The translations under genes were made by a program, and so were the position numbers. 64,000 bases of DNA. Origin: Ensifer sp. IC4062 (GTDB taxonomy: Bacteria; Pseudomonadota; Alphaproteobacteria; Rhizobiales; Rhizobiaceae). The notes beneath the pieces are model-generated. The model did not search any database. It had not been told where the DNA came from and saw only the letters and a list, made by a program, of their open reading frames with translations. Shown in pieces: positions 1 to 64,000 of this stretch (the first letter of the stretch is position 1; the number at the start of each line of letters is the position of its first letter). The stretch covers positions 1-64,000 of the forward strand of contig NZ_JADYVD010000025.1 in assembly GCF_020193575.1 (NCBI RefSeq), in the 5' to 3' direction.

Positions 1-35
1 GGTCGCCGAAGCACTCGTCAATATCCGAACCTATT

Positions 36-677
36 TTATGCCAAAGCGGGCAAAGCAGAAATTCTGAAAGACAGCGCTATTGCCATTCCGTCAACGCCGA
101 AAGCCGTGGGCTGTTCGTCGCGCTCACGGAGGATCGCCGTGTCCGCTATTGCGGCTGCATCGCGCATTACTTCGATCTCAAGGTCCGACTTGACGATCCG
201 GATCCATGTGACGGCTGCGGAGCAGTCAACAATTGAGGCCGCCGGGAGCCGTTTTCTGAATTTTTCTACGGCCTGTACTGAAAGGCTGTTCGCCTCAACT
301 CCTATGCCGCGTCTAGCAAGGCCGTTTTCTTCCAGATACTCGATAATGCAGTCGTATCCGTCCCTTTCAGGATTGCCGATAAGCGCTTCGGGGTAAGCAA
401 TGATCTTATCTCGCTCCATGTAACATTGGTAAATGGCTGCTATGGCATCCTGGCGACGCAAGATAAACGCTGGCTCCTCGCCATGCACTGAAACCACCAA
501 GCCTTGCGGTACGTAAGCAGAAAGCGCAGTGTAGCCGGTAAGATAGGTTATATTATGCTGGTCGGTGATGACGAACGCGTCGATCTCGCGCCGTGCCATT
601 TCGGATTTCACCAAAGCAATCCGGCGCAAGTATTCGCTTCTTGGAAAGGGCTGCGGACCTCTAGCGACTACCATCAT
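36..677 (-). pseudogene. Truncated M24 (creatinase/ectoine-hydrolase-like) enzyme
   Basis: This is the N-terminal creatinase-type domain of an M24 metallopeptidase-family hydrolase. The segment NITYLTGYTALSAYVPQG and the linker WIRIVKSDLEIEVMRDAA are typical of the family, including Xaa-Pro peptidases, creatinase and ectoine hydrolase. The catalytic pita-bread domain with its metal ligands is missing. After about residue 178 the sequence stops resembling the family and ends at a chance stop near residue 213, where full-length relatives have about 390 residues. An AGAAAGGA ribosome site precedes the start. The gene follows the broken polyamine-type transporter on the same strand, so it was probably the last gene of that operon. 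A rearrangement near position 120 removed the rest. The family call is fairly sure, the substrate is unknown. Confidence 0.75.
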
Positions 678-821
678 TTCATTCCTTTCTAATAATTATG
701 AAGTTTGTTCGTTTGTTCCGCCAATGACGGGTGGTTTCGGGTACGCTTAAACTCCCGGTCCGTCCGCCGTCTGTTCAAGCTGAGGTTTAAATCCTGATCA
801 CGCTGCTCGCCGCCTTCCTAC

Positions 822-2596
822 TCAGCGGGACGCAGCCGAAGCAACTCGCCCCAGGGATGAAGAGCGCCACCAAAGGGCATAGAGGACGATCAGCCACAAG
901 AAAGGAAGAAGCATCAGCAACGACGCAACGGCGGCGATCGTCGGGTCGAGCTGGTGGCGCATATTCTCCCACATTTTCAGAGGCAGGGTGCGGATGGTGA
1001 GCCCTCCAACCAGGGAAGTGATCACAACTTCATCAAAAGAATGAAGGAAAGCGAACACTGCGCCACCGATGATACCGGGCCTGATCAGCGGTAACGTGAT
1101 CCGTCTAAAGGTCTGCCACGACCCTGCCCGCATGCTCTTGGCTGCATTCTCGAGTCGCTTGTCGAAGTTAGCCAATGTCGCCGATATGACCACAATAACG
1201 TAGGCAACGGCGCCGGTGGAATGAGCGAGAATAATGCCGAGCTCCGTGCCGATTAACCCGAGTTTGACCAGTCCGAGATAGGTCGCAATGCCAACAACGA
1301 TGACAGGAAGAGTGATCGGGCTCAGAGCAGCCATGGTCAACGAGCCGCGTAACCGGGGAAGGCTGCTGTTTAGACCGTAGGCCGCAAGCGTTCCGACCAC
1401 GGTCGACAATAGAGTGACCACAAGCCCAATCCGGATGCTGGTCCACGCGGCAGTCGTCCAGGACGGATCACCAAAAAACGACTGGTACCACTGCAGCGAG
1501 AACCTCGACGGTGGAAACTCCAGAAACGTCCCGGCGCCGAAGGACATGACAATGACGACAATGCCCGGAAAGAGCAGGAAGAACATGACTACGGCGAGGA
1601 AGATTCGACCAGCTAGCGACTCCCATGCCAAGCTACCACCCGCTCGATAAAGCTGTGCCGTCCAGAGTTTCGCCCTCCGTGGCGCAAGAAGCTCGGCTAG
1701 ATGTCGTCTGACCCCGGCGGATCTGGTCAACCGGCTCAACCAAGAGCTCCCGCCCTTTTGTGTTGCTTGGCCCCGCGTTCCCGCGGGATCGAGGCCAACC
1801 ATCGAAAGTACTACCATGGCGGCCGCGAGGAGGATGAAGGCCGAAGCGGCCGTCGGCGCAAGGTTTGTGGAACTCCTGACTTGCGATGCGATGAACGTAG
1901 ACAGCATTGTGTCGCGCAGGCCACCCAGAGCTGCAGGCGTGATATAGAAGCCGAGGCAGATCACGAATACCAACAGCGCCCCACTGCGGACGCCCGGCAG
2001 GCTTAGCGGCAAGAACACCCGCCAAAAAGCGGTGGACGGCCGCGCGCCCATGCTGCGGGCCGCTGCCACAAGCGACTTGTCGATCCCCATCATCACGCTG
2101 ATGAGCGGCAGGATCATCATCGGCAGCATTACATGTACCATGCCCATGTAGACCGCGAAGCGATTATAGATCAACTCAAGTGGGCTCGAGATCAGTCCTA
2201 GGTCGAGCAGCATATTATTGATCAATCCCCTATCGCCGAGGATCACGATCCAAGCATAGGTGCGCGCAAGAAGGCTGGTCAGATAAGACACCATCACGAG
2301 TGCGATGAGCACGAGACGTGCGCGGCTCGAGGCGGCCGCGATGAGATAAGCGCTCGGGTAGCCTATCAGGATGCAAAGTGCAGTGACGAGGACGCTTATC
2401 TCAAGGGTTTGATAAAGTACGCGAACATTTGCCGGCTGTGAAAAAAAGCCACATAGCTACCGAAGGAGAAGGCCGGCGCATGAATACTTAGCAAAAACAA
2501 GAGAAAGATCGGGATACCAAACACCGCAAGCAGCATTGCAAATGCCGGTATGGTCAACACGATTGGCAAGCGACCGAGTTTGCGAAACAAGTCCAT
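822..2596 (-). pseudogene. Frameshifted fused double permease of polyamine/iron-type ABC transporter
   Basis: Two PotB/PotC-type permease domains are joined in one chain of about 590 residues, a known arrangement in which one protein supplies both halves of the membrane channel. The first domain begins MDLFRKLGRLPIVLT at 2596. The second begins near AGRIFLAVVMFFLLFPGIVV and carries the EAA loop ENAAKSMRAGSWQTFRRITLP. The reading frame breaks in a run of seven T on the coding strand around 2439-2446. With eight T the frame reads VAFFSQPANVRVLYQTLEIS, exactly as expected for this family. The break is therefore either a real one-base deletion or a homopolymer sequencing error. It lies between the ATPase and M24 genes of the same operon. 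The downstream part alone has an in-frame GTG at 2312 but lacks the first membrane helices. Confidence 0.8.
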
Positions 2597-2616
2597 CTAT
2601 TTTGCCCTGTCGGTGT

Positions 2617-3707
2617 TTAGATCTTCACGAAGCGGACATCAGACCGCAGCCAGTCAAGGCGCACTTCTTCGCCCGGCTTGAAGACTGTTTGTCCCGTGGC
2701 GCAATGCTCGCGCACGATCAGCTCGCCGCTTCCCACGCGAACATGGTATTTTCGCAAAGGACCGGCATAAATCATGTCCTTGACGCGTCCCGTTACATGC
2801 TGACGCTTTTCCGTATCAGTTCCCTTCTTCGCAGTCAGAGCTGAGATGGAGATGCGCTCCGGTCGTATCATAGGAACAGTGGCGGACCGCGACTCGACCG
2901 TTGATTCAGCCTTGAGGTCAGGAATGTGGAGGATATTGGCCTCACCAAAAAGTTGGCGACAAAGGACGTCGCGGGTCGATCGTACAATGCTTCCGGTGTG
3001 CCGGTCTGCTCGATCTCACCTGCGCGCATGACTATGATCCGGTCAGAAAGTGTAAGGGCCTCCTCCTGATCGTGGGTGACGCAGATGGTGGTGATCCCAA
3101 ACTCTTGGTGCAGGCTTTTCATCTCGATCTGCATCTGCTCGCGGAGGTTTCGGTCCAATGCACCGAGCGGCTCGTCAAGCAGAAGGAACGGCGGGTCGGC
3201 TATTAGCGCTCGGGCGAGCGCTATGCGCTGCTGCTGTCCACCGCTCAGCTGCGAAGGCAGACGATCACCGAAGTCTTTCAGATGCACACGCTCGAGCATA
3301 CGCTTCACCCGCGGCAGTCTCTCGGCAGCCTTCATACCGCGCATCTCAAGCGGAAACTCAAGATTTTGACAGACCGTCAAGTGCGGAAAAAGTGCGTAGC
3401 TCTGAAAGACAATGCCCTGGTCGCGACGGTAAGACGGAACCGCCGCGACCGACTTGCCGGCGATCAGGACATCACCCTGAGTAGGCGCCACGAAGCCGGC
3501 AAGCAGCATCAATGCTGTTGTCTTGCCCGAACCACTGGGACCAAGAATGGTCACGAATTCGCCGCGACCGACCGTCAGCGACAAATCCCTGACCGCCGTG
3601 ACCGCACCATACATTTTCGTTACGGTACGAAACTCTATATGTGCTGGGACGTCGGTTTCTTTCGACGCATCGGCCTCGGCAAGTGAGGATGGAAGTTTAA
3701 CGTTCAC
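2617..3707 (-). pseudogene. Frameshifted PotA-like ABC transporter ATPase
   Basis: This encodes the ATP-hydrolysing subunit of a spermidine/putrescine-type importer. Walker A (GPSGSGKT), the signature LSGGQQQR, Walker B (LLLDEPLGALD) and the switch His (CVTHDQEEA) are all intact. The frame breaks after FVANFL near 2948. A single added base restores GEANILHIPDLKAES and runs into the C-terminal TOBE domain, which now lies in a separate frame (PERISISAL to DVRFVKI) ending at 2617. As written, the product would have the nucleotide-binding domain plus about 20 wrong residues and would lack the regulatory TOBE domain. The gene sits between the binding-protein gene and the fused permease. Like the permease it is broken by one base beside a homopolymer, here TTTTTGG. 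Confidence 0.8.
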
Positions 3708-3827
3708 GGCTTGTAATGCTCCTCCTATAGTGACTACGAAGCTCGCTCACGGATTTCGCAAGTCGCAACGTAGGCTGCGCCTCCCGCGCAACCAAATGTG
3801 ATAGCGATAATGAATAGCTGGTTGTGA

Positions 3828-3896
3828 GGCGAGGCGCTTTGCGGCCGAGCTACCGTGCTAGGTTTTTGTCGTGACAGACGGCGCGTCGCCTCGCCT
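3828..3896 (-). terminator. Stem-loop just downstream of binding-protein gene
   Basis: AGGCGAGGCG at 3828-3837 pairs perfectly with CGCCTCGCCT at 3887-3896, seven bases past the stop of the binding-protein gene. There is no T run, so it is more likely an mRNA-stabilising or processing hairpin between the binding-protein and ATPase genes than a strict terminator. Such hairpins are common behind binding-protein genes, which are expressed more strongly than the rest of their operon. Confidence 0.4.
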
Positions 3897-3902
3897 GATG
3901 CG

Positions 3903-5009
3903 TTATTGAAGAATCCACTCGTTCCAGCGTTGGATGAGCCGCTCAGTGTTTGAACGCCCATCTGATCCCACCTCAGCATACCACTTTACGTTGATTGGGA
4001 TGCTTTGCGCCAAATGTTCAGGATGGGTGGCGAGCTTGCGGCCGAGTTCCTCCGGCATGTGTTTGAATGCGTTGGTGTTGGTTGGACCAGCGGGGTAGAG
4101 TTTCGCAAATGCTGCCTGTCTGTCGGCCCGAGTGGCGAATTCAATGAACCTCTGCGCATTCGCTGCATTTGGACTGCCTTTCGGGATAGCCCAAACGTCC
4201 CATGTCCACTTCGACTGGTTCCAGTTGATCTCGACGGGCGCGCCTTGATCGATCAAACGGCTAGCTCGACCGTCATAGCTCTGCACCAGATCGACTGCCT
4301 TGTCGTGCATCATTTGCTGGATCTCAGACCCGGTTCCCCACCATTTGCGGATATGAGGTTTGATCTTGTCCAAGCTGGCAAACACGCGATCGATGTCCAT
4401 CGGATAAATCGCCTCAGGAGCCACCCCATCGGCCATCAGAGCTTCCTCCCACGCGCCTTCACTACCGTACTGGCCAGAGACGAGCGAGCGAACGCCTGGG
4501 AACTTGTCAACGTTCCAGAAATCGGACCAGGTCCTTGGCTGTGGATTGCCAGCCGCATACTTTTCCGTGCTGTAGGCCATCACGTAGGAATAGATGTCCA
4601 TGCCAACACCATAGTCATCCCGTGTCTGCTCTACGATGGCATCGAGTTCTTCCTGCTTGTAGATTGAATAGTCGATCTTCTCGAGCAGGCCTTTTGCACT
4701 CGCAGTGGCCGCATCCGGAGCTGCCAAGGTGATCACATCAATCGAAACGTTGTTGTTGGTCACCATCAGTTCGATCGCAGCCGGGTCGGCTTGGTCCGTG
4801 ATCGGGACCACCTTGATACCTGTCTCAGCCTCAAATGTTGTTACAAATGCCTCGATAGCCGCTTTTCCGAAGTCGCCACCGAGCACCGTTACGCGAAGCT
4901 CGCCTGTTGTCTGCGCCGAAGCGCGGGAATGAAGCGTATTCAATGCACCCATCATGAAAGCTGTTGAGCTAGCTTGCAAAAGGCGTCTGCGGCTTATTGG
5001 CATTTTCAT
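3903..5009 (-). CDS. Periplasmic binding protein, polyamine-type (PotD-like)
   Basis: This is the 368-residue extracellular solute-binding protein of a PotABCD-type ABC importer. The N terminus KMPISRRRLLQASSTAFMMG has a twin-arginine-like SRRRLLQ motif and a signal peptide that would be cleaved near SRASAQ. The mature part follows the family pattern: LRVTVLGGDFGKA at the start, YAVGM-type hinge residues (DDYGVGMDIYSYVMAY), and NWNQSKWTWDVWAIPKG near the ligand cleft. The start at 5009 follows a GGAGGGAACC-type ribosome site. It is intact, unlike the downstream ATPase and permease genes, and is preceded by the M20 hydrolase gene. The ligand is probably a polyamine or another cationic amine, but this is inferred from family alone. 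Confidence 0.85.
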   Translation of the reverse strand: MKMPISRRRLLQASSTAFMMGALNTLHSRASAQTTGELRVTVLGGDFGKAAIEAFVTTFEAETGIKVVPITDQADPAAIELMVTNNNVSIDVITLAAPDAATASAKGLLEKIDYSIYKQEELDAIVEQTRDDYGVGMDIYSYVMAYSTEKYAAGNPQPRTWSDFWNVDKFPGVRSLVSGQYGSEGAWEEALMADGVAPEAIYPMDIDRVFASLDKIKPHIRKWWGTGSEIQQMMHDKAVDLVQSYDGRASRLIDQGAPVEINWNQSKWTWDVWAIPKGSPNAANAQRFIEFATRADRQAAFAKLYPAGPTNTNAFKHMPEELGRKLATHPEHLAQSIPINVKWYAEVGSDGRSNTERLIQRWNEWILQ

Positions 5010-5063
5010 GGTTCCCTCCTCATTATTAGTTGTTGCCTGAAACCTTCGAGTTTCAGCGTAGGT

Positions 5064-6230
5064 CTAGTCGACTGCCAGTACCGTCTCGACCAGATTTACC
5101 CAGTAGGCTATGCCATAAGGCATGGCTTCATCGTTGAAGTCATATTCGGGGTTGTGCACGGCAGCGGTTTGCCCGTTGCCGAGGTAAATGTAGGAACCCG
5201 GCCGCGCTTCAAGCATGTACGAGAAGTCCTCAGAGCCCATTGCTGGAGGAAACTTGTCGTTCACAGCGTCAGAACCCACAAGGGCGCGTGCTGCCTTTAT
5301 TGCGAGGTTTGTCTCGGCGGTAGAGTTGACGGTGAGGGGTTCCAGACAACGATAGTTGAGCTCTATATCTCCGCCAAAGCCGCGCGCGATCCCTTGGGCT
5401 GCCGCATGGATTTGTTTCTCGGCTGATTCTCGAAGGCTGGGTGCCAGAGCCCGGACTGTGCCAGCGAGTTCAACAGTTTCTGGAATGACGTTGTAAGCTT
5501 CGCCGGCGCGCAACTTTGTGACGGAGACAACGAGAGACTTGAGCGGATCGGTTTGGCGAGACACCAAGGTTTGCAAACCCAAGATGATCTGAGCTGCAAT
5601 GACAATTGGGTCAACAGATCGATGGGGCTCGGCAGCATGGCCACCCCTGCCCTTTACGACGATGTCGAATTCGCCAAGGGCTGCCATAACTGGTCCATTG
5701 CAGATCGCGAACGTGCCAACGTCCAGGCCAGGCTCGTTGTGCATGCCGAAGACCTGAGAGATGCCGAAGCGGTCCATAATTCCTTCCTGGACCATCCTTT
5801 CGCCGCCCCGCCCATCCTCTTCCGCCGGCTGAAATATCAAGGCAACGGCGCCTTTGAAATTGCGTGTGCTCGCAAGGTATTTGGCGGCGCCCAACAGCAT
5901 AGCCGTATGACCGTCATGGCCGCATCCGTGCATCTTACCTGGTATCGTCGATGACCATGGCTTGTTTGATGCTTCCAGGATAGGCAAAGCATCCATGTCT
6001 GCCCGCAGCCCGATGGTGGGTCCGTCTCCACCTTGGCCATGAATGAGTGCTACGATGCCGGTCTCGGCGATACCGGTTTCAATATGGTTGATTCCGAACG
6101 ACGCCAGTTTCTCCGCAACAAAGCGAGCGGTGTTCTCCAGACGATATCCGAGCTCAGGATTTTGATGAAGGTAGCGGCGCCAATCTGCCGCTTCGCGCTT
6201 TAGATCATGAAAAATTTCTAGGTCCCGCAT
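5064..6230 (-). CDS. M20 family amidohydrolase (hippurate hydrolase/aminoacylase type)
   Basis: This is a 388-residue cytosolic zinc amidohydrolase that would split an N-acyl or amide bond and release a free amino compound. Family landmarks are RRYLHQNPELGY at the start, GLRADMDALPI, the metal-site motif KMHGCGHDGHTAMLLG, FQPAEE, and MGSEDFSYML near the end. The start at 6230 (MRDLEIFHDLKREA) is preferred because it fits the family length and follows an AGAAAG site. An upstream ATG at 6380 would add 50 residues that do not resemble the family. The gene heads the polyamine-type transporter operon, so the imported compound is probably an acylated or amide-linked amine. Upstream lie a remnant of an ABC ATPase gene and a copy of the GntR palindrome. 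Confidence 0.85.
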   Translation of the reverse strand: MRDLEIFHDLKREAADWRRYLHQNPELGYRLENTARFVAEKLASFGINHIETGIAETGIVALIHGQGGDGPTIGLRADMDALPILEASNKPWSSTIPGKMHGCGHDGHTAMLLGAAKYLASTRNFKGAVALIFQPAEEDGRGGERMVQEGIMDRFGISQVFGMHNEPGLDVGTFAICNGPVMAALGEFDIVVKGRGGHAAEPHRSVDPIVIAAQIILGLQTLVSRQTDPLKSLVVSVTKLRAGEAYNVIPETVELAGTVRALAPSLRESAEKQIHAAAQGIARGFGGDIELNYRCLEPLTVNSTAETNLAIKAARALVGSDAVNDKFPPAMGSEDFSYMLEARPGSYIYLGNGQTAAVHNPEYDFNDEAMPYGIAYWVNLVETVLAVD

Positions 6231-6348
6231 CTGTTCTTTCTCGCAGATTCTTCTCACGACGACTGGGTGCTTTAGTGCTTTTATGCACTCCATCGGGAAG
6301 CGCTGGAGGCCGTTCGTCCCGAGCTCAAGCACTCCGCACTGGCGATCC

Positions 6349-6540
6349 TTATCGATGACGTTGTTTGCCGACAGCAGCAACGTCTAGCGATGCATTCATG
6401 ATGCCGAAGACTTCAGCTGGCGTAGCGTTGAAGGAGCCACCTTTGAGCACTTCGATCGGTCCGAGGGGCGCACCTGATAATGCAAGAGCAGGAGGAGAAT
6501 TGGCTTCATTGAGAACGCTGACCCCTGTTTTAATTGACAC
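6349..6540 (-). pseudogene. Remnant of amino acid ABC transporter ATPase N terminus
   Basis: The 63-residue frame contains GPIEVLKGGSFNATPAEVFGI. This matches the N terminus of the intact ATPase gene at 13721 (GPIEVLKGVSFAAAPGEVISI) and then falls apart before Walker A. The DNA upstream of both copies is also alike. The segment is therefore the broken start of a second copy of that gene and not an independent small gene. Confidence 0.7.
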
Positions 6541-6558
6541 AAGATAGCCGTATGCAGC

Positions 6559-6572
6559 AGCTGTGTACAGCT
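6559..6572. promoter_or_regulatory. Palindromic GntR-type operator, copy 1
   Basis: AGCTGTGTACAGCT is a 14-base inverted repeat (AGCTGT-GT-ACAGCT) inside a longer segment, about 6521-6605, that resembles 13740-13805. At 13774 the same 14 bases lie between a GntR regulator gene and its divergent transporter operon. This copy stands upstream of the M20/polyamine-type operon, so the same regulator may control both operons. Confidence 0.55.
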
Positions 6573-6694
6573 ATTTTTCGGAAGTTTTGTTTTTTGTGCA
6601 TCAACCTCTGCGGAAGCCGTAAAGTGCAGCGTCGAACAGTTATGTCCGCATCGTTCCGCCCTTTGTGGTTCACCCTGGCATTAGGTCGTAGCGA

Positions 6695-6720
6695 ACTCGG
6701 CCGCGAAAGGGCGGCCGAGT
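6695..6720 (-). terminator. Perfect 10-bp hairpin after decarboxylase gene
   Basis: ACTCGGCCGC and GCGGCCGAGT form a perfect 10-base stem with a six-base loop, about 20 bases past the stop of the decarboxylase gene. No T tract follows, so it is a terminator-like hairpin and not a canonical intrinsic terminator. Confidence 0.5.
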
Positions 6721-6739
6721 GAAAAGCTGTAAGGTCAGA

Positions 6740-8020
6740 TCACCCACCGTAACCATCCTCGGTGAACTTCGTTGGTCCCTTCCCGGCTCTTGCGTCTTCG
6801 ATCGCGCTTTTCAGATCATCAATGAACGCCTCGACCGCATCGCCATGTGTGTAGTTGAGCAGGATATTGATGCCGATTGGATTTTCCAGCGGAGCAAACC
6901 GCCAGCTTCTGTCGATAAGACCTTGGCGGACTGCCTTCATGTCTGTCCCCGCAGCGCCCCCGATCCCAACAATCCCCGCGAGAGGCTCGCCAAGCACACA
7001 GACCTCTTCGAGTTGCCGCACTGCCGAAACGATCGCGCGGCGCGCTTCGATTATTTTCTGGGTGCGCTTCCGGTAGCCTGATCGGCCCAGGTACTTCATA
7101 ACTGCCCAAGCAGATGCAACCGCGCCGCCGGGTCGCGATCCGGCGATGGTGAGAGTGGTAAACTGGCCAGTTGGCCAATCCTCAAGCACGAACCGCTGGT
7201 ACTCCTCGTACCGCTTGTCGGAGAACAAGACGAGAGACGCCCCGCGGCTCGTATAACCGTACTTGTGGAGATCCGCCGACATGGATCGAACTCCCTTGAC
7301 CGAGAGGTCGAACGGCGGGATCTCTTCAATCTCCTTTGCGAAGGGCAGGAAAAACCCGCCGACGCAAGCGTCTACGTGCAGCCACAGATTATGGGCGCGA
7401 GCCAGTTCAGCCAGTTCCGAGATCGGGTCGATGCATCCAACCGGATAGGCTGGCGCCGATCCAACGATCATGATTGTGTTTTCGGTGATGTGCTCTCGCA
7501 TCATCCCGACGTCCACGCGGTAAGAGGACGTCGGGGGAAGGCGCACAATCTTCAGACCCATTAGATCAGCGGCTTTGTTGAAGGCGGGATGGCATGTGTA
7601 GCCGACAACAATTTCCGGGACTGACTTTGTAGGCCGCTCATTCCGCGCCCATTCTCGAGCGGTTTTCACCGCAAGGATGATGCTTTCGGTGCCGCCCGTG
7701 GTAATTGTCCCTCCCGCGCCTTGAGGTGCCCCAAGCATCTCGAGCGCCATGGCGACGACATCAGCCGACATTTCCAGCAGGCTTGGGTAGAGGAGCTTCC
7801 CATAGAGCAGGTTGTCGCCGTGATATGCTGCGTAGGTTTCCCGGCCGATCCTGAAGACGTCATCACCCGCCCAGTATGCCGCCTTCATGTTGTGTGGATC
7901 GTTCCAGACGAAGTCGTCTTTTCGCTGTTCCTCGAGATCCTTGAGCAGTTCACCCTCGGGCAGGCCATTCTCAGCAAAGCGCAAATTCTCGATTACCTGA
8001 ACCACTGTTTTGCCTCTCAT
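6740..8020 (-). CDS. PLP-dependent group II decarboxylase / sphingosine-phosphate-lyase-like enzyme
   Basis: This 426-residue pyridoxal-phosphate enzyme belongs to the fold-type I family that includes glutamate and tyrosine decarboxylases and sphingosine-1-phosphate lyase. TTGGTESIILAVKTARE forms the cofactor phosphate pocket. HVDACVGGFFLPF carries the Asp that contacts the pyridine nitrogen. SADLHKYGYTSRGAS carries the Schiff-base Lys. The start at 8020 (MRGKTVVQVIENL) lies 22 bases past the amidase stop; an upstream in-frame ATG at 8116 would overlap the amidase by about 70 bases. The amidase may release an amino acid that this enzyme then decarboxylates or cleaves, but that order is inferred. 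The substrate cannot be read from the sequence. Confidence 0.8.
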   Translation of the reverse strand: MRGKTVVQVIENLRFAENGLPEGELLKDLEEQRKDDFVWNDPHNMKAAYWAGDDVFRIGRETYAAYHGDNLLYGKLLYPSLLEMSADVVAMALEMLGAPQGAGGTITTGGTESIILAVKTAREWARNERPTKSVPEIVVGYTCHPAFNKAADLMGLKIVRLPPTSSYRVDVGMMREHITENTIMIVGSAPAYPVGCIDPISELAELARAHNLWLHVDACVGGFFLPFAKEIEEIPPFDLSVKGVRSMSADLHKYGYTSRGASLVLFSDKRYEEYQRFVLEDWPTGQFTTLTIAGSRPGGAVASAWAVMKYLGRSGYRKRTQKIIEARRAIVSAVRQLEEVCVLGEPLAGIVGIGGAAGTDMKAVRQGLIDRSWRFAPLENPIGINILLNYTHGDAVEAFIDDLKSAIEDARAGKGPTKFTEDGYGG

Positions 8021-8042
8021 AGGTTGGTTGGCGGAAGCCTGC

Positions 8043-9419
8043 TCATCCAAGCCCCCGCGTTTTGAACACTTCCTCAACCGCGCTCGCCACGGTGAGAACA
8101 CGCCGATCGTCGCCATTCTTGGCCATCATCAAGAAGCCGACCGGAAGGTCTCCAGTGGCCTGGCATGGAACCGTCGCTGCGCAGCAATCGAAGAAGTTTG
8201 CCAGCTCGTTGTTTCGGCCGATCATGAACTCAATCTTCTTTGCCTGTTCGGGATCGGAAAGAGATGAAACTAGAGGTGCGATCAAAGGGACCGTTGGCAT
8301 CACCACGACATGGAACCGCGAGATGATGTCGTGCGCCTCTTGGGAAGCCCTGTTCCGGAACGCGAGGGCGTCGCCACGATCCTGAGGCGAAACTGTCTTG
8401 CCGTGCATGATGACACGCAATACGCCGGGCTCAATTAAGTCTGCGTTCTCTTCTGCAAACCGCCCGTGGCACGCGTGGATGTCGCTATGTGTGATAACCG
8501 GGAACACGTCGCGCCAGTCGGGCCGCTGAAGCTCGGCCCAGGAAAATTCCGTGACCGTGGCGCCAGCATCTTTCAGAATGCGCAGAGCGTTTTCAAAAGC
8601 AGCAGCGACTGGTCTATCCAACTCGTCGAGAACCAGATCCTGGAGTACTCCCAAGGAAACGCCGTGGAGCGGGTATTGGGGGAGCGGCCGCCATGGTGTC
8701 GCGCTAAGAACCGCGTCAATAATCCCGCAGCACTCGACGGAGCGGGCGATCGGCCCAACCGTGTCAAGCGTCGTTGATAGCGGCAGGACGCCCCTCGTCG
8801 AAACTCGTCCTTCCGAGGGCTTGAAGCCAACGAGGCCGCAGAGCGCGGCCGGCTGGCGTATCGAGCCGCCCGTGTCCGAACCAAGCGCTGCCACCATTGA
8901 TCCGTCAGCTACAGCAGCTGCTGCGCCCGACGAGGATCCTCCACATATACGGGATGCGTCCAAGGGATTGCGCGGCAAGCCAAACACTCGGTTTGCGCCG
9001 GTATTGTCGCATGCGAACTCCGACATGTTGGACTTACCAACTATGATTGCTCCGGCAGCCCGCAAATGTCCAACGCTCTCGGCGTCTCGTTGCGCCGGCA
9101 GCGAATTGGCCAACGATCCAGATCCGGCTTGCGTGACATCGCCTCGGACATCGAAATTGTCCTTCACGACGATGGGCATTCCTGCAAGTAATGAAGCCGA
9201 TGGCACCCCTTCATCGTGCAATCGGTCTTCGTGACAAGCAGCAGCCAGGGAGTCCTCTCGCCAGATCCTTGTAAGCGCATGGCTGCCCGCCTGCTTAAGT
9301 GCCTCGGCCCGATCGGTAGCCCGAATAGCCAAATCTGTGAATCGGAGGGCACCCGACCCGCGTGCCTTTGCGAGGTTGACGATCGTATCCGACGGCCCGA
9401 ATGGCATATCTATCGACAT
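8043..9419 (-). CDS. Amidase signature family enzyme
   Basis: This 458-residue amidase hydrolyses a carboxylic amide to acid and ammonia with a Ser-cisSer-Lys triad. Visible motifs are the catalytic Lys segment PIVVKDNFDVRG, AGAIIVGKSNMSEFA, the Gly/Ser-rich CGGSSSGAAAAVADG and the nucleophile segment GSDTGGSIRQPAALCGLVG. It is close to the usual length of the family. An ATG at 9419 (MSIDMPFGPSD) is chosen after a GGGTGA site; the ATG at 9452 is possible but poorly spaced. It is followed at 22 bases by the decarboxylase gene and lies downstream of the ureohydrolase and amino acid transporter operon on the same strand. This suggests a pathway that strips nitrogen from imported compounds. Confidence 0.85.
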   Translation of the reverse strand: MSIDMPFGPSDTIVNLAKARGSGALRFTDLAIRATDRAEALKQAGSHALTRIWREDSLAAACHEDRLHDEGVPSASLLAGMPIVVKDNFDVRGDVTQAGSGSLANSLPAQRDAESVGHLRAAGAIIVGKSNMSEFACDNTGANRVFGLPRNPLDASRICGGSSSGAAAAVADGSMVAALGSDTGGSIRQPAALCGLVGFKPSEGRVSTRGVLPLSTTLDTVGPIARSVECCGIIDAVLSATPWRPLPQYPLHGVSLGVLQDLVLDELDRPVAAAFENALRILKDAGATVTEFSWAELQRPDWRDVFPVITHSDIHACHGRFAEENADLIEPGVLRVIMHGKTVSPQDRGDALAFRNRASQEAHDIISRFHVVVMPTVPLIAPLVSSLSDPEQAKKIEFMIGRNNELANFFDCCAATVPCQATGDLPVGFLMMAKNGDDRRVLTVASAVEEVFKTRGLG

Positions 9420-9515
9420 TGAGTTCACCCGTATGCGAACGCGGTTATGCATCGTCGCCGCGCTGCCCCGACTACCTGCCAGCAGCAGATACAGAGCCTG
9501 TCCTTATCCAGAATT

Positions 9516-9542
9516 TGCCGGCAGGCGCATTTCCTGCCGGCA
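9516..9542 (-). terminator. Hairpin between ureohydrolase and amidase genes
   Basis: TGCCGGCAGG at 9516-9525 pairs with CCTGCCGGCA at 9533-9542 across a seven-base loop, ten bases past the ureohydrolase stop. The stem is strong but no T tract follows. It probably separates the transporter/ureohydrolase operon from the amidase/decarboxylase pair, or allows partial read-through. Confidence 0.5.
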
Positions 9543-9552
9543 GCCTTCGCGG

Positions 9553-10518
9553 TTAGTGTTTATCTCGAGACGCCGACGCCAAAAGGCACAGCAGTTCGAA
9601 GCCAAGAAAGGCGGCGTTTCGGGCCGTCAGGTCCGCAATGTCGAGCGGGGGCGAAACTTCGACGACGTCAGCGCCAATAACATCAATTCCCTGCAGGCCA
9701 CGGAGGATCACCATGGCATCGCGCATCGAAAAGCCGCCAGGCTCGGGAACACCGGTGCCGGGGCAAAAGCTGGCGTCCAGCCCGTCAATGTCGAAGGTGA
9801 GGTACGTGGGCAGGTCGCCAACGACCGAGCGCGCCTCTTCGATAACCGCGGCGCGACCTTTTTCTTCAAAGTCGTCCATCGTGATCAGCGTCATCCCTAC
9901 GCTCCGCGCCCAGGTGTAATCATCCGCCGAATATGCCGATCCACGAAGTCCGATCTGAATGACTCGTTTGGGGTCGAGCAGACCCTCCTCGACGGCGCGA
10001 CGGAAAGGTGTCGCATGGTTCAGCTTCGAGCCGCGGATTTCGTCGCTGGTGTCGCTATGGGCGTCAAACTGGATCATGCCGACTGCCCTGTCACGAGCGA
10101 GCCCCCGCAGCACCGGAAGCGAGAGCGTATGGTCGCCGCCTAGAACCAGGGGGCGGACGCCGTGATCACGAACCTGGTTGAACCAATCCGTGATGATCTC
10201 GAAGCTCACGTCGAGGCTCAGGGGGTGGACCGGCGCGTCACCCAGATCCGCAATCCGCGCTATGTCATAAGGGGCGGTCTTGGTGTGGAAATTGACCGGC
10301 TTGATTGTCCGTGATTGTTCTCGGATGCTGGCGGGGCCGTGGCGGCTTCCCATCCGGTAGACCGTGCCGAGGTCGAATGGAACGCCGACAATGCCGACAT
10401 CGATATCGCCGACCTGCTCCAGCGGGATCGCCTTGGCGCGCATAAACGTGGCAACATCCGCATATCGAGGGACGCGGTTAGCGTCGGTCGGAGCGAAGTC
10501 ACTGATTGGCTTTTCCAT
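9553..10518 (-). CDS. Ureohydrolase of agmatinase/guanidinobutyrase type
   Basis: This is a 321-residue manganese enzyme that removes urea from a guanidino compound. The metal-binding signatures are complete: LVLGGDHTLSLP, IQFDAHSDT, and FDIDGLDASFCPGTGVPEPGG, followed by ADVVEVSPPLD. These favour agmatinase or guanidinobutyrase over arginase, because the arginase guanidinium-site pattern is not seen. It is the last gene of the operon that begins with the amino acid ABC ATPase at 13721, 64 bases behind the second permease gene. The transporter therefore probably imports a guanidino compound such as agmatine, arginine or guanidinobutyrate. The exact substrate is not determined. Confidence 0.85.
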   Translation of the reverse strand: MEKPISDFAPTDANRVPRYADVATFMRAKAIPLEQVGDIDVGIVGVPFDLGTVYRMGSRHGPASIREQSRTIKPVNFHTKTAPYDIARIADLGDAPVHPLSLDVSFEIITDWFNQVRDHGVRPLVLGGDHTLSLPVLRGLARDRAVGMIQFDAHSDTSDEIRGSKLNHATPFRRAVEEGLLDPKRVIQIGLRGSAYSADDYTWARSVGMTLITMDDFEEKGRAAVIEEARSVVGDLPTYLTFDIDGLDASFCPGTGVPEPGGFSMRDAMVILRGLQGIDVIGADVVEVSPPLDIADLTARNAAFLGFELLCLLASASRDKH

Positions 10519-10582
10519 CTATGGTTGTCCCTTCTCTTGATGTTTGTGGGCGGCGTGTCGTTACGCCGACGATCCGGATCGA

Positions 10583-11377
10583 TTATTTTACGTGGAGCGA
10601 CGTTCTTATCGCCTGAGATTCGGTCAAACTCGGTTCCTGAGATATCGGTGCGGTCCGACTTCCGCGGTCCAACACGCTATTCGAGACTGGCTTCGATACG
10701 CCATGCATGTACGCCCGTAAGAACCTGGTGCCCCATTCGACGATCTGAACGAGGATGACGTAAAAGATGCCGGCAGCAATGAGCGGTGTGAGGTTGTCGG
10801 AAAAAAGCGTGCCGATCCGTTGGGCTTCGCCAAACAAGTCTCGAACGGTGATGATGCTGGCCACGGCCGAGGCTTTGATCGTGAAAATCACTTCGTTTGC
10901 GATCCCGGAGAGGCAGTTCCTCAAGCCGAGCGGCAGCACAATGCGTTGGAGCACCTTTCGGCTGGACAAACCGAGCGCGTGGCCCGCCTCGATCTCTCCT
11001 GGCTTGATTGCTCGAATGCCGCCTCTCACGACTTCTGCCAGATAGGCCGCATTGTTGAGGCTGAAGGCCAACACGCAGGTAGCAAACGGCGAACTGAACA
11101 GGTAGGTCCAGAGCGGCCCGTGTCGCAGTAGCGAGATTTGCGGGACGCCGAAGTACAGGAAGTACAACAGGATCAGCAGAGGAACGCCGCGGAAGAAGAA
11201 CACATATGTTCGGGCAAACCATCGTGCTGTGGTACCGCCGAACTGGATTATCAGGGCGAGGACGATGCCTCCGATCAATCCCAGCACCGCGGAGAGGATC
11301 GTGATAGCAATAGTGACACGAACGCCGCGAAGCATTCCGAGCCAGAGATCAGGCATGAGAAAAACGTCGGACATCAT
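10583..11377 (-). CDS. Polar amino acid ABC transporter permease (HisM-like)
   Basis: This is a 264-residue inner-membrane permease of the His/Glu/Gln/Arg family. It shows several hydrophobic helices (ITILSAVLGLIGGIVLALII, FFFRGVPLLILLYFLYFG) and the EAA loop EAGHALGLSSRKVLQRIVLPLGLRN that docks the ATPase. The start at 11377 (MMSDVFLMPDLW) follows the previous permease stop by two bases, so translation is probably coupled. The upstream in-frame ATG at 11464 lies inside the previous gene. It forms the channel together with the other permease. Confidence 0.85.
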   Translation of the reverse strand: MMSDVFLMPDLWLGMLRGVRVTIAITILSAVLGLIGGIVLALIIQFGGTTARWFARTYVFFFRGVPLLILLYFLYFGVPQISLLRHGPLWTYLFSSPFATCVLAFSLNNAAYLAEVVRGGIRAIKPGEIEAGHALGLSSRKVLQRIVLPLGLRNCLSGIANEVIFTIKASAVASIITVRDLFGEAQRIGTLFSDNLTPLIAAGIFYVILVQIVEWGTRFLRAYMHGVSKPVSNSVLDRGSRTAPISQEPSLTESQAIRTSLHVK

Positions 11378-11379
11378 GG

Positions 11380-12066
11380 CTAGGCAACACTCCGTCCAAA
11401 AGTCGTGCGTCGTTCTATGTAGTGCTGCAATGCGGTCGCAAGAGCCGTCACGATCAGGAAACAAATGCCAGCGACCGCAAAGGCACCGAATGGTTCTTTA
11501 GTGGTCCCTGCGACGACCTTTGCCCGCCTTGTGACTTCTTCCAGTCCTATAACAGAAGCGAGGGCCGACACTTTCAGGATGACGAGGAAGATGTTGCCGA
11601 GAGCCGGGGTGGCGTTGATGAACATCAGCGGAAGAACGATGCGGGTTCTAACCTTCGTTCCCGAAAGCCCAATTGCTTCGCCCGCTTCGATCAGTCCACC
11701 GGGAATAGCCGTCCTGGCGTCTCGAAAAATCTCTGCGCAATACGCTGCGAACTGCATTGCCAGAGCAATCGTTACCGCAGCAAATGGAGAAATCTCCAAG
11801 GGAGCGATGCCAATGCGCGCCGCGAGGGCGCGCATTGCAATATCCAAACCGTAGTACACGATGAAAACGAACAGCAGTTCCGGCAATGCACGGAACACCG
11901 TGACGTAACCACTTGCAACGTATCTCGGTAACGTGTTTGACCCGACGATCAACGTTGACAAAGTGGCGCCGATCAGCAAAGCGCCCGCAAATCCAACGAG
12001 CGTTGCTCCAACCGTCACCATTAGCCCTTCAACGATGTAGCCCAGGAATGGAAGAGTAGCGAGCAT
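11380..12066 (-). CDS. Polar amino acid ABC transporter permease (HisQ-like)
   Basis: This 228-residue inner-membrane permease pairs with the following gene product. The start MLATLPFLGYIVEG at 12066 is preferred over the ATG at 12117, which would overlap the binding-protein gene. The motif VFRALPELLFVFIVYYGL and the EAA loop EAGEAIGLSGTKVRTRIVLPLM are characteristic of the family. It lies 20 bases behind the binding-protein gene and two bases before the second permease gene. Confidence 0.85.
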   Translation of the reverse strand: MLATLPFLGYIVEGLMVTVGATLVGFAGALLIGATLSTLIVGSNTLPRYVASGYVTVFRALPELLFVFIVYYGLDIAMRALAARIGIAPLEISPFAAVTIALAMQFAAYCAEIFRDARTAIPGGLIEAGEAIGLSGTKVRTRIVLPLMFINATPALGNIFLVILKVSALASVIGLEEVTRRAKVVAGTTKEPFGAFAVAGICFLIVTALATALQHYIERRTTFGRSVA

Positions 12067-12086
12067 GGCAGGATTCCCAAGACCTG

Positions 12087-12866
12087 TTACTTGGCCGGCA
12101 TCTCGGCACCGAACCACTTCTTGGTCAGCTGAGCATGGGTACCATCAGCAATCACCGTCGCCAGACCTTTGTCGAACGCAGCGGACAGCGTCTTGTCGTC
12201 CTTGGGGATGGCCAAACCTTTTCCCTGTCCCGAGTAGGTAGGATCGGAAATCGGTTCTCCGACGATCTTGTAGACGCCCGGCTTCGCCTTGATGTACGCG
12301 ACCTGCAGCGCGATAAGCTCGCCAAACACGGCATCAGTTCGACCAGAATCGAGGTCGAGGACTGCAGCATCCCAACTATCGTAGGTCGAGACGTTTATTG
12401 TCCCAGCCATGTTGGCATTAAGATACTTCTCCATCGCCGAGGCAGCCACGGTTCCGATCGTCTTGCCCGACAGTCCTTCCTTGGTTCCATCAAGCGTGCT
12501 CGATGCTGGGGCAATATAAGCGAAGGGGCTGCTGAGATAGGGCCCTGGCATCGCGTATTTCTTCAGCCGCTCCGGGGTGATGTTCAAACCGGCCGCGACG
12601 ACTTGAGTCTTGCCGGAGTCGAGCGCCGCAAAAATTCCGTCCCATGGAATGTTCTGAATCTCGCACGTCAGCTTTTCCGCGGCGCAAATGGCGTTGACGA
12701 GGTCGATATCAAAGCCTTGCAGTGCGCCGTCGGTCCCGACGGAAGCGAAGGGCGGGTTCGATGCATCTGTCCCAACGAGGACTTTTGTCTCGGCACTTGC
12801 CTGCCCACTTAGAATTGCAGCCAAACTGATAGCGGCGAGCAGGAGCTTGTAAGATATTTGCTTCAT
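12087..12866 (-). CDS. Polar amino acid ABC transporter binding protein
   Basis: This is a 259-residue periplasmic binding protein of the lysine/arginine/ornithine/histidine type. A Sec signal peptide (MKQISYKLLLAAISLAAI, cleaved after GQASA) precedes the family pattern VLVGTDASNPPFASVG, GFDIDLVNAICA, WDGIFAALDSGK and the late lobe KGLAIPKDDK. The start at 12866 is chosen for the signal peptide and a GGAAA-type site; an in-frame ATG at 12902 would add a hydrophilic stretch in front of the signal. Context with the ureohydrolase suggests a basic or guanidino ligand. Confidence 0.85.
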   Translation of the reverse strand: MKQISYKLLLAAISLAAILSGQASAETKVLVGTDASNPPFASVGTDGALQGFDIDLVNAICAAEKLTCEIQNIPWDGIFAALDSGKTQVVAAGLNITPERLKKYAMPGPYLSSPFAYIAPASSTLDGTKEGLSGKTIGTVAASAMEKYLNANMAGTINVSTYDSWDAAVLDLDSGRTDAVFGELIALQVAYIKAKPGVYKIVGEPISDPTYSGQGKGLAIPKDDKTLSAAFDKGLATVIADGTHAQLTKKWFGAEMPAK

Positions 12867-12929
12867 TTCCTTTTTCCCTCTTTTGTTGTGAACTTCTGCC
12901 ATTCTTCGTCGGCAGCACGCTATCGAGCG

Positions 12930-13721
12930 TCAGGCTCGAATTTCATCCCGCTCAAAACGAGCTAGAAAGCTCCGAAGGCTGTCCGAACGGGCCTCACCGG
13001 TGAGGACCTCGTCAGGATGTCCGATCTGCTCGATTTGGCCCTGGTTCATGAAGATAACCTTGTCTGCTACATCGCGCGCGAATGCTATTTCGTGGGTAAC
13101 GACGAGCATTGTGCGCCCTTCTTGGGCAAGCGATTTCATGACAGCGAGTACCTCACCCACGAGCTCTGGATCGAGCGCGGAGGTTGGCTCATCAAAGAGC
13201 AGAACCTCGGGGTCGGTCGCCAGCATCCGGGCAATCGCCACACGCTGTTGCTGACCTCCGGACAATTCGGTGGGATAAGCATGCGCCCGATGAGATAACC
13301 CCACCCGCGCAAGCAATTCCAAGGCTTTGCTTTCAGCTTCCGCCTTGCTGCGACCAAGTACGTGGATAGGTCCTTCCATTACGTTCTCTAATGCGCTTCG
13401 GTGCGGCCAGAGATTGAACGACTGAAAGACCATTCCCATCCGGCGGCGCAAACCCATCAGCCTTGCGCGCGAGCGACGGCCTGTGCTGGCGAATTCCGTC
13501 GCCTCGAAAACCTCGTCGCCGAGCGCCACTTTTCCGGACGTCGGATTCTCCAGGAAATTCAAGCATCTAAGGAGCGTGCTCTTTCCAGAGCCCGACGCCC
13601 CGATGATGCTGATCACCTCTCCTGGGGCCGCTGCGAACGACACGCCCTTTAGAACCTCGATCGGCCCAAAGGACTTGCGGATATCTGATACTGTAAGGGC
13701 AGGACGAGTTACGGCTTTCAT
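12930..13721 (-). CDS. Polar amino acid ABC transporter ATPase (HisP/GlnQ-like)
   Basis: This is the 263-residue ATPase of the importer. Walker A is GASGSGKS, the Q loop is MGMVFQSFNLWPH, the signature is LSGGQQQR, Walker B is VLLFDEPTSALDPE and the switch is VVTHEIAFA. It is the first gene of a minus-strand operon that continues with binding protein, two permeases and ureohydrolase. The region upstream is shared with the divergent GntR gene at 13862 and contains the AGCTGTGTACAGCT palindrome. A broken copy of this gene's start lies at 6349-6540. Confidence 0.9.
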   Translation of the reverse strand: MKAVTRPALTVSDIRKSFGPIEVLKGVSFAAAPGEVISIIGASGSGKSTLLRCLNFLENPTSGKVALGDEVFEATEFASTGRRSRARLMGLRRRMGMVFQSFNLWPHRSALENVMEGPIHVLGRSKAEAESKALELLARVGLSHRAHAYPTELSGGQQQRVAIARMLATDPEVLLFDEPTSALDPELVGEVLAVMKSLAQEGRTMLVVTHEIAFARDVADKVIFMNQGQIEQIGHPDEVLTGEARSDSLRSFLARFERDEIRA

Positions 13722-13749
13722 TGGAAAACGATTGAACCCCTGTTATTTT

Positions 13750-13795
13750 TTTGAGATGATAGCGGTATGCAGAAGCTGTGTACAGCTATTTTTTG
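13750..13795. promoter_or_regulatory. Divergent control region with GntR palindrome, copy 2
   Basis: The palindrome AGCTGTGTACAGCT occupies 13774-13787 between the ATPase operon (minus) and the GntR gene (plus). The block starting TTGAGATGATAGC is shared, with changes, by the regions upstream of the second GntR gene (reverse strand, 16931-16971) and, in part, of 6559. FCD-type GntR proteins usually bind such short inverted repeats and repress their own gene, so autoregulation is likely. Confidence 0.6.
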
Positions 13796-13861
13796 CGCAT
13801 GAACTTGGAGGCGTCGGTGCTACGCACGCTTGACGAGAATGCGCTAAGACGAAGGGACGAA

Positions 13862-14608
13862 ATGTTGAAGAACGATAGCAAGAATCTGAAGACATTGGAG
13901 AGCCGACGGGCCAGCATGCTCGAGATCTCAAATACATTGCTGCTTAGACTCTGCAGCCTAAGGTATTTGCCGTCACAAACGTTGAGTGAGGCGGCATTGG
14001 CTGAAGAGTTTGGCGTCAGCCGCACGCCCATACGTCAAGTGCTCCAACAGCTTGCGCTTTTTGGATTGGTCGAATCTCGCAACGGTGTGGGGACAGTCGT
14101 AACCGAGGTGCATAACGAGCGTGCGTTGGAATTGTTTGGAATTCGGAAGCACCTGGCGCTTCTCATGAGTGAAATGGTCGATCCCTCACGTTTTCCGAGG
14201 GCGAAAGAAAGAATGTCGGACCTGGAAAAGGTTGCTGTCGCTCGCAGTCAGGAGCGCGACATTCAGCAGTTTGCGACGATAGGGATAAGAATACAGAAAA
14301 TTATACTCGATACGATATCGTCCGTGGAGTACAGGCGGCTGTGGGAGGAATGCTACTATCGCTCTTGCCGCATTTCCTACAGCATAGTTGAATCAGACTG
14401 GATGCTGTCCACGCGGCTTCAGCTTGAAGAAATCCGCGATTTGGTGGCCCTCTTCGACAGCGGTGACCCAAAGGAACTAGCGAAACTCTGCAACCGCGCT
14501 ATTGGCGAATGGATCGTGTTTGCCAAAAGGATACACGCGGCTCAAACTGCTGGCCGCAACGACGAAGGCTTTAAGGAGCTCCTCCACGAATTCAGTGCAC
14601 GCGATTGA
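13862..14608 (+). CDS. GntR-family regulator with FCD-type domain
   Basis: This 248-residue regulator has a winged helix-turn-helix (LSEAALAEEFGVSRTPIRQVLQQL, about residues 44-67). An all-helical C-terminal half of the FCD type follows and should bind a small effector. The start at 13862 is preferred for its GAAGGGA ribosome site; the in-frame ATG at 13799 is possible and a GTG at 13778 would lie within the palindrome. It is divergent from the amino acid transporter/ureohydrolase operon and probably controls it. A paralogue of closely similar sequence lies at 16162-16851 in the opposite orientation. Confidence 0.85.
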   Translation: MLKNDSKNLKTLESRRASMLEISNTLLLRLCSLRYLPSQTLSEAALAEEFGVSRTPIRQVLQQLALFGLVESRNGVGTVVTEVHNERALELFGIRKHLALLMSEMVDPSRFPRAKERMSDLEKVAVARSQERDIQQFATIGIRIQKIILDTISSVEYRRLWEECYYRSCRISYSIVESDWMLSTRLQLEEIRDLVALFDSGDPKELAKLCNRAIGEWIVFAKRIHAAQTAGRNDEGFKELLHEFSARD

Positions 14609-14727
14609 CCGCACATTGCAAGAAATCGCAGCGCCAATCGCGTGAATGGTCTTAAGACTTGGAGCCTCAAGCTATGCGATAGGGCAAGCGGCCCCGCTTA
14701 TGGTGTTCTATTTCACCAGTTGGTTCT

Positions 14728-15390
14728 TTAGAGGGGGAAGGGCTCGGCTATGCGTTGGCAACTGCGGCATGCAATACCGATATGGTGAAAAGCTGTACCA
14801 TTCCCGAAATCCCTACTGTTCGCGTAAACGACCTGATCTGCGTAAGAGACCTCGCAGCCGAGCGCGAGCGCACAGTGTTGACGGGGAGCATGAAGCCCTG
14901 ATCGCCCTTCGTGATTTGTGTCGCGATACAGAGATATCCCGCGCCGTTGGGGGTTTCGGCGAGCTCACGGAGTATCCGTCTCGGCGCCTCGAAGGCTCTG
15001 TCGGCGTTCCAAAGCGGACAATCCGCACCGAAACGGGCAAACTGCAGTTTCGCCGCGCTGTATCGTTTAGTGATGTTGGCGGCACGATCCATGCAAGCAA
15101 AAGAAGATAGGAATTCCTTTTTGGCCGGGTCTCTGCAAAGTCGACAGTCTATGGCAGACCTGCTCCCGACTTGCGCCACACTTCACTGATAGCAACTCAA
15201 GATCGTGGCGGACTTCTCGTGCCGCTTCCATGAACTTGCGATAGGGTGGGATGGCGCGGGTCCGATATGCACTGCTTCGTCGGCCATCCTGTGCGGATGA
15301 CCTGGGCAAAACCTGCCAACAAGGCGACGCCTTCCTGGATGCGTGATGCGTGCGCCGCCGGAACCGTTTAGGCCGATCCCGTGCGGCCAT
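14728..15390 (-). pseudogene. Decayed Xre-family short-chain acyl regulator (ScfR/DUF2083-type)
   Basis: Three minus-strand frames together spell the C-terminal half of the Xre regulators that control propionate and short-chain acyl-CoA use in alphaproteobacteria. The frames read REQVCHRLSTLQRPGQKGIP, then FARFGADCPLWNADRAFEAP and LAETPNGAGYLCIATQ, then LALGCEVSYADQVVY and CRSCQRIAEPFPL before a stop at 14728. The frameshifts lie near 15115 and 14880. The N-terminal helix-turn-helix cannot be recognised. The neighbouring pccB and mutase fragments fit the same lost locus. Confidence 0.7.
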
Positions 15391-15414
15391 ATCTATGATC
15401 TTGCAAATCTTCTA

Positions 15415-15710
15415 GCCATGCGTTTCAAACAGCGAGCCACCGAGAACCATGAATTCCTGCGAAAAGACATGAACCTACCGACCGTTGATCGTGCCCCAAC
15501 CAGTTACGCACCATCGCCCGGCACCTTTCACCCATGCCGAAATCGGTGCAGCGATGTGTGACATACATGTCGTATTCTTCGAATGAACCCTCCTCGAGAA
15601 GCACGTCCAGCCGCTCGCGGGCCATCAACTTGCCCTTCGCATGTTGGCTGGATACCCGGGAAATTCCCACCACCAAACCGTGCACCATGACATGAAGGAG
15701 TTGGAGGCCC
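15415..15710 (-). pseudogene. pccB: Fragment of propionyl-CoA carboxylase beta subunit
   Basis: The minus strand reads [19 protein letters not shown] and [17 protein letters not shown], the conserved start of the biotin-dependent carboxylase beta chain. In other frames it continues as TGWGTINGR, a stop, and [20 protein letters not shown]. At least two frameshifts and one stop are needed to follow it, and the remaining 80 percent of the gene is missing. It lies between the decayed regulator and the mutase fragment. Confidence 0.75.
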
Positions 15711-15728
15711 AAGAAGGCATCCTCGCTG

Positions 15729-16134
15729 ATGCTTAGGACCCACTGCCAGACCTCGCGCGTCTCGCTTGCCGAGCAGGATCCATACGACAACATCGTCCGC
15801 ACCGCCTTCGAGGCGATGTCGGCGGTGCTCGGCGGCACACAGTCGCTCCACACCAATTCCTTCGACGAGGCGATCGCGCTGCCGATGGATTTCTCCGCCC
15901 GTATCGCCCGCAACACGCAACTGATCCTGCAGCACGAGACCGGCGTCACGAAAGTCGTCGATCCGCTCGCTGGTTCCTATCATGTCGAGAGCCTGACCAA
16001 CGAGCAAAGAGCCTGGGCGCTGATCGCGGAAGGTGAAACGCTGGTGGCATGACCAAGGCGGTCAATGCCGGCCTGCCGAAGCGGCTGTTCGACGCCGTGC
16101 TCCCGGCAAACAGCCTTCCACACCTAAAGGGCAC
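15729..16134 (+). pseudogene. Fragment of methylmalonyl-CoA mutase
   Basis: The frame from 15729 reads [40 protein letters not shown] and [20 protein letters not shown]. This is the highly conserved core of the B12-dependent methylmalonyl-CoA mutase substrate domain. After 16052 a shifted frame continues with [11 protein letters not shown] as in the family and then ends. About 130 of more than 700 residues remain. Together with the pccB and regulator fragments on the other strand it is a relic of a propionate-degradation locus. Confidence 0.8.
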
Positions 16135-16161
16135 TTGAGAATGTCGTATTAGACGACGGTC

Positions 16162-16851
16162 TTACTCTTGAGCCGTGTAGATCCGTCTTGCAAATTCGAT
16201 CCATTCGCCAATGGCGTGATTGCAGAGTTTCGCCAATTCGGTAGGGTCTCCGCTATCGAACACGCCAGTCAAATCACGAATTTCCTTGAGCTGCAGTCGT
16301 GTCGATAGCACCCAATCGAACTCTACAATACTGTAGAAAGTACGACAGGAGCGGTAGTAGCATTCCTCCCATAGTCGCCTAAACTCAGACGATGATATCG
16401 CTTCGAGTATGATCTTCTGTATAGTAATCCCAATGGTAGCATACTGCTGAATGTTACGCTCTTCACTACCAGCGACCGCAACTTTTTCAAGTTCAGATAT
16501 CCGCTGTTTGGCCCTTGGAAAGCATGATGGGTCGACCATTTCGCTCATGAGGAGTGCCATGTGCTTTCGAATTCCAAGCAGTTCCCAAACCTGCTCGTTG
16601 TACACCTCAGTTACGACCGTGCCGACCCCGTTACGGGATTTTACCAATCGAAAAGGTGCAAGCTGTTGAAGTACCTGCCTTATCGGCGTGCGGCTCACGC
16701 CGAACTCCTCTGCCAGTGCCGCTTCACTCAATTTCTGTGACGGTAAGTATCGCAAGCTGCACAGCCGAAGCAGCAACGCGTTTGAAATGTGAAGCGTACT
16801 GACCCGCCGGCCTTCCCGGCCCTTTGAGGTCAAGTGTTTACCGTCCCGCAT
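16162..16851 (-). CDS. GntR-family regulator with FCD-type domain, paralogue
   Basis: This 229-residue regulator is closely similar along most of its length to the one at 13862, including the helix-turn-helix (EEFGVSRTPIRQVLQQL) and the effector half (LWEECYYRSCRTFYSIVE). The ATG at 16851 is used; a TTG lies directly before it. Its upstream region (reverse strand, about 16971 to 16931) shares TTGAGATGA and GCTGTGTA blocks with the control region of the first copy, although the palindrome is imperfect here. No transporter operon is next to it, only fossil genes, so it may act at a distance or on the sites at 6559 and 13774. Confidence 0.85.
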   Translation of the reverse strand: MRDGKHLTSKGREGRRVSTLHISNALLLRLCSLRYLPSQKLSEAALAEEFGVSRTPIRQVLQQLAPFRLVKSRNGVGTVVTEVYNEQVWELLGIRKHMALLMSEMVDPSCFPRAKQRISELEKVAVAGSEERNIQQYATIGITIQKIILEAISSSEFRRLWEECYYRSCRTFYSIVEFDWVLSTRLQLKEIRDLTGVFDSGDPTELAKLCNHAIGEWIEFARRIYTAQE

Positions 16852-16930
16852 CAACAGTTCGCCCTTTCATTTCGCGCGCTGTCTTAGAATGCGGGGTGAT
16901 TGGTGGTTTCCCGCATACTCGCGAGCAACA

Positions 16931-16971
16931 AAAATATTCTACACAGCGGCTATACATGGCTGTCATCTCAA
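16931..16971 (-). promoter_or_regulatory. Diverged copy 3 of the GntR control element
   Basis: Read on the minus strand, this region begins TTGAGATGACAGCC and ends GCTGTGTAGAATATTTTT. It lines up with TTGAGATGATAGCGG and GCTGTGTACAGCTATTTTTT upstream of the first GntR gene. The right half of the palindrome has diverged. It stands about 80 bases upstream of the second GntR gene. Confidence 0.5.
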
Positions 16972-17027
16972 CCGGTTAACCGTGAAAGCTGAGTTGTATT
17001 CCCCTCATCCTGCTCTTGCGAGCTTGC

Positions 17028-17582
17028 TCAATCGTCACTAGGCTGTAAGAGATCGAGGGACAGCACCACCTCAGTGGGATGCCTGATATTGTCGAGCACC
17101 GGACAGCAACGCCCCATGATCTCCAGTAGTTTCGAGATGGCTTCCGGCTCTGCGTCACTGGCAATTTTCACTGTCGCGGAGATCACGGGAAAGCCGGCTC
17201 GAACACTTGCATCCAGTCCGAAGAACCCCTGACTGTTCATTTCTGCTGTCAGTTCCACGCCGATCGACTTCACCTGAATTCCCAAAAAGTCGGCATAGCA
17301 TCTGATCGTCACTTCGATGCTGGCGCCAAGCGCAGCCAACATCGCCTCGGCAGGATTCGGTGCCGTTCCCGTCCCGCCCCAGTTGACCGGTTCATCAATT
17401 GTAAGAGTGAGATGACCGAACTGCGATTCTGAACGTAGTCCGCCCACCTGCTGTGTCCTCCCCGACATTGTTTCGAGGCAGTCACGCGGGTTGCCAGAGG
17501 AAGATGCATCACGGAGCTGGGCAAAGAGGTGCCCTAGCTTCGTTGAGGGTTGTCTGTTATTCATGTCCATATCCACATGCAT
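17028..17582 (-). CDS. OsmC-family protein
   Basis: This 184-residue protein belongs to the OsmC/Ohr superfamily, whose members are thiol-dependent peroxidases active on organic hydroperoxides or related stress proteins. The family pattern GGTGTAPNPAEAMLAALGAS carries the N-terminal part of the active site, and GRCCPVLDNI near residue 160 carries the second, resolving Cys. The stretch before residue 50 is longer than in most members. Three in-frame ATGs (17582, 17570, 17564) are possible starts; the first is reported. It stands alone between the second GntR gene and IS debris. Confidence 0.75.
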   Translation of the reverse strand: MHVDMDMNNRQPSTKLGHLFAQLRDASSSGNPRDCLETMSGRTQQVGGLRSESQFGHLTLTIDEPVNWGGTGTAPNPAEAMLAALGASIEVTIRCYADFLGIQVKSIGVELTAEMNSQGFFGLDASVRAGFPVISATVKIASDAEPEAISKLLEIMGRCCPVLDNIRHPTEVVLSLDLLQPSDD

Positions 17583-18085
17583 GAGGGCGGAATATCCGGT
17601 GAGAGTTGCCGGAGCGAAAGCCTGCTCATGGCTGGAAGCCGGTCAGCTGGTAGCGCCGCGCCGATCGTGTTATACAAGACTCACTTCTTCGAGCTCCACC
17701 CCTGCACCAGTCAGCTAAGAGCAAGCAAATGCTGTGCCAGCGCGGTGGCTAAAGGCAAATGGCGTTGCGCCAACCTGATGCAGGCGTTTGAGGACCGTTG
17801 ATGTTGGGGCGCTTGCGCCAACAATGTCGCGTTTGTTCTTGAGTTGACGGTTATGCAACACGCTCTGCGCTGCGGCGGACAGGGGCAATCCGGCCGTCAA
17901 GTACTGCTCAGCGTCCCGCTGTTCTCGCCGCGCTCTGCGCGGTGAGAACAGCGGACAGTATTCTGTAATGTACGCCCATGAAGGCAATCGGATCACAGGT
18001 CTAGTACCGTGGCTTGATGAATTTGACTCACGGGATTCCGGAATTGGCCAAATCATGCGTCAACATGGCGTAGGGAGATTTTGCC
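17583..18085. other. Non-coding stretch with IS debris and strong hairpin
   Basis: No credible gene is seen. The segment holds the direct repeat CGCTCTGCGC (17861 and 17931), a long hairpin at 17916-17954, and near 18000-18085 the left part of an IS630-like element leading into the transposase fragment. The in-frame stretches here do not resemble proteins. Confidence 0.5.
17916..17954. repeat. Long hairpin with 17-bp stem
   Basis: CCGCTGTTCTCGCCGCG and CGCGGTGAGAACAGCGG face each other across a five-base loop, with one G-T pair in the stem. No T tract follows on either strand. It could be an IS end structure, an orphan terminator or a small palindromic repeat. Confidence 0.5.
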
Positions 18086-18262
18086 GTGGGAACAGCGTTG
18101 GCAATTCGGGAAGACCATATGGCTGATGACCTTCGTCGGCTTGCGAGGCAAAACTGGGGGTGGCGATTGGTCCCGGCGGCGGTTGGCTCTTTCGGTCATT
18201 TATGAGGGTGGGTCGCGCAGTCAGGCTATTGGCGGTGTCGGCTTGCAGATTGTCCGCGACTG
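18086..18262 (+). mobile_element. IS630-family transposase N-terminal fragment
   Basis: One frame reads GTALAIREDHMADDLRRLAR and, after a shift, RRRLALSVIYEGGSRSQAI and GGVGLQIVRDW. These form the N-terminal helix-turn-helix of IS630-type transposases. It is cut off at 18262, where an IS3-type fragment begins in the same open frame, so the apparent 94-residue protein is an accidental fusion of two element remnants. Confidence 0.7.
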
Positions 18263-18264
18263 GG

Positions 18265-18434
18265 CAAAGCCCGCCTTCATCGAAGCTTTCAACGGCCGCT
18301 TCCGGGTGGAATGCCTAAACCAGCACTGGTTCCTGACCTTTGCGGATGCCCGCGAAAAGATGTAGGATTGGTGTAGACATTATAATGAGTTTCGGCCACT
18401 TGGTGAGATCGGCAACCACGTGCTCATCGCGTAA
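18265..18434 (+). mobile_element. IS3-family transposase C-terminal fragment
   Basis: The segments KPAFIEAFNGRFRVECLNQH, WFLTFADAREK, a stop, and HYNEFRPLGEIGN are the end of the rve-type integrase domain of an IS3-family OrfB. The final catalytic Glu region is included but the N-terminal part is missing. It directly follows the IS630 fragment. Confidence 0.75.
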
Positions 18435-18829
18435 TGAATCCGGTAAGCGCAACCAGCCCGCCTCCCTGGATGAAGCCGCAAAACTCTAGCCACCGCCGGT
18501 CCAGAAACCTGGGGCGGTTCAAAGAGGCCATAAGTTTAAACTGACCGGATGTCCAGCAATTGGGAACAGTCAATGTTTGGTGGACACCTCATGCATCAGC
18601 TCACTCAAGACCAAAAGGTGCAGCGAAAATCGCGCTTACGATAGGGCGGTCATTTCGCCGAACGTGATACTCGTAATGTCCAGCTCAAGATCAAGAATAG
18701 CAAGTGCTTTCCGAGGAGGAATGACGAGTGCAGCAGCATTTTTGATAGCCGTCATGTCGGCTTCCGGGCAACATGAACACAGAAACGCTCCGCCTTGCGC
18801 GCCCGGAGGCCAGAACCACGACAACACGA
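18435..18829. other. No gene recognised
   Basis: This stretch lies between the IS3 fragment and the racemase gene. Open frames here (for example minus 18636-18935) overlap the racemase end and show no family features. It probably holds the 3' part of the IS3 remnant followed by unassigned sequence. Confidence 0.4.
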
Positions 18830-19528
18830 TCAAGCAATAGACTGGAGAGTCATCCGGCAGAGGGTTGTGATATCGTATACAGGTAGCCGCGTCATGCGCC
18901 GGATCATCGGCGTGGCTGGCGGAAATAATGTGCATGAAAATAGAAGCGCCGCGATTTCCGGATTTGCGGCGCGGAGGCGCGCGACGCAGGCAGCAATCTC
19001 AGTCTCGATATCCGCGATATCGGTCGGCTGTGGCGGGCACATTGCTTCGTTCTGCATCAACTTTCCGCCTTCGACGCCGCCGATGACGATTCTCGTCCGC
19101 TCAGTCGGGTCACTGAGATGGAGCAAATCTTCTCCGAAAACTCGTGCATCAAGGGTTATGACAGCGAGCTTTGTCGTCGGGGGCAGCTGGCGTAGCAGCA
19201 TCGGCACCAATAGCAGGCTCGACGTCACTACCGGGACATTTACTGCCGCGGCCAGCGCCGCCTGATGCCGAATAGCGGCGCCACAGTACGAGCTGATTGC
19301 GACCGCGCCTCGCTCTACCAGCCGCTGAGCTGCCGCTACGTACGCCGGCTCGAGCGCAGGATCGCCGCGCATTACCACGTCCGCCCAAGCTCCCTCGACG
19401 GTTTCCGATATCACAGGCAAGCCGAAAGTAGCCGAACTCATCATTGAGCCCTGCGGCGGAGTCACACCTGGCGGCGAACCATATTCAAGGTCTAGGATTC
19501 CAAGATAGTTCCCGGTCTGCAACGTCAT
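18830..19528 (-). CDS. Aspartate/glutamate racemase family protein
   Basis: This 232-residue protein has the fold of Asp/Glu/hydantoin racemases, which use two Cys residues to move a proton at the alpha carbon. The candidate catalytic Cys residues are in AISSYCGAAIRHQ and ALLFSCTLFPP. The start at 19528 (MTLQTGNYLGILDLEYG) has a GGAGG site five bases upstream. That site directly abuts the remnant of an IS3-family element (19548-19640), so the original promoter has probably been replaced. Substrate unknown; members include maleate isomerases and hydantoin racemases. Confidence 0.7.
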   Translation of the reverse strand: MTLQTGNYLGILDLEYGSPPGVTPPQGSMMSSATFGLPVISETVEGAWADVVMRGDPALEPAYVAAAQRLVERGAVAISSYCGAAIRHQAALAAAVNVPVVTSSLLLVPMLLRQLPPTTKLAVITLDARVFGEDLLHLSDPTERTRIVIGGVEGGKLMQNEAMCPPQPTDIADIETEIAACVARLRAANPEIAALLFSCTLFPPATPMIRRMTRLPVYDITTLCRMTLQSIA

Positions 19529-19547
19529 TCTGGCCTCCAAAGCTTCT

Positions 19548-19640
19548 GCGCGCCCAAAAACCGCGACGCCTTCATCATTCTCCGCTCCCGTTCCCCGTCA
19601 GAAAATCACACGGAAACTCTAACCAAGACGGTCCAGTTTG
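19548..19640 (-). mobile_element. IS3-family left-end remnant, copy 1
   Basis: On the minus strand the start of an OrfA (MKASRFLGAQK) and the untranslated sequence before it match copy 2 at 27782-27892, whose OrfA starts MKASQFSDAQKAF, the standard opening of one IS3 subgroup. Both copies have the same orientation and bracket the PPTase/EctC-like/NRPS-PKS/SDR block. Confidence 0.65.
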
Positions 19641-19741
19641 GGAGATGAGATCCCGCCATCAGAGCAATCGATGTGCACAATGATACCTTCTTGAAGACTT
19701 CCCAGGCCACTGAGCAGTCGTCGAAGAAGCTTCGCCGGCTG

Positions 19742-20425
19742 CTAGCTTTTTACCGGAGACGGATTTTCGCAAATCTGTCCTACACAATAGCTGAAAACAA
19801 ACTCACCGTTTAACTCAAAGCTTGATTTGATAGCTGGGGCGTCGATGTCGTCCTCATAGGCTTCGATTATAGCGCGCGGAAGAGGTTGGACTCTACGATC
19901 GATCACATCGCTTAGCTTGCGCCCATGGAGCTTTAGCAAAGCTTCAAGTCTAGTCCACTCAATCAGAAAGTCTCTCTTACTCATAAAGGCTCTGCCAAAA
20001 AGATCAAAAGAGAGCTCTTGCGGTTCGATCAAGCGATCCCATCGCTCACAATCGCAGCCGACGAGAGAGATTCTTGAAGCGATGCAGCCGGCTAAACCCT
20101 TTGTATGTGTTATGTTGAAATGGAAGGAATCCTCTAAGGAGGTGAACTGTGGTTTCCCTGAGCCTGGATCGTAGACAATATGCATCCCGGTTACATCATA
20201 GCTGAGGGCTGTTCCGGCGTGATGCAGAGCCGCTCTACCCGCTATAAACTCTGCTCGCCGTTGGGAGCTCTGAAGACCTGCGAGCCAACTTTTATCGCCC
20301 TCTCCCAAAAAATCATCGTATGAACGCTCTGTGATCGCACTCCAGCTTTCGAGCGCGATGACTACTGTCCCCAACCGCAAAACAGCGGGAACAGGAATAT
20401 CTAACGATGGAAAAGAGTATTTCAT
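19742..20425 (-). CDS. Sfp-type 4'-phosphopantetheinyl transferase
   Basis: This 227-residue enzyme moves the phosphopantetheine arm from CoA to a Ser of carrier domains. The family motifs are present in order: RRAEFIAGRAALHHA, SGKPQF, FNITHTKGLAGC, VGCDCERWDR (magnesium-binding acidic residues) and FLIEWTRLEALLKLHGRKL (W-x-x-x-E-x-x-x-K). The start MKYSFPSLDIPVPA at 20425 is chosen over an ATG at 20461, as it matches the usual N-terminal length. It is divergent from the EctC-like and NRPS-PKS genes, whose two carrier domains it very probably activates. Confidence 0.9.
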   Translation of the reverse strand: MKYSFPSLDIPVPAVLRLGTVVIALESWSAITERSYDDFLGEGDKSWLAGLQSSQRRAEFIAGRAALHHAGTALSYDVTGMHIVYDPGSGKPQFTSLEDSFHFNITHTKGLAGCIASRISLVGCDCERWDRLIEPQELSFDLFGRAFMSKRDFLIEWTRLEALLKLHGRKLSDVIDRRVQPLPRAIIEAYEDDIDAPAIKSSFELNGEFVFSYCVGQICENPSPVKS

Positions 20426-20540
20426 AATTCCAACTAAGAACCTGAACGGAGGATTTGCCAACTACCAGCTTTGGTAGTTATCGCACGATAGCACCCTTGG
20501 CTACATTGGAGCGTGCAACCGAACATACGAGGAGCATCGT

Positions 20541-20930
20541 ATGATAATCCGCAAGCTTGAGAGTATCGAGGGGACCGAGCGTGACGTTGCCTGGGGCAAT
20601 GGAAGGAGCCGTCGTTTCTTAGTCAAGGCCGATGGCGTTCCTTATTCGCTCACCGACACCATCGTAAGGGCCGGGACCTCATCCTTGCTGCAGTACCGCC
20701 ATCACATCGAAACCTGCTACTGTATCGCCGGCAAGGGGCGCGTCCGCAACGACATCACCGGTGAAGAGCATGTTATCGTCCCCGGCACAATGTATGCACT
20801 CGACAAGAACGACGCTCACCATCTGATCGCCGACGAGGAAGACCTCCGTCTAGTCTGCATTTTCTTTCCCGCTCTGAACGGCGACGAAGTCCACGACCTA
20901 GCGGCTAAAGAGCTCTCGTCAACCTACTGA
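20541..20930 (+). CDS. Ectoine-synthase (EctC)-like cupin
   Basis: This 129-residue single-domain cupin aligns from end to end with ectoine synthase, which closes N-gamma-acetyl-diaminobutyrate to ectoine by loss of water. The iron ligands of EctC occur at identical positions: Glu57, Tyr85 and His93 (GTMYALDKNDAHH). Ser23, Arg25, Thr40 and Tyr52 also match. Trp21 and Asn38 of the ectoine pocket are Gly and Thr here. There is no ectA or ectB in the window. The gene has a GAGGAGC site, lies 20 bases before the NRPS-PKS gene and is surely co-transcribed with it. The likely role is a ring-closing dehydration in that pathway, which is an inference. Confidence 0.8.
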   Translation: MIIRKLESIEGTERDVAWGNGRSRRFLVKADGVPYSLTDTIVRAGTSSLLQYRHHIETCYCIAGKGRVRNDITGEEHVIVPGTMYALDKNDAHHLIADEEDLRLVCIFFPALNGDEVHDLAAKELSSTY

Positions 20931-20950
20931 TAGCAGAAGGACGGGACATC

Positions 20951-23900
20951 ATGACAAATGCGACTGAGACCGGACACATGCCGCTTGCCGCACGCTGCCG
21001 CACTGTGTCGCAGGAGTTCATAGAGTGCGCACATAAATTTCCCCACATGATTGCAGTTCAGTGCGGTGACGAGCGCCTGACGTACAGGGAGCTATTGGGT
21101 CATGCCTCGCGCGTTGCGCAACAGCTTATAATGCACGGAGTTTGCGTCGGAGACATCATCTTGATGAATCCTGCGCGTCACCTCGATTCGGCAATCATCA
21201 TCATCGGGGTTATGCTTAGCGGAGCGACAGTGTGTCCGCTCGACATGGGAGCGAGCGAGACGAGAATCCGGAACATCTTAGCGGCTTCCCGGACAAAATT
21301 CGTCGTTCTTACAGACAAGACCCCGGTTGATGCGAAAGCGTCGCAGCTCCTGCAGTCCTTCTGCATTGACACGATTCTTGTCGAGCGACGATTAAGCGAC
21401 GAGATTTCCAACGTTGAGAACCTTTCGACTCCTGAAAGGGGCTGTTACCTGCTTTTCACCTCTGGGACGACAGGAACGCCCAAGGGCGTGCTCATGCCAC
21501 ACCGTGGGCTTGCCAACCTGATTCAATGGGATATCCGCTTCAGGGGATGTGAACCTGGCACGACTCACTTGCAATTCGCGTCCTTCAATTTCGACGTCGC
21601 ATTTCACGAACTGTTTTCGGCCATCAGTTCAGGAGGAACGGCAGTTCTGGCTACGCAGGATCAGCGACAGGACGCTGGACTACTCCTGGAACTGCTCTCA
21701 TCATGCCGCATCAAGAAAGCATATCTCCCCTACAGTGTACTCAATCAACTGGCGCTGGCGGCGCGGGCATTCGCTGAGCCACTTTACCTCACAGACGTAA
21801 CGACGGCCGGCGAGCCACTGAAGATCACTGAACAAATCAGATCACTATTCAATCGCCTCGGCGCCACCCTCTACAACAACTATGGTTCGACTGAGGTGCA
21901 GGACGTGACGTCTCTGAGGCTCGCCGGAGACCCCGAGAGATGGCCGGATCTACCATCGATCGGCGCTCCCATAGCGGGAATGGAGGTGGGCGTGCTCACC
22001 TCTAAGGGGGTCACGTCGGAACCGGGCTCTGAGGGCCCAATTGTGGTCAAGGGGTGTCAGGTCGCGATGGGCTACATTCAGTCTGGTGTCGACGATCCAT
22101 TGCCCCTCCCTTCTGCCTCGACAGGTTCAGCAGACGAGTACCTAACGGGGGATCTCGGCATCATCCTTCCTGACGGCAACATCGCCATCGCTGGGCGGGC
22201 CGATCGGGAGGTCAAGATCCGCGGCAAGCGGGTCGATGTCGCCGCCGTTGAGTCCGTTATGGAGCGTTCTCGGTACGTTAACCAAGCTGCCGTCGTCGCA
22301 ACCGAGATCAGCGGGCGATCAGAACTAATCGCCTTCGTAATCTCGGCAGAAGACTCAAAGAGTGATGTGCTCAAGGAGGATATCAGAACCCTGATCACTG
22401 ATGCGTTAGATGGAACCGCGGTTCCGTGCCAGACCTACACACTCTCGGCGTTTCCCGAAACGACTACAGGCAAGATTGACCGTCGCGCCCTCCAGTCAAT
22501 GGCGGCCTCCGCCGTTAGGGCACCGGCTCGTGATGGTGGTCAGCGGAATAATGTCCAGCGGCGCGGGTCAGACATCTGGAATGAGGTCCTTCCCGGGGGG
22601 GACGGTCGGAGCTTCAGAGCGGCAGGCGGCGACTCGCTGAGCGCGATGCAACTTGTGACGCGCTTGAAGCAGGAATTAAAAGTCGAAGTTTACGTGTCCG
22701 ATATCTCAAATGAGACCACACTGGAATCGCTCCTCAGGACTGCAAAGCTCCGTGGGGATCTCGGCGAAAACGAAGCGACTTTTACAACTTCTTTGAGGCG
22801 AAATGCAGTCGCCATCATCGGAATGGCTGGACGCTTCCCAGGCGCCGACTCCGTCGATGCTCTATGGGAAGGACTCATCAATAATCAGATCTTCTTTTCC
22901 GAATCCAAGAACGACCCGCCGGCTCTATCCATGTGTGAGAACTTTGTGAGGACGGGTGGTTTCCTTGAGCACCACGACCATTTTGACGCCGAATTCTTCG
23001 GCATCAGTGATCGCGAAGCTGCGCTGATGGATCCGCAGCAACGGATTTTTCTTGAGTGCTCATGGCACGCTCTCGAAAACGCAGGTTATGCGCCGACGGC
23101 GGTTCCTTACCGGACGGGTGTGTATTCGGCGAGCGGCGCGAGCACGTATCTGATCAACAATATCTTGCCATCAGTGATAGATGAATGCGGCGGCGCCTTT
23201 TTGAGCCATCGGCTCATTCGGAATGTCGGTGAAATTTTGATTGAACAGGGCAACTCTCCAGAGCACGTTTCGATGAGGGTGTCGAACAAGCTCAATCTGA
23301 CGGGTCCCAGTCTCTCAGTAGGTTCCGCCTGTTCAGGTGGGTTGGTCGCCGTTCATCATGCGGTACAGGCAATCCGCTTAGGAGAAGCCGATATGGCGAT
23401 CGCCGGCGGCGTTTCAGTTTCAACGCCGCAGCATGTAGGCTACTTTGCGCATGAAGGTGTAATCCTGTCACCAACCGGTTGCTGCAGACCGTTCGATGCG
23501 GCGGCCGACGGATCAGTGTTCGGGAACGGATGCGCGGTTCTCGTCCTCAAAGATTATGATCTCGCGGTTCGCGATGGCGATCAGATCATCGCGGTTATTG
23601 TCGGGTCAGCGGTCAATAACGACGGTGCGCGTAAACTGAGTTATACCGGACCGAGCGTGGAGGGGCAAATCGATGTCATCAACGCAGCTCTGGCAGATGC
23701 CGGTCTCACCGCATCCGACATCGACTACGTCGAGGCCCATGGGACAGGCACACCCCTCGGGGACTCGATTGAGATTACAGCTCTGGCGGCAACATATGGC
23801 GCAGCTGCCATCGCTCAAAACTGCCTTGTTGGATCCCTGAAGGCGAATATCGGGCACCTCGACGAGGCGGCAGGTGCCGCGGGCCTTCTGAAAACGGCTC

Positions 23901-26713
23901 TATGTCTTCAAAGGGGCAGGATTCCAGCCATTCCGACGTTTCGGAGCCCACATGAGCGGATGCCGCTGCGGGAAACCCGCCTGAGAATTGCCTGTGGGGA
24001 GGCTCAGGACTGGAATTATCGATTGGAGAGACCCAGGCGAGCAGCAATCAGTTCCTTGGGGATAGGAGGGACGAATTGCCACATGATCCTCGAGGGTGGG
24101 GACGCTCGTGCGGGAAGAGCGCAGATAGCTCGCGATCCTCAGCAAAATGAACTCTTTGTGCTGTCGGCGGGTAGCTCCGAGCAGTTGATGACTCTGTGCC
24201 GGGAGGTCCACGAACTCCTCGCTGCCTCCGGAACAGATCTCCGCTTGCGGGATGTATGCATGACCTCCTGCGTTGGGCGTCGCCCGGAACGGTTCCGGGT
24301 TGGTTGGACAGTGTCCAGCAAGGCTGAATTGTCCCAACTGCTCAACGATGTTGTCGTGGGGGCATCATCCCCCTCCGACAGTTTAGCCCCAAAGAAGATT
24401 GCTGGCCTCTTCACTGGTCAGGGCTGCCAGTGGACAGGAATGGGGAAAGAGCTTTCTGCCGCGTTTCCTGCCTTCAGAGAGTCGATGGAAGATTGTTTCG
24501 AGTGCGTACGGAGGAGTCATGGGATCGAACTCAAACAGGTGATCGAAGAAATACCCGATCGAGATCCAAGGCTAAATCGCACCGAGTTCACGCAACCGGC
24601 GATCTTCGCGTTCGAATACGCAATGACCCAGCTTCTTCGTTCTTTTGGGGTGCAGTTTGAGGAGATAGCGGGTCATAGCTTCGGGGAGATAGCGGGCCTG
24701 GTCGCCGCCGGTGCGCTACCCTTAGAAGATGCGTGCTTTCTTGTTTCTGAGCGGGGACGACTTTCCGCGGAACTTCCAACCGGAATGGGTGCAATGGCCG
24801 TGGCCACCGGGAACGCAGAAGATATTGCTCTTCTCGTCTCCGAGCTGGGCGATGGTGTTACCGTGGCGGCATTCAACTCACCGAACGCAGTCGTACTATC
24901 CGGTTGTGCTGACCTCGTGGCAAAACTCGCTGATACTGGAGAGGTCTCGGGCTGTACGGTCACTCAGCTGCCAATATCGCATGCGTTCCACTCAGAGCAG
25001 ATGTGCCCCATCGTTGATAAATACAGGTCCGTCATCGCGAAACTGCGCTTTTGCGACCCGATAATTCCGGTGGTCTCCTCGGTAACAGGAGCACCTCTTC
25101 AAGAAAATCAGGATTGGGTCAAGTACCTCACAGATCAACTTGTGGGACCGGTTCGCTTCCATGATGTGCTTCACTATATGCTTGACGACCGTTCGAAGCT
25201 ATTTGTCGAGGTCGGACCGAAGCCGATGCTGCTCGGGCTCGGTATGGACCTTGACCCGGAAGAGGGTAGGCCCTGGATTGCTTCTTGCCGTAGCTCCGAC
25301 GAGTTAGGGACATTCCTCAGAGCCCTCGCCGAGCTGTTTAAACTTGGCATAAACCTCGACTTCAACCACCTCGCTCATCGCGGCGCGTGGCGCCGTGTCT
25401 CCCTGCCCACCTATCCGTTCCGCAAGACTCAGTATCTCTGTGCTCCACCGCTTGCCGCGACAAAACGCGCATCAGATGGAACATCTCCTCTCGGTGATGT
25501 TTCTAAGGTTGTCGCTCGCTCCAGAGACAATGCTTTATCTCAACAGTCTCTAGATTGTGGCCGCGCTGAACCTTCCAATAAGCTAGCTGCTAGTTCCAAA
25601 CCGTTGAACATCAAGCCGACGATAGGTCCTGATCCAGAGAAATCCGAAGCGGTTCGTAGGATTGTCGCGCCATCCGGAGAGTATCAGGCCTATCAGTCTG
25701 AAGAGAAAGTTCTTTGGGACGTGCTTGAGCGGATTGCTGCGCTTCTTGGCAAACGAAGTGTTTCTACCGTCGATCCGGACCTAAAATGGAACGATCTTGG
25801 CTTGGATTCGCTGCTTCTCATCGAGTTACGAAACAACTTGAGAAAGTGCTACGGCAACTCTATCTCCATGACAATGTTTATGAAATGTCAGACGCCTCGC
25901 AGTTTGGCAAACGGAATTTATGAGGTTGCCGGTTTTGCGCAATCCGGTACCGAAGCGCGCGCATCTAAGCATGCTCGGCTTCTCCTAATACCTGGTATTA
26001 CGGGAGAACCAATGGACTTTGTGGAACTTATTCCTTTGCTTGGGGGCATCTCCACGGAAGTACTTGAGTACCCACAGGGCATCGACCCTTGGCGAAGCGC
26101 TCCTACGCCGATGGATGTTATCTCCTCTATCACCAGTCAAGCAAAGAAGGCGGCAGGTGAGGATAACGTGGTTTTGCTTGGCTATTCCTTTGGAGGTAAA
26201 GTCGCGAACGAGGTAGGCCTTGCGCTCCTTCGACTAGGCACCGACGTCAGTCGTGTGATCATTATAGATGTTCCCCCAGGCGCTTTCTTGCCAGTGGCGC
26301 CCAAGGGGTCAATCGCTCGACCGTTGGGTCGAATGGAATTCGGAATGATGTTGAAAAAAGATCCTGCGAAGGCATTCAATGTGTTGGATCTTGCATGTCA
26401 CAGCAATAAACTTGAGGCAGATTTCAGGCGCACCGCTTCAATTTACTGGACGAACGCTTTGATCGCCTCTCAATTTGAGGCAAGCAAGACATCCATTCCT
26501 CTAATATTTATACGGGCACGAGTAGCCGGAGCGCTTGATAACCTTTTGGCCGACGAAAGTCTATCTGCCGCCGATCCAACTTGGGGTTGGAAGACAGTTG
26601 CGAGCACCGTGGATGTTCATATCGTTGATGGAGATCATTTCAGCATCATGGAGCATGACAAAGTCTCTCAAATAGCTGATCTTGTAAAACGCCAATTTCT
26701 TGTCAGCTCTTGA
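20951..26713 (+). CDS. Hybrid NRPS-PKS, A-PCP-KS-AT-ACP-TE
   Basis: This 1920-residue assembly line has six domains. They are adenylation (1-515; FTSGTTGTPKG near 168, YNNYGSTE near 308, TGKIDRRAL near 507), peptidyl carrier (GGDSLSA, Ser562), and ketosynthase (618-1040; Cys794, His930, His969). Acyltransferase (about 1150-1440; GHSFGE with Ser1243, HAFH at 1344), acyl carrier (LGLDSLL, Ser1620) and thioesterase (1655-1915; GYSFGG with Ser1746, His1896) follow. HAFH points to malonyl-CoA. No condensation, ketoreductase, dehydratase or methyltransferase domain is present. The predicted action is to load one amino acid, extend it once with malonate and release a beta-keto product. The start has an AGAAGGA site. 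Substrate of the A domain is not predictable by eye. Confidence 0.92.
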   Translation: MTNATETGHMPLAARCRTVSQEFIECAHKFPHMIAVQCGDERLTYRELLGHASRVAQQLIMHGVCVGDIILMNPARHLDSAIIIIGVMLSGATVCPLDMGASETRIRNILAASRTKFVVLTDKTPVDAKASQLLQSFCIDTILVERRLSDEISNVENLSTPERGCYLLFTSGTTGTPKGVLMPHRGLANLIQWDIRFRGCEPGTTHLQFASFNFDVAFHELFSAISSGGTAVLATQDQRQDAGLLLELLSSCRIKKAYLPYSVLNQLALAARAFAEPLYLTDVTTAGEPLKITEQIRSLFNRLGATLYNNYGSTEVQDVTSLRLAGDPERWPDLPSIGAPIAGMEVGVLTSKGVTSEPGSEGPIVVKGCQVAMGYIQSGVDDPLPLPSASTGSADEYLTGDLGIILPDGNIAIAGRADREVKIRGKRVDVAAVESVMERSRYVNQAAVVATEISGRSELIAFVISAEDSKSDVLKEDIRTLITDALDGTAVPCQTYTLSAFPETTTGKIDRRALQSMAASAVRAPARDGGQRNNVQRRGSDIWNEVLPGGDGRSFRAAGGDSLSAMQLVTRLKQELKVEVYVSDISNETTLESLLRTAKLRGDLGENEATFTTSLRRNAVAIIGMAGRFPGADSVDALWEGLINNQIFFSESKNDPPALSMCENFVRTGGFLEHHDHFDAEFFGISDREAALMDPQQRIFLECSWHALENAGYAPTAVPYRTGVYSASGASTYLINNILPSVIDECGGAFLSHRLIRNVGEILIEQGNSPEHVSMRVSNKLNLTGPSLSVGSACSGGLVAVHHAVQAIRLGEADMAIAGGVSVSTPQHVGYFAHEGVILSPTGCCRPFDAAADGSVFGNGCAVLVLKDYDLAVRDGDQIIAVIVGSAVNNDGARKLSYTGPSVEGQIDVINAALADAGLTASDIDYVEAHGTGTPLGDSIEITALAATYGAAAIAQNCLVGSLKANIGHLDEAAGAAGLLKTALCLQRGRIPAIPTFRSPHERMPLRETRLRIACGEAQDWNYRLERPRRAAISSLGIGGTNCHMILEGGDARAGRAQIARDPQQNELFVLSAGSSEQLMTLCREVHELLAASGTDLRLRDVCMTSCVGRRPERFRVGWTVSSKAELSQLLNDVVVGASSPSDSLAPKKIAGLFTGQGCQWTGMGKELSAAFPAFRESMEDCFECVRRSHGIELKQVIEEIPDRDPRLNRTEFTQPAIFAFEYAMTQLLRSFGVQFEEIAGHSFGEIAGLVAAGALPLEDACFLVSERGRLSAELPTGMGAMAVATGNAEDIALLVSELGDGVTVAAFNSPNAVVLSGCADLVAKLADTGEVSGCTVTQLPISHAFHSEQMCPIVDKYRSVIAKLRFCDPIIPVVSSVTGAPLQENQDWVKYLTDQLVGPVRFHDVLHYMLDDRSKLFVEVGPKPMLLGLGMDLDPEEGRPWIASCRSSDELGTFLRALAELFKLGINLDFNHLAHRGAWRRVSLPTYPFRKTQYLCAPPLAATKRASDGTSPLGDVSKVVARSRDNALSQQSLDCGRAEPSNKLAASSKPLNIKPTIGPDPEKSEAVRRIVAPSGEYQAYQSEEKVLWDVLERIAALLGKRSVSTVDPDLKWNDLGLDSLLLIELRNNLRKCYGNSISMTMFMKCQTPRSLANGIYEVAGFAQSGTEARASKHARLLLIPGITGEPMDFVELIPLLGGISTEVLEYPQGIDPWRSAPTPMDVISSITSQAKKAAGEDNVVLLGYSFGGKVANEVGLALLRLGTDVSRVIIIDVPPGAFLPVAPKGSIARPLGRMEFGMMLKKDPAKAFNVLDLACHSNKLEADFRRTASIYWTNALIASQFEASKTSIPLIFIRARVAGALDNLLADESLSAADPTWGWKTVASTVDVHIVDGDHFSIMEHDKVSQIADLVKRQFLVSS

Positions 26714-26840
26714 GAATTGTGCAGGGATCCCCTTCGTCGGGTAAGAACAAGAGCTATGCAAAATCGTTACGTTAGGGTCGAATCAAGGATGAAGCGAGTT
26801 TGTTCATGTCTCTCGCGGCGTGTGACCCAAGTGGATAACC

Positions 26841-26867
26841 GTGACAGCAGGTTAGCTGCTGTTTTCA
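26841..26867 (+). terminator. Hairpin with T run behind the NRPS-PKS gene
   Basis: ACAGCAG and CTGCTGT form a seven-base stem followed by TTT, about 130 bases past the NRPS-PKS stop. It may end the ectC-like/NRPS-PKS transcript. The rest of 26714-27001 shows no gene. Confidence 0.4.
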
Positions 26868-27001
26868 CATCCAGTCAGCTCGGCAACATCCAACGGCAGC
26901 GGTGGCCAAGCCGAGGATCATCAAAAGCCCAGGATCGACGGGGGGTTCTTCGATATTCCACCTGATGAAGACAGATTGATCCGACGCTAAAGGAAAACAC
27001 C

Positions 27002-27790
27002 ATGACCAAAGTGGCAATTGTGACAGGATCGGCAACGGGTATGGGTGCGACTTGTGCCATCGACCTCGCTGCTCGAGGCTGGAACGTCACGATAAACTAC
27101 AGCCGAAGTAAGAAGGAAGCCGACGAGACTTATGCCAAAGTCAAAGCGCAAGGTGTTGAAGCCATCGTTGTGCAAGCCGACGTGGGGCAGGAGGCAGATT
27201 GCCGAAAGCTGGCCGCCGAGACCCTGAGCGAATGGGGGCGCATAGACGGCCTTATCAATAACGCTGCCACCACAAAGTTCCAAAAAGCGGGCGACCTTGA
27301 AGACGTCACACCAGAGGATTTCGACCGCCTATTTCGCGTGAACGCCACAGGCGCTTTCATGATGAGCCGTGCTGTGTTTTCGGTCATGAGAAAACAATGG
27401 GAGGAAAGCAAAGAACGCGGTGCGATCGTGAATGTGTCTAGCAATGCCACCCTTACCGGCAACGGCAGCTCGCTGCCCTACGTGCTGTCCAAGGGCGCGC
27501 TAAATACTCTTACCCCCATGCTTGCACGTTGGCTGAGCCCCGCCGTTCGTGTGAACACCGTTTGCCCTGGCTTCATCCAAACCCGCTGGATCCGAAACGG
27601 CATCGGTGAAAGTGAATACAATAAAATGATATACGACGAGGAACAGCGTACGCCTCTACGCCAGGCAGGCACGCCGGAACAGATGTCTGAGGCTGCGCTG
27701 TTCCTTTTAACGGAAGCGTCAAACATTACTGGTCAGATCATTGTTGTTGATGCTGGCGACCATCTGGGTCCGCCGCCTAGGCGATGTTGA
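27002..27790 (+). CDS. Short-chain dehydrogenase/reductase
   Basis: This 262-residue NAD(P)-dependent SDR oxidoreductase has the cofactor motif TGSATGMGA, the NNA motif (LINNAATTKFQ), the catalytic Ser in VNVSSNATLTG and the YVLSK motif with Tyr and Lys. GQIIVVDAGDHLG is the usual C-terminal pattern. The last few residues (PPPRRC) run into the IS3 remnant that begins at about 27782, so the original end may have been replaced. It has an AAAGGAAA site and lies 288 bases behind the NRPS-PKS gene in the same orientation. It may reduce the beta-keto product, since the PKS lacks a ketoreductase; this is inference. Confidence 0.85.
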   Translation: MTKVAIVTGSATGMGATCAIDLAARGWNVTINYSRSKKEADETYAKVKAQGVEAIVVQADVGQEADCRKLAAETLSEWGRIDGLINNAATTKFQKAGDLEDVTPEDFDRLFRVNATGAFMMSRAVFSVMRKQWEESKERGAIVNVSSNATLTGNGSSLPYVLSKGALNTLTPMLARWLSPAVRVNTVCPGFIQTRWIRNGIGESEYNKMIYDEEQRTPLRQAGTPEQMSEAALFLLTEASNITGQIIVVDAGDHLGPPPRRC

Positions 27791-27892
27791 ACGCTTTCTG
27801 CGCGTCCGAAAACTGCGATGCCTTCATCGTCCTCCGTTCTTTTCCCAGCCAGGAAATTTACCCTAAAACTCGAACCAAAACCGCCCAGTTTG
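27782..27892 (-). mobile_element. IS3-family left-end remnant, copy 2
   Basis: The minus strand carries the start of an IS3-family OrfA (MKASQFSDAQKAF, ATG at 27827) and the leader sequence before it. It is a diverged direct repeat of 19548-19640. The element is cut off after 14 codons, at the end of the SDR gene. Confidence 0.65.
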
Positions 27893-27899
27893 AAGGTCC

Positions 27900-28063
27900 A
27901 CCAGCACGCGGCCACGGGAAAAAAGGGGATGGAGACGATGGCGGCATCGGACGTTCCCCCGAGCACCGGAACGACCAAGGCAAAGCACCCATGGGCCAAT
28001 GGCCAAGTCGAGAGGATGAACAGAACCAGCAAGGACGCGACCGTCAGGCGCTTCGCAGAACGG
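27900..28063 (+). mobile_element. IS481-type transposase fragment
   Basis: The segment KHPWANGQVERMNRTSKDAT, followed by VRRF, is the conserved end of the rve catalytic core, with the third acidic residue in GQVERMN, of IS481-type transposases. Both sides are lost. It abuts the cut end of the IS66 gene. Confidence 0.7.
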
Positions 28064-28079
28064 ACACACGGCCAACCCA

Positions 28080-28760
28080 GTCCGCCATGACAGGCCGGGA
28101 GATGTCTATTCCCAGGCGGTCGCACATCTCGGAGAGACGGTAGAGCGGGACGTGATCGTCGAACTCGGCGACCATGATATGCGCGAGCAACCCCGGACCG
28201 GGCTTGCCTCGCTCGATCGGCAAGGTCGGCATCTCACCCGATACGGTCGTATCGCAGTCCCTGCAGACCATGCGCTTCTCGACATGCCGGACAATCTTCA
28301 CAGAAGCCGGCACATGCTCCATCACCTCGACCACCTTGTCGGCCGCCTTCAGGAAGGACATGCCACCACAAGTCGGGCAACTGCAGGGCGCCGTGTACAC
28401 CCGCTCTTCAGTTGGAAGGCCATCCGGCAGAGGTCTGCGTTTCGGCTTGTCGGGGGCATCATCCAGATCTGGCAGCAGGCCTTTTCCGGAACGAGCATCA
28501 GCCTCGGCGCGAGAGGTTTCGATTTCCTCGAGCATCAGTTCGAATTGCTCAATCTTCCGATCGATCTTTTCCGAGGATGCGCCGTGCTGCCGATGTCGCA
28601 GCAGTTCCAGCTGCGCGCGCAGAAGACCGATGATCGAGTCGCGTTTGTTGACTTCGGCTTCTTGCGCACTGAGTTTCGCCGCCTGTTCAGCGACGAGCGC
28701 GCGCAATGCCAATAGCTCGTCCTGACTGTCCAGCGGCGGTGCTTTCATGCCCAAAAACAT
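28080..28760 (-). mobile_element. IS66 TnpC N-terminal fragment
   Basis: This frame of about 225 residues is the front of the IS66 transposase TnpC. It has the leucine-zipper-like start ALVAEQAAKLSAQEAEVNKR, the RHRQHGASSEKID motif, the zinc-finger pair CSCPTCGG and CRDCD, and PIERGKPGPGLLAHIM at the front of the catalytic domain. The catalytic DDE part is missing beyond about 28080, where the IS481 fragment begins. Confidence 0.85.
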
Positions 28761-28799
28761 AGCCGATTTGCCGCGGAAGCACTAGCGTTTTGCCCCGGA

Positions 28800-28985
28800 T
28801 GTCCCTGTAAAATATATAGCTTTTGACCCGTGCGGCCAGGGGCGGAAGTCCACGCTGGTCGGCGCCAGTCAATCCCTTCAACAAGCATCAACAACTGAGC
28901 CTGCATCAAATGCGCAACACCATCTTTCGCCGTCGGCCAAGGAAAGTATCCGCGCTCGAGAATCTTGTAGAATAGGCAGAACCCT
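28800..28985 (-). mobile_element. IS66 TnpB C-terminal fragment
   Basis: On the minus strand a frame reads GDGQGFCLFYKILERGYFPW, PTAKDGVAHLMQAQLLML and EGIDWRRPAWTS. This is the conserved C terminus of IS66 accessory protein TnpB, in the correct position before tnpC. The N-terminal part is lost at the junction with the IS5 remnant. Confidence 0.75.
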
Positions 28986-28996
28986 TGGCCATCCCC

Positions 28997-29225
28997 AGCA
29001 ATTCCTCCAGCCCCTGCGGCCCGATCCGCTTGCGCCAGCGCGTCATCGTGCTCGCGTCGATCGGAGCTTCATGCGGGAAGAACTCAAAGCCGCTCAGCTA
29101 CATCACCGACGATTTCCGGCAGTTTCCAATACTTCAAAACAGATGGGAATCCCTTATACGCAGGGCGTTGAGAGGTTTTTCAGCGTCGACCAAAGATCTA
29201 GCGCCGCCGACGCTGGTGTGGGGAG
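28997..29225 (-). mobile_element. IS5-family element, internally deleted copy
   Basis: The segment 28998-29095 is nearly identical to 31794-31892, and 29096-29220 to 32180-32280, so this is a deletion form of the IS5-family element at 31440-32280, lacking its middle part. It ends about 20 bases from the stop of the ATP-grasp gene. Confidence 0.75.
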
Positions 29226-29246
29226 TTGAGGGGTCGCAAACTGTTG

Positions 29247-30479
29247 CTACTCGCTGACGGTCGGAAATGGAGCGATCGACCAATCGACTAAGTCGGCAGC
29301 ATCATGGAGTATCGCCGCTGTCCGAGCACCGCTGGGTGAAGCGGCGATGACATGTCCTAAACAGTCTCGGTAATCACCTTTCCTGACGATCGGCGTCTTG
29401 GGTCCCTTGTAAAATTTGACCTCGACGACACCTGATACAGCAGCCGCCCTACTGTCGCTACCGATCCACTCAAGAATGCCATCGCGATCAGGAACTAGGT
29501 ACCGCACGGCAGCAGTGTGCGAGCGCGTCCTGCGCAAATTCCATTCTTCGCCAATGACGAGCTTTATGTGCTCGTTGACGAGATCGATACCGTGCGCCAA
29601 CTGCACGAGGTGAGGATCCTCACCTGCAAGACGCGGATTGACTTCGATCACGACCGGACCATGTTTCGTCCACCGAATTTCAATGTTCGCCGGCCCCCAG
29701 TCGAGGCCGAGCGCTCGCACACAGTTTTGCGAAATATCGGCGATATCCTTATACTCCTGATCAGCCAACATGGCCGGATAGGTGAACTCACGATAGACGA
29801 AATGCGGCGGGGGACCGAAGTCATTCCCCGTGACTCCAATGATCTGATTGCTCATTATATGAGATTGGTAGCTCGGTCCCGGTGCGAATTCTTCGACAAG
29901 TAACCTCGGCGACGACTGCCATTTGTGCCCCCCACTCAACAGATTAGTCGCATGTTCTGATACTTCTTCGACGTTGCGGCACAATCGGACACCGCTACTG
30001 CCGCTGCCTATGGTTGGCTTGACGATAACCGGTAGGCCGATCTCCGCGGCAATTTCCTTTGTTTCAGTCGCGTCAGCTGTCAAGCGGTAAACGGGCATTG
30101 GAATGTCTGTCTCCGCGAGGCGCTGACGTTGAGTGAATTTGTCGCAACATTGTTCAATCGATGCGGGATTTGGCCCCGGTAGACCGAAATGCCGGCAGAG
30201 CTTAGCGACTGTCACGTAGAGCGACTCATCGAGGCCCGTGAAACCGGTGATACCGCCAATGTCGTATCTCGCACTTAGCTGAGAACATTCCCGGATGATC
30301 GCTTCGAGATCATCTGTGTCGACGCGGACCACCTCAAGTTCTTCCGACGCTAGATAGTCGTAATTACTTGGATCAGCCGAGAAGGTTATTGGGTGAAGAC
30401 CAAGACGCTTGGCCGCTTGAATATATAATGGGCCGTTATGCCTATGGCCCTCAACTAGGATAAGCGCTCTTTTTAGCAT
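29247..30479 (-). CDS. ATP-grasp carboxylate-amine ligase
   Basis: This 410-residue enzyme has the ATP-grasp fold, which joins a carboxylate to an amine or another nucleophile through an acyl phosphate. The visible landmarks are the pre-ATP-grasp start ALILVEGHRHNGP, GLPVIVKPTIGSGSSGVRLC (phosphate-binding loop), LLVEEFAPGPSYQS, and VVIEVNPRLAGEDPHLVQLA (magnesium ligands E and N). It resembles L-amino acid ligase and biotin-carboxylase-like members used in peptide and antibiotic synthesis. It is intact, although both sides are IS debris. It may belong to the NRPS-PKS locus, joining its acid product to an amine. A broken gene overlaps its start. Confidence 0.8.
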   Translation of the reverse strand: MLKRALILVEGHRHNGPLYIQAAKRLGLHPITFSADPSNYDYLASEELEVVRVDTDDLEAIIRECSQLSARYDIGGITGFTGLDESLYVTVAKLCRHFGLPGPNPASIEQCCDKFTQRQRLAETDIPMPVYRLTADATETKEIAAEIGLPVIVKPTIGSGSSGVRLCRNVEEVSEHATNLLSGGHKWQSSPRLLVEEFAPGPSYQSHIMSNQIIGVTGNDFGPPPHFVYREFTYPAMLADQEYKDIADISQNCVRALGLDWGPANIEIRWTKHGPVVIEVNPRLAGEDPHLVQLAHGIDLVNEHIKLVIGEEWNLRRTRSHTAAVRYLVPDRDGILEWIGSDSRAAAVSGVVEVKFYKGPKTPIVRKGDYRDCLGHVIAASPSGARTAAILHDAADLVDWSIAPFPTVSE

Positions 30480-30694
30480 CGGTGTTGACTCCCTGTAGGA
30501 TCTTCAGAATGTCAGCGTCTATTTCGTTCAGATGGGCGCGAGGATCGCCGGCATGCTTCCTCGTTGGGGTTAGAACCGGTCGCCATGGCGACGGCGGTCA
30601 TCTGGGGGTTGGGCAGAGCCGTCATCGTGATCATCGTAGGGTCATTGCCATCATCAAGCTGTCCACGAATGAGCTCGCATGGTTTGCCTTCGAA
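30451..30694 (-). pseudogene. Frameshifted unknown gene overlapping the ligase start
   Basis: Two minus-strand frames look coding. One reads FEGKPCELIRGQLDDGNDPT followed by MTALPNPQMTAVAMATGSNP. After a shift near 30560 the next reads GDPRAHLNEIDADILKILQG and ends at a stop at 30451, 26 bases inside the ATP-grasp gene. No complete start is left. The overlap suggests that the two genes were once translated together. The family is not recognised. Confidence 0.4.
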
Positions 30695-30767
30695 AGCCTA
30701 ACGCATCGAAGCGGTTAAAACCCGCTTCACCCCTCTTCTAGGCAAGAGGTGTGCCAGTAAGATACGT

Positions 30768-31430
30768 TTAAAGAGAACACTGAATTTCAACGCCTCCTTT
30801 CGGGCCAGTGGAGGCCATGTACGAAAAATGTCGCAACCGCAACGCGCTTGTCGGTCCGGGTCGTGCGGCCATCCTCCGCCCTTCCGGCCGCAGGCCGGTA
30901 TTGCCCATGAACAGCACGAAGTCGTGCAACTGTTCGGCTTCCCACCGGAAATGCTTGTTCTTCGGCTCCTTTGCGTTACGCCTCATAAAGCTGCTTGTAC
31001 TCGACCGGGCTGAACCATGGCCTGTGACTGACCTTGCATTGCGTCTTATGAGGAGGCGACAGGTCTGCAGATGGCTGAGCCGCATGTGGCGAATGGCCGT
31101 CTTCAACACCTGCCGCAAGGTGCCCAATTCATCCCGAAGAGCGGGATCATGTGAAGCCGCAGACGGATGCTGTGGCCTTCAACCATTTGGGGCTGCGCTC
31201 ACCTTCGGTGATGATGGTTATTCCTCTTCGAACTTCTTGGCACGCTCCGCTAAGGTCTTTCGGTTTTCATCAATCCTGCGGCCAATTTGCCACGGAGCCC
31301 CAAATACCAATCTTCCGCAAACGCCTTCGCCTGCTCCAGTCCGGTTTCCTTGGTGCTGGCCAGGTACTGGCGGCCCTTTATAGAGGTGGAGCAAAGCCAA
31401 GTGAGGCCCCGCGCCGGTAGACCTGGACAA
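30768..31430 (-). pseudogene. Decayed tyrosine-type site-specific integrase
   Basis: The minus-strand frames read KGRQYLASTKETGLEQAKAF and AEDWYLGLRGKLAAG (N-terminal DNA-binding part), then ELGTLRQVLKTAIRHM-like sequence, and RNAKEPKNKHFRWEAEQLHD followed by FVLFMGNTGLRP (start of the catalytic domain with its first Arg). The His and Tyr of the active site are missing. Several frameshifts separate the parts. It could mark an old island border. Confidence 0.65.
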
Positions 31431-31439
31431 TTCCTCCGA

Positions 31440-32280
31440 GGATTTAGTGGCTCGGGTATCTCTTGGTGATTAACTAGTCGACCCTGAACAAAGGCTAAAT
31501 CATTGATCTTCTGGCGGTGGGAAGATCTGGGGGAGTATCCGATTTCGCCACGAGAACGGTAAGCGCGGCCGTGATGAAGGCACGCTGCTTTCGCCAGACG
31601 CGTGTAGCTCTGCCTCAGCTCGACGCTATGCTTCTTGGCGTGACGGATCAGCATCTGCAGAGCCTTCAGATACAGCCTACTGTCGGGCGGATGAGCGATG
31701 GCTTTCGGCTGCACCGTCGTGTCGACATTGACTCGCTCCAAAGATTCCGGCCTGGCCGTTCCCGTCTGAAGCGCCGCATCGACGCTGGCCTTCAGCAATT
31801 CCTCCAGCCCCTGCGGGCCCGATCCGCTTGCGCCAGCGCGTCATCGTGCTCGCGTCGATCGGAGCTTCATGCTGGAAGAACTCAAAGCCGCAGAAAAATT
31901 GCCAATACGGATTCTCCACCCAGCGCTCGACCACCTCCTCATCCGACAGGTCGTGGACATGCTTCAGGTAATGCAGCCCGACCATCAGCCGCGTCGGCTT
32001 GGCGGGTCGGCCAACCGGCCGATAGAACCCACCGAATGCCTCGTCAAATCGTGCCCATGGGATCACACCGGCCAATCGCACCAGCGCGTGGCGGGTTGAT
32101 GATCGCGTCCAGACGGTCGCGAAAAAGATCATTCTTACCGGAAGAGCGACGACTTGGCCGCATACCAAAAACACCACAAATCAGCTACATCACCGACGAT
32201 TTCCGGCAGTTTCCAATACTTCAAAACAGATGGGAATCCCTTATACGCAGGGCGTGGAGAGGTTTTTCAGCGCCGACCAG
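31440..32280 (-). mobile_element. IS5-family element, degenerate
   Basis: The minus strand reads GVIPWARFDEAFGGFYRPVG, LMVGLHYLKHVHDLSDEEVV and WVENPYWQFFCGFEFFQHEA, the N-terminal half of an IS5-family transposase. It shifts frame near 31800 and continues as RVNVDTTVQPKAIAHPPDSR with the catalytic DTT motif. A further shift lies near 32080. The C-terminal end is replaced by the integrase remnant. The right end is marked by GAGAGGTTTTTCAGCGCCGA, shared with the deleted copy near 29200. Confidence 0.75.
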
Positions 32281-34110
32281 TTAGCTTTTTTCTCTTGGCT
32301 GCAACGGAAGACCATACGCTCGCATTTTGTTGTATAGGGTCTTTCGAGATATCCCGAGATATCGCGCGGCTTCACCCCGGCGAAAGCGGTGGCGCTGAAG
32401 CGCATCGAGGATCCATTCCCGCTCATCCTCCGGATGCGGATGTGGCGCGTCCGAGTTCGCGTCGCCGAGCGGCGGCAAATGCTCGGCCTTGATCCAGTCG
32501 CCTTCGCAGCGGATAGCGGCCGTTTCGAGCACGGATCTGAGCTCGCGGACATTTTCTGGCCAGCCATAGGTCATCAGAGCTCGGTAAGCCGAGTGGTCCA
32601 CCGACAGCTTCCGGCTGCGTCGGTCCTTTCGGAGCGCTTGTAGGAAGTGTTCGGCGAGGAGTGGAAGGTCTTCAAGGCGATCGCGCAGAGGAGGAAGAAA
32701 GACGTGACCGGGAGCGAGACGCGACTCCAACGAGGGTATCAGCTGCCCGCTTGCGCCCAACTCAGAGAGCGGCCGTGTCGATGTCAGGATCAGGCGACCT
32801 TCAAACCGCCCTCTCTCGTTGTCGCCGAGGCGCCGATAAGAGCCGGTCTCAATCACTTCTATCAGACGTTCCTGAGCGTCGACGCATAGGCATTCGACGT
32901 TCTCGATCAGCAGCGTTGCTTTGGTATGGAATTGTAGCAACCCAAGCACCTTCCTCCCGCCTTCGCTCGGGGCGAAGCCAAAAAGCGATGCTCCACTTGC
33001 GTCTTCGGAGCTGATGAGCTTGCTGCCGGGACGTCTGGCGGCTTCATTAATGGCCCGGGCCAGAAGCTTCTTGCCGGTTCCGGCTTCTCCGGTAATCAGA
33101 ACCGGTAGAGCAGAGGCGGCAAGCTTTTCGATCCGTTGCTTGATTTGCTGGATCGAAGGTGACCGGCCGACGATCGAGTATTCGCGCTGCACATGCTCGA
33201 GCTGCCGCTCCAGTTCATCAATTCGCTTTTGCAAGGTGCCGACGGATTTGAAAGCCGATGTAATCTGCTCCATAGAGGCTTCCAGTGGCACCCGATCGAT
33301 AGTGGAGCCGCCAATGTATCCGTCTGCCTTGGACAGGGCGGACACCTCGTACATTTGGTCAGGGCTGACGATAGGGCCGCCCTCGAGGACACAAAGAGTA
33401 CCCTCTGAGATCGCCCGTATCTGACGGAAAATGACCTTCGCATACTCAGCCGCTTGCCTCAGGCTGAGCTCTGTGCGGCTTCCGACAGTCCCTCCGACGT
33501 TCCAACCGAGATTGAGATTTATGATGTCTACGCCGGCGGTCGCGGCCTGCTGAGCTTCGGCCACGGTTCTAACATAGGCGAGCGTCGCCATATTTCTTCT
33601 CTGAGCGGCCCGAAGCATTTCAAGCTCACGCTGGAACCCCAGCCCTGCTCCCTCGATATCGGCCCGAAACCGTCCATCGAGAAAAATGGAGGTGGGGAAG
33701 TTTACAATTGCGCCAAAACCAGCATCCGCAATTCTTTCCAGTTCAGCTTCTATCGAACAGCGGGGATCGAAAGCGCTGGCGCCGAAAAAGACCGGAACTT
33801 TGGCGAAAGGCAGGATCTCTGACTGGGCGAAATCCAGGACAAAGTCATTGCTCTTGCGCAATGCGAGCAGGGAAAAGATAGAAGGGGCGCCCATGCTACG
33901 CAAACGCCCAGCATTGAGAGCGAGGATAAAGTCTGCGCCGCCCCGCGAGGCCGCCTGGGCGGCCATTCCCGTGCCGATCGCAGCACCAACGAGAGTCGTG
34001 TTTGGTTTGCCGAGCGTCGCCTTGAGTGTCGCGACAATCTCCGCTCTCGCGTGCACGGGAGCGGAGAATTCAGGGCGATGAACCCCAAGATGAACGATCG
34101 GATCAGCCAT
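32281..34110 (-). CDS. Regulator: PEP-hydrolase-family TIM barrel fused to AAA+ and Fis-type HTH
   Basis: This is a 609-residue regulator. Residues 1-275 form a TIM barrel of the PEP-hydrolase/TIM-barrel signal-transduction family (GAAIGTGMAAQAASRGGADF, VNFPTSIFLDGRFR) and probably sense the pathway compound. A coiled coil follows (LQKRIDELERQLEHVQ). The AAA+ domain has Walker A GEAGTGKK near residue 340, but GAFTGA is absent (LFGFAPSEGG stands there) and Walker B is LLIENV, without the usual Asp-Glu. The C terminus is a Fis-type HTH (RGEAARYLGISRKTLYNKM). It lies 25 bases behind the Gfo/Idh gene and is the last gene of the operon. Without GAFTGA it should not drive sigma-54 polymerase. Confidence 0.85.
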   Translation of the reverse strand: MADPIVHLGVHRPEFSAPVHARAEIVATLKATLGKPNTTLVGAAIGTGMAAQAASRGGADFILALNAGRLRSMGAPSIFSLLALRKSNDFVLDFAQSEILPFAKVPVFFGASAFDPRCSIEAELERIADAGFGAIVNFPTSIFLDGRFRADIEGAGLGFQRELEMLRAAQRRNMATLAYVRTVAEAQQAATAGVDIINLNLGWNVGGTVGSRTELSLRQAAEYAKVIFRQIRAISEGTLCVLEGGPIVSPDQMYEVSALSKADGYIGGSTIDRVPLEASMEQITSAFKSVGTLQKRIDELERQLEHVQREYSIVGRSPSIQQIKQRIEKLAASALPVLITGEAGTGKKLLARAINEAARRPGSKLISSEDASGASLFGFAPSEGGRKVLGLLQFHTKATLLIENVECLCVDAQERLIEVIETGSYRRLGDNERGRFEGRLILTSTRPLSELGASGQLIPSLESRLAPGHVFLPPLRDRLEDLPLLAEHFLQALRKDRRSRKLSVDHSAYRALMTYGWPENVRELRSVLETAAIRCEGDWIKAEHLPPLGDANSDAPHPHPEDEREWILDALQRHRFRRGEAARYLGISRKTLYNKMRAYGLPLQPREKS

Positions 34111-34135
34111 TGTGAGGCTAACCTACATCTTATCG

Positions 34136-35218
34136 TTACTCGATCGAAGCCCCCTCTCGGTAGGACTGGAGAAATTCCTGCACTTTCACCGGTTGGCCCA
34201 GCCGAACGCTTTCGATCGCTGAGAATACGAGCGCAACAGACTGCAGATTCTCCCAGACGCTCGTTGCCATGGGCGGGCCGCCGTCGAGCCACTCACAAAA
34301 TTGCTCAATCAACAGTGCGTTCTGCCACTTCTTACCAGGTAGCAGCGACACCTGCTGACCTTTTCCTTGGCGGCTCGCTTGTCGCAGCCGCATCGGGTAG
34401 CGGCGAAATACCTCGATCTCACGATGGTCGAGGATAGCCGTCCCGCTTTCCCCCTCCACACGAACATATTCGAAAGCCCAATCGTTAAGACCCGTGGCTT
34501 GTGCCGAAGACCCTTCATAGACCCCATGAGCGCCGTTCGCAAAGTCCATCAAGACTATGGCATCTGTGTCGCCCTTGTAATCTGCCCATTCCGGCTTCCA
34601 CGTGCGGGCATAGATCGACGTGCAGGGTGCGCCGGCGAGATCGGCCATGATATCCAGGTGATGGACAGCGCCCTCGATAAGCATCGGATGCATCATTTCG
34701 TGGCGAAAGCGCCCCCAGGAATCATAAAGGCGGAAGTCTCCGGCAAACCGACACGATACCGTATTGACACGGCCGATGGCGTCGGCACCGACGAGCGCTC
34801 TCAACGTCGATTTGTCCTGATCGAACCGGTGGCTCATCGTCACGCCCATGTTTAAGCCGGCCTTTCTCACTTTCTCAGCGATACGGACGGAGGCCTCCAT
34901 GGTGTCGGCGATCGGCTTCTCGGACAGGATGTGCATGCCGCGCGCAAGGGCGAGGTCGACGATCCCCTCGTGCAGAGCTGGCGGAATGACGATGGTGCAA
35001 AAGTCGGCATCCACCATCTGGAAGGCTTGTGCGGCCGCGGTGAAACACTGTTCGGCCTTCAAGCCGAGATGCTTGCGGCCGATATCGAGCGCCTTGGCAT
35101 CGATGTCCACGAGGCCGACCACCTCGATCGTCCCGTCCGCTACGTTCGGCGGCAGGAACGTGTCGCACCAGCGCTCTCCGAAGCCACCGGCGCCGATATG
35201 CAGGACCTTATAAGTCAT
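34136..35218 (-). CDS. Gfo/Idh/MocA-family oxidoreductase
   Basis: This is a 360-residue NAD(P)-dependent dehydrogenase of the glucose-fructose oxidoreductase/inositol dehydrogenase family. The Rossmann start is VLHIGAGGFGERW, the EKP motif is HILSEKPIAD, and the catalytic His segment is IEGAVHHLDIMADLAG. It has an excellent GGAGGTGA ribosome site. It lies between the cupin gene and the regulator gene and probably oxidises or reduces a sugar-like intermediate brought in by the adjacent ABC importer. The precise substrate is unknown. Confidence 0.85.
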   Translation of the reverse strand: MTYKVLHIGAGGFGERWCDTFLPPNVADGTIEVVGLVDIDAKALDIGRKHLGLKAEQCFTAAAQAFQMVDADFCTIVIPPALHEGIVDLALARGMHILSEKPIADTMEASVRIAEKVRKAGLNMGVTMSHRFDQDKSTLRALVGADAIGRVNTVSCRFAGDFRLYDSWGRFRHEMMHPMLIEGAVHHLDIMADLAGAPCTSIYARTWKPEWADYKGDTDAIVLMDFANGAHGVYEGSSAQATGLNDWAFEYVRVEGESGTAILDHREIEVFRRYPMRLRQASRQGKGQQVSLLPGKKWQNALLIEQFCEWLDGGPPMATSVWENLQSVALVFSAIESVRLGQPVKVQEFLQSYREGASIE

Positions 35219-35257
35219 TGATGTTCACCTCCAGGAGGACTTGGCGCACGCGACGGA

Positions 35258-35914
35258 TCAAACCCGCTCGGGACGTACATCGGCAGGCCCATGCGTGTGC
35301 TCCCAAAGATGACCAAAGCGCTTCCTGCCTTCGAGCGTCGTCTCGAAATATGCGCCCTTCACATCGGTCCGCACATGGGGAAGATCATGATGGTGGCCCA
35401 TGCCGATAGCGACGCAATCGCCGACTTCGACCTCGAAGCCGCGCGAGCCGACGACGACCGTCCCTGCCCCCTCGATGATCACCCAGTATTCGTCGCAGTC
35501 GTGATAATGGGAATCGAAGTTGGTCGACTTGGGATAAATGACCGGATCCCCCTTGACTGGAACCGGCGTGTCGGGGCCGAGCTTGAACACCCCGCATCCG
35601 CCGAGCTCGTTGCCCCATCTGCCATAAAAGACGAGCACCTGTGCGGTCCCGTCGCCGGCATCTGCGGTGAAGGGACCATCGGCCCCATCCATGTCAAGGA
35701 ACTGGCCTTCACTCAGAACCTGCGCTCCCTTGGCGCTCCTCAAGCGGCAGGACCCGCGCGTGACGAGCAGACGCTGCTTGTCGGCGGCGACCGGAATTGG
35801 CAAGGGCTGATCGGTCAAGTCAATGAACTCGAAACCGGTGAGTTCGCACCAGCCCGGCGGCTGGTCTCCACTTCGAAAGACGGACATCTGCTTGTTTTCC
35901 CTTCTCACGGTCAT
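35258..35914 (-). CDS. Cupin protein of sugar/PEP-type catabolic locus
   Basis: This is a protein of about 218 residues with a C-terminal cupin barrel. Metal ligands are probable in [18 protein letters not shown] (HxH and Glu) and in [10 protein letters not shown]. The ATG at 35914 overlaps the stop of the TIM-barrel gene (ATGA), and a second ATG at 35887 has an AGAAGGGA site; either may be used. An upstream in-frame ATG at 36124 lies inside the TIM-barrel gene. It may be an isomerase or dioxygenase of the pathway. The N-terminal half has a second weak barrel-like part ([20 protein letters not shown]). Confidence 0.75.
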
Positions 35915-36768
35915 GCCGACTTGCGACGGATCGCCTTGAAGGCTTGCGTCTGGGACTTGATGGCCTCCTCGGTCGGCAACCGCTCCATGCTGCTTGCTCC
36001 ATAGAAGCCGTGGCAGCCAAGGCAGGCGTCGAGAATAAAGCGAGCGTCTTCCGGATTGGCGATCGGACCACCGTGGCAGAGAATGATGATGTCGTCGCGG
36101 ATTTCTCTCGCCGCCTTGATGCACTGGTTGATGAGGACGACACAGTCCTCCATGGATTTGCCCGAGCGCGCCCCGATCGCGCCGCCAGTCGTCAGGCCCA
36201 TATGGCAGACGAGAATGTCGGCGCCGGCCTTCGCCATCGCCACCGCGTCTTCGCGGCTGAACACATAGGGTGTCGTCAAGAGATCGAGCTTGTGCGCCTC
36301 AGCGATCATCTCGACCTCCTGGGCATAGCTCATGCCGGTCTCTTCGAGATTCTGGCGGAAGAGCCCGTCGATAAGACCGACCGTCGGGAAGTTCTGCACG
36401 CCGGCAAAGCCGATCTCCTTCAGTTCGCGCAGGAAGCTCGGCATGACGACGAACGGATCCGTGCCGTTGACGCCAGCAAGCACCGGCGTGTGCTTCACGA
36501 CTGGCAGAACCTCGCTCGCCATGTCGACGACGATCTGGTTGGCGTTGCCATAGGCGAGCAGTCCGGCGAGCGAACCGCGGCCGGCCATGCGGTAGCGGCC
36601 GGAATTATAGATCACGATCAGATCGATATCGCCGGCTTCCTCGCTTTTGGCCGACAGGCCCGTTCCGGCGCCGCCGCCGATGATCGGCTCGCCGGCCCGG
36701 ATCTTCTTTAGGAAACGGTCGATCAGTTCCGCACGAGTGGGACGCTTGACAAGAATATCAGTGCTCAC
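35911..36768 (-). CDS. PEP-hydrolase-family TIM-barrel protein
   Basis: This 285-residue TIM barrel belongs to the phosphoenolpyruvate hydrolase family (PF09370). Landmarks are [53 protein letters not shown] and [21 protein letters not shown] at 36768 with an AGAGG site, 11 bases inside the end of the Tm-1-like gene, is chosen; the ATG at 36936 lies far inside that gene. This protein and Tm-1-like proteins occur next to each other in many bacteria and are thought to act together, but their reaction is not settled. The regulator at 34110 carries a related barrel. Confidence 0.85.
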
Positions 36769-37966
36769 GAAGGGCCTCTTTGAAGTTGGTGACGAGGAGT
36801 TCTGCAAATTGCGGATCGTTGATGTGAAGGGGAACGCGGATGAGTTGCCGCTTGGTCGTCCGGCGAAGCGTGCGCTCGAGCGCTGCGAAGAGCGCGCTAT
36901 CTGCTTCGGGATCGTGGAAGGGCTGACCAGGCGCATCGATCGCCGAGACGCCGAGTTCGGGAATCAGGAAGCGGACCGGGCCCTCGCAAAGGTTCAGCCG
37001 TTCTGCAATCCATTCGCCGATCATGTTGCATTCCTCCGGGGTCGTCCGCATCAGCGTGACCTGGGGATTATGGACATGCAGGCGGCGCGATCGGAACTGA
37101 CTGGGCACCGTGTCCATCGCTCCGAAATTGACCATGTCGAGTGCGCCGCAGGAGCCAACATAGGGCAGTCCGGTCCGGGCGAAGGCACCGAACCGATCGG
37201 CGGTACAGGGGAAGACGCCGCCGATGAGATAGTCGCAGACTTCCGTTGTGGAGACATCAATGCCGCCGACAAGCAGGCCGGAGTCGGCGAGCTTTTCGAA
37301 GGACTGACCGCCGGTTCCGGTGGCATGAAACACCAGGCAATCGAAGTCTACCTCGAGCGCCCGGGTGACCGCCTGAACGCAAGGGGTCGTGACACCGAAC
37401 ATCGTCAGGCCGATCGCCGGCCGCTCGTCCGCCGCAGCGCTCACTTTGTTGAGCACCATGCCGGCGATGGAATGAGCGGCATTGCCCAGCACCACCCGCG
37501 AGATGCGGTTGAGCCCGGAAACATCCGTCACCGAATACATCATGCTGATGTCGGTCGGTCCGACATAGGGCGCGACATTCCCGGAGGCGACGGTGGAAAT
37601 GAGCACCTTCGGCACTCCGATCGGGAGCGCGCGCATAGCAGGCGCGATCAAGGCGGTGCCACCCGTTCCGCCCGCGCCGATGAGACCGTCGATGTCCTGG
37701 CGTGATCGGATGTATTCCACCAGGGCCTCAGACATTGCGGCGACCGCCTTGCCGCGATCCTTGAGCTCTTCGGGTTTTGGCGGGTTCGGATGGAAGCGTG
37801 CGACCTCCGACGGCTGGACGTCGACATCGTCGGCTTCCTTATGAAACTCCGAAACAGAAACATCGACCAGGACGGCGTCACACCCTGCCTGCCGGACAAG
37901 ATCGCGTAGATAGCGCAGTTCGCTGCCCTTGGTATCGCAGGTTCCGACTACATAGACTGTATTCAT
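36758..37966 (-). CDS. Tm-1-like (UPF0261) ATP-binding protein
   Basis: This 402-residue protein is related to the N-terminal part of tomato Tm-1 and to UPF0261 proteins. The start [20 protein letters not shown] has a GGGAGGAAAA site at 37966; the ATG at 38011 is ignored. Gly-rich segments [40 protein letters not shown] and [19 protein letters not shown] fit the nucleotide-binding fold. It is the first gene of the operon running to 32281 and is divergent from the short TIM-barrel gene at 38103. The 18-base repeat at 38061 lies in between. Confidence 0.85.
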
Positions 37967-38060
37967 CGTTTTCCTCCCGGCCCTTCTCAGTGAACCTTCC
38001 ACGCCTGACAAAACCGTAGTTGCGCCCGCCGCGGCAAATCAATTGGCGCTGGCCGACGGT

Positions 38061-38078
38061 TTGGGTAGAATTGGGTAA
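38061..38078. promoter_or_regulatory. Tandem TTGGGTA repeat, copy A
   Basis: TTGGGTAGAATTGGGTAA contains two TTGGGTA units whose starts are ten bases apart, about one DNA turn. It lies between the divergent Tm-1-like and short TIM-barrel genes. The same element with one base change stands before the ABC binding-protein gene at 43073. It is therefore a good candidate operator for a regulator of the whole locus. Confidence 0.55.
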
Positions 38079-38102
38079 TCGTTCACGGGTATACGAGTGC
38101 AC

Positions 38103-38687
38103 ATGCCTTCCACACTCCCCTCCATTCCGATCGTGACGGATCTCGCCGCTATCGCGGGCGAAGAGCCGCAATCCGTGAGGCTCTATTGCCCCTCCTGCGA
38201 AGGATTGGACGGCAGCGCCTACGACAGCCTGGTGCTGCTCCCGATCCACGACGCCAACGAACGCCTTCTGGCCGAGATCCGGAACGGGGTTCGGAGCGAG
38301 GCCCAAGTTTTTGCGGGCGTGTTCGCCCTTGATCCTTTCCGCCGCCACGTCGACATCCTCAAGGCCCTCGGGGCCGCCGGCTGTCACAGGGTCGTCAACT
38401 TTCCGAGCGTGACCGCGATCGACGGCGAAATGCGCGTCAGCCTCGAGGACTTCGGCTACGGGGTCACCGCCGAGATCAATCTCTTGCGGACGGCGGTCGC
38501 GAAGGGCTTCAGCGCGCTTGCCGTCGTCGACAGTTTCGGCATGGCGCAGGAAGCTGTCGCGATCGGCGTCAGCGGACTGATCGCGGCGCGGCATGCCAAC
38601 GACGCCATGATCGCCGACCTCTTAGAGCTTGCGCATGAGACCTCCCTGGGGCTGTTTCGACTTCCCGACGCCGTCGGCGGAACGTGA
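38103..38687 (+). CDS. Short PEP-hydrolase-like TIM-barrel protein
   Basis: This 194-residue protein is distantly related to the TIM barrel encoded at 35911. GVFALDPFRRHVDILKALGA and HRVVNFPSVTAIDGEMR correspond to the [15 protein letters not shown] region, but the front of the barrel, with the GGAGTG loop, is missing. It may be a shortened, non-catalytic partner or a decaying gene. The frame is otherwise clean. A GTG at 38097 is an alternative start. It is the only plus-strand gene in this locus, divergent from the Tm-1-like gene and convergent with the ATPase gene, from which it is separated by eight bases. Confidence 0.6.
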   Translation: MPSTLPSIPIVTDLAAIAGEEPQSVRLYCPSCEGLDGSAYDSLVLLPIHDANERLLAEIRNGVRSEAQVFAGVFALDPFRRHVDILKALGAAGCHRVVNFPSVTAIDGEMRVSLEDFGYGVTAEINLLRTAVAKGFSALAVVDSFGMAQEAVAIGVSGLIAARHANDAMIADLLELAHETSLGLFRLPDAVGGT

Positions 38688-38695
38688 ACGGATGT

Positions 38696-39763
38696 TCAGC
38701 CGGTAATCCGCGCGCCGGAGTTCGGGTCGAAAAGATGGGCGCTGCCTTTCCTCGGCCTGAGCCAGATTTTTTCGCCAGGCCGCACGTCGGCCCGGTCCCT
38801 GAGTACCACGACGACGTCGCGCCCTCCGACCGTGACGTAGAGCTGTGTTTCGGAACCGGTCGGCTCGACGACCACGACCTCTGCGGGAATACCGGTTTCG
38901 CCGAGCTCAAGGTGCTCCGGACGAATCCCGTAGGTCACCTCCGAGCGGCCGGTGAGCGTAGGACAGGCATCAACCGGCAGCTCCACGCCTTCCGGGGTCT
39001 TTAGAGCCGGACTGTTCGCTAAGGCGACCGTCGCCGGCAGGAAGTTCATCGACGGCGATCCGATAAAGCCGGCGACGAAGATGTTGGCCGGGCGGTCGTA
39101 AAGTTCGAGCGGCGTGCCCATCTGCTCCACCCGTCCCTCGTTCATGACGACGATCTTGTCGGCCATGGTCATTGCCTCGATCTGATCGTGCGTGACATAG
39201 ACGGTCGTGATCTTCAGCCTCTGGTGCAACGCCTTGATTTCGGCGCGCATCTGCACCCTGAGCTTGGCATCAAGGTTAGACAGCGGCTCGTCGAACAGGA
39301 AGACCTGCGGGTCGCGCACGATCGCCCGGCCCATGGCGACGCGCTGTCGCTGGCCACCAGAAAGCGCGCGCGGATAACGATCCAACAACTTACCGAGTCC
39401 GAGGATAGCCGCCGCCTTGTCGACGCGTTCATCGATCTCTGCCCGCGGGCGTTTGCGCAGTTTCAGCGCAAAGCCCATGTTCTCGGCAACGGTCATGTGC
39501 GGATAGAGCGCGTAGTTCTGGAAGACGATCGCCATGTCACGTTCCTTGGCAGGGCGATCGTTGATCACCTCGGCTCCCATCAGGAGATCGCCACCGGAGA
39601 TCTCCTCCAGTCCCGCCAGCATGCGTAAGAGCGTGGACTTGCCGCATCCAGACGGTCCCACCAGAACGACGAACTCCCCATCCTCGATTTTGAACGAAAG
39701 TTGAGGGATGACGGTCAGAGCGCCATAACGCTTGGTGACATTGCGGATAGTTACATCAGTCAT
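38696..39763 (-). CDS. Carbohydrate ABC transporter ATPase (UgpC/MsmX type)
   Basis: This is a 355-residue ATPase of a CUT1-type sugar importer. Walker A is GPSGCGKS, the signature is LSGGQRQR, Walker B is VFLFDEPLSNLD and the switch is YVTHDQIEA. The C-terminal TOBE/OB part carries IRPEHLELGETGIPAEVVVV. The start has an AGAAAGGCC-type site. It ends the SBP-permease-permease-ATPase operon. ATPases of this class often serve more than one importer. Confidence 0.9.
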   Translation of the reverse strand: MTDVTIRNVTKRYGALTVIPQLSFKIEDGEFVVLVGPSGCGKSTLLRMLAGLEEISGGDLLMGAEVINDRPAKERDMAIVFQNYALYPHMTVAENMGFALKLRKRPRAEIDERVDKAAAILGLGKLLDRYPRALSGGQRQRVAMGRAIVRDPQVFLFDEPLSNLDAKLRVQMRAEIKALHQRLKITTVYVTHDQIEAMTMADKIVVMNEGRVEQMGTPLELYDRPANIFVAGFIGSPSMNFLPATVALANSPALKTPEGVELPVDACPTLTGRSEVTYGIRPEHLELGETGIPAEVVVVEPTGSETQLYVTVGGRDVVVVLRDRADVRPGEKIWLRPRKGSAHLFDPNSGARITG

Positions 39764-39806
39764 ATTCTGCCCGGCCTTTCTACTAAGATTGCACCGACCA
39801 TGCGGG

Positions 39807-40640
39807 TTACTTGACGGAGCCCATGGTCATGCCTTGCACCAAGTAGCGCTGCATTATGAAGGCGAAGACGATGACCGGCGTCGACACCAGGAAAGCCGCA
39901 GCACCCACGGCGTCCCACTGTACGCCGTACTGGGTTCTAAAGCCGAGCATCGCCAAGGGCGCAGTCGGGCTCACGGACGTGGTCAGGATCAGGGCAAATA
40001 GAAATTCGTTCCACACTCCGATGAACACGAAGACGGCGGTCGCCAGCATCCCGCCAAGCACCAGCGGCAACATGATCTTTGTGAACACCTGCCATTCGCT
40101 GCAACCGTCCGAAATCGCTGCCTCGCGGAGCGTCGGATGCACCTCCATGAAGAAGCTGCGCATCAGCCAGATCGCGAAGGGAATATTGACAGCGACGTTG
40201 ATGACGACCAGCGCTTGATAGGTGTCGAGTTGGTGGAGGCGTGTGGCGATCAGATAGACCGGCACGCCGATCGCAATCGCTGGAATGATGCGCGCAATAA
40301 GGATCGCCACCAGAAGAGCACCGCCCCGCCTGCTGACATGGGCAAGCGCGTAAGCCGCAGGCGCGGAAACCCCGATCACGAGTACAACGCTCACAATCGT
40401 CACCACCGCACTGTTGATGATGTATTTCTGAAACCCGGTCACTTCGAACAGGTGCTTAAAGCCGGCGAGCGTCGGCTCGAAGATGAAGCGGGGCGGCATC
40501 GAGATCGTATCGACGCCATGGCGGAAGCCGGTCAGCACCATCCACGTATATGGGAACAGATAGACGAAGGCGAGCACGCACCAGAAGAGTGTCCAGAGCA
40601 GCTTGCGAGTGGTGCGGTTGGTTTTGGATGAAGTAGCCAT
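39807..40640 (-). CDS. Carbohydrate ABC transporter permease (MalG type)
   Basis: This is a 277-residue inner-membrane permease with six predicted helices. It starts MATSSKTNRTTRKLLWTLFW and carries the EAA loop REAAISDGCSEWQVFTKIMLP and the MalG-type end YLVQGMTMGSVK. It lies 12 bases behind the other permease gene and forms the channel with it. Confidence 0.9.
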   Translation of the reverse strand: MATSSKTNRTTRKLLWTLFWCVLAFVYLFPYTWMVLTGFRHGVDTISMPPRFIFEPTLAGFKHLFEVTGFQKYIINSAVVTIVSVVLVIGVSAPAAYALAHVSRRGGALLVAILIARIIPAIAIGVPVYLIATRLHQLDTYQALVVINVAVNIPFAIWLMRSFFMEVHPTLREAAISDGCSEWQVFTKIMLPLVLGGMLATAVFVFIGVWNEFLFALILTTSVSPTAPLAMLGFRTQYGVQWDAVGAAAFLVSTPVIVFAFIMQRYLVQGMTMGSVK

Positions 40641-40652
40641 GCCTCACCTCCC

Positions 40653-41582
40653 CTAGTGGCGGTTGACGCTTGCGCCGCGGAACAGGCGCCAGATCAGCGG
40701 CGCGCTGATCGCGAGAACGAAGACGACATAGATCCACGAGATCGCGGTGGTTCTGCCGATATCGAAGACCTTGAAGCCTGTGTTGTAGGCGTAGACGCTG
40801 AGCGTCGTCGTGACGTTGCCGGGGCCTCCCAAAGTCAACAGGAAGATCTTGTCGAAGTCGGCCATGACGCCGATGATACGAAACGCCGCGGCAATCATGA
40901 TGTAGGGGACGAGATGCGGCAGCGTCAGGTAGCGGAAGACCTGGAGCGCATTGGCGCCATCGGCTTGCGCGGCGCTCACCGTGTCCCGGTCGAGAGACTG
41001 CAGCCCGGCGAGGATGATCAGCGTGAAGAACGGCGTCGACTGCCACACATCCATGATGATGACGGAGGCGAGCGCAACGGTGAGGCTCAGCCACGGTACC
41101 GGCTCGAAGCCGAGCGTCCCCAAGAGATAGTTGAAGACGCCGGAATCCTGCTCATAGAGCAGCTTCCAGAAGATCCCGACGACCGCCGGCGTGATCACCA
41201 TTGGGATCAGCATCAGGGAGCGAAAGAGGCCGCGGCCGAAAAATTCCAGGTTCAGAAGGACGGCAAACAGGATGCCGAGTGCGCATTCCAGGGAGACCGC
41301 GACCACGGCATAGATGAGCGTAACGCGGATCGACGCCCAGAACTCGCTGCTCCTCAAAATATCGGTATAATTGAGAAGGCCGATGAAGTCCTGATCGCTG
41401 CCAGGGACGACAAGGGACCAGCCGGTAAGGCTGTAGTAGAACGAGTAGACCAGCGGCACGCCAAGAACAAGAGCCATGATCGCTGCAGCCGGTAGCGTGA
41501 ACCAGACCATCGTGCTGATGCGGATGCGGCGATGCCTGCGAACGGCGATGCCATCGCGTGGAACTGTTTGAGAGATCGTCAT
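40653..41582 (-). CDS. Carbohydrate ABC transporter permease (MalF/UgpA type)
   Basis: This is a 309-residue inner-membrane permease. The start MTISQTVPRDGIAV at 41582 is preferred to the ATG at 41765, which would overlap the binding-protein gene. Six hydrophobic helices and the EAA loop SAAQADGANALQVFRYLTLPHL are seen. It is the second gene of the importer operon. Confidence 0.9.
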   Translation of the reverse strand: MTISQTVPRDGIAVRRHRRIRISTMVWFTLPAAAIMALVLGVPLVYSFYYSLTGWSLVVPGSDQDFIGLLNYTDILRSSEFWASIRVTLIYAVVAVSLECALGILFAVLLNLEFFGRGLFRSLMLIPMVITPAVVGIFWKLLYEQDSGVFNYLLGTLGFEPVPWLSLTVALASVIIMDVWQSTPFFTLIILAGLQSLDRDTVSAAQADGANALQVFRYLTLPHLVPYIMIAAAFRIIGVMADFDKIFLLTLGGPGNVTTTLSVYAYNTGFKVFDIGRTTAISWIYVVFVLAISAPLIWRLFRGASVNRH

Positions 41583-41664
41583 CAGGTAAGCTATCTTCGG
41601 ATTTGCCGTTGTAAAAAGGAGGGGCAGACGGGGAGGAACGCCTGCCCCTCGCGGGAGCGCGACC

Positions 41665-42960
41665 TCAAGTTTTGAGATAGCCGCGGCGCCGCATGAAGGA
41701 TTCGACCTTGCCTTGAAGGTCGCTTGCCGCTTGTTCCGGTGTCTTGATCTTCGCCACCGCCGCATTCACCTCATCATAGATCATGATGTGGATCTGCTCG
41801 GCTTCCTTGATCGGCGGATATTCGGCGACGTCGCCCTGAAGCCCGGCGAGCACGGCCGGCCGGTTGGGAGCCTGCTTGATGAGTTCCGCATCCTTGAGCG
41901 CCGAGATGCGGGCGGGAGCACCACCAATCAGACCCATGCGGCGAACAATATCGGGTGACGTCAGCCATGCCACGTAGAGCTTGGCGGCGTCCTTCGACCG
42001 AGAGGAATCGTTGACACCCATCGACCAGCCACCCAAGAGGGATGCCTGCGGCATCGGTGACCAACCGATCTTGTCGTGGACCTGAGACCTCTGCGGGTTG
42101 AGCAGATCGCCAAAAGCTCCGGGCCACATCATCGACTGCCCCGACTGACCGGTCGACAGGCTGTTGAACATCTCCGGGAAATCCCAGGCAAGATTGCCGG
42201 GAGGGCTGATCGCCGCCAGCTTCTCGACCAGGAACTTCATGGTGTTAACGCCCGCTTCGCTACCAAAGGTCGGCGCGCCGGACGCATCGAAGTACTCGCC
42301 GCCCATCGACTTGAAAACCATGATCCAGGTCACGGTCGTTTGAATGCCCTTGCCCGCCGGCATCGCATAACCGAACTGGCTGTTGCCGACGAGCTTGGCG
42401 CCGCGCTCAACCACTTCTTCCCAGGTTTTCGGTGCGGCCTCAGGATCGAGGCCCGCAGCCTTGTAGGCCTCCTTGTTCCAGACGAACAGCGTCACATCGC
42501 CGAGTGTCGGTAAACCGATGAGCTTGTTGTTGGCGCGCCCATAGATTTCGAGCGCGCGTTGTGGATAGTCTTCAAGCGCGAGATCCGGCGCACCCGGGAT
42601 TTCCGCCGGAATATTGGAAAGATCGGCACAGTACGGTTCGATCTCGAACTTCCACTGATAGGCGAAGTTGAAGACGTCGAAGGACGCAGCACCACTGGTC
42701 AGATCGAGGATCAGTTTTTGGTATTGCTCGTTATAGGACAGGTTGACGTATTCGACGGCGACGCCGGTCGCCTCGGTGAAGTCGCGACTGACCGTCGCCA
42801 TGGCTTCAAATGCGGCGCCGGTCGAGGCGAGAGCACGGATTTTCTGACCCGAATAGGTCTTCGGGAGCGAAGCGCCGGCATCTTGCGCGAATGCGCGGGT
42901 GAGGCTGGAGCCAAGGAACGGTAGAGCCACGAGCCCAGCAGTGAATGTACGACGTTTCAT
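41665..42960 (-). CDS. Carbohydrate ABC transporter binding protein
   Basis: This is a 431-residue family 1 extracellular solute-binding protein. The signal peptide is MKRRTFTAGLVALPFLGSSL, with cleavage after TRAFA. The start at 42960 has a TAGGAGGAGA site. The pattern VEYVNLSYNEQYQKLILDLT, DVFNFAYQWKFEIEPY and GWSMGVNDSSRSKDAAKLYV fits sugar or sugar-phosphate ligands. It is the first gene of the importer operon, and the TTGGGTA tandem repeat lies about 110 bases upstream. Neighbouring genes suggest a sugar acid or polyol, but this is not established. Confidence 0.88.
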   Translation of the reverse strand: MKRRTFTAGLVALPFLGSSLTRAFAQDAGASLPKTYSGQKIRALASTGAAFEAMATVSRDFTEATGVAVEYVNLSYNEQYQKLILDLTSGAASFDVFNFAYQWKFEIEPYCADLSNIPAEIPGAPDLALEDYPQRALEIYGRANNKLIGLPTLGDVTLFVWNKEAYKAAGLDPEAAPKTWEEVVERGAKLVGNSQFGYAMPAGKGIQTTVTWIMVFKSMGGEYFDASGAPTFGSEAGVNTMKFLVEKLAAISPPGNLAWDFPEMFNSLSTGQSGQSMMWPGAFGDLLNPQRSQVHDKIGWSPMPQASLLGGWSMGVNDSSRSKDAAKLYVAWLTSPDIVRRMGLIGGAPARISALKDAELIKQAPNRPAVLAGLQGDVAEYPPIKEAEQIHIMIYDEVNAAVAKIKTPEQAASDLQGKVESFMRRRGYLKT

Positions 42961-43072
42961 ATCTCCTCCTAATTGGAGCCTTTTGCGGCCCCCTCGACCG
43001 CTTCTCCTCTCGCTCCATATGAGAAGTGTTACGGCAGCCCCAGAGCGCATTCAATGCAGATGAAGCCTCTGA

Positions 43073-43090
43073 TTGGGTAAAATTGGGTAA
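43073..43090. promoter_or_regulatory. Tandem TTGGGTA repeat, copy B
   Basis: TTGGGTAAAATTGGGTAA differs in one base from the copy at 38061. It lies upstream of the binding-protein gene. Outside these 18 bases the two regions do not look alike, which argues for a conserved protein-binding site over a simple duplication. Confidence 0.55.
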
Positions 43091-43177
43091 CCACTCAGGT
43101 GCAACTGAGGAGTCTCACGAGGACTATAGGCGGGCGTGGATAGAACCTAGCCCCGGCTAGCGCCGAGGCCAACGACG

Positions 43178-43513
43178 CTATGCGCTTAACTTCTTAATTG
43201 CCTTGAAATTTAAAGCTTGACCGTCAATTTGCACGTCAACCTGCCCGCGGAGGATATAAGGTGCGATCTGCCGGACGAAGCGAGACACGAAGTGATGCGA
43301 CACTTTAAAAGCGTGCCAGCGCCCAGATCGAGCGCACTGATCATTGAACCAGTCGAGCGCTTGGAATCCGCCGACATTTTGAACCGGGCGCTGCACATCC
43401 CATCTGGTAGACTCAGGGGGCAGGCGATCCGAAACTCGGATCCTGACTCGATGTCGCGGTGAGGCTTTGACGGTTACCGGCGTGTGGGATCGAAGGGTGA
43501 TGACTGTACCCAT
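43178..43513 (-). CDS. Hypothetical protein
   Basis: This is a 111-residue basic protein starting MGTVITLRSHTPVTVKASPR at 43513. The preceding ATG at 43570 is less likely, as the sequence AAGGAAACCAAG before 43513 is a fair ribosome site. The middle has an aromatic stretch (FQALDWFNDQCARSGRWHAF) and a His/Phe-rich VSHHFVSRFVRQIAPY. No membrane segment, signal peptide or known domain is recognised. It lies alone between the sugar importer and the DUF433/PIN pair. Confidence 0.5.
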   Translation of the reverse strand: MGTVITLRSHTPVTVKASPRHRVRIRVSDRLPPESTRWDVQRPVQNVGGFQALDWFNDQCARSGRWHAFKVSHHFVSRFVRQIAPYILRGQVDVQIDGQALNFKAIKKLSA

Positions 43514-43724
43514 CTTGGTTTCCTTTGGCTCGGAATTGAGATGGGTCAGGAAACGGCGAGCCGACAGCAACCTTTAACGTTCGAAAACAGTCTGGTCGGC
43601 GGCCCGCCGTTGGTTCGGCAGATTCGGCTCTACCGCTACATTGCGAGCGAAAGCGGTGCTTGAAGTAAATTTTGCTTCGACCCCGATGCAATGACTCTAT
43701 CGATCTTTCTGACTCTCGCACGGG

Positions 43725-44156
43725 CTAGACGTCCAGAACCTCCGGAGGCGACTTGAACGGATTGAGGAGCCGAACCCCACGCCCCGTAAAATCAGAGGTG
43801 TTGCGCGTCACCACAATGAGACCGTGGACGCGGGCGGTCGCGGCCAGAGCAACGTCCCACCGATCTTTGTTCTTATTGCCGAGAAGCCGCGTCCATTCTG
43901 CAACGACGGGCCCGTCAATCGGGATAATACGATCGGAGAACGTTTTTTCGAGCGCCTCGATACCATCAAGGATCTTGCGCGCGCGTTCCGGTTCGCGCTT
44001 CATCAGGGTTTCGGCTCCCCGACGTTTCTCGAACAGTGTGACCACACTCAGCCGGAGGTCCGTGTCATCTACCGTCGCAATCCACTGCTGCACATTCTTA
44101 TGGCCGCCGCGTTTGAGCTCACGAAGAACGTTTTCATCAAGCAAATAAAGCGTCAC
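43725..44156 (-). CDS. PIN-domain toxin (VapC-like)
   Basis: This is a 143-residue PIN-domain ribonuclease-type toxin. The first acidic residue is in LYLLDENVLREL, a second cluster is in NKNKDRWDVALAATARVHGL, and the last is in VVTRNTSDFTGRGVRLLNPF. A GTG at 44156 overlaps the stop of the preceding gene (GTGA), so the two are translated together. As in type II pairs, the toxin gene follows the antitoxin gene. Targets, usually tRNA or rRNA, are unknown here. Confidence 0.8.
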   Translation of the reverse strand: MTLYLLDENVLRELKRGGHKNVQQWIATVDDTDLRLSVVTLFEKRRGAETLMKREPERARKILDGIEALEKTFSDRIIPIDGPVVAEWTRLLGNKNKDRWDVALAATARVHGLIVVTRNTSDFTGRGVRLLNPFKSPPEVLDV

Positions 44157-44791
44157 GGAATAGCCCTTGGTTCGACATCACCAAGGTTTTCATCGTCATC
44201 GAACGCTCCGGCATCAGCCAAAGCTGCCAAAGTAGTCTTCAAGCTCTTGGTTGGATAAGGACGACCTCGCTTCGGATAAGCCTTGGCAAACTCTATGGCT
44301 GCCTCAACCTGGTCGCGCGTCAATGAAGGAAAATCCTTGAGTACTGCGTCCGGACCTTGGTCTCGCGCTAGAGCCGCGACCAAGTACGCCGTGATTGACG
44401 TTCCGCGAATAACAGCTTCACTCCGATCGCCTTTGCTATCAATCCTGCCTTTGATCGCCTCAAGTCTCGTCATCCGGTCTTTCAAGTCGTTGTCAATCTG
44501 CGCAAGGTCCAGTTGCAGCTGCCCGAGCTGGAGTTTGTGAGCATCATCGGGCAATTTACGCAATGCACCATAAAGTCTGCGCCGTCCTGCTGGCGTCAGA
44601 TCCTTCTCAAGTTCATCGGCGAGACGCAGAAAGCGCAGTTCGGCTCGTCCGAGGAGTCTCTGGATTATGTTTCCGACCTTCCTTTGCCGCGCCTGAATGA
44701 TGCCGGTGTCAACCGCCTTGTTCAGCGTTGCCGGAGACCGGCCCAGGACATACCCGGCCTCGCTCAGCGTGAAATTCTGACTTTGCGACAT
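44153..44791 (-). CDS. DUF433-type antitoxin with N-terminal HTH
   Basis: This is a 212-residue protein. The N-terminal part (LSEAGYVLGRSPATLNKAVD) resembles a MerR-like helix-turn-helix. The C-terminal part has the DUF433 pattern VIRGTSITAYLVAALARDQG and PSLTRDQVEAAIEFAKAYPK. DUF433 proteins are common partners of PIN toxins. The start at 44791 is chosen for the HTH; an in-frame start at 44887 adds an unrelated stretch. It is longer than typical DUF433 antitoxins because of a charged middle helix. It is expected to bind the PIN protein and its own promoter. Confidence 0.8.
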   Translation of the reverse strand: MSQSQNFTLSEAGYVLGRSPATLNKAVDTGIIQARQRKVGNIIQRLLGRAELRFLRLADELEKDLTPAGRRRLYGALRKLPDDAHKLQLGQLQLDLAQIDNDLKDRMTRLEAIKGRIDSKGDRSEAVIRGTSITAYLVAALARDQGPDAVLKDFPSLTRDQVEAAIEFAKAYPKRGRPYPTKSLKTTLAALADAGAFDDDENLGDVEPRAIP

Positions 44792-45446
44792 GTTCCGCTC
44801 CACTAATCTATCCCAATGTAGGGATGAATTAGTGGAGGCGCAAGGCCATAGCTTAAAAGGGGAACGCGCGCCGTTGCGTGCAAGCAAGCTTCCTAATAGT
44901 CTGGCTCACCCCAGAACACGGGCCTCGGATCAGTTCTTTTGTCTTATCCCCCACGCGCGAAAGCTTCCGCGTCCCATCACTTCCCGGACGCCAAGTTCAG
45001 CGACGAGATCGAGCGCCGCTCGATGGCTCACCTTCAATTCCATGATGATCATCGACGCGGATCCGATCGGTCGGACGCTGATCGCATCACGTTTTCAACG
45101 CCCCTTTGTCGCCTCGCGAACAAGACGTAGGTTCATCCTCTCTACGAAAATGCCATCTTCATCTTCTCCTCATCCACAGCGTCGGGACCGCCAACATAGG
45201 GCGCTCCATAGTCGCGCCCTGCCGGCTTTCAACGTCCCTCGGGGTGGCGTTTCGCGGGGAGTTCCTTCGGCAGAGACAGGCAAAAGGCCCGTTTTCTTTC
45301 GTTCAATGGCTGGGAACGCGGATGTGCAGTGGCTAAGGCCCCTTTCGAGCCGTCCGGTACCGGCCCTCGCTTTCGGCAAGAAGCTGGCGTCTTCGTGGTT
45401 GTGGGTTGCTTCGGACGTCTGCAAACCATCATTGCAGAATCACCGC
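44792..45446. other. Intergenic region with degenerate coding-like frame
   Basis: The helicase frame is open from 44790, but the first 219 codons look non-coding. On the minus strand 44930-45052 holds a 40-residue frame (MIIMELKVSHRAALDLVAEL, then GVREVMGRGSFRAWGIRQKN) preceded in the same frame by a stop. It looks like the tail of a lost gene or a very small gene. The rest shows no recognised feature, though a promoter for the helicase operon must lie here. Confidence 0.35.
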
Positions 45447-47924
45447 ATGTGTGATGCATTTCCACTTATGCGGGAGCGTCGCTCCTTTGGTAGTGGGCCT
45501 ATTGTGACATACGAAGAATTTTTGCGTATCGTGGCGCGGACCGGCGCCATCGGAAGGCTGCCGAACTCGGAGCAGCGCGTCTGCCTTGAGGCAGACCCTA
45601 CAATTCCCACAATGATCGTTGCTGGTCCGGGAAGCGGCAAGACCACGGTTCTGGTGCTTCGCGTGCTGCGGCACATCGTTGTCGATCATCTGCGTCCTGA
45701 GCAGATTCTCATCACCACGTTTACCGTCAAGGCGGCGCGGGAGATACGCAGCCGACTGATCGAATGGGGTGAGGCCTTGTTCGAACAGGCCAGAACCGAG
45801 CCGATTTCGCAAACCGATCGAGAATTTCTGGCGCATGTGGACATCAATCGCGTGGTCACCGGAACACTCGACAGCGTCTGCCAGGAGGCTCTCGGTTCCG
45901 ACCGGCATGCGGATGAGCCTCCCCTCGTCACATTGGAGAGCTTTGCCGCCAGCGTCATCCTGCAGAGACGCGGCGGGCTCGGCGCAAGCTTCCGGAACAA
46001 TCAAGCCGTCCTCGGGGCATTTCTGTCTCCCTTCACGCTGGATGACGACCCGCCCACCACGCTGGCTGAAGCGGCCAACACCTTGGTGCCGATTATCGAC
46101 CGTTTTATCCAGGATCGGGTGGACGTGGAGAGTTTTGGCGCTGCCGACCAACCGGAGGCTCACCGGATTATCAGGGAGATCGACTCGACATATCGTCGGT
46201 ATCTGCGCGAGAACAACTTGCTGGATTTCTCCGGGCTGGAAGAGGCCTTGCTCGAGCGGCTTCGAGCCCGCCTGATACCAATTTTGCTTGCGGATGTCAG
46301 GGCGGTCCTCGTCGACGAATATCAGGATACGAACGCCTTGCAGGAGGCGATTTATTTTGAACTGGTTGAGGCGTGCCAGGCGTCGTTTACGGTCGTGGGC
46401 GACGATGACCAGAGCCTTTATCGATTTCGTGGCGCAACGATTGAACTGTTCCGTGCTTTTATCGACCGATGTCGTAACCGCCTGGGCAGAGCCCCAGCAG
46501 GTCCGCTTTATCTCGTCGAAAATTACCGTTCGACGGACGAGATCGTCGCCTTCTTCAACGCCTTTGTTCGCACCGACCCGAACTTCGGCCCGGCCCGCAT
46601 CCAGCCGCCCAAGCCCGTGATCCGATCGAACAATGGCCAAGGCCAAGTACCGATTCTGGCGATGTTCCGGCCCGATTCCCAGACACTCGCCAACGATCTA
46701 ACCGACTTCATCGAAGCTGTCTTCCGTGGCAGCGGCTATCGCGACCCTCAAGGCCGGCTGATCAACGGTTTGCGGGGGAACCGCGAAGCCGGGGATTTGG
46801 GCGATGCGGTTTTCCTCGCCTCCAGCGTGCTGGAAATGCAAAAACCGTATTTCGGCAATCCTCCGAAAGCGCGTTTTACCCACCATCTGCGCAACGCCAT
46901 GGCAAGCCGCGACATGCAGATGTTCAACCCACGCGGCCGGTCGCTACGCGACATCGAGCATGTCGAACAACTTCTGGGGCTGGTGCTCCTCTCTATCGAT
47001 CCGCCCGACCGGCCAGGAGGAAGCCTTTACTCTTCGATGGCGATTACCAATGTAGCCAAGTTCTTCATGAACCGATGGGTTGCGGCAGCACGACAGTTTC
47101 TGCAAACGAATCCTCCGCCAGTCTATGGCCGAACCCTGGCGCAAGAGATGTCTGAGTGGCGCGACTATTGCCTGCGCGGAACCGGCGATAAGGCATCGAG
47201 CCGCGACTGGCCGTTCCTCGACGTCATCTATGGCTTGATCCCATGGCTCGACTACTTCGAGATCGACCCGGAGGGCCAAGTCTATCTGGAAGCGCTGTCG
47301 CGCGCCGCCGGACAGGCTGCCGGCTTCTCCGCCTACCGCAGCAGGCTCGTGCGACCGCAAAATCCAGGCTCACCAAACGACCACGGCCGTCTCAGCATCG
47401 AGGCGATCATTCGCGACGTATTGACGCCGCTCGCCGAAAACGTGATCGACGTCGACGAGGAGATCATGCCAAGTGTTCCTCGCGATCGATTGAATGTGAT
47501 GACGATCCACCAGGCCAAGGGTCTCGAGTTTCCACTCGTTATCGTCGACGTTGGTACCGACTTTACGACGAATCATCCGAAGAACCGCTTCCGGCGGTTC
47601 CCGGAACAGCCCTCCTCCACGGCGATGATTGAGGATCTGCTGGCGCCGTTCACGCCTGACCTCGGCGCCCTGCGCACGCAGCGCAATGGCCTGGACAGAA
47701 GTTTCGAGGACTTGATCCGTCTGTACTATGTCGCCTTCAGCCGGCCGCAGAGCGCGCTGATGCTCGTCGGGTGCGACAAGGCCCTCAGGTGGACCAGCAA
47801 CATCAAGAATGTCGCGCTTGGCTGGCGCCAGGACGAGCGTTGGGCTTGGCGCGATCAATCACCGCGACCGACCGGGCGCCGACCGCCGGCTATGGTTAGC
47901 CCGCCGAATCTGCTTTTCGTGTGA
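45447..47924 (+). CDS. UvrD/Rep-family superfamily 1 helicase
   Basis: This is a helicase of about 825 residues that moves on DNA 3' to 5' in known relatives. The motifs are Walker A AGPGSGKTTVL, motif II VLVDEYQDTNALQ, motif III VVGDDDQSLYRFRGA, motif IV VENYRSTDEI, motif V MTIHQAKGLEFPLVIV and motif VI LIRLYYVAFSRPQSAL. The open frame begins at 44790, but similarity starts only at TYEEFLRIV, so the ATG at 45447, the ATG at 45468 or the GTG at 45504 is the start. It is followed at seven bases by a Cas4-like nuclease gene, which suggests a helicase-nuclease pair. It stands just upstream of the DpdA/QueCDE operon. Confidence 0.88.
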   Translation: MCDAFPLMRERRSFGSGPIVTYEEFLRIVARTGAIGRLPNSEQRVCLEADPTIPTMIVAGPGSGKTTVLVLRVLRHIVVDHLRPEQILITTFTVKAAREIRSRLIEWGEALFEQARTEPISQTDREFLAHVDINRVVTGTLDSVCQEALGSDRHADEPPLVTLESFAASVILQRRGGLGASFRNNQAVLGAFLSPFTLDDDPPTTLAEAANTLVPIIDRFIQDRVDVESFGAADQPEAHRIIREIDSTYRRYLRENNLLDFSGLEEALLERLRARLIPILLADVRAVLVDEYQDTNALQEAIYFELVEACQASFTVVGDDDQSLYRFRGATIELFRAFIDRCRNRLGRAPAGPLYLVENYRSTDEIVAFFNAFVRTDPNFGPARIQPPKPVIRSNNGQGQVPILAMFRPDSQTLANDLTDFIEAVFRGSGYRDPQGRLINGLRGNREAGDLGDAVFLASSVLEMQKPYFGNPPKARFTHHLRNAMASRDMQMFNPRGRSLRDIEHVEQLLGLVLLSIDPPDRPGGSLYSSMAITNVAKFFMNRWVAAARQFLQTNPPPVYGRTLAQEMSEWRDYCLRGTGDKASSRDWPFLDVIYGLIPWLDYFEIDPEGQVYLEALSRAAGQAAGFSAYRSRLVRPQNPGSPNDHGRLSIEAIIRDVLTPLAENVIDVDEEIMPSVPRDRLNVMTIHQAKGLEFPLVIVDVGTDFTTNHPKNRFRRFPEQPSSTAMIEDLLAPFTPDLGALRTQRNGLDRSFEDLIRLYYVAFSRPQSALMLVGCDKALRWTSNIKNVALGWRQDERWAWRDQSPRPTGRRPPAMVSPPNLLFV

Positions 47925-47931
47925 GGAACGA

Positions 47932-49104
47932 ATGGAACTGCCGATCAAACGTCCGGACCGCATCATTCCGGACTACAGCCTTACCGGTGACGTCCTGTCA
48001 TTTTCGCGCTGTCAACGCAGCTACCGCTATTACAACGGCTCCTCCCTTCCGCCGTCCCGACCCGTGCAACTCTGGTATGGAGAATTTCTGCACGGGATGA
48101 TGGAACGAACGTATCGGCTTTGGCAGGAAAACCAATCGCTGCCGTTCCCGCTTCACTGTACAATCCCCGAGGAAGGGGAACGTCCCGACGAACCGGTGGG
48201 CCTGCCCGCGCTCGACCTGCGCGTGATTGGCTGGCCGATCGAGCAGGCGCTTGCCCATCAGGGCAAGTTCGCCCGTAGTTCCGACGCGCGGATATCGGCT
48301 TATGAGCGCGCCGAAGCAGTGATCAATCAGCTCGGCCCGCACCTTTTTCCCTTGGTGGACGTTGCAGAGCGAAAGGTGATCGGCACCCGCCCGCTTCTGC
48401 CCGGTCAGAATCCAAATGTCGAGCGCGCCACCCGCTACATCCTGGAAGGGATCATCGACGTGCTCGGCCATACGCAACTTGATGATCAGCCGGAAGGCAA
48501 TCCGCTGAAAGCGGCCATTGTCGCGGCGCAGCCGGACCTCAACGGAGAATACGAGATCATTATCGACTACAAGGGATCGCGCCGCCCGCCGGTCGACACT
48601 GACGAGCGAAGCGATTGGCAGTTGGGCGAGTGGCAGGTGCAAACCTATGCCTGGCTGAGGTCGCAGCAACCGGAGGCAAGGCCTGTCGCCGCCGGGATCC
48701 TTGTCTATATTGGCGAACTGGCGCCGGGCACGAACGAACTCTCAAACCTCAAACGCGAAATGCGTCGCGGTCGAACCGATGTTGTTCCCGCCAACGGCAC
48801 GCCGGACTACTATCAAATCAATGCCTGGGAACCCGGCCGTCAAGTCAATCTTTCCGGCGATTTCAAGATGAGACGGGCGATCCGGATAATTCCGGTCACA
48901 CAAGCATCGATGCAGGCTGCAACAGCGGCGATCGACCGCGTGGTTCGCGCGATTGAAGACAGAGTCGTCGACGAACGCACGAGCAACCATATTCGCCAAA
49001 CCTGGCCCGCCGACAGCCAGGATGAAGCCACCTGCGTTGCCTGTGACTTCAGAGTCTCGTGCGAGCGCTATAACAGTCGCCCATGGCCGGAAACCGGCCA
49101 ATAG
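47932..49104 (+). CDS. PD-(D/E)XK nuclease, Cas4/AddB-like
   Basis: This is a 390-residue RecB/Cas4-type nuclease. The N-terminal LTGDVLSFSRCQRSYRYYNG carries the first Cys and the substrate helix. The active site is EIIIDYKGSRRP (Asp and Lys) followed by GEWQVQTYAWL, the QxxxY helix. The C terminus ATCVACDFRVSCERYN provides three further Cys, as in the iron-sulfur cluster of Cas4 and AddB. The start at 47932 has a TGAGGAACGA site, seven bases behind the helicase stop. With the UvrD-like helicase it could form an AddAB- or restriction-like DNA-degrading complex. It is not next to any cas gene. Confidence 0.82.
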   Translation: MELPIKRPDRIIPDYSLTGDVLSFSRCQRSYRYYNGSSLPPSRPVQLWYGEFLHGMMERTYRLWQENQSLPFPLHCTIPEEGERPDEPVGLPALDLRVIGWPIEQALAHQGKFARSSDARISAYERAEAVINQLGPHLFPLVDVAERKVIGTRPLLPGQNPNVERATRYILEGIIDVLGHTQLDDQPEGNPLKAAIVAAQPDLNGEYEIIIDYKGSRRPPVDTDERSDWQLGEWQVQTYAWLRSQQPEARPVAAGILVYIGELAPGTNELSNLKREMRRGRTDVVPANGTPDYYQINAWEPGRQVNLSGDFKMRRAIRIIPVTQASMQAATAAIDRVVRAIEDRVVDERTSNHIRQTWPADSQDEATCVACDFRVSCERYNSRPWPETGQ

Positions 49105-49687
49105 GCGCTTGCACCAGCCTAGGAGCCAACATCTAGGTGGCGACAACGGAGCCAAGAGGAGCGAGCCGTAGCCATTTATCAGCGTGCCCACTATAGCGAT
49201 GGCCGGACCGTGTTGATATTCCGCGCGAGCGTCTTGGGAGCGCTGGTTATCTCCCTCAGGGTTGAAGAGAACGACGCGGCCTCCGACCGCCTTCACCTGA
49301 CGCGGGATTGTCATTCCGCTCGCCAGCACCTTTCGATCACCCAGCCGGATGCACGGGCGGCTATAGCCAAGGACCCATGATGACGATGAGCGCTCCGCCC
49401 ACCGAGATCCAACCTGGATCGCTCAGGACAAACGCAAAGAACCACCGTCGCCGCAGCCCGCCAATTGCGGGATAAAATGCGCCCATTGTTCCAGCTTGGC
49501 GATAACTGCGGAAAGCCAAGTACGGTCCATATTAGTTCTCCCGTGCGGTGATGTGACCGCTCCGCAGTTTTCGCAGCAGGAATAAAGGCGGTCTGCAGTT
49601 TTTGGGTTGACGCTTTTGCGTCACTGCAGTTATTCCATGACCCGAAATTGTTTCCTGCAATTCGTGGCGGCTACGCACATTGGTACG
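49105..49687. other. Intergenic region before the deazaguanine operon
   Basis: No well-supported gene is seen. A 41-codon minus-strand frame at 49361-49486 (MGAFYPAIGGLRRRWFFAFV, a hydrophobic middle) could be a small membrane peptide, but its support is weak. A promoter for the operon starting at 49688 is expected between 49540 and 49680 but cannot be pinned down. Confidence 0.35.
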
Positions 49688-50608
49688 ATGATGCATTTGA
49701 TCCTTACGACGTGCACGAACCGAAAGCGATACGATCACAGTCCCGCCCTCTCCGCGCGCGCGCTTCCGTGTGGCAGCCTCCAAGATGTGAGTGAGGAATG
49801 GAAAGCTAGGGTATTGGCGGCCCCGCAAGTCGCTTCCGCCGGAGATCTCTACTGCGGGCGTTCTTTTTCCGAGGCGACCGCGGCAGCCGGCGAAATCGGA
49901 GCACGCCTTTACGTCGCGTCTGCGGGGCTTGGATTTTTGACGGCTCACCAGCCCGTTCCGTCATATAACCTGACCGTTTCAAGGGGAACGCAGGACTGTA
50001 TCTTGGATCGCATCACACCTTCCGCCTCGGAGGCGGAATGGTGGGGAACGCTTGTCGATCAAAATGTGATACGGGGGACACTTCGCTCGGCAGATGGGCT
50101 GATCCTCATCGCTGTCGGGAAAGCGTACCTTAAAATGCTTGTGCCCATTCTTTCAGACCTGCCGGAGGAGACCATCGATCGTCTGCGGATTTTCGTCGGA
50201 CCGGACGTTTCTATGCTGTCAGCACGTCTCGTGGCTCAGACCCTGCCTTACGATGATCGGCTCGATGGCCCAGATAGTCCAATTCGGGGAACAAAGATCG
50301 ATTTCGTCTCGCGGGCGCTTCACCACTTTACCAAAGCTGTCATGGACCAACATCCGACGGCTCCGGTTGCGAAACAGGCAAAGCACGTCGAAGAGTTATC
50401 ACGACTTTGGGGCCGTCCCAATGTCCGTCCTGGTGCTCGTTGTTCTGATGCAGAAATCAAAGCTCTTCTGCGCCGGCACTGGGAACGTACAGGCGGATTG
50501 TCGACGAAGCTTCTCCGCGTTCTTCGAGATGAACTGGCCGTTGCTTGTGAGCAAAAGCGCTTCTCCCGTCTGGCCTCTGAGGTCCGGAACGAGGAGATGT
50601 CAACATGA
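49688..50608 (+). CDS. Conserved protein of unknown function, DUF6884-like start
   Basis: This is a protein of about 306 residues. The start MMHLILTTCTNRKRYDH, then LYCGRSFSEATAAAGEIGAR and LYVASAGLGFLTAHQPVPSY, has the look of the DUF6884/YaaA-like group, where a Cys-Ser/Thr-x-x-K/R-like start and an SAGLG segment are typical. The remainder is not recognised. The ATG at 49688 is chosen; the frame is open to 49607. Its stop overlaps the next start (ATGA), so it belongs to the DpdA operon as its first gene. A role in nucleotide or base handling is only a guess. Confidence 0.6.
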   Translation: MMHLILTTCTNRKRYDHSPALSARALPCGSLQDVSEEWKARVLAAPQVASAGDLYCGRSFSEATAAAGEIGARLYVASAGLGFLTAHQPVPSYNLTVSRGTQDCILDRITPSASEAEWWGTLVDQNVIRGTLRSADGLILIAVGKAYLKMLVPILSDLPEETIDRLRIFVGPDVSMLSARLVAQTLPYDDRLDGPDSPIRGTKIDFVSRALHHFTKAVMDQHPTAPVAKQAKHVEELSRLWGRPNVRPGARCSDAEIKALLRRHWERTGGLSTKLLRVLRDELAVACEQKRFSRLASEVRNEEMST

Positions 50609-51726
50609 GTATTGAAGATGACCTCGTTGTTCGCGCGGTGAAAACACAGCAGGGCGACGGCATCGATGTCTACGCCTTCTTTCTCTATGGCTCTGACCTG
50701 ACCCGTATTGCCGATATCAGCCGCATTCACAGGGATGAAAAGGAGTTGAAGGGCTTTCAGCGCAAGGAGATCCGCAATCACGTCAATTCCATCGTCGAAT
50801 TTCTCGACAGCGGTCCCGTGCTGTTTCCGAACGCTATCACCCTTGCCCTTTCGCCGGAGATCCACTTCGAACCCTCGCGCGGGCCGAAGCCCAACGGTCT
50901 CGTCGAAGTCGGTTTGTCGGGCACACTGACTATTCCATTTCGAAGCGAGGGAGATCGGGCCGCCTGGATCGTCGACGGCCAGCAGCGTTCGCTCGCTTTG
51001 GCCAAAGCAAAGAACAGCCGGTTTCCGGTGCCTGTGGTGGGGTTCGTGTCGAGGGATCTGCAAATCCACAGAGAGCAGTTCATCCTCGTCAACAAGGTGA
51101 AAGCGCTAGATGTTCGTTTGATCAATGAGTTGCTGCCTGAGGTCGGTTCGCTTCTTCCGAAGGATTTGGCGGTGAACCGTCTGCCCAGCGAACTATGCAA
51201 CCTGCTCAACAGACAGCCGAAGTCACCATTCTACAAACTGATCAAGCGTGCCTCAGATACCGGCGATGACGCCAGTGTGGTCAGCGACACGGCATTGATA
51301 TCGGCGATCAAACAGAACCTGCGCCCACCGCTGGGAGCGCTCAGTCAGTATAAGCACTCGCCCGAGACAGCAAACCCTGACGCCATGTACGAGACCCTGG
51401 TGCTTTACTGGTCGGCCGTTCGAGACATATTCCCGGAGGCCTGGGGCAAAAGCCCGACAGAAAGCCGTCTCATGCATTCCGCCGGAATAAAGGCCATGGG
51501 GGCACTGATGGATCAAATCATGCTTCGAGCCGACAGTTCGGAAATGCCCGATGCCGAAATTCGCGAGTCCCTAAAACGCTTGGCACCGCATTGCTGCTGG
51601 ACCGAGGGTGTTTGGGGCGAGCTTGGCTGGGCGTGGGACGAGATACAAGGCACGCCCCAGCATATTGCCAAACTCGCCGACCATTTGATCCAACTCGATC
51701 GCAAGCTGTCGAGGCCAAGCAGATGA
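50605..51726 (+). CDS. DGQHR-domain protein, DpdB-like, copy 1
   Basis: This 373-residue protein belongs to the DndB/DpdB/ParB-like DGQHR superfamily. The core motif is WIVDGQQRSLAL (Asp124-Gly-Gln-Gln-Arg128), preceded by FQRKEIRNHVNSIVEFLDSG and followed by FILVNKVKALDVRLINELLP. DpdB is the ATPase partner that, with DpdA, is needed to put preQ0 into DNA in the Dpd system. Both ends overlap neighbours by ATGA. A second gene of this kind lies on the other side of dpdA. The two are only moderately alike, so each may have its own task. Confidence 0.8.
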   Translation: MSIEDDLVVRAVKTQQGDGIDVYAFFLYGSDLTRIADISRIHRDEKELKGFQRKEIRNHVNSIVEFLDSGPVLFPNAITLALSPEIHFEPSRGPKPNGLVEVGLSGTLTIPFRSEGDRAAWIVDGQQRSLALAKAKNSRFPVPVVGFVSRDLQIHREQFILVNKVKALDVRLINELLPEVGSLLPKDLAVNRLPSELCNLLNRQPKSPFYKLIKRASDTGDDASVVSDTALISAIKQNLRPPLGALSQYKHSPETANPDAMYETLVLYWSAVRDIFPEAWGKSPTESRLMHSAGIKAMGALMDQIMLRADSSEMPDAEIRESLKRLAPHCCWTEGVWGELGWAWDEIQGTPQHIAKLADHLIQLDRKLSRPSR

Positions 51727-53090
51727 AGTTCATATTCGCCGACAGCCTCGACCACGTAGATCCCGGCTATGACTTTCTTCGGGACCGATACGCCGAGGCG
51801 CGGGTCCCTTATTGGGACGACGTATACCCGCACGAGATCATGGGCTACGCACCTTATGACGGCATGCTTGTCTCTCGCGGCATCATCGGTGGCGCAGTTG
51901 TTGGGGGCAAGTACACCGAAGCCCAAGCGATGCGTTTTCGCCGCGTAGGGGCGCGCGAGTTCCTGCGGCTTGACAAGCCGGGGTTTACCAATCTGCCTAT
52001 CTTCGGGGACTGCGGCGCCTTCACTTATCATAAGGAGGACCACCCACCTTATACACCGGAGGATACCGCCGAATTCTATGACGACGGCCGGTTCACCCAC
52101 GGCTGCTCGGTCGATCACATCATCTTCGACTTTGACGAAAGCCTTTCCGGTTTCGACGGCGGCACCGATAACGCGCGCCATCGCTTCGACATCACGTTGG
52201 AAAACGCCGCTGAATTCCTGAAGACAACGGCGCACATGTCGCGCCGGTTCACGCCCTTGGGCGTCATCCAGGGATGGTCTCCGGGAAGCATGGCTGAAGC
52301 TGCACGCAGGCTGGTTGCCATGGGATATAATTATCTAGCCCTCGGCGGAACGGTTCCATTGAAGGCAGCGCAAATCAAAGCGTGTCTTCGCGCCATCCGC
52401 GATGTGATCCCGTCGAACGTTCGCCTTCACATCCTCGGATTTGCGAAGGCCGACGAGATCGAGACCTTCCAGCCATTCAACATCACAAGTTTCGACACCA
52501 CCTCACCGCTTATTCGCGCCTTCAAGGACGCCAAGTCGAACTACTATCTCCCGACACCAAGTGGGGCATTGACGTACTACACGGCTATTCGCGTTCCGCA
52601 GGCGTTAGAGAATCCGAAGCTGCAGCGCCTGGCGAAGCAAGGGGCGTTGAACCAGGAACAGTTGGTTTCCATGGAGCACCACGCTCTAAATGCGCTGCGG
52701 GCCTATGATCGCGGAGAGGTCGAATTGGAGGAAACTCTTGACGCTGTGCTCGCGTATGCCACCCCGGCATTGATGGGAGCGCCGATTGGCGATCTTCCGG
52801 GGGTGAAGGCTGTCGAGGAACTGCGGAGCCGCTACAGGCGCACGCTCACTGACAAACCGTGGAAGCTGTGCGGATGCCCCATCTGCACATCGCTCTCCAT
52901 CGAGGTTGTGATCTTCAGGGCAAGCAATCGGAACAAGCGACGGGGCATTCATAATCTCGGGGTCTACGAAGCCCTTGTCCGCAATCTACCATGCAGAAGT
53001 GAATTTGATGACGATATTCAGGTTTCCGGCGATCAAGGCGCGGCAGAGCGATCAGCACACGGTGGTGTCGTTTGCAGCCCTTGCCTCTGA
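51723..53090 (+). CDS. dpdA: DpdA-like DNA-guanine transglycosylase
   Basis: This 455-residue TGT-fold enzyme is predicted to exchange guanine in DNA for a 7-deazaguanine base. Asp96 in IFGDCGAFTY is the candidate general acid-base. Asp258 in SFDTTSPLIRAF is the candidate nucleophile. VIQGWSP and YLALGGTVPL form the base pocket. Zinc is bound by Cys383, Cys385, Cys388 (CGCPIC) and His410 (RRGIHNLGVY). The RRGxHN end and the shortened catalytic loops fit DpdA better than bacterial tRNA-guanine transglycosylase. The start at 51723 overlaps the preceding stop (ATGA). The end overlaps the next gene by about 83 bases. Neighbouring queE, queD and queC make the base precursor. Confidence 0.87.
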   Translation: MKFIFADSLDHVDPGYDFLRDRYAEARVPYWDDVYPHEIMGYAPYDGMLVSRGIIGGAVVGGKYTEAQAMRFRRVGAREFLRLDKPGFTNLPIFGDCGAFTYHKEDHPPYTPEDTAEFYDDGRFTHGCSVDHIIFDFDESLSGFDGGTDNARHRFDITLENAAEFLKTTAHMSRRFTPLGVIQGWSPGSMAEAARRLVAMGYNYLALGGTVPLKAAQIKACLRAIRDVIPSNVRLHILGFAKADEIETFQPFNITSFDTTSPLIRAFKDAKSNYYLPTPSGALTYYTAIRVPQALENPKLQRLAKQGALNQEQLVSMEHHALNALRAYDRGEVELEETLDAVLAYATPALMGAPIGDLPGVKAVEELRSRYRRTLTDKPWKLCGCPICTSLSIEVVIFRASNRNKRRGIHNLGVYEALVRNLPCRSEFDDDIQVSGDQGAAERSAHGGVVCSPCL

Positions 53091-54114
53091 ACTCCAGCAA
53101 TTTGCCTTCATCGAGCGTGTTGCGCGCGACAGCGGCGGCCGCCTGAGCGGTTTTCAGCGTCCGCAGATCGCCGGGCATATCCGGGAGATCCGTGACTATC
53201 TGGAAAAGTCGGAAGCGATCTTGCCCAACCCGATCGTCGTCGCTTTCACATCAGGCATCGAGATCGAGGAAGCGGACGAGTTCGGGCGCTGTGTGGTCAG
53301 GATTTCCTTGCACGACGGTCCTCCGGGTTTCGTCGTCGACGGTCAACAACGACTGAGCGCCCTTTCGCAGCTACCCGATAAGGATTTCCAGGTGTTCATT
53401 TCCGGTGTCGTCTGCGAAGACGACGCCGAGCTTCGCCGGCAGTTCGTGTTGATTAACAACACGCGCCCCTTGCCGAAGTCGCTGATCTATGAGCTTCTTC
53501 CAACCGTTGGCGGCCTGCCAAGACGTCTTGGCGATCGCGCCTTCGCCGCGGAACTTGCGGCGCGGCTGAACTTCGATGGAAGTTCGTCCCTCAAGGGAAT
53601 GATCCACCAGCATACCAATCCTGCCGGCATCATTCGTGATACCGCCATTCAGCGCGTCGTCATGAATTCGGTGACCGACGGAGTAATGCGGGAAATGATC
53701 CGTGAGCCGAATGGCGAGGATCTCTGCTTCCAGGTGATCGAGCAGTTCTATGCCGCTGTAAAGTATGTCTTCAAAGATGACTGGAAAAACCATACGCCGA
53801 AGACGTCCCGCCTTGTTCATGGTGCCGGCATCATGGCGCTGGGCTACGTGATGGAAGTCCTGGCCCTGCTCGATGGCGCACGAACGTGGCAGGAATTCTC
53901 GAAGGGCCTGGCATGCCTCGTTGGCAGGACAGCGTGGACGTCCGGAGAATGGGAGTTCGGTCCGGATGATCACCGCCATTGGAAATCAGTGCAAAACGTC
54001 AATCGCGATATTGTCACCTTGGCCCAGTATCTGATTACGATCGTGCGTGCCGATGCGAGAGCCCGTCGGGCAGCCCTCACTGAACCGCCGGACGGTTCAC
54101 CGGAGGCAACATGA
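53008..54114 (+). CDS. DGQHR-domain protein, DpdB-like, copy 2
   Basis: This is a 368-residue DGQHR-superfamily protein. Its core motif is FVVDGQQRLSALSQL (Asp111 to Arg115), with FQRPQIAGHIREIRDYLEKS before and FVLINNTRPLPKSLIYELLP after. The start MTIFRFPAIKARQS at 53008 lies within the end of dpdA, read in another frame. Its stop overlaps queE (ATGA). It shares its general plan with the protein at 50605 and is the more likely DpdB if only one copy is the canonical partner, but this cannot be decided here. Confidence 0.8.
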   Translation: MTIFRFPAIKARQSDQHTVVSFAALASELQQFAFIERVARDSGGRLSGFQRPQIAGHIREIRDYLEKSEAILPNPIVVAFTSGIEIEEADEFGRCVVRISLHDGPPGFVVDGQQRLSALSQLPDKDFQVFISGVVCEDDAELRRQFVLINNTRPLPKSLIYELLPTVGGLPRRLGDRAFAAELAARLNFDGSSSLKGMIHQHTNPAGIIRDTAIQRVVMNSVTDGVMREMIREPNGEDLCFQVIEQFYAAVKYVFKDDWKNHTPKTSRLVHGAGIMALGYVMEVLALLDGARTWQEFSKGLACLVGRTAWTSGEWEFGPDDHRHWKSVQNVNRDIVTLAQYLITIVRADARARRAALTEPPDGSPEAT

Positions 54115-54743
54115 CCTATGCAGTGAAGGAACTGTTCAAAACCCTCCAGGGAGAGGGTGCGCAGGCTGGGCGGGCGGCAGTTTTCTGCCGTTTCGCGGGA
54201 TGTAACCTATGGTCTGGTCGGGAGGAAGATCGAGAGAGGTCGATCTGCCAATTTTGCGATACCGACTTCATCGGCACGGATGGCATCGGCGGGGGTAAAT
54301 TTGCGCACGCGGCAATGCTTTCCGCGGCGATCGAAAAGACTTGGGGACCTGAAACGCGCGGACGCTTTGTTGTGTTCACCGGGGGTGAGCCACTGCTGCA
54401 ACTCGATGCGGCATTGATCGAGGCCGTTCACGCCGCTGGATTTCAGATTGCCGTCGAGACCAACGGAACGATCGAAGCTCCAGCAGGGCTGGACTGGATC
54501 TGCGTTAGCCCAAAGGCAGGCTCCGAATTGAAACAGCGGCATGGAAACGAGTTGAAGCTTGTCTATCCACAGGTTGGTGCCGACCCGGACCAGTTCACGG
54601 ACCTTGCCTTTGACCACCACTGGCTTCAGCCGATGGACGGGCCCCGGCGGCAGGAGAATACGGCATTAATCGCCGCCTATTGTCTCGACAACCCGCCCTG
54701 GCGCCTGAGCCTCCAGACGCACAAGATGATTGGTATCCCATGA
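54111..54743 (+). CDS. queE: 7-carboxy-7-deazaguanine synthase
   Basis: This 210-residue radical SAM enzyme rearranges 6-carboxytetrahydropterin to 7-carboxy-7-deazaguanine. The iron-sulfur ligands have the proteobacterial QueE spacing: Cys31 (GCNLWSGREEDRE), Cys46 and Cys49 (CQFCDTDF). The SAM-binding segment is VVFTGGEPLLQLD, followed by VETNGTIEAP and VSPKAGSELK. The start overlaps the stop of the DGQHR gene, and its stop overlaps queD by ATGA. It is unlikely to be just a housekeeping queuosine gene, since it is embedded in the DpdA operon. Confidence 0.93.
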   Translation: MTYAVKELFKTLQGEGAQAGRAAVFCRFAGCNLWSGREEDRERSICQFCDTDFIGTDGIGGGKFAHAAMLSAAIEKTWGPETRGRFVVFTGGEPLLQLDAALIEAVHAAGFQIAVETNGTIEAPAGLDWICVSPKAGSELKQRHGNELKLVYPQVGADPDQFTDLAFDHHWLQPMDGPRRQENTALIAAYCLDNPPWRLSLQTHKMIGIP

Positions 54744-55096
54744 AGATCACGCAAGCCTTTACATTCGAAGCAGCACATCGATTGCCGAACGTTCCGAGCA
54801 CCCACAAATGCCACCGGATGCACGGCCACTCCTATCGCGTGGATGTCCAACTCTCAGGGAACGTCGATCCCCACACAGGTTTCGTGATCGACTTTTTCGA
54901 CGTCGAACGCGCTTTTAAGCCGCTTCTGGAGCAGTTGGACCACCATACCTTGAATGACATCGACGGGCTCGAAAATCCGACGGCTGAAAACATCGCCATC
55001 TGGATCTGGGAGCGCGCAAAACCCCTTCTGGCGCAGTTGTCATCGATCAAGGTCTTTGAAACTCCTTTTTGCTCGGCGGAATATGATGGCGACTGA
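54740..55096 (+). CDS. queD: 6-carboxy-5,6,7,8-tetrahydropterin synthase
   Basis: This is a 118-residue member of the PTPS/QueD family, which converts dihydroneopterin triphosphate to 6-carboxytetrahydropterin. The zinc His residues are in FEAAHRLP and MHGHSYRV, and the catalytic Cys is in [18 protein letters not shown] and [12 protein letters not shown] complete the family pattern. The ATG at 54740 forms ATGA with the queE stop; the frame is open further upstream but that part is inside queE. The precursor comes from GTP cyclohydrolase, whose gene is not in the window. Confidence 0.93.
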
Positions 55097-55823
55097 ACGT
55101 CAGGACGGTGCACTGGTCCTTTTCTCCGGTGGTCAGGACTCCACCACATGCTTGGCGTGGGCACTCGATCGCTTCCAGCGCGTAGAGACCGTTGGCTTTG
55201 ACTACGGTCAACGGCATAGAGTGGAGTTGGACTGCAGAGCCAGGCTGCGGACTGAACTTGGCAAGATTAATCGCAACTGGCCAAACCGCCTCGGTGACGA
55301 CCATACGATTTCGCTTTCGGCGCTCGGTGAGATCTCGGACACGGCGCTGACCCAAGACATCGAAATCGAGATGGCGAGCACCGGAGTACCAAACACGTTC
55401 GTGCCCGGCCGTAATCTGATATTTTTGACATTCGCGGCCGCTCTTGCTTATCGCCGCGGGCTGAAGCACGTCGTTGGCGGTATGTGCGAGACCGACTTCT
55501 CCGGCTATCCCGATTGCCGTGATGACACGATCAAGGCGCTTCAGGTAGCTCTCAATCTCGGAATGGAGAGCCGCTTCGTGCTGGAGACGCCTCTCATGTG
55601 GATCGACAAAGCCGCGACCTGGCAGCTTGCAAAGAACCTGGGCGGGCAGCCACTCGTCAACGTGATCATTGAAGATTCTCATACATGCTACCTCGGTGAA
55701 CGCGGCCATCGGCATGACTGGGGCTTCGGATGTGGTGTGTGCCCCGCATGTGACCTGCGCGCGAACGGCTACACTAAATTCATCGCCGAAGACGCGGGCG
55801 GAACGGAGAATCCCAATGGCTGA
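55083..55823 (+). CDS. queC: 7-cyano-7-deazaguanine (preQ0) synthase
   Basis: This 246-residue adenine-nucleotide alpha-hydrolase turns 7-carboxy-7-deazaguanine into preQ0 with ATP and ammonia. The PP-loop is [36 protein letters not shown] and [17 protein letters not shown] are typical of QueC. The zinc Cys set is [20 protein letters not shown] with a further ACD. Two starts (55083 and 55086) are possible, both within the end of queD. QueC-like proteins also occur in other phage-defence systems, but here the full QueE-QueD-QueC set supports real preQ0 synthesis. Confidence 0.93.
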
Positions 55824-56382
55824 GCCAGATCGCACACGCCGCATTGAAGGCGCAGTGTTTCTGCTTGCATTCACGGCCTGCATCCCTGCCGCGAACTTCA
55901 TGATCGGGAATATAGGCACATTCTGCGTACCGAATGGGCCCTGTCTGATACCCGTCGGGTTTGGACTAACCGCTCCAAGCGGTGTGCTTCTTGTAGGCTT
56001 GGCGCTGGTTCTTCGCGACCTGGTGCAAAGACGTCTTGGCTTGATGTGGTCTGTCGGAGCAATCCTGATTGGTGCAATTTTGTCCACCACATTCGCGGCT
56101 CCGAGCCTTGCGGTCGCCTCTGCTTCGGCATTTCTTGCTTCGGAACTTGCCGATCTCTTTGTGTTTACACCGTTGCAGCGCAAAGGATTGATTGTGGCGG
56201 CGCTCTGCAGCAGCGTTGTCGGATTGATCGTCGACAGCGCGATGTTCCTTTGGCTCGCGTTCGGTTCGCTCGACTTCCTGACGGGCCAGATCCTGGGAAA
56301 GGCGATTATGGTTTTTGTCAGCCTTCCCTTCTTGTTCTTGCTTCGCAAACATGACCGTAAACGGGGGCTCTATCCTGCATGA
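55816..56382 (+). CDS. yhhQ: Queuosine-precursor transporter (YhhQ/VUT family)
   Basis: This is a 188-residue inner-membrane protein of the VUT/YhhQ family, whose members take up preQ0 and preQ1. Five or six hydrophobic helices are seen, among them [16 protein letters not shown], which has the conserved Arg-Asp-Leu, and [15 protein letters not shown] with the family Glu. The start at 55816 overlaps the queC stop. Its presence next to a full synthesis set suggests that the operon can also use precursor from outside the cell. Confidence 0.85.
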
Positions 56383-57284
56383 CCAAAATCAACCCTGAGG
56401 ATCCAGTCGGACCTTTTTAAGCAATCTTGCATGCGCTGCGCGGGTATCCGTTCGAACATTACCCGCAGGTTTCGCAGGACGGTGTTGTCAAACATCTTGA
56501 AACCGGGTTGGTGCTTGAACGGGCAGGCCGCGAACTGTCACAGTTGAAGACCGCGGTTGGCGGCGATGCTCTCGAAGCACCGCTAAAACTCGCTCGTCAG
56601 TCTCTCGACGAGGTTAAAGCGTTGACAGACTACCAAGACGGTAAGGCGACCAGACTGCTAACGATTGTCACGTTCCTCAGCGCCTTTTCAGGCGTCCTTT
56701 TCAACCGCTTCTCCGATACGTACCCGCTGCAATTCTTCCTGAATAGCTTGTCCCTCGATAACACGTCGACCTATAAGACGGCGCTCGTACCTTTGTCGTA
56801 TGTGCTGTTCGCGGCGTTTGGGCTGTTGGCTGCATCCGGCGCGTTGGTGACCTTCCATGCGATCCGTGCCCGGTTTAGATATCCTCGGGTTGCAAGTGAG
56901 AAGGGCAAGCCTAAATCGTATGTATTTTTCAAGCCGATCGCCGAGGTCTCCCCAGAAGATTGGAGCAAGGCTTTTCTTGCTCCTGAGAATCCAGGGAAGT
57001 TAAATGAAGAACTACAGTTAAACTATCTTAAGAACTATATCACTGAGGCCTACCTGGTCGCGACCAAGGTCGCCGACAAGCTGCGCTATCTAGAACCCGC
57101 GCAGCAATTGCAGTCTTGGGCAATCAAAGCACTGATCTTTTGGCTTCTGGCGCTGACCGTCACATTTATCTTTGTAAACCCGCCACAAAAGGATTCTAAT
57201 GGTATGATTCGAACGGCCATAGCCACCGACTGTGCCGCAGGTCAAAAAGATGCTTTACTCATCCCTAGCCAGCACTGCAGATAG
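56379..57284 (+). pseudogene. Membrane effector-like protein with in-frame stop at codon 14
   Basis: An ATG at 56379 overlaps the yhhQ stop (ATGA) and reads [13 protein letters not shown], then TAA at 56418, then continues in the same frame as AILHALRGYPFEHY and about 280 further residues. The long part has a helix, two membrane helices (RLLTIVTFLSAFSGVLFNRF and SYVLFAAFGLLAASGALVTF), a soluble middle with YVFFKPIAEVSPEDW, and a last helix ALIFWLLALTVTFIFV. This plan resembles the Pycsar/CBASS-type membrane effectors (DUF5706-like), but the similarity is weak by eye. Internal TTG 56427 could start a shorter protein. The stop may be a real nonsense mutation that silences a toxic protein. Confidence 0.6.
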
Positions 57285-58044
57285 GTCTCATCGCGACCGC
57301 ACGACTCCAGTTGTATGCCTGGATGCTGATAATACGTTGTGGGACACAGACGGAGTGTTCGCGGCAGCACAGCTTCGGCTACTGGCAAACGTCATCACTG
57401 CAACAGGCATTGACATGGCGGGAGAGGATCGGCTGGCGTATGTGCGAGAGATCGATCAGGAGTTGGCGTCGCGCCATCACCTCGGTCTTCGATATCCTGC
57501 TCGTTTGCTGATTGCAGCGCTCTGCCACAGGCTGATCGGTGATGATCCGGCCCTTGCCGCCCGAAAAACCTGGAAGGATCCTTCTACAATCCCGCTGGCG
57601 AAAGAAGTCGCCGAAGCGATTGAAAAGCAATATCTTTCAGATCTGAGCGTGACGCCAAGACTTTTACCAGGAGTGCATACGGGGCTGGAGCGATTGCACC
57701 ATGCCGACGCAATCCTCGTTCTTGTCACGGAAGGCGGGCGCGACCGCGTTGGAAAGCTGCTTCGAGCAAACAAAATTGCCAGGTATATCAACCGCGTTAT
57801 CGATGCGCCGAAGCGCAAAGAACTGTTCGTGCGTTTAAGACGTCTCTTCGGTTCTAATGGCTCTGTTTATATGATTGGCGACCAAATAACCCGTGACATT
57901 CAACCGGCCGCCGAAGCCGGCCTTCGAACCATTCATATTCCAGGTAAGTTTCGGCCGATCTGGGAGACCGGCGCTGCCGCTCCGACAATGCAGGAAGTGA
58001 GTACCTTCGAAGACGCCGCGAACGCGGTTCTTGCGCGTGCCTGA
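57250..58044 (+). CDS. HAD-superfamily hydrolase
   Basis: This is a 264-residue haloacid-dehalogenase-type phosphatase. Motif I is VCLDADNTLWDTDG (two Asp), motif II is LVTEGGRDRV (Thr), motif III includes APKRKELFVRL (Lys), and motif IV is YMIGDQITRDIQPAAEAGLR (Asp residues). The helical cap after motif I is of the C1 type. An ATG at 57250 is chosen; GTG 57232 is possible. It overlaps the end of the membrane-protein gene. HAD enzymes next to defence genes can remove phosphate from nucleotides, but the substrate here is unknown. Confidence 0.82.
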   Translation: MLYSSLASTADRSHRDRTTPVVCLDADNTLWDTDGVFAAAQLRLLANVITATGIDMAGEDRLAYVREIDQELASRHHLGLRYPARLLIAALCHRLIGDDPALAARKTWKDPSTIPLAKEVAEAIEKQYLSDLSVTPRLLPGVHTGLERLHHADAILVLVTEGGRDRVGKLLRANKIARYINRVIDAPKRKELFVRLRRLFGSNGSVYMIGDQITRDIQPAAEAGLRTIHIPGKFRPIWETGAAAPTMQEVSTFEDAANAVLARA

Positions 58045-58048
58045 GGCT

Positions 58049-58248
58049 CTACCGCTGCCTTGTCCTATGCTTTAGACGACTGATCCTCGTCAGGAGGCGA
58101 ACCTCCCGCCGCACTATCTCTGCGTCGATCGCAGTACGGATAAAGCTGAGCCTGTCCTCGCCCTTCGCAGGTGTGCGTCCATTCGAGCCTTCGCGCCCTC
58201 CGGCAAGGTGAGATTGATATTTTCAGAAAACATCTTTTTGCGGCCCAT
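58049..58248 (-). pseudogene. Frameshifted ribbon-helix-helix-like regulator
   Basis: The ATG at 58248 starts MGRKKMFSENINLTLPEGAK and the frame then goes astray after about 30 residues. Shifting by one base at about 58163 gives KGEDRLSFIRTAIDAEIVRR and EVRLL up to a stop at 58049. This is the pattern of small ribbon-helix-helix DNA-binding antitoxin-like proteins. No toxin partner is adjacent. Confidence 0.5.
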
Positions 58249-58475
58249 GGATAGCCGGATCCCACGCACCCCCCACCTTGCGTATCCGGCCTTCTCGCCC
58301 ATCATACTCCGTTGCGTAATGGAGCATGATTATGCAATCCTGCCCGGATACGCGGCCCTAGGCAACTGATTTCATTGCGTTTTCTGCCGCCTGTGCAACG
58401 CGTGCCCAAACGTTCGTTTGCGCAACGCTCAAATGCGCGTAGTATCCTCACGCCCGAGAAGCAGCGATTAGGTGT

Positions 58476-58685
58476 ATGACTATGATGAAGGCGATCTGGC
58501 CAGAACCTTCGGACCCGGAAAGCATGATGGAAGCCGCGATTGACCTGTTCGGCGACGAGGCAGCGACTGCCGTGGCGCATTGCGGTCTTGAGGCCTGGAC
58601 CGACGGGCGAGCAGACGATTTCGCATTCTGGGTCGACATTTTCCGCAGTCTGACTGGGATGACTTCGGCCGGCGCCGGAAATTAA
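58476..58685 (+). CDS. Small acidic hypothetical protein
   Basis: This is a 69-residue acidic protein, MTMMKAIWPEPSDPESMMEA at the start and FAFWVDIFRSLTGM near the end. It has no signal peptide or membrane segment. Amphipathic helix content and codon use look plausible for a real small gene, but no family is recognised and the ribosome site is weak. Confidence 0.4.
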   Translation: MTMMKAIWPEPSDPESMMEAAIDLFGDEAATAVAHCGLEAWTDGRADDFAFWVDIFRSLTGMTSAGAGN

Positions 58686-58902
58686 GCGGACTGGTCGGTG
58701 CGACGCTTGTCCGTCGATAGCCATTGATTTTGCGCGATGCAGGCTGCTTCGGCTTCTTGCGGTGCAGCGCCCGCGGCATTATATCCGTTGTAACTTGTTG
58801 CATCTGCGTATGTGCAGAATATCTAATTGAGCTCGATTAGGTCTGATTGGCGCGCGTTGCGTCTCATTAGCGTCCATTTCCTGCGGCGTTTATCGTTTCG
58901 TA

Positions 58903-58935
58903 TTGACTTGTGCGCATGCGTGGCGCATACATAAA
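58903..58935 (+). promoter_or_regulatory. Promoter-like segment with inverted repeat
   Basis: TTGACT at 58903 is a good -35 box, and CATACATAAAT around 58926-58936 contains a weak -10. The spacer holds TGCGC-ATGCGTG-GCGCA, an inverted repeat that could bind a repressor. It points toward the NYN gene. Confidence 0.35.
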
Positions 58936-58980
58936 TTACTCCGGCGTGACCGATTAGATATTATGGTTGCGCCGGCATAC

Positions 58981-59003
58981 AAAGGGCTCCCGCGGGAGCC
59001 CTT
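58981..59003 (+). terminator. Strong hairpin in the NYN leader
   Basis: AAGGGCTCC and GGAGCCCTT pair around a short CGCG loop, followed by GCTACTTTTAG. It lies between the promoter-like segment and the TTG start of the NYN gene, so it could be an attenuator. It may equally be an ordinary terminator for upstream transcription. Confidence 0.5.
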
Positions 59004-59027
59004 GCTACTTTTAGGGTTGGGGGATCT

Positions 59028-59879
59028 TTGGGGCGCTCTGCTATTTTCGTCGACGCGGGCTATCTGTTCGCGCAGGGGAGCACTGCACTCACCGGTAACA
59101 AAGTCGCTAGGGCGAAGTTGTCACTCTCGGCGAGGTCAGTCATTGAGGAACTGAAGGCGTTCTGTTCCACGAAAGCCCCTACTGGGTCACTGCTGCGCAT
59201 TTACTGGTACGATGGAATAAGACCAGGTGCAGCGATGAGCGCTGATCAGACTGCAATCGCCGACATGGATGACATCAAGTTGCGCCTCGGTTTCATTAAT
59301 GGGCAGGGGCAGCAAAAGGGCGTGGATTCGCTTATCGTGACTGACTTGATAGAGTTGGCACGGCAAAGGGCTATCTCTGAGGTGGTGCTGCTGTCTGGCG
59401 ATGAAGATGTCCGAGTCGGCGTGCAGATTGCTCAGAACTATGGGGTTCGGGTTCATTTGCTGGGCATTCATCCGGCGCGAGGGTCGCAGTCGCCGACCCT
59501 CCGGCAGGAAGCCGACACCACCTCTGAATGGGACAAGCTCACCGTCGAAAAGTTTCTGTCGCTGCGGTCCGTTCACCAGCCTGCAATGACCGCTATAGCG
59601 GCATCGCCCGCCAAAGCGGCGGTACCCGCCGCAGAAACTGCCGATGATGATAATGGACTTATCATTGCTGCCGCGTGCTCTTTCGTCGCAGATCTCCAAG
59701 AGGCCGACCTTCAGGCAATTGAAATCTTCTGGAAGGATAACAGGGGAGTTCCCCCCGAATTCGACGGCAGGCTCCTGGCCCAAACGGCTGAGAAGATCAG
59801 CAGGCGTTTAGAGAAGGCCGAGATGAGAGTACTCCGTTCGCGGTTTCGAGAGGAGGTCTTAAAGCGACGAGAAGGGTAG
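59028..59879 (+). CDS. NYN-domain (LabA/PIN-like) protein
   Basis: This is a 283-residue protein with an N-terminal NYN ribonuclease-like domain. The acidic residues occur in SAIFVDAGYLF, LRIYWYDGIRPG, GQQKGVDSLIVTDLIELARQ and EVVLLSGDEDVRVGVQIA, which match the metal site of the family. The C-terminal 100 residues are helical and unknown. The TTG at 59028 is used because it is followed by the NYN start and preceded by a GGGGGAT ribosome site; the next ATG would cut the domain. It stands alone. Related proteins act on RNA, sometimes in defence loci. Confidence 0.8.
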   Translation: MGRSAIFVDAGYLFAQGSTALTGNKVARAKLSLSARSVIEELKAFCSTKAPTGSLLRIYWYDGIRPGAAMSADQTAIADMDDIKLRLGFINGQGQQKGVDSLIVTDLIELARQRAISEVVLLSGDEDVRVGVQIAQNYGVRVHLLGIHPARGSQSPTLRQEADTTSEWDKLTVEKFLSLRSVHQPAMTAIAASPAKAAVPAAETADDDNGLIIAAACSFVADLQEADLQAIEIFWKDNRGVPPEFDGRLLAQTAEKISRRLEKAEMRVLRSRFREEVLKRREG

Positions 59880-59952
59880 AGTTGCCTGCTGAGAATATCA
59901 CTGTGAATAAGCAGAAGGCGAAAATGTAGGTGTGTTCTGCTAGATTTAATAC

Positions 59953-60645
59953 TCACACGGCAAATGCATCATCCGCGCCACACAATACCTCTGGGCGAAT
60001 TTCTTTGCCTGCATCATCAAAGGCATAAAGAAGGGATACTCGGGCACCATTCCAAACGTAGCGGTAATGGACTGTCTGAATCGTTCGGCCAAGAACGTCG
60101 CCTCGGAGTACCGCAATGCAAATGGCTGAGGGCCGCTCCGGCGGATGATAAATCACGCCGTCCGCGCCTTCGGGCACCGAACCTCCCAATCTCCAGCGTT
60201 CCTCGCACGATAGATCGATCGGATACTTTCGAAAATCGATGAACCGCCCGCTCACCGGTGTCTTGAGCAATCGCATATCGAGGCCGATTGGCGCTTCCTT
60301 GGTTCGCGACAAGAAGGCCTGACGACGCTCGACAGACATAGCGAGGGCGGTCTGACGATCGTCTGCCAATTCCAGTGCCGGGCGACTACCGTCGAAAAAG
60401 CGGCTTCCCTCCGGGTTCAGGTACTTGAAGGGAGCCAGGTTCCAGTTCTGCAGCCTCGGCGCCCTCGGATCGGTATGAGCGGATAGCAGCCGGCTCTCCG
60501 ACTGGAGACGCGGATTCGTCTTGTTCTCTATTTCGACAAGTGCCTCGATCTTGTCCTCGCTGACCAATCCTTCGTACACCGCGACTGGCGGGAACCGTGA
60601 CGGAATTAGTCGATAAAACTCGTCCTGGATGGCGACCTCATCCAT
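59953..60645 (-). CDS. RES-domain toxin
   Basis: This is a 230-residue RES-family protein. Members of the Xre-RES type degrade NAD+ in the cell. The start MDEVAIQDEFYRLIPSRFPP carries the family Arg region, EGLVSEDKIEALVEIENKTN the Glu region, and DGVIYHPPERPSAICIAVL lies near the RES-type Ser. It is longer than the smallest RES toxins. It lies three bases behind the antitoxin gene, in the usual antitoxin-toxin order. Confidence 0.75.
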   Translation of the reverse strand: MDEVAIQDEFYRLIPSRFPPVAVYEGLVSEDKIEALVEIENKTNPRLQSESRLLSAHTDPRAPRLQNWNLAPFKYLNPEGSRFFDGSRPALELADDRQTALAMSVERRQAFLSRTKEAPIGLDMRLLKTPVSGRFIDFRKYPIDLSCEERWRLGGSVPEGADGVIYHPPERPSAICIAVLRGDVLGRTIQTVHYRYVWNGARVSLLYAFDDAGKEIRPEVLCGADDAFAV

Positions 60646-60648
60646 TTG

Positions 60649-61038
60649 TCACCCGCCACGCTGAGCATCGAGGTACTGGCGCACTCTGTAGATATCGACA
60701 ACCCTCCCCTGCAGCATGGTGTCGAGTGCGCTTGCTCCATCGAAGAAATCGTTGGGTCGGCGAATCCAATCGTCGGCGCGCTCCTCTATGGTAAAGAGAA
60801 TTCGCAGTGCCTTCCAAATGCTGAGAATGTGCGACAGGCGCTCAACCGTGTCGGCGGGCAACGTGCCGCCCTCCTTCTTCCACTTGAAGAATGTCGACCG
60901 ACCTGGAGATCCCAACAGCTTGATCTGATCGTCGACAGACAGACGCCACCGGTCGGCGATGCGGAAGAACGCTTCGAGTTCTGCAGGGACCCGAGCAGAA
61001 TCGCTGCTTGGAGATGACCCTCGAACTGGTTCTGTCAT
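60649..61038 (-). CDS. Xre/MbcA/ParS-type antitoxin
   Basis: This is a 129-residue protein with a helix-turn-helix (WRLSVDDQIKLLGSPGRSTF, then FKWKKEGGTLPADTVERLSH) and a toxin-binding C terminus of the DUF2384 type (NDFFDGASALDTMLQGRVVD, IYRVRQYLDAQRGG). It is the partner of the RES gene and should repress the pair by binding upstream. The inverted repeat CAAGTGTGTACTTG at 61058-61071 is a likely site. Confidence 0.82.
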   Translation of the reverse strand: MTEPVRGSSPSSDSARVPAELEAFFRIADRWRLSVDDQIKLLGSPGRSTFFKWKKEGGTLPADTVERLSHILSIWKALRILFTIEERADDWIRRPNDFFDGASALDTMLQGRVVDIYRVRQYLDAQRGG

Positions 61039-61057
61039 AAAAATCTGCTCCTAAGTC

Positions 61058-61116
61058 CAAGTGTGTACTTGAACAACGAATGAGTCCATTCTTATATAAT
61101 CCATATCTGGACTCAT
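61058..61116. promoter_or_regulatory. Divergent control region with two inverted repeats
   Basis: CAAGT-GTGT-ACTTG lies at 61058-61071, and ATGAGTCCA (61080-61088) is repeated in inverted form as TGGACTCAT (61108-61116), with TATATAAT in between. The second repeat surrounds a -10-like box. The region separates the xre/res pair from the ubiquitin-like operon, so one regulator may control both. Confidence 0.5.
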
Positions 61117-61180
61117 CCAGAATTTTAATCCGGAATTGCGCCCCGTCAAGAACGGATGCCTGTATTGTAAGGAGATACTC

Positions 61181-61321
61181 ATGTCGAATACGAATAAGCC
61201 GGGCCGGGAAGGCCATCCTGAACACCCCGACGTTCCGAAGGGGCCGCCCAGCCATACTCCGGGTCGCCCCGATGGCCCGCCGGTGCCCTCTCACCCCCCG
61301 TCCCACCGGCCGGTCGGCTGA
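61181..61321 (+). CDS. Small proline-rich peptide ending in glycine
   Basis: This 46-residue protein starts MSNTNKPGREGHPEHPDVPK and ends SHPPSHRPVG. It is made mostly of Pro, Gly, His and Ser, with no hydrophobic core, so it is probably unfolded and is not a beta-grasp ubiquitin fold. A strong TAAGGAGA site six bases before the ATG supports translation. The stop is 11 bases before the E2-E1 gene. A C-terminal Gly is what E1 enzymes activate, so this peptide may be the modifier or the target of the conjugation system; this is inference. Confidence 0.65.
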   Translation: MSNTNKPGREGHPEHPDVPKGPPSHTPGRPDGPPVPSHPPSHRPVG

Positions 61322-61332
61322 CGGAGGTGAAC

Positions 61333-63108
61333 GTGCTGACGCGCGGCTCGGATCAGGACAATTGGTGGCAGGCCTACCCTGGCTTGTATGCCCGGGAGCT
61401 GGCGGCCTATGAGGAACATCGCGCATCTTACCGGCCGTTGATCCAACAGGACGGCACCCTAATCCTGGAGGTTCTGTGGCCGATTGAGAGTGGCGAGATC
61501 ATCCGACTCAACGTCGGGTACTCGCCGCTGCATCCGTTCTGCCGACCTTTAATATCCGCGCCTGAACTGCAACTCGAGCGACATCAGAACCCCTTTACGA
61601 GGGATTTGTGCCTCCTGACGCAGGACTCTGCCCAGTGGCACCCTCATCAAAAGGTCGCCGATTTCATAGCAGAGCGGTTGCAGCAGGTGCTGCAGGTCAT
61701 GAAACTGCGGCGGAAAGAGCAGTGGAGTGAGGCTGCCAGCCTCGAAGAACAAGCGCCCGACCCTGTAACGCCATATCATATGCACGTTGCAGAGGACTAT
61801 TCAGCCGTTTTCTTTGATGGGCAGCAGCCCGTTCCAAATGCGCCCCTCGGAACCGCAGTTTTCCTGCTCCAGGATCGGATGGAGCGAGGAAGGTGTCCAC
61901 CCTTTCAAGCCATTCTGAGCAAAGTGGAGCCATTGAGCGGCACTTGGATGGCGACGCCCTTTGATCTCCCGAAACGGGCCGGCTCATGGAAAGAAGTCAT
62001 CGGGCGCTGGGTACGCCTAGAACCACCATTCCCCGAGTCGCCGGAGGAGATTTTGGCGGCGGCCGAGAAGGCGATCGAGCGACAATCGGCCCTCTTCCCC
62101 GCTCAACTAAAGAAGCTCGCGGCCATCGCCGACAACGATTTATCGATTACTGCCGTAGTTTTTCAGGAGGAGCTTTCCTACGGTCCTGATAACAAGGGCA
62201 ACGGTTGGTTTTTCCTCGTCAGCCGGCGTGTGCCTGGTAGCCGCCGTCGACAGGTTTCCTTGGTGCGCGGATACCGTTTGTCGAGCGATATGTTCTCGCG
62301 CCTGCCGGTCGCGAGTGCTTTGAAAAGCAAAAAGGTCCTGCTCGTAGGGTGCGGAGCCATCGGCAGTTTCGCTGCAGTCGAGCTTGCGCGTTCAGGCGTC
62401 GGTCAGCTGACGATCATCGATTTCGATCTTGTCGAGCCGGGCAATACGGTCAGATGGGCGCTGGGTCGTTCGGTGTGGGGCCTGCGAAAGACGGCGGCGC
62501 TGCACGATTTCCTCTATCACAACTACCCTTGGACAAGTGTCGTACGTGGGAACGCCAAAGTGGGCTCAGCAATCTCGAACGTGGAGGACGTCCGCAAACT
62601 CGAGGGGAATCCCATGGGTCAGCTTCGAGGACTGATCGAGGAAGCCGACATTGTGGTCGACACATCGGCCTCGACGGAATGCCAGGGCGCCTTGGCAGAC
62701 ATGTGCCGTAGCATAGGAAAGCCCTACGTGTTCGGCCACGCAACAGAAGGCGCGGTCGGAGGCGTTGTGGCGAGATTCAATCCGGGAGCCCCGGGTTGTT
62801 ATGTCTGCTTGCAGCAGCATTGGTCCGGCAAGACGCTCCCGCTCCCAACTATTGACAGCTCGGGCACGATAGTTCCGACCGGCTGCAACGCGCCAACGTT
62901 CACCGGAGGCGCCTTTGACCTGCAGGAAGTGTCGATGGAAGTTGTACGCAGCACGATCGGACTGCTCGCCCCGGACGTGTACGATTCGGGTGACTGGCAG
63001 CTTTCCATTCTTGATCTGACCGAAAATGGCCGGCGCATTCTCCCGCGGTGGAAAGCCGAGACGATCGCACCACATTCGAGCTGCAGCTGCGGAGCGTCAC
63101 AGGGATGA
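61333..63108 (+). CDS. E2-E1 fusion protein of ubiquitin-like conjugation system
   Basis: This is a fusion of about 591 residues. The N-terminal part has the pattern of prokaryotic E2-like proteins: GYSPLHPFCRPLISAPELQL, then FTRDLCLLTQDSAQWHPHQK with the candidate catalytic Cys93. The C-terminal part is a ThiF/E1 domain: KKVLLVGCGAIGSFAAVELA (GxGxxG at 339-344), LTIIDFDLVEPGNTVRWALG for ATP and the Arg finger, and Cys pairs in GCYVCLQQ and SSCSCGAS. A GTG at 61333 with a GGAGG site is used; GTG 61327 is possible. Its stop overlaps the JAB gene (ATGA). Such fusions occur in CBASS (Cap2) and Bil/Bub-like anti-phage systems. No CD-NTase is seen here. Confidence 0.85.
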   Translation: MLTRGSDQDNWWQAYPGLYARELAAYEEHRASYRPLIQQDGTLILEVLWPIESGEIIRLNVGYSPLHPFCRPLISAPELQLERHQNPFTRDLCLLTQDSAQWHPHQKVADFIAERLQQVLQVMKLRRKEQWSEAASLEEQAPDPVTPYHMHVAEDYSAVFFDGQQPVPNAPLGTAVFLLQDRMERGRCPPFQAILSKVEPLSGTWMATPFDLPKRAGSWKEVIGRWVRLEPPFPESPEEILAAAEKAIERQSALFPAQLKKLAAIADNDLSITAVVFQEELSYGPDNKGNGWFFLVSRRVPGSRRRQVSLVRGYRLSSDMFSRLPVASALKSKKVLLVGCGAIGSFAAVELARSGVGQLTIIDFDLVEPGNTVRWALGRSVWGLRKTAALHDFLYHNYPWTSVVRGNAKVGSAISNVEDVRKLEGNPMGQLRGLIEEADIVVDTSASTECQGALADMCRSIGKPYVFGHATEGAVGGVVARFNPGAPGCYVCLQQHWSGKTLPLPTIDSSGTIVPTGCNAPTFTGGAFDLQEVSMEVVRSTIGLLAPDVYDSGDWQLSILDLTENGRRILPRWKAETIAPHSSCSCGASQG

Positions 63109-63602
63109 CAATTTGGTTGGGGCGCGACGCAGCTCAAGTAATAATCGAACAGGCCAACACATTCTTTCCGCTCGAGACCGGCGGTGTTCTCCTCGGTTGG
63201 AGAGATGGCGAAGATCGGGTTGTCGTTGATATTGTAGGTGCTGGCCCGAAAGCGCTGCATGGCCGCCATACTTTCATTCCGGACCACTCATGGCAGGTCG
63301 AGCAGATAGACGAAGCATTCAGGAACACCGCGGGCGACCTCGACTATCTTGGGGATTGGCATTCCCATCCGGCTGGGGTCGCCGCAATGAGTTCCGAAGA
63401 TCGATCCACACTCAGACGCATTTCGCGACGAGTTCGCCACCCTATAATGGTGATCGCAGCTGGCCGGAATGCGAATTGGACATTCGGAGGTTGGATGCAG
63501 TTGCGGCCGCGACTCTTGCGCCGTTCCGTCGCGGAGTGTCAGCCAATTCAGTACTTTGCCGTGCCTTCTGAATGGCCGCGAGCTCCTATTTCAGCCGAGT
63601 GA
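63105..63602 (+). CDS. JAB/MPN metallopeptidase (deubiquitinase-like)
   Basis: This is a 165-residue zinc peptidase of the JAMM type. Glu24 is in PLETGGVLLGW, and the metal motif is GDWHSHPAG (His86 and His88), with Ser96 and Asp99 in MSSEDRSTLRR. Relatives remove ubiquitin-like proteins or mature their C termini. The start overlaps the end of the E2-E1 gene. Together with that gene and the small peptide it forms a three-gene operon. In this setting it could trim or remove the conjugate. Confidence 0.88.
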   Translation: MTIWLGRDAAQVIIEQANTFFPLETGGVLLGWRDGEDRVVVDIVGAGPKALHGRHTFIPDHSWQVEQIDEAFRNTAGDLDYLGDWHSHPAGVAAMSSEDRSTLRRISRRVRHPIMVIAAGRNANWTFGGWMQLRPRLLRRSVAECQPIQYFAVPSEWPRAPISAE

Positions 63603-64000
63603 CGAGCATCCTCGGTTCTCCCGCTCAGATGACAAGCCGCGCCGCCCTACCCGCCTTGCGTTCGGCGTCGTTGTAGAAGCTGGCCGCTGGGTACCTACTT
63701 GTGCAGCGACTGCTGCATGGCGGACGGCGGAATGCCGCGGTTATCCAAGCTCCCTCGTTCCGCTCACTGATCACTCTATGGCGCCGGTTCCTTTGAACGT
63801 CAAACAACAGACACGCTGTCCATTCTGTCGTGTCCGCGACACGGCGCCCGCCAGCTTAAATTCCTGCCATCACGCATGCACGTCTTTGAACAATTTGCAG
63901 AAAGTGTCTTCCGATACATTTTTGCAAGCTGGCACAAATTTTGATGCTCGTCGGTCGCATGCGTCTGGAGATACCGGCCCCTATGGGGAGGGGATGACCT
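63603..64000. other. Right edge: no complete gene; possible promoter and start of next gene
   Basis: No complete gene is recognised. The minus-strand frame at 63625-63807 has no family features. TGGCAC-AAATT-TTGAT at 63930-63945 resembles a sigma-54 promoter, but with A in place of the -12 C. GGGGAGGGG directly before an ATG at 63994 could be the ribosome site of a gene that continues outside the window. Confidence 0.3.

Follow-up and report, generated by a model that had tools for sequence, protein, structure and literature searches.

What does an EctC homolog contribute when its gene lies directly ahead of a gene for a hybrid NRPS-PKS? What solitary or orphan EctC proteins do is described as unresolved in PMC5924519, PMC6344544, and PMC3979721, and a report on two acetic acid bacteria left it open (PMC8776678). 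We analyzed a stretch of 64,000 nucleotides of Ensifer sp. IC4062 (contig NZ_JADYVD010000025.1, positions 1 to 64,000; here called the window) in which such a pair occurs. Our preferred reading, held tentatively and with a little less than even confidence, is that EctC forms a cyclic amidine resembling proline, for which ADPC (5-iminoproline), derived from glutamine, is the most likely candidate; the A domain would load this amidine, and one malonate would be added to it. This reading draws on gene order, domains, motifs, the class of the EctC protein, the kinship of the A domain to proline-type domains, the repeated pairing of the two functions, and a palindrome. The features concerned are as follows.

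18830 to 19540, minus strand: Asp/Glu racemase-superfamily protein (profile match; cluster membership uncertain)
19742 to 20461, minus strand: PPTase-like protein (4PPT_N, 23.1 bits; open frames in five relatives)
20461 to 20478, no strand: 18-bp palindrome ACTACC-N6-GGTAGT between the PPTase and EctC genes (recurrence in relatives)
20541 to 20930, plus strand: EctC homolog of the WGNG class, with Trp at 18, not 21 (PF06339, PDB 5onm, tree)
20951 to 26713, plus strand: NRPS-PKS of 1,920 amino acids (Pfam domains, active-site motifs, relatives), with A at 21023 to 22474, the codon of PCP Ser562 at 22634 to 22636, KS at 22802 to 23932, AT at 24407 to 25234, ACP at 25721 to 25912, and TE at 25979 to 26695
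27002 to 27790, plus strand: SDR oxidoreductase (adh_short_C2, 2e-53)
29247 to 30479, minus strand: ATP-grasp ligase with an L-amino acid ligase C-terminal domain (Pfam; candidate partner only)

The synthase is a single chain with the order A-PCP-KS-AT-ACP-TE. Pfam placed AMP-binding at residues 25 to 375, AMP-binding_C at 433 to 508, ketoacyl-synt at 618 to 870 with its C-terminal part at 881 to 994, Acyl_transf_1 at 1153 to 1428, and Thioesterase at 1677 to 1915, and it matched PP-binding twice (best at 1591 to 1654); Condensation (PF00668) and KR (PF08659) had no match in this protein at an E value of 1e-3 or less. Motif searches located the KS residues Cys794, His930, and His969, the carrier serines Ser562 (PCP) and Ser1620 (ACP), AT Ser1243 with SHAFH, and TE Ser1746 and His1896. 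The preliminary description had given this domain order, lacking condensation and ketoreductase domains, and the open reading frames, Pfam, and the motifs bear it out. Its predicted chemistry of one amino acid plus one malonate is supported, the AT having a HAFH motif of the malonyl type, and so is the release by the TE that it also proposed. The word "minimal" calls for a qualification: the Rhizobium gallicum relative has DH and KR domains.

The gene ahead of the synthase, separated from it by 20 bases between the EctC stop codon and the NRPS-PKS start, was correctly called EctC-like: the reading frames lie as described, and the protein scores above the cutoffs both of PF06339 (E = 3e-41; 141.1 bits against a curated 27) and of the NCBIfam ectoine synthase model (149.5 bits against 128), with a match to PDB 5onm at 1.7e-29. 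The iron ligands are kept as Glu57, Tyr85, and His93, those of the Paenibacillus lautus enzyme being given as Glu57, Tyr84, and His92 (PMC6344544). Trp21, which is reported to be fully conserved in EctC from ect clusters, is replaced by Gly, and a Trp stands at position 18; some orphan EctCs are described as having this Trp shifted by two (PMC6344544). A change of Asn38 to Thr was considered as a sign of a new substrate and rejected, since Trp21 proteins also have His or Thr there. An EctC paralog elsewhere in the same genome has no NRPS in the 9,976 bases covered.

No EctB of at least 35% identity was found within positions 11001 to 31000 of the window, and EctB was nearby at 0 of 31 WGNG loci, against 18 of 35 loci of the other EctC class. 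The substrate of the WGNG proteins may therefore come from general metabolism. The enzyme of Halomonas elongata is described as converting glutamine to ADPC as a side reaction (PMC6344544), and the cluster would in this respect be a variant of already published chemistry. An alternative, quite unlikely in our estimate, is that the A domain loads ectoine or a different cyclic amidine with a six-membered ring, which EctC would form from an acylated diamino acid. Ectoine is the product of the EctC family, and an orphan EctC of Pseudomonas syringae reportedly made ectoine in another host (PMC5924519), so that orphan EctCs may still use N-gamma-acetyl-diaminobutyrate. Against this stand the EctB counts at the WGNG loci and the A domains, which are closest to types that activate five-membered rings.

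That kinship recurred in several searches. Among solved proteins, the A4-A5 fragment of the window A domain matched gramicidin S synthase 2 best, at 2.1e-9, and then tyrocidine synthase 2, at 5.3e-9, with the next match at 3.2e-4; the corresponding entries, 8p5o and 9bfd_B, are proline-activating domains. When the entire A domain was searched, the best match in a single stretch was tyrocidine synthase 2 (1.6e-61), and linear gramicidin synthase rows outranked it by adding up two domains. The same two references led for the first A domain of the Mycetohabitans NRPS behind EctC (1.9e-17 and 8.9e-17; next, 2.2e-7) and for that of Rhizobium jaguaris (1e-12 and 2.8e-10; next, 8.7e-6), and a ligase adjoining EctC in Aliiroseovarius matched the L-proline ligase 6o6e best (1.2e-17), with the D-alanine ligase DltA close (1.1e-16). 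Of the NRPS A domains encoded close to a WGNG EctC, 8 of 8 had a proline reference as their top hit; of the remaining A domains in these NRPSs, 0 of 4 did. For one ligase, DltA came out ahead (165 versus 162).

WGNG proteins are often encoded near adenylating enzymes, and the combination with a proline-type enzyme recurs in Mycetohabitans, rhizobia, Paraburkholderia, Streptomyces, Nonomuraea, and Aliiroseovarius; among the probes used, several WGNG EctCs had no adenylating or ATP-grasp partner. Two of the proline-type sets, those of the Mycetohabitans NRPS and of Streptomyces globosus, had no KS gene in the stretch seen. What the differing pathways share would thus be an amino acid rather than a product. 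The preliminary description had placed EctC after release, closing a ring on the keto product, and this now appears less likely, because EctCs of the same class lie near proline-type adenylating enzymes in differing pathways. A related scheme, which we regard as unlikely, starts with proline or some other standard cyclic amino acid on the A domain; once the KS has added malonate and the product has been released, EctC would condense an amine with the keto or amide group. It would account for an A domain nearest to proline-activating domains and for the adjoining genes, and EctC-type cyclodehydration fits ring closure chemically; on the other hand, proline plus malonate would leave no free primary amine for EctC, some of the unlike sets show no KS in the stretch seen, and the binding pocket holds a residue that is unexpected for proline.

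This residue, at pocket position 330, is Asp in place of the Val of the proline references. Asp330 was found in 6 of 6 NRPS-PKS loci, in the Mycetohabitans A1 domain, and in 7 of 7 ligases of the dehydrogenase sets, and we propose that it could provide a place for a cationic amidine. Val330 is kept in the A domains of R. jaguaris, Paraburkholderia sabiae, and G427, whose substrate might for this reason be proline itself. At positions 235, 236, 239, 299, 301, 322, 330, and 331, the proline references, with letters read from alignments and with position 278 left out everywhere as ambiguous, have D V Q I A H V V and the window has D V H T A N D V, a match of 4/8; Sinorhizobium terangae matched at 2/8 and an unlinked Phe-type module at 4/8. 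Pocket letters by themselves do not indicate proline, and the case for a proline-type domain rests on kinship.

The synthase is rare, occurring in 5 of 33 genomes of the genus (the source genome included) and on one R. gallicum plasmid. Identity to the window protein is 87% in LCM 4579, the nearest relative, 62% in S. terangae, and, in R. gallicum, 76% over residues 33 to 1508 and 52% over 1529 to 1918, with the catalytic Tyr of the R. gallicum KR domain seemingly missing. EctC directly adjoins the synthase in three of the six loci; in two others the EctC lies 3.1 or 6.3 kb upstream and belongs to a different subclass, and the sixth ends at a contig end. The pairing, whose loss in all relatives would have counted against the preliminary description, is lost in part. 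The S. terangae locus lies on a plasmid with nif genes. In LCM 4579 and in the source genome, nifH is on contigs other than the cluster's.

Around the cluster lie transposase-like remnants and fragments of genes. Together with the lack of an adjacent EctC in S. terangae, they could mean that EctC is biochemically unlinked to the synthase, a neighbor left from another locus on an unstable plasmid. We consider this very unlikely, given the recurrence of proline-type adenylation with WGNG EctCs across the groups named above and the distribution of the palindrome: in S. terangae it stands before the NRPS-PKS gene and before the distant EctC gene and, at one mismatch or fewer, nowhere else in the genome.

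The palindrome, which like the SDR gene was absent from the preliminary description, is probably an operator, judging from its position at the promoter in 5 of 6 NRPS-PKS loci. The argument rests on recurrence and rarity and not on the single exact match in the window, where 0.68 matches are expected at up to three mismatches. Near the window's ATP-grasp, GntR, SDR, OsmC, and racemase genes, none was found at up to three mismatches. The R. etli EctC gene has a match with three mismatches, which shuffled sequences gave in 11 of 50 cases, and it was not counted. Control by NifA or sigma-54 was considered and rejected for this cluster, as the interval from the PPTase gene to the EctC gene holds no -24/-12 match with up to two mismatches; in the window as a whole such matches are at chance level (32 versus 31.4 expected; NifA boxes, 11 versus 7.5). 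The divergent gene itself, earlier called an Sfp-type PPTase, is indeed divergent and has relatives with open frames at five other places (40 to 79% identical), but its match to 4PPT_N is weak (23.1 bits, below the cutoff of 27), and NCBIfam AcpT/HetI scores fall far below cutoff. Its true start may be an ATG near 20425.

The SDR is 94% identical in LCM 4579, at the same place, and was not matched in the stretches of R. gallicum and S. terangae; it is possibly a trans-acting reductase of the cluster. The ATP-grasp ligase has relatives in the EctC stretches of R. gallicum, R. etli, and S. meliloti and none in that of LCM 4579; a second copy in the source genome has the palindrome 336 bp upstream, and the window copy lacks it. 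Among relatives, the racemase-superfamily protein was matched in LCM 4579 only. M20, agmatinase, amidase, decarboxylase, and truncated DoeA-like genes also lie near the cluster. One idea is that these genes are catabolic partners in a rhizopine-like system, but M20 enzymes are common and the relative that shows the synteny is a close one.

Returning to the cyclic amidine made before loading, we infer the catalytic steps, the five-membered ring, glutamine as the substrate, and the product from the genes, and the pathway might run as follows. The WGNG-class EctC would dehydrate the amino acid to a five-membered cyclic amidine, and the A domain, derived from proline-activating domains, would put this proline analog on the PCP, which like the ACP would be primed by the divergent PPTase. 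The KS and AT would add one malonyl unit with the beta-keto group retained. The TE could then free a beta-keto acid, which may decarboxylate, or attack by the ring nitrogen could give a bicyclic, tetramate-like pyrrolizidine amidine; after release, the SDR may reduce the ketone. The product would be a small alkaloid-like metabolite.

A broader hypothesis is possible but doubtful: WGNG EctCs may be dedicated glutamine cyclodehydratases (ADPC synthases), in which what is a side reaction in ectoine synthase has taken over as the principal activity. They would supply proline-type adenylating enzymes in actinomycetes as well as in alpha- and betaproteobacteria. One rhizobial branch, controlled by a palindromic operator of its own and located in S. 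terangae on a nif plasmid, would supply the A-PCP-KS-AT-ACP-TE synthase and yield bicyclic amidine alkaloids of a new family. Should the enzyme indeed make a proline-like amidine and the adjoining A domain accept it, EctC would serve as a marker for finding natural products with an amidine in genomes, a new metabolite would be added to those of rhizobial plasmids, and the current annotation of many genes as ectoine synthase would be wrong. The locus and its relatives make the function of orphan EctCs cheaply testable.

The preliminary description knew of no pathway with this gene set, and none appeared among the matches listed in literature searches that covered only some subscription journals. 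Anthelvencin, kikumycin, and noformicin contain a 5-amino-dihydropyrrole-2-carboxylate unit; they are amides lacking a malonate extension, and the anthelvencin cluster uses an ATP-grasp ligase. Compared with ectoine synthases (PF06339; 5onm and 5bxx), the window EctC shares family, length, the ligands Glu57, Tyr85, and His93, and Tyr52, Thr40, Arg25, and Ser23; it differs in its WGNG motif (Trp18, Gly21), in Gln51, where the other class often has Trp, in its place outside the clade of Trp21 rows in the tree, and in the lack of a detected EctB nearby. For the adenylating domains near WGNG EctCs, the nearest solved relatives are the proline ligases 6o6e and 7thn and the A domains of two synthases, gramicidin S synthase 2 and tyrocidine synthase 2 (8p5o, 9bfd). 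The pocket of the window A domain departs from these references by Gln239 to His, Ile299 to Thr, His322 to Asn, and Val330 to Asp, and the domain differs from them in being followed by KS-AT-ACP-TE. Among the closest known systems is a locus of Mycetohabitans endofungorum (NZ_CP062179.1), where an EctC 61% identical to that of the window immediately precedes an NRPS whose first domain is likewise an A domain. The two A domains are 37% identical and have 5 of 8 pocket letters in common, including His239 and Asp330, whereas the Mycetohabitans NRPS, in the 2,924 residues seen, has condensation domains and no KS-AT module.

The preliminary description had reported an NRPS-PKS gene preceded by an EctC-like gene and a divergent PPTase gene, and an open reading frame check bore out the positions of all three; an SDR gene follows.

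19742-20461 (- strand), PPTase-like gene
20541-20930 (+ strand), EctC gene
20951-26713 (+ strand), NRPS-PKS gene
27002-27790 (+ strand), SDR gene, 288 bases 3' of the NRPS-PKS gene and on the same strand

Pfam resolved the 1920-aa protein into A-PCP-KS-AT-ACP-TE and gave no match to a condensation or KR domain, as had been described, and its active-site motifs were found. The EctC (129 aa) scored above the Pfam and NCBIfam cut-offs, whereas the PPTase, although recognizable, scored 23.1 bits in Pfam, below the cut-off of 27 bits; PPTase relatives occur as open reading frames at five other places. The SDR has a counterpart at the same position in the nearest relative (94% identity) and no match in the fetched stretches of Rhizobium gallicum and S. 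terangae.

EctC proteins fell into two kinds according to the position of a tryptophan. The 73 matches among the loci fetched up to then gave 68 aligned rows, with Trp21 in 35, Trp18 within a WGNG-like motif in 32, and neither in one (L028). The window EctC is of the Trp18, WGNG-like kind, and in the alignment it conserves the iron ligands defined in PMC6344544. In a tree of 69 rows and 135 columns, in which many forks were weak, the Trp21 rows and L028 formed one clade of 36 rows (support, 100/98), and the window EctC lay in a clade of eight (98/89) with proteins from Ensifer sp. LCM 4579, R. etli, R. gallicum, Mycetohabitans, Nonomuraea, and two Streptomyces. Relative to the alignment, the tree omits five rows (identical, near-identical, or partial) and adds six, one of them a repeat. 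When neighbors were counted at ≥35% identity, the ectoine gene EctB lay near 18 of 35 loci of the other kind (34 Trp21 loci and L028) and none of the 31 WGNG loci, many of which had longer stretches than the other kind; aminotransferase matches of 25 to 30% identity were present in five WGNG stretches.

The WGNG EctCs had four types of partner: (i) the NRPS-PKS; (ii) an NRPS, which in Mycetohabitans endofungorum directly follows EctC and starts with an A domain and in R. jaguaris, Paraburkholderia sabiae, and G427 lies within ~1 to 4 kb; (iii) a stand-alone ligase with a carrier, an acyl-CoA dehydrogenase, and mostly a transglutaminase-like protein, identified by annotation in Streptomyces xanthii, S. 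sp. NBC_00209, S. globosus, and Aliiroseovarius crassostreae and by similarity in Nonomuraea, G441, and G763, where the carrier was outside the probes; and (iv) an ATP-grasp ligase, in R. etli, S. meliloti, R. leguminosarum, and, at ~7 kb, G029. KS genes also occur in some of the dehydrogenase sets. None of the four types was found, with the probes used or by annotation, in R. phaseoli N841, Gloeothece, G128, G314, G727, G582, G947, a second G029 locus, and a short G449 contig. The A. vitis EctC is near an adenylating enzyme of another type, and the EctC paralogue in the window's own genome has only acetyl-CoA-synthetase-like genes nearby.

By annotation, short condensation-domain and formyltransferase pieces lie 5' of the Mycetohabitans EctC (L008, 8009-8780) and appear to be left over from an NRPS with a longer start. 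EctC, a proline-type ligase, a carrier, and an acyl-CoA dehydrogenase occur together on Streptomyces plasmids (L010, L088, and L089) and in Aliiroseovarius (L019). The S. xanthii and NBC_00209 sets are also annotated with relatives of TrpA, PRA isomerase, and IGP synthase, and that of S. xanthii includes a Glycos_transf_3 (TrpD-like) protein.

The substrate of the associated A domains was approached through pocket residues and through kinship.

A-domain pocket residues at positions 235, 236, 239, 299, 301, 322, 330, and 331
Window and LCM 4579: D V H T A N D V
R. gallicum: D I H T A N D V
S. terangae: D I H T S N D V
Mycetohabitans A1: D I H I A H D V
R. jaguaris type: D V Q Y A Q V I/V
Proline references (from alignments): D V Q I A H V V

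The references are the proline-activating modules of gramicidin S synthase 2 and tyrocidine synthase 2. Four of the eight proline letters were matched by the window, two by S. terangae, five by Mycetohabitans A1, and five or six by the R. jaguaris type; unlinked modules matched one to four, and proline cannot be read from the pocket letters alone. The codes obtained for further modules in those NRPSs were those of Thr, Ser, and Phe, and thus the pocket extraction works. Kinship is the clearer guide. With the A4-A5 regions of the window, Mycetohabitans A1, and R. jaguaris A1, a search of solved structures placed gramicidin S synthase 2 and tyrocidine synthase 2 on top by a wide margin; the Aliiroseovarius ligase matched the L-proline ligase 6o6e best, with the D-alanine ligase DltA a close second. 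In a control with nine reference fragments, restricted to NRPS parts inside the fetched stretches and with a partial G427 match excluded by length, a proline reference scored best for all eight NRPS A domains near WGNG EctCs (four from the NRPS-PKS family, including S. terangae, whose EctC is 6.3 kb away) and for none of four further A domains in these NRPSs. For four of five dehydrogenase-set ligases 6o6e gave the top score, and for the fifth DltA did (165 to 162), those of S. xanthii and G763 being outside this set; the A. vitis enzyme (L018) scored best with 6o6e, at a low score, and G194 (L080) had no good match to any fragment. Asp330 is present in all six NRPS-PKS loci, Mycetohabitans A1, and all seven dehydrogenase-set ligases, and Val330 in all three R. 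jaguaris-type domains.

These associations suggest a scheme of which we infer every catalytic step. EctC would close a ring by loss of water between an amine and an amide, and with glutamine as the substrate the product would be ADPC (5-iminoproline), a proline bearing an amidine at C5. Such a product would account for the location of EctC near proline-type ligases, for the acid at position 330, and for the lack of a nearby EctB. Formation of ADPC from glutamine is described as a side reaction of Halomonas elongata EctC in PMC6344544, which cites Witt 2011. In the window, loaded ADPC would be extended by one malonate and released by the TE, perhaps with cyclization onto the amidine nitrogen. 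In the dehydrogenase sets, ADPC could be oxidized to a 2-aminopyrrole, the oxidation of proline to pyrrole being known chemistry. If the ligase does load ADPC, the resulting aminopyrrole could be handled by Trp-like enzymes as anthranilate is, leading to a pyrrole analogue of indole.

Relatives of the NRPS-PKS (E ≤ 1e-300) were found in 3 of 394 family genomes sampled and 5 of 33 genus genomes, the window's own genome counted in each, with identities of 87% in LCM 4579 and 62% in S. terangae; a sixth NRPS-PKS is on R. gallicum plasmid pRgalIE4872a. A single search of genome contigs gave one locus, that of LCM 4579. In three loci EctC lies immediately 5' of the NRPS-PKS: the window, LCM 4579 (95%), and R. 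gallicum (81%). R. gallicum is already named in PMC5924519 as a carrier of an orphan ectC, which may be this gene. The interval between the PPTase and NRPS-PKS genes holds no EctC in S. terangae or G1144, and an EctC of another subclass (46%) lies upstream, at 6.3 and 3.1 kb, respectively. In G1139 the contig ends ~600 bases upstream of the NRPS-PKS, and a 78% EctC is on a separate contig, next to a PPTase and an A-domain remnant of 52 residues. A broken EctC in G1144 (L138, contig C61, 5899-6230), 77 to 80% identical to the window EctC and adjoining another EctC, is a remnant of a further copy. The S. terangae locus is on a conjugative plasmid, ~16 kb from the closest nif-type gene (fdxB, then nifX and nifN).

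A palindrome, ACTACC-N6-GGTAGT, lies between the PPTase and EctC or NRPS-PKS genes in five of the six NRPS-PKS loci, with no mismatch in the window, LCM 4579, and S. terangae, one in G1144, and two in R. gallicum. It was not found on the G1139 NRPS-PKS contig; the G1139 EctC-PPTase pair has it with two mismatches. Genome-wide, at ≤1 mismatch, it occurs at two places each in LCM 4579 and S. terangae, all within NRPS-PKS/EctC loci, the second place being 170 bases 5' of a GntR gene in LCM 4579 and 608 bases 5' of the distant EctC in S. terangae. The window's own genome has eight places: the window, a second ATP-grasp gene, and six elsewhere, of which the five examined (all but C120) showed no link. 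The pattern read backward, as a control, gave 54, 34, and 48 places in three genomes. At ≤2 mismatches the palindrome was present in 9 of 38 upstream stretches. The second ATP-grasp ligase (L098, contig C134, 15690-16946) is 62% identical to that of the window and has the palindrome 336 bases 5'; two further palindromes are on the same contig. The window encodes two related regulators with an LCM 4579 homologue that has the palindrome.

13778-14608 (+ strand), GntR-family regulator
16162-16854 (- strand), GntR-family regulator

Elsewhere in the window, sigma-54 matches numbered 32, a total at chance level; the sole exact one (TGGCAC-N5-TTGCT, 17724-17739, - strand) is ~140 bases 5' of an OsmC-like gene (17028-17582). 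At 32281-34110 and 36758-38011 (both - strand), a PEP_hydrolase domain fused to a sigma-54 activator domain and a Fis-type HTH occurs near a UPF0261 (Tm-1-like) gene; the fusion links an enzyme-like sensor to an activator of transcription. The region 36-13833 contains genes for an agmatinase, an amidase, an MfnA-like decarboxylase, an M20 hydrolase resembling DoeB2, and an ABC transporter, and a truncated DoeA-like gene, with partial synteny in LCM 4579; these might serve the breakdown of an amidine or guanidine compound. A 107-aa piece (15729-16052, + strand) is a gene remnant; it shares 84% identity with a portion of the methylmalonyl-CoA mutase region on the R. gallicum plasmid.

The R. gallicum NRPS-PKS (2556 aa) has DH and KR domains between AT and ACP. 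Its KR reads QALHAAAC at a motif where active KRs have Tyr and Asn, so the keto group is probably also kept there. The window protein has a linker of ~80 to 100 residues at this place, as would fit the loss of an inactive DH-KR. A Burkholderia glumae plasmid protein comprises A, PCP, KS, AT, DH, and KR, and a hybrid NRPS-PKS of the window's outline is already known in kind. Anthelvencins contain an ADPC unit, and an EctC-like ADPC synthase may already have been proposed. The literature matches listed (titles and abstract openings, with few subscription journals) included no report of a tie between a distinct class of EctC and proline-type adenylation, and it is this tie that appears to be new.
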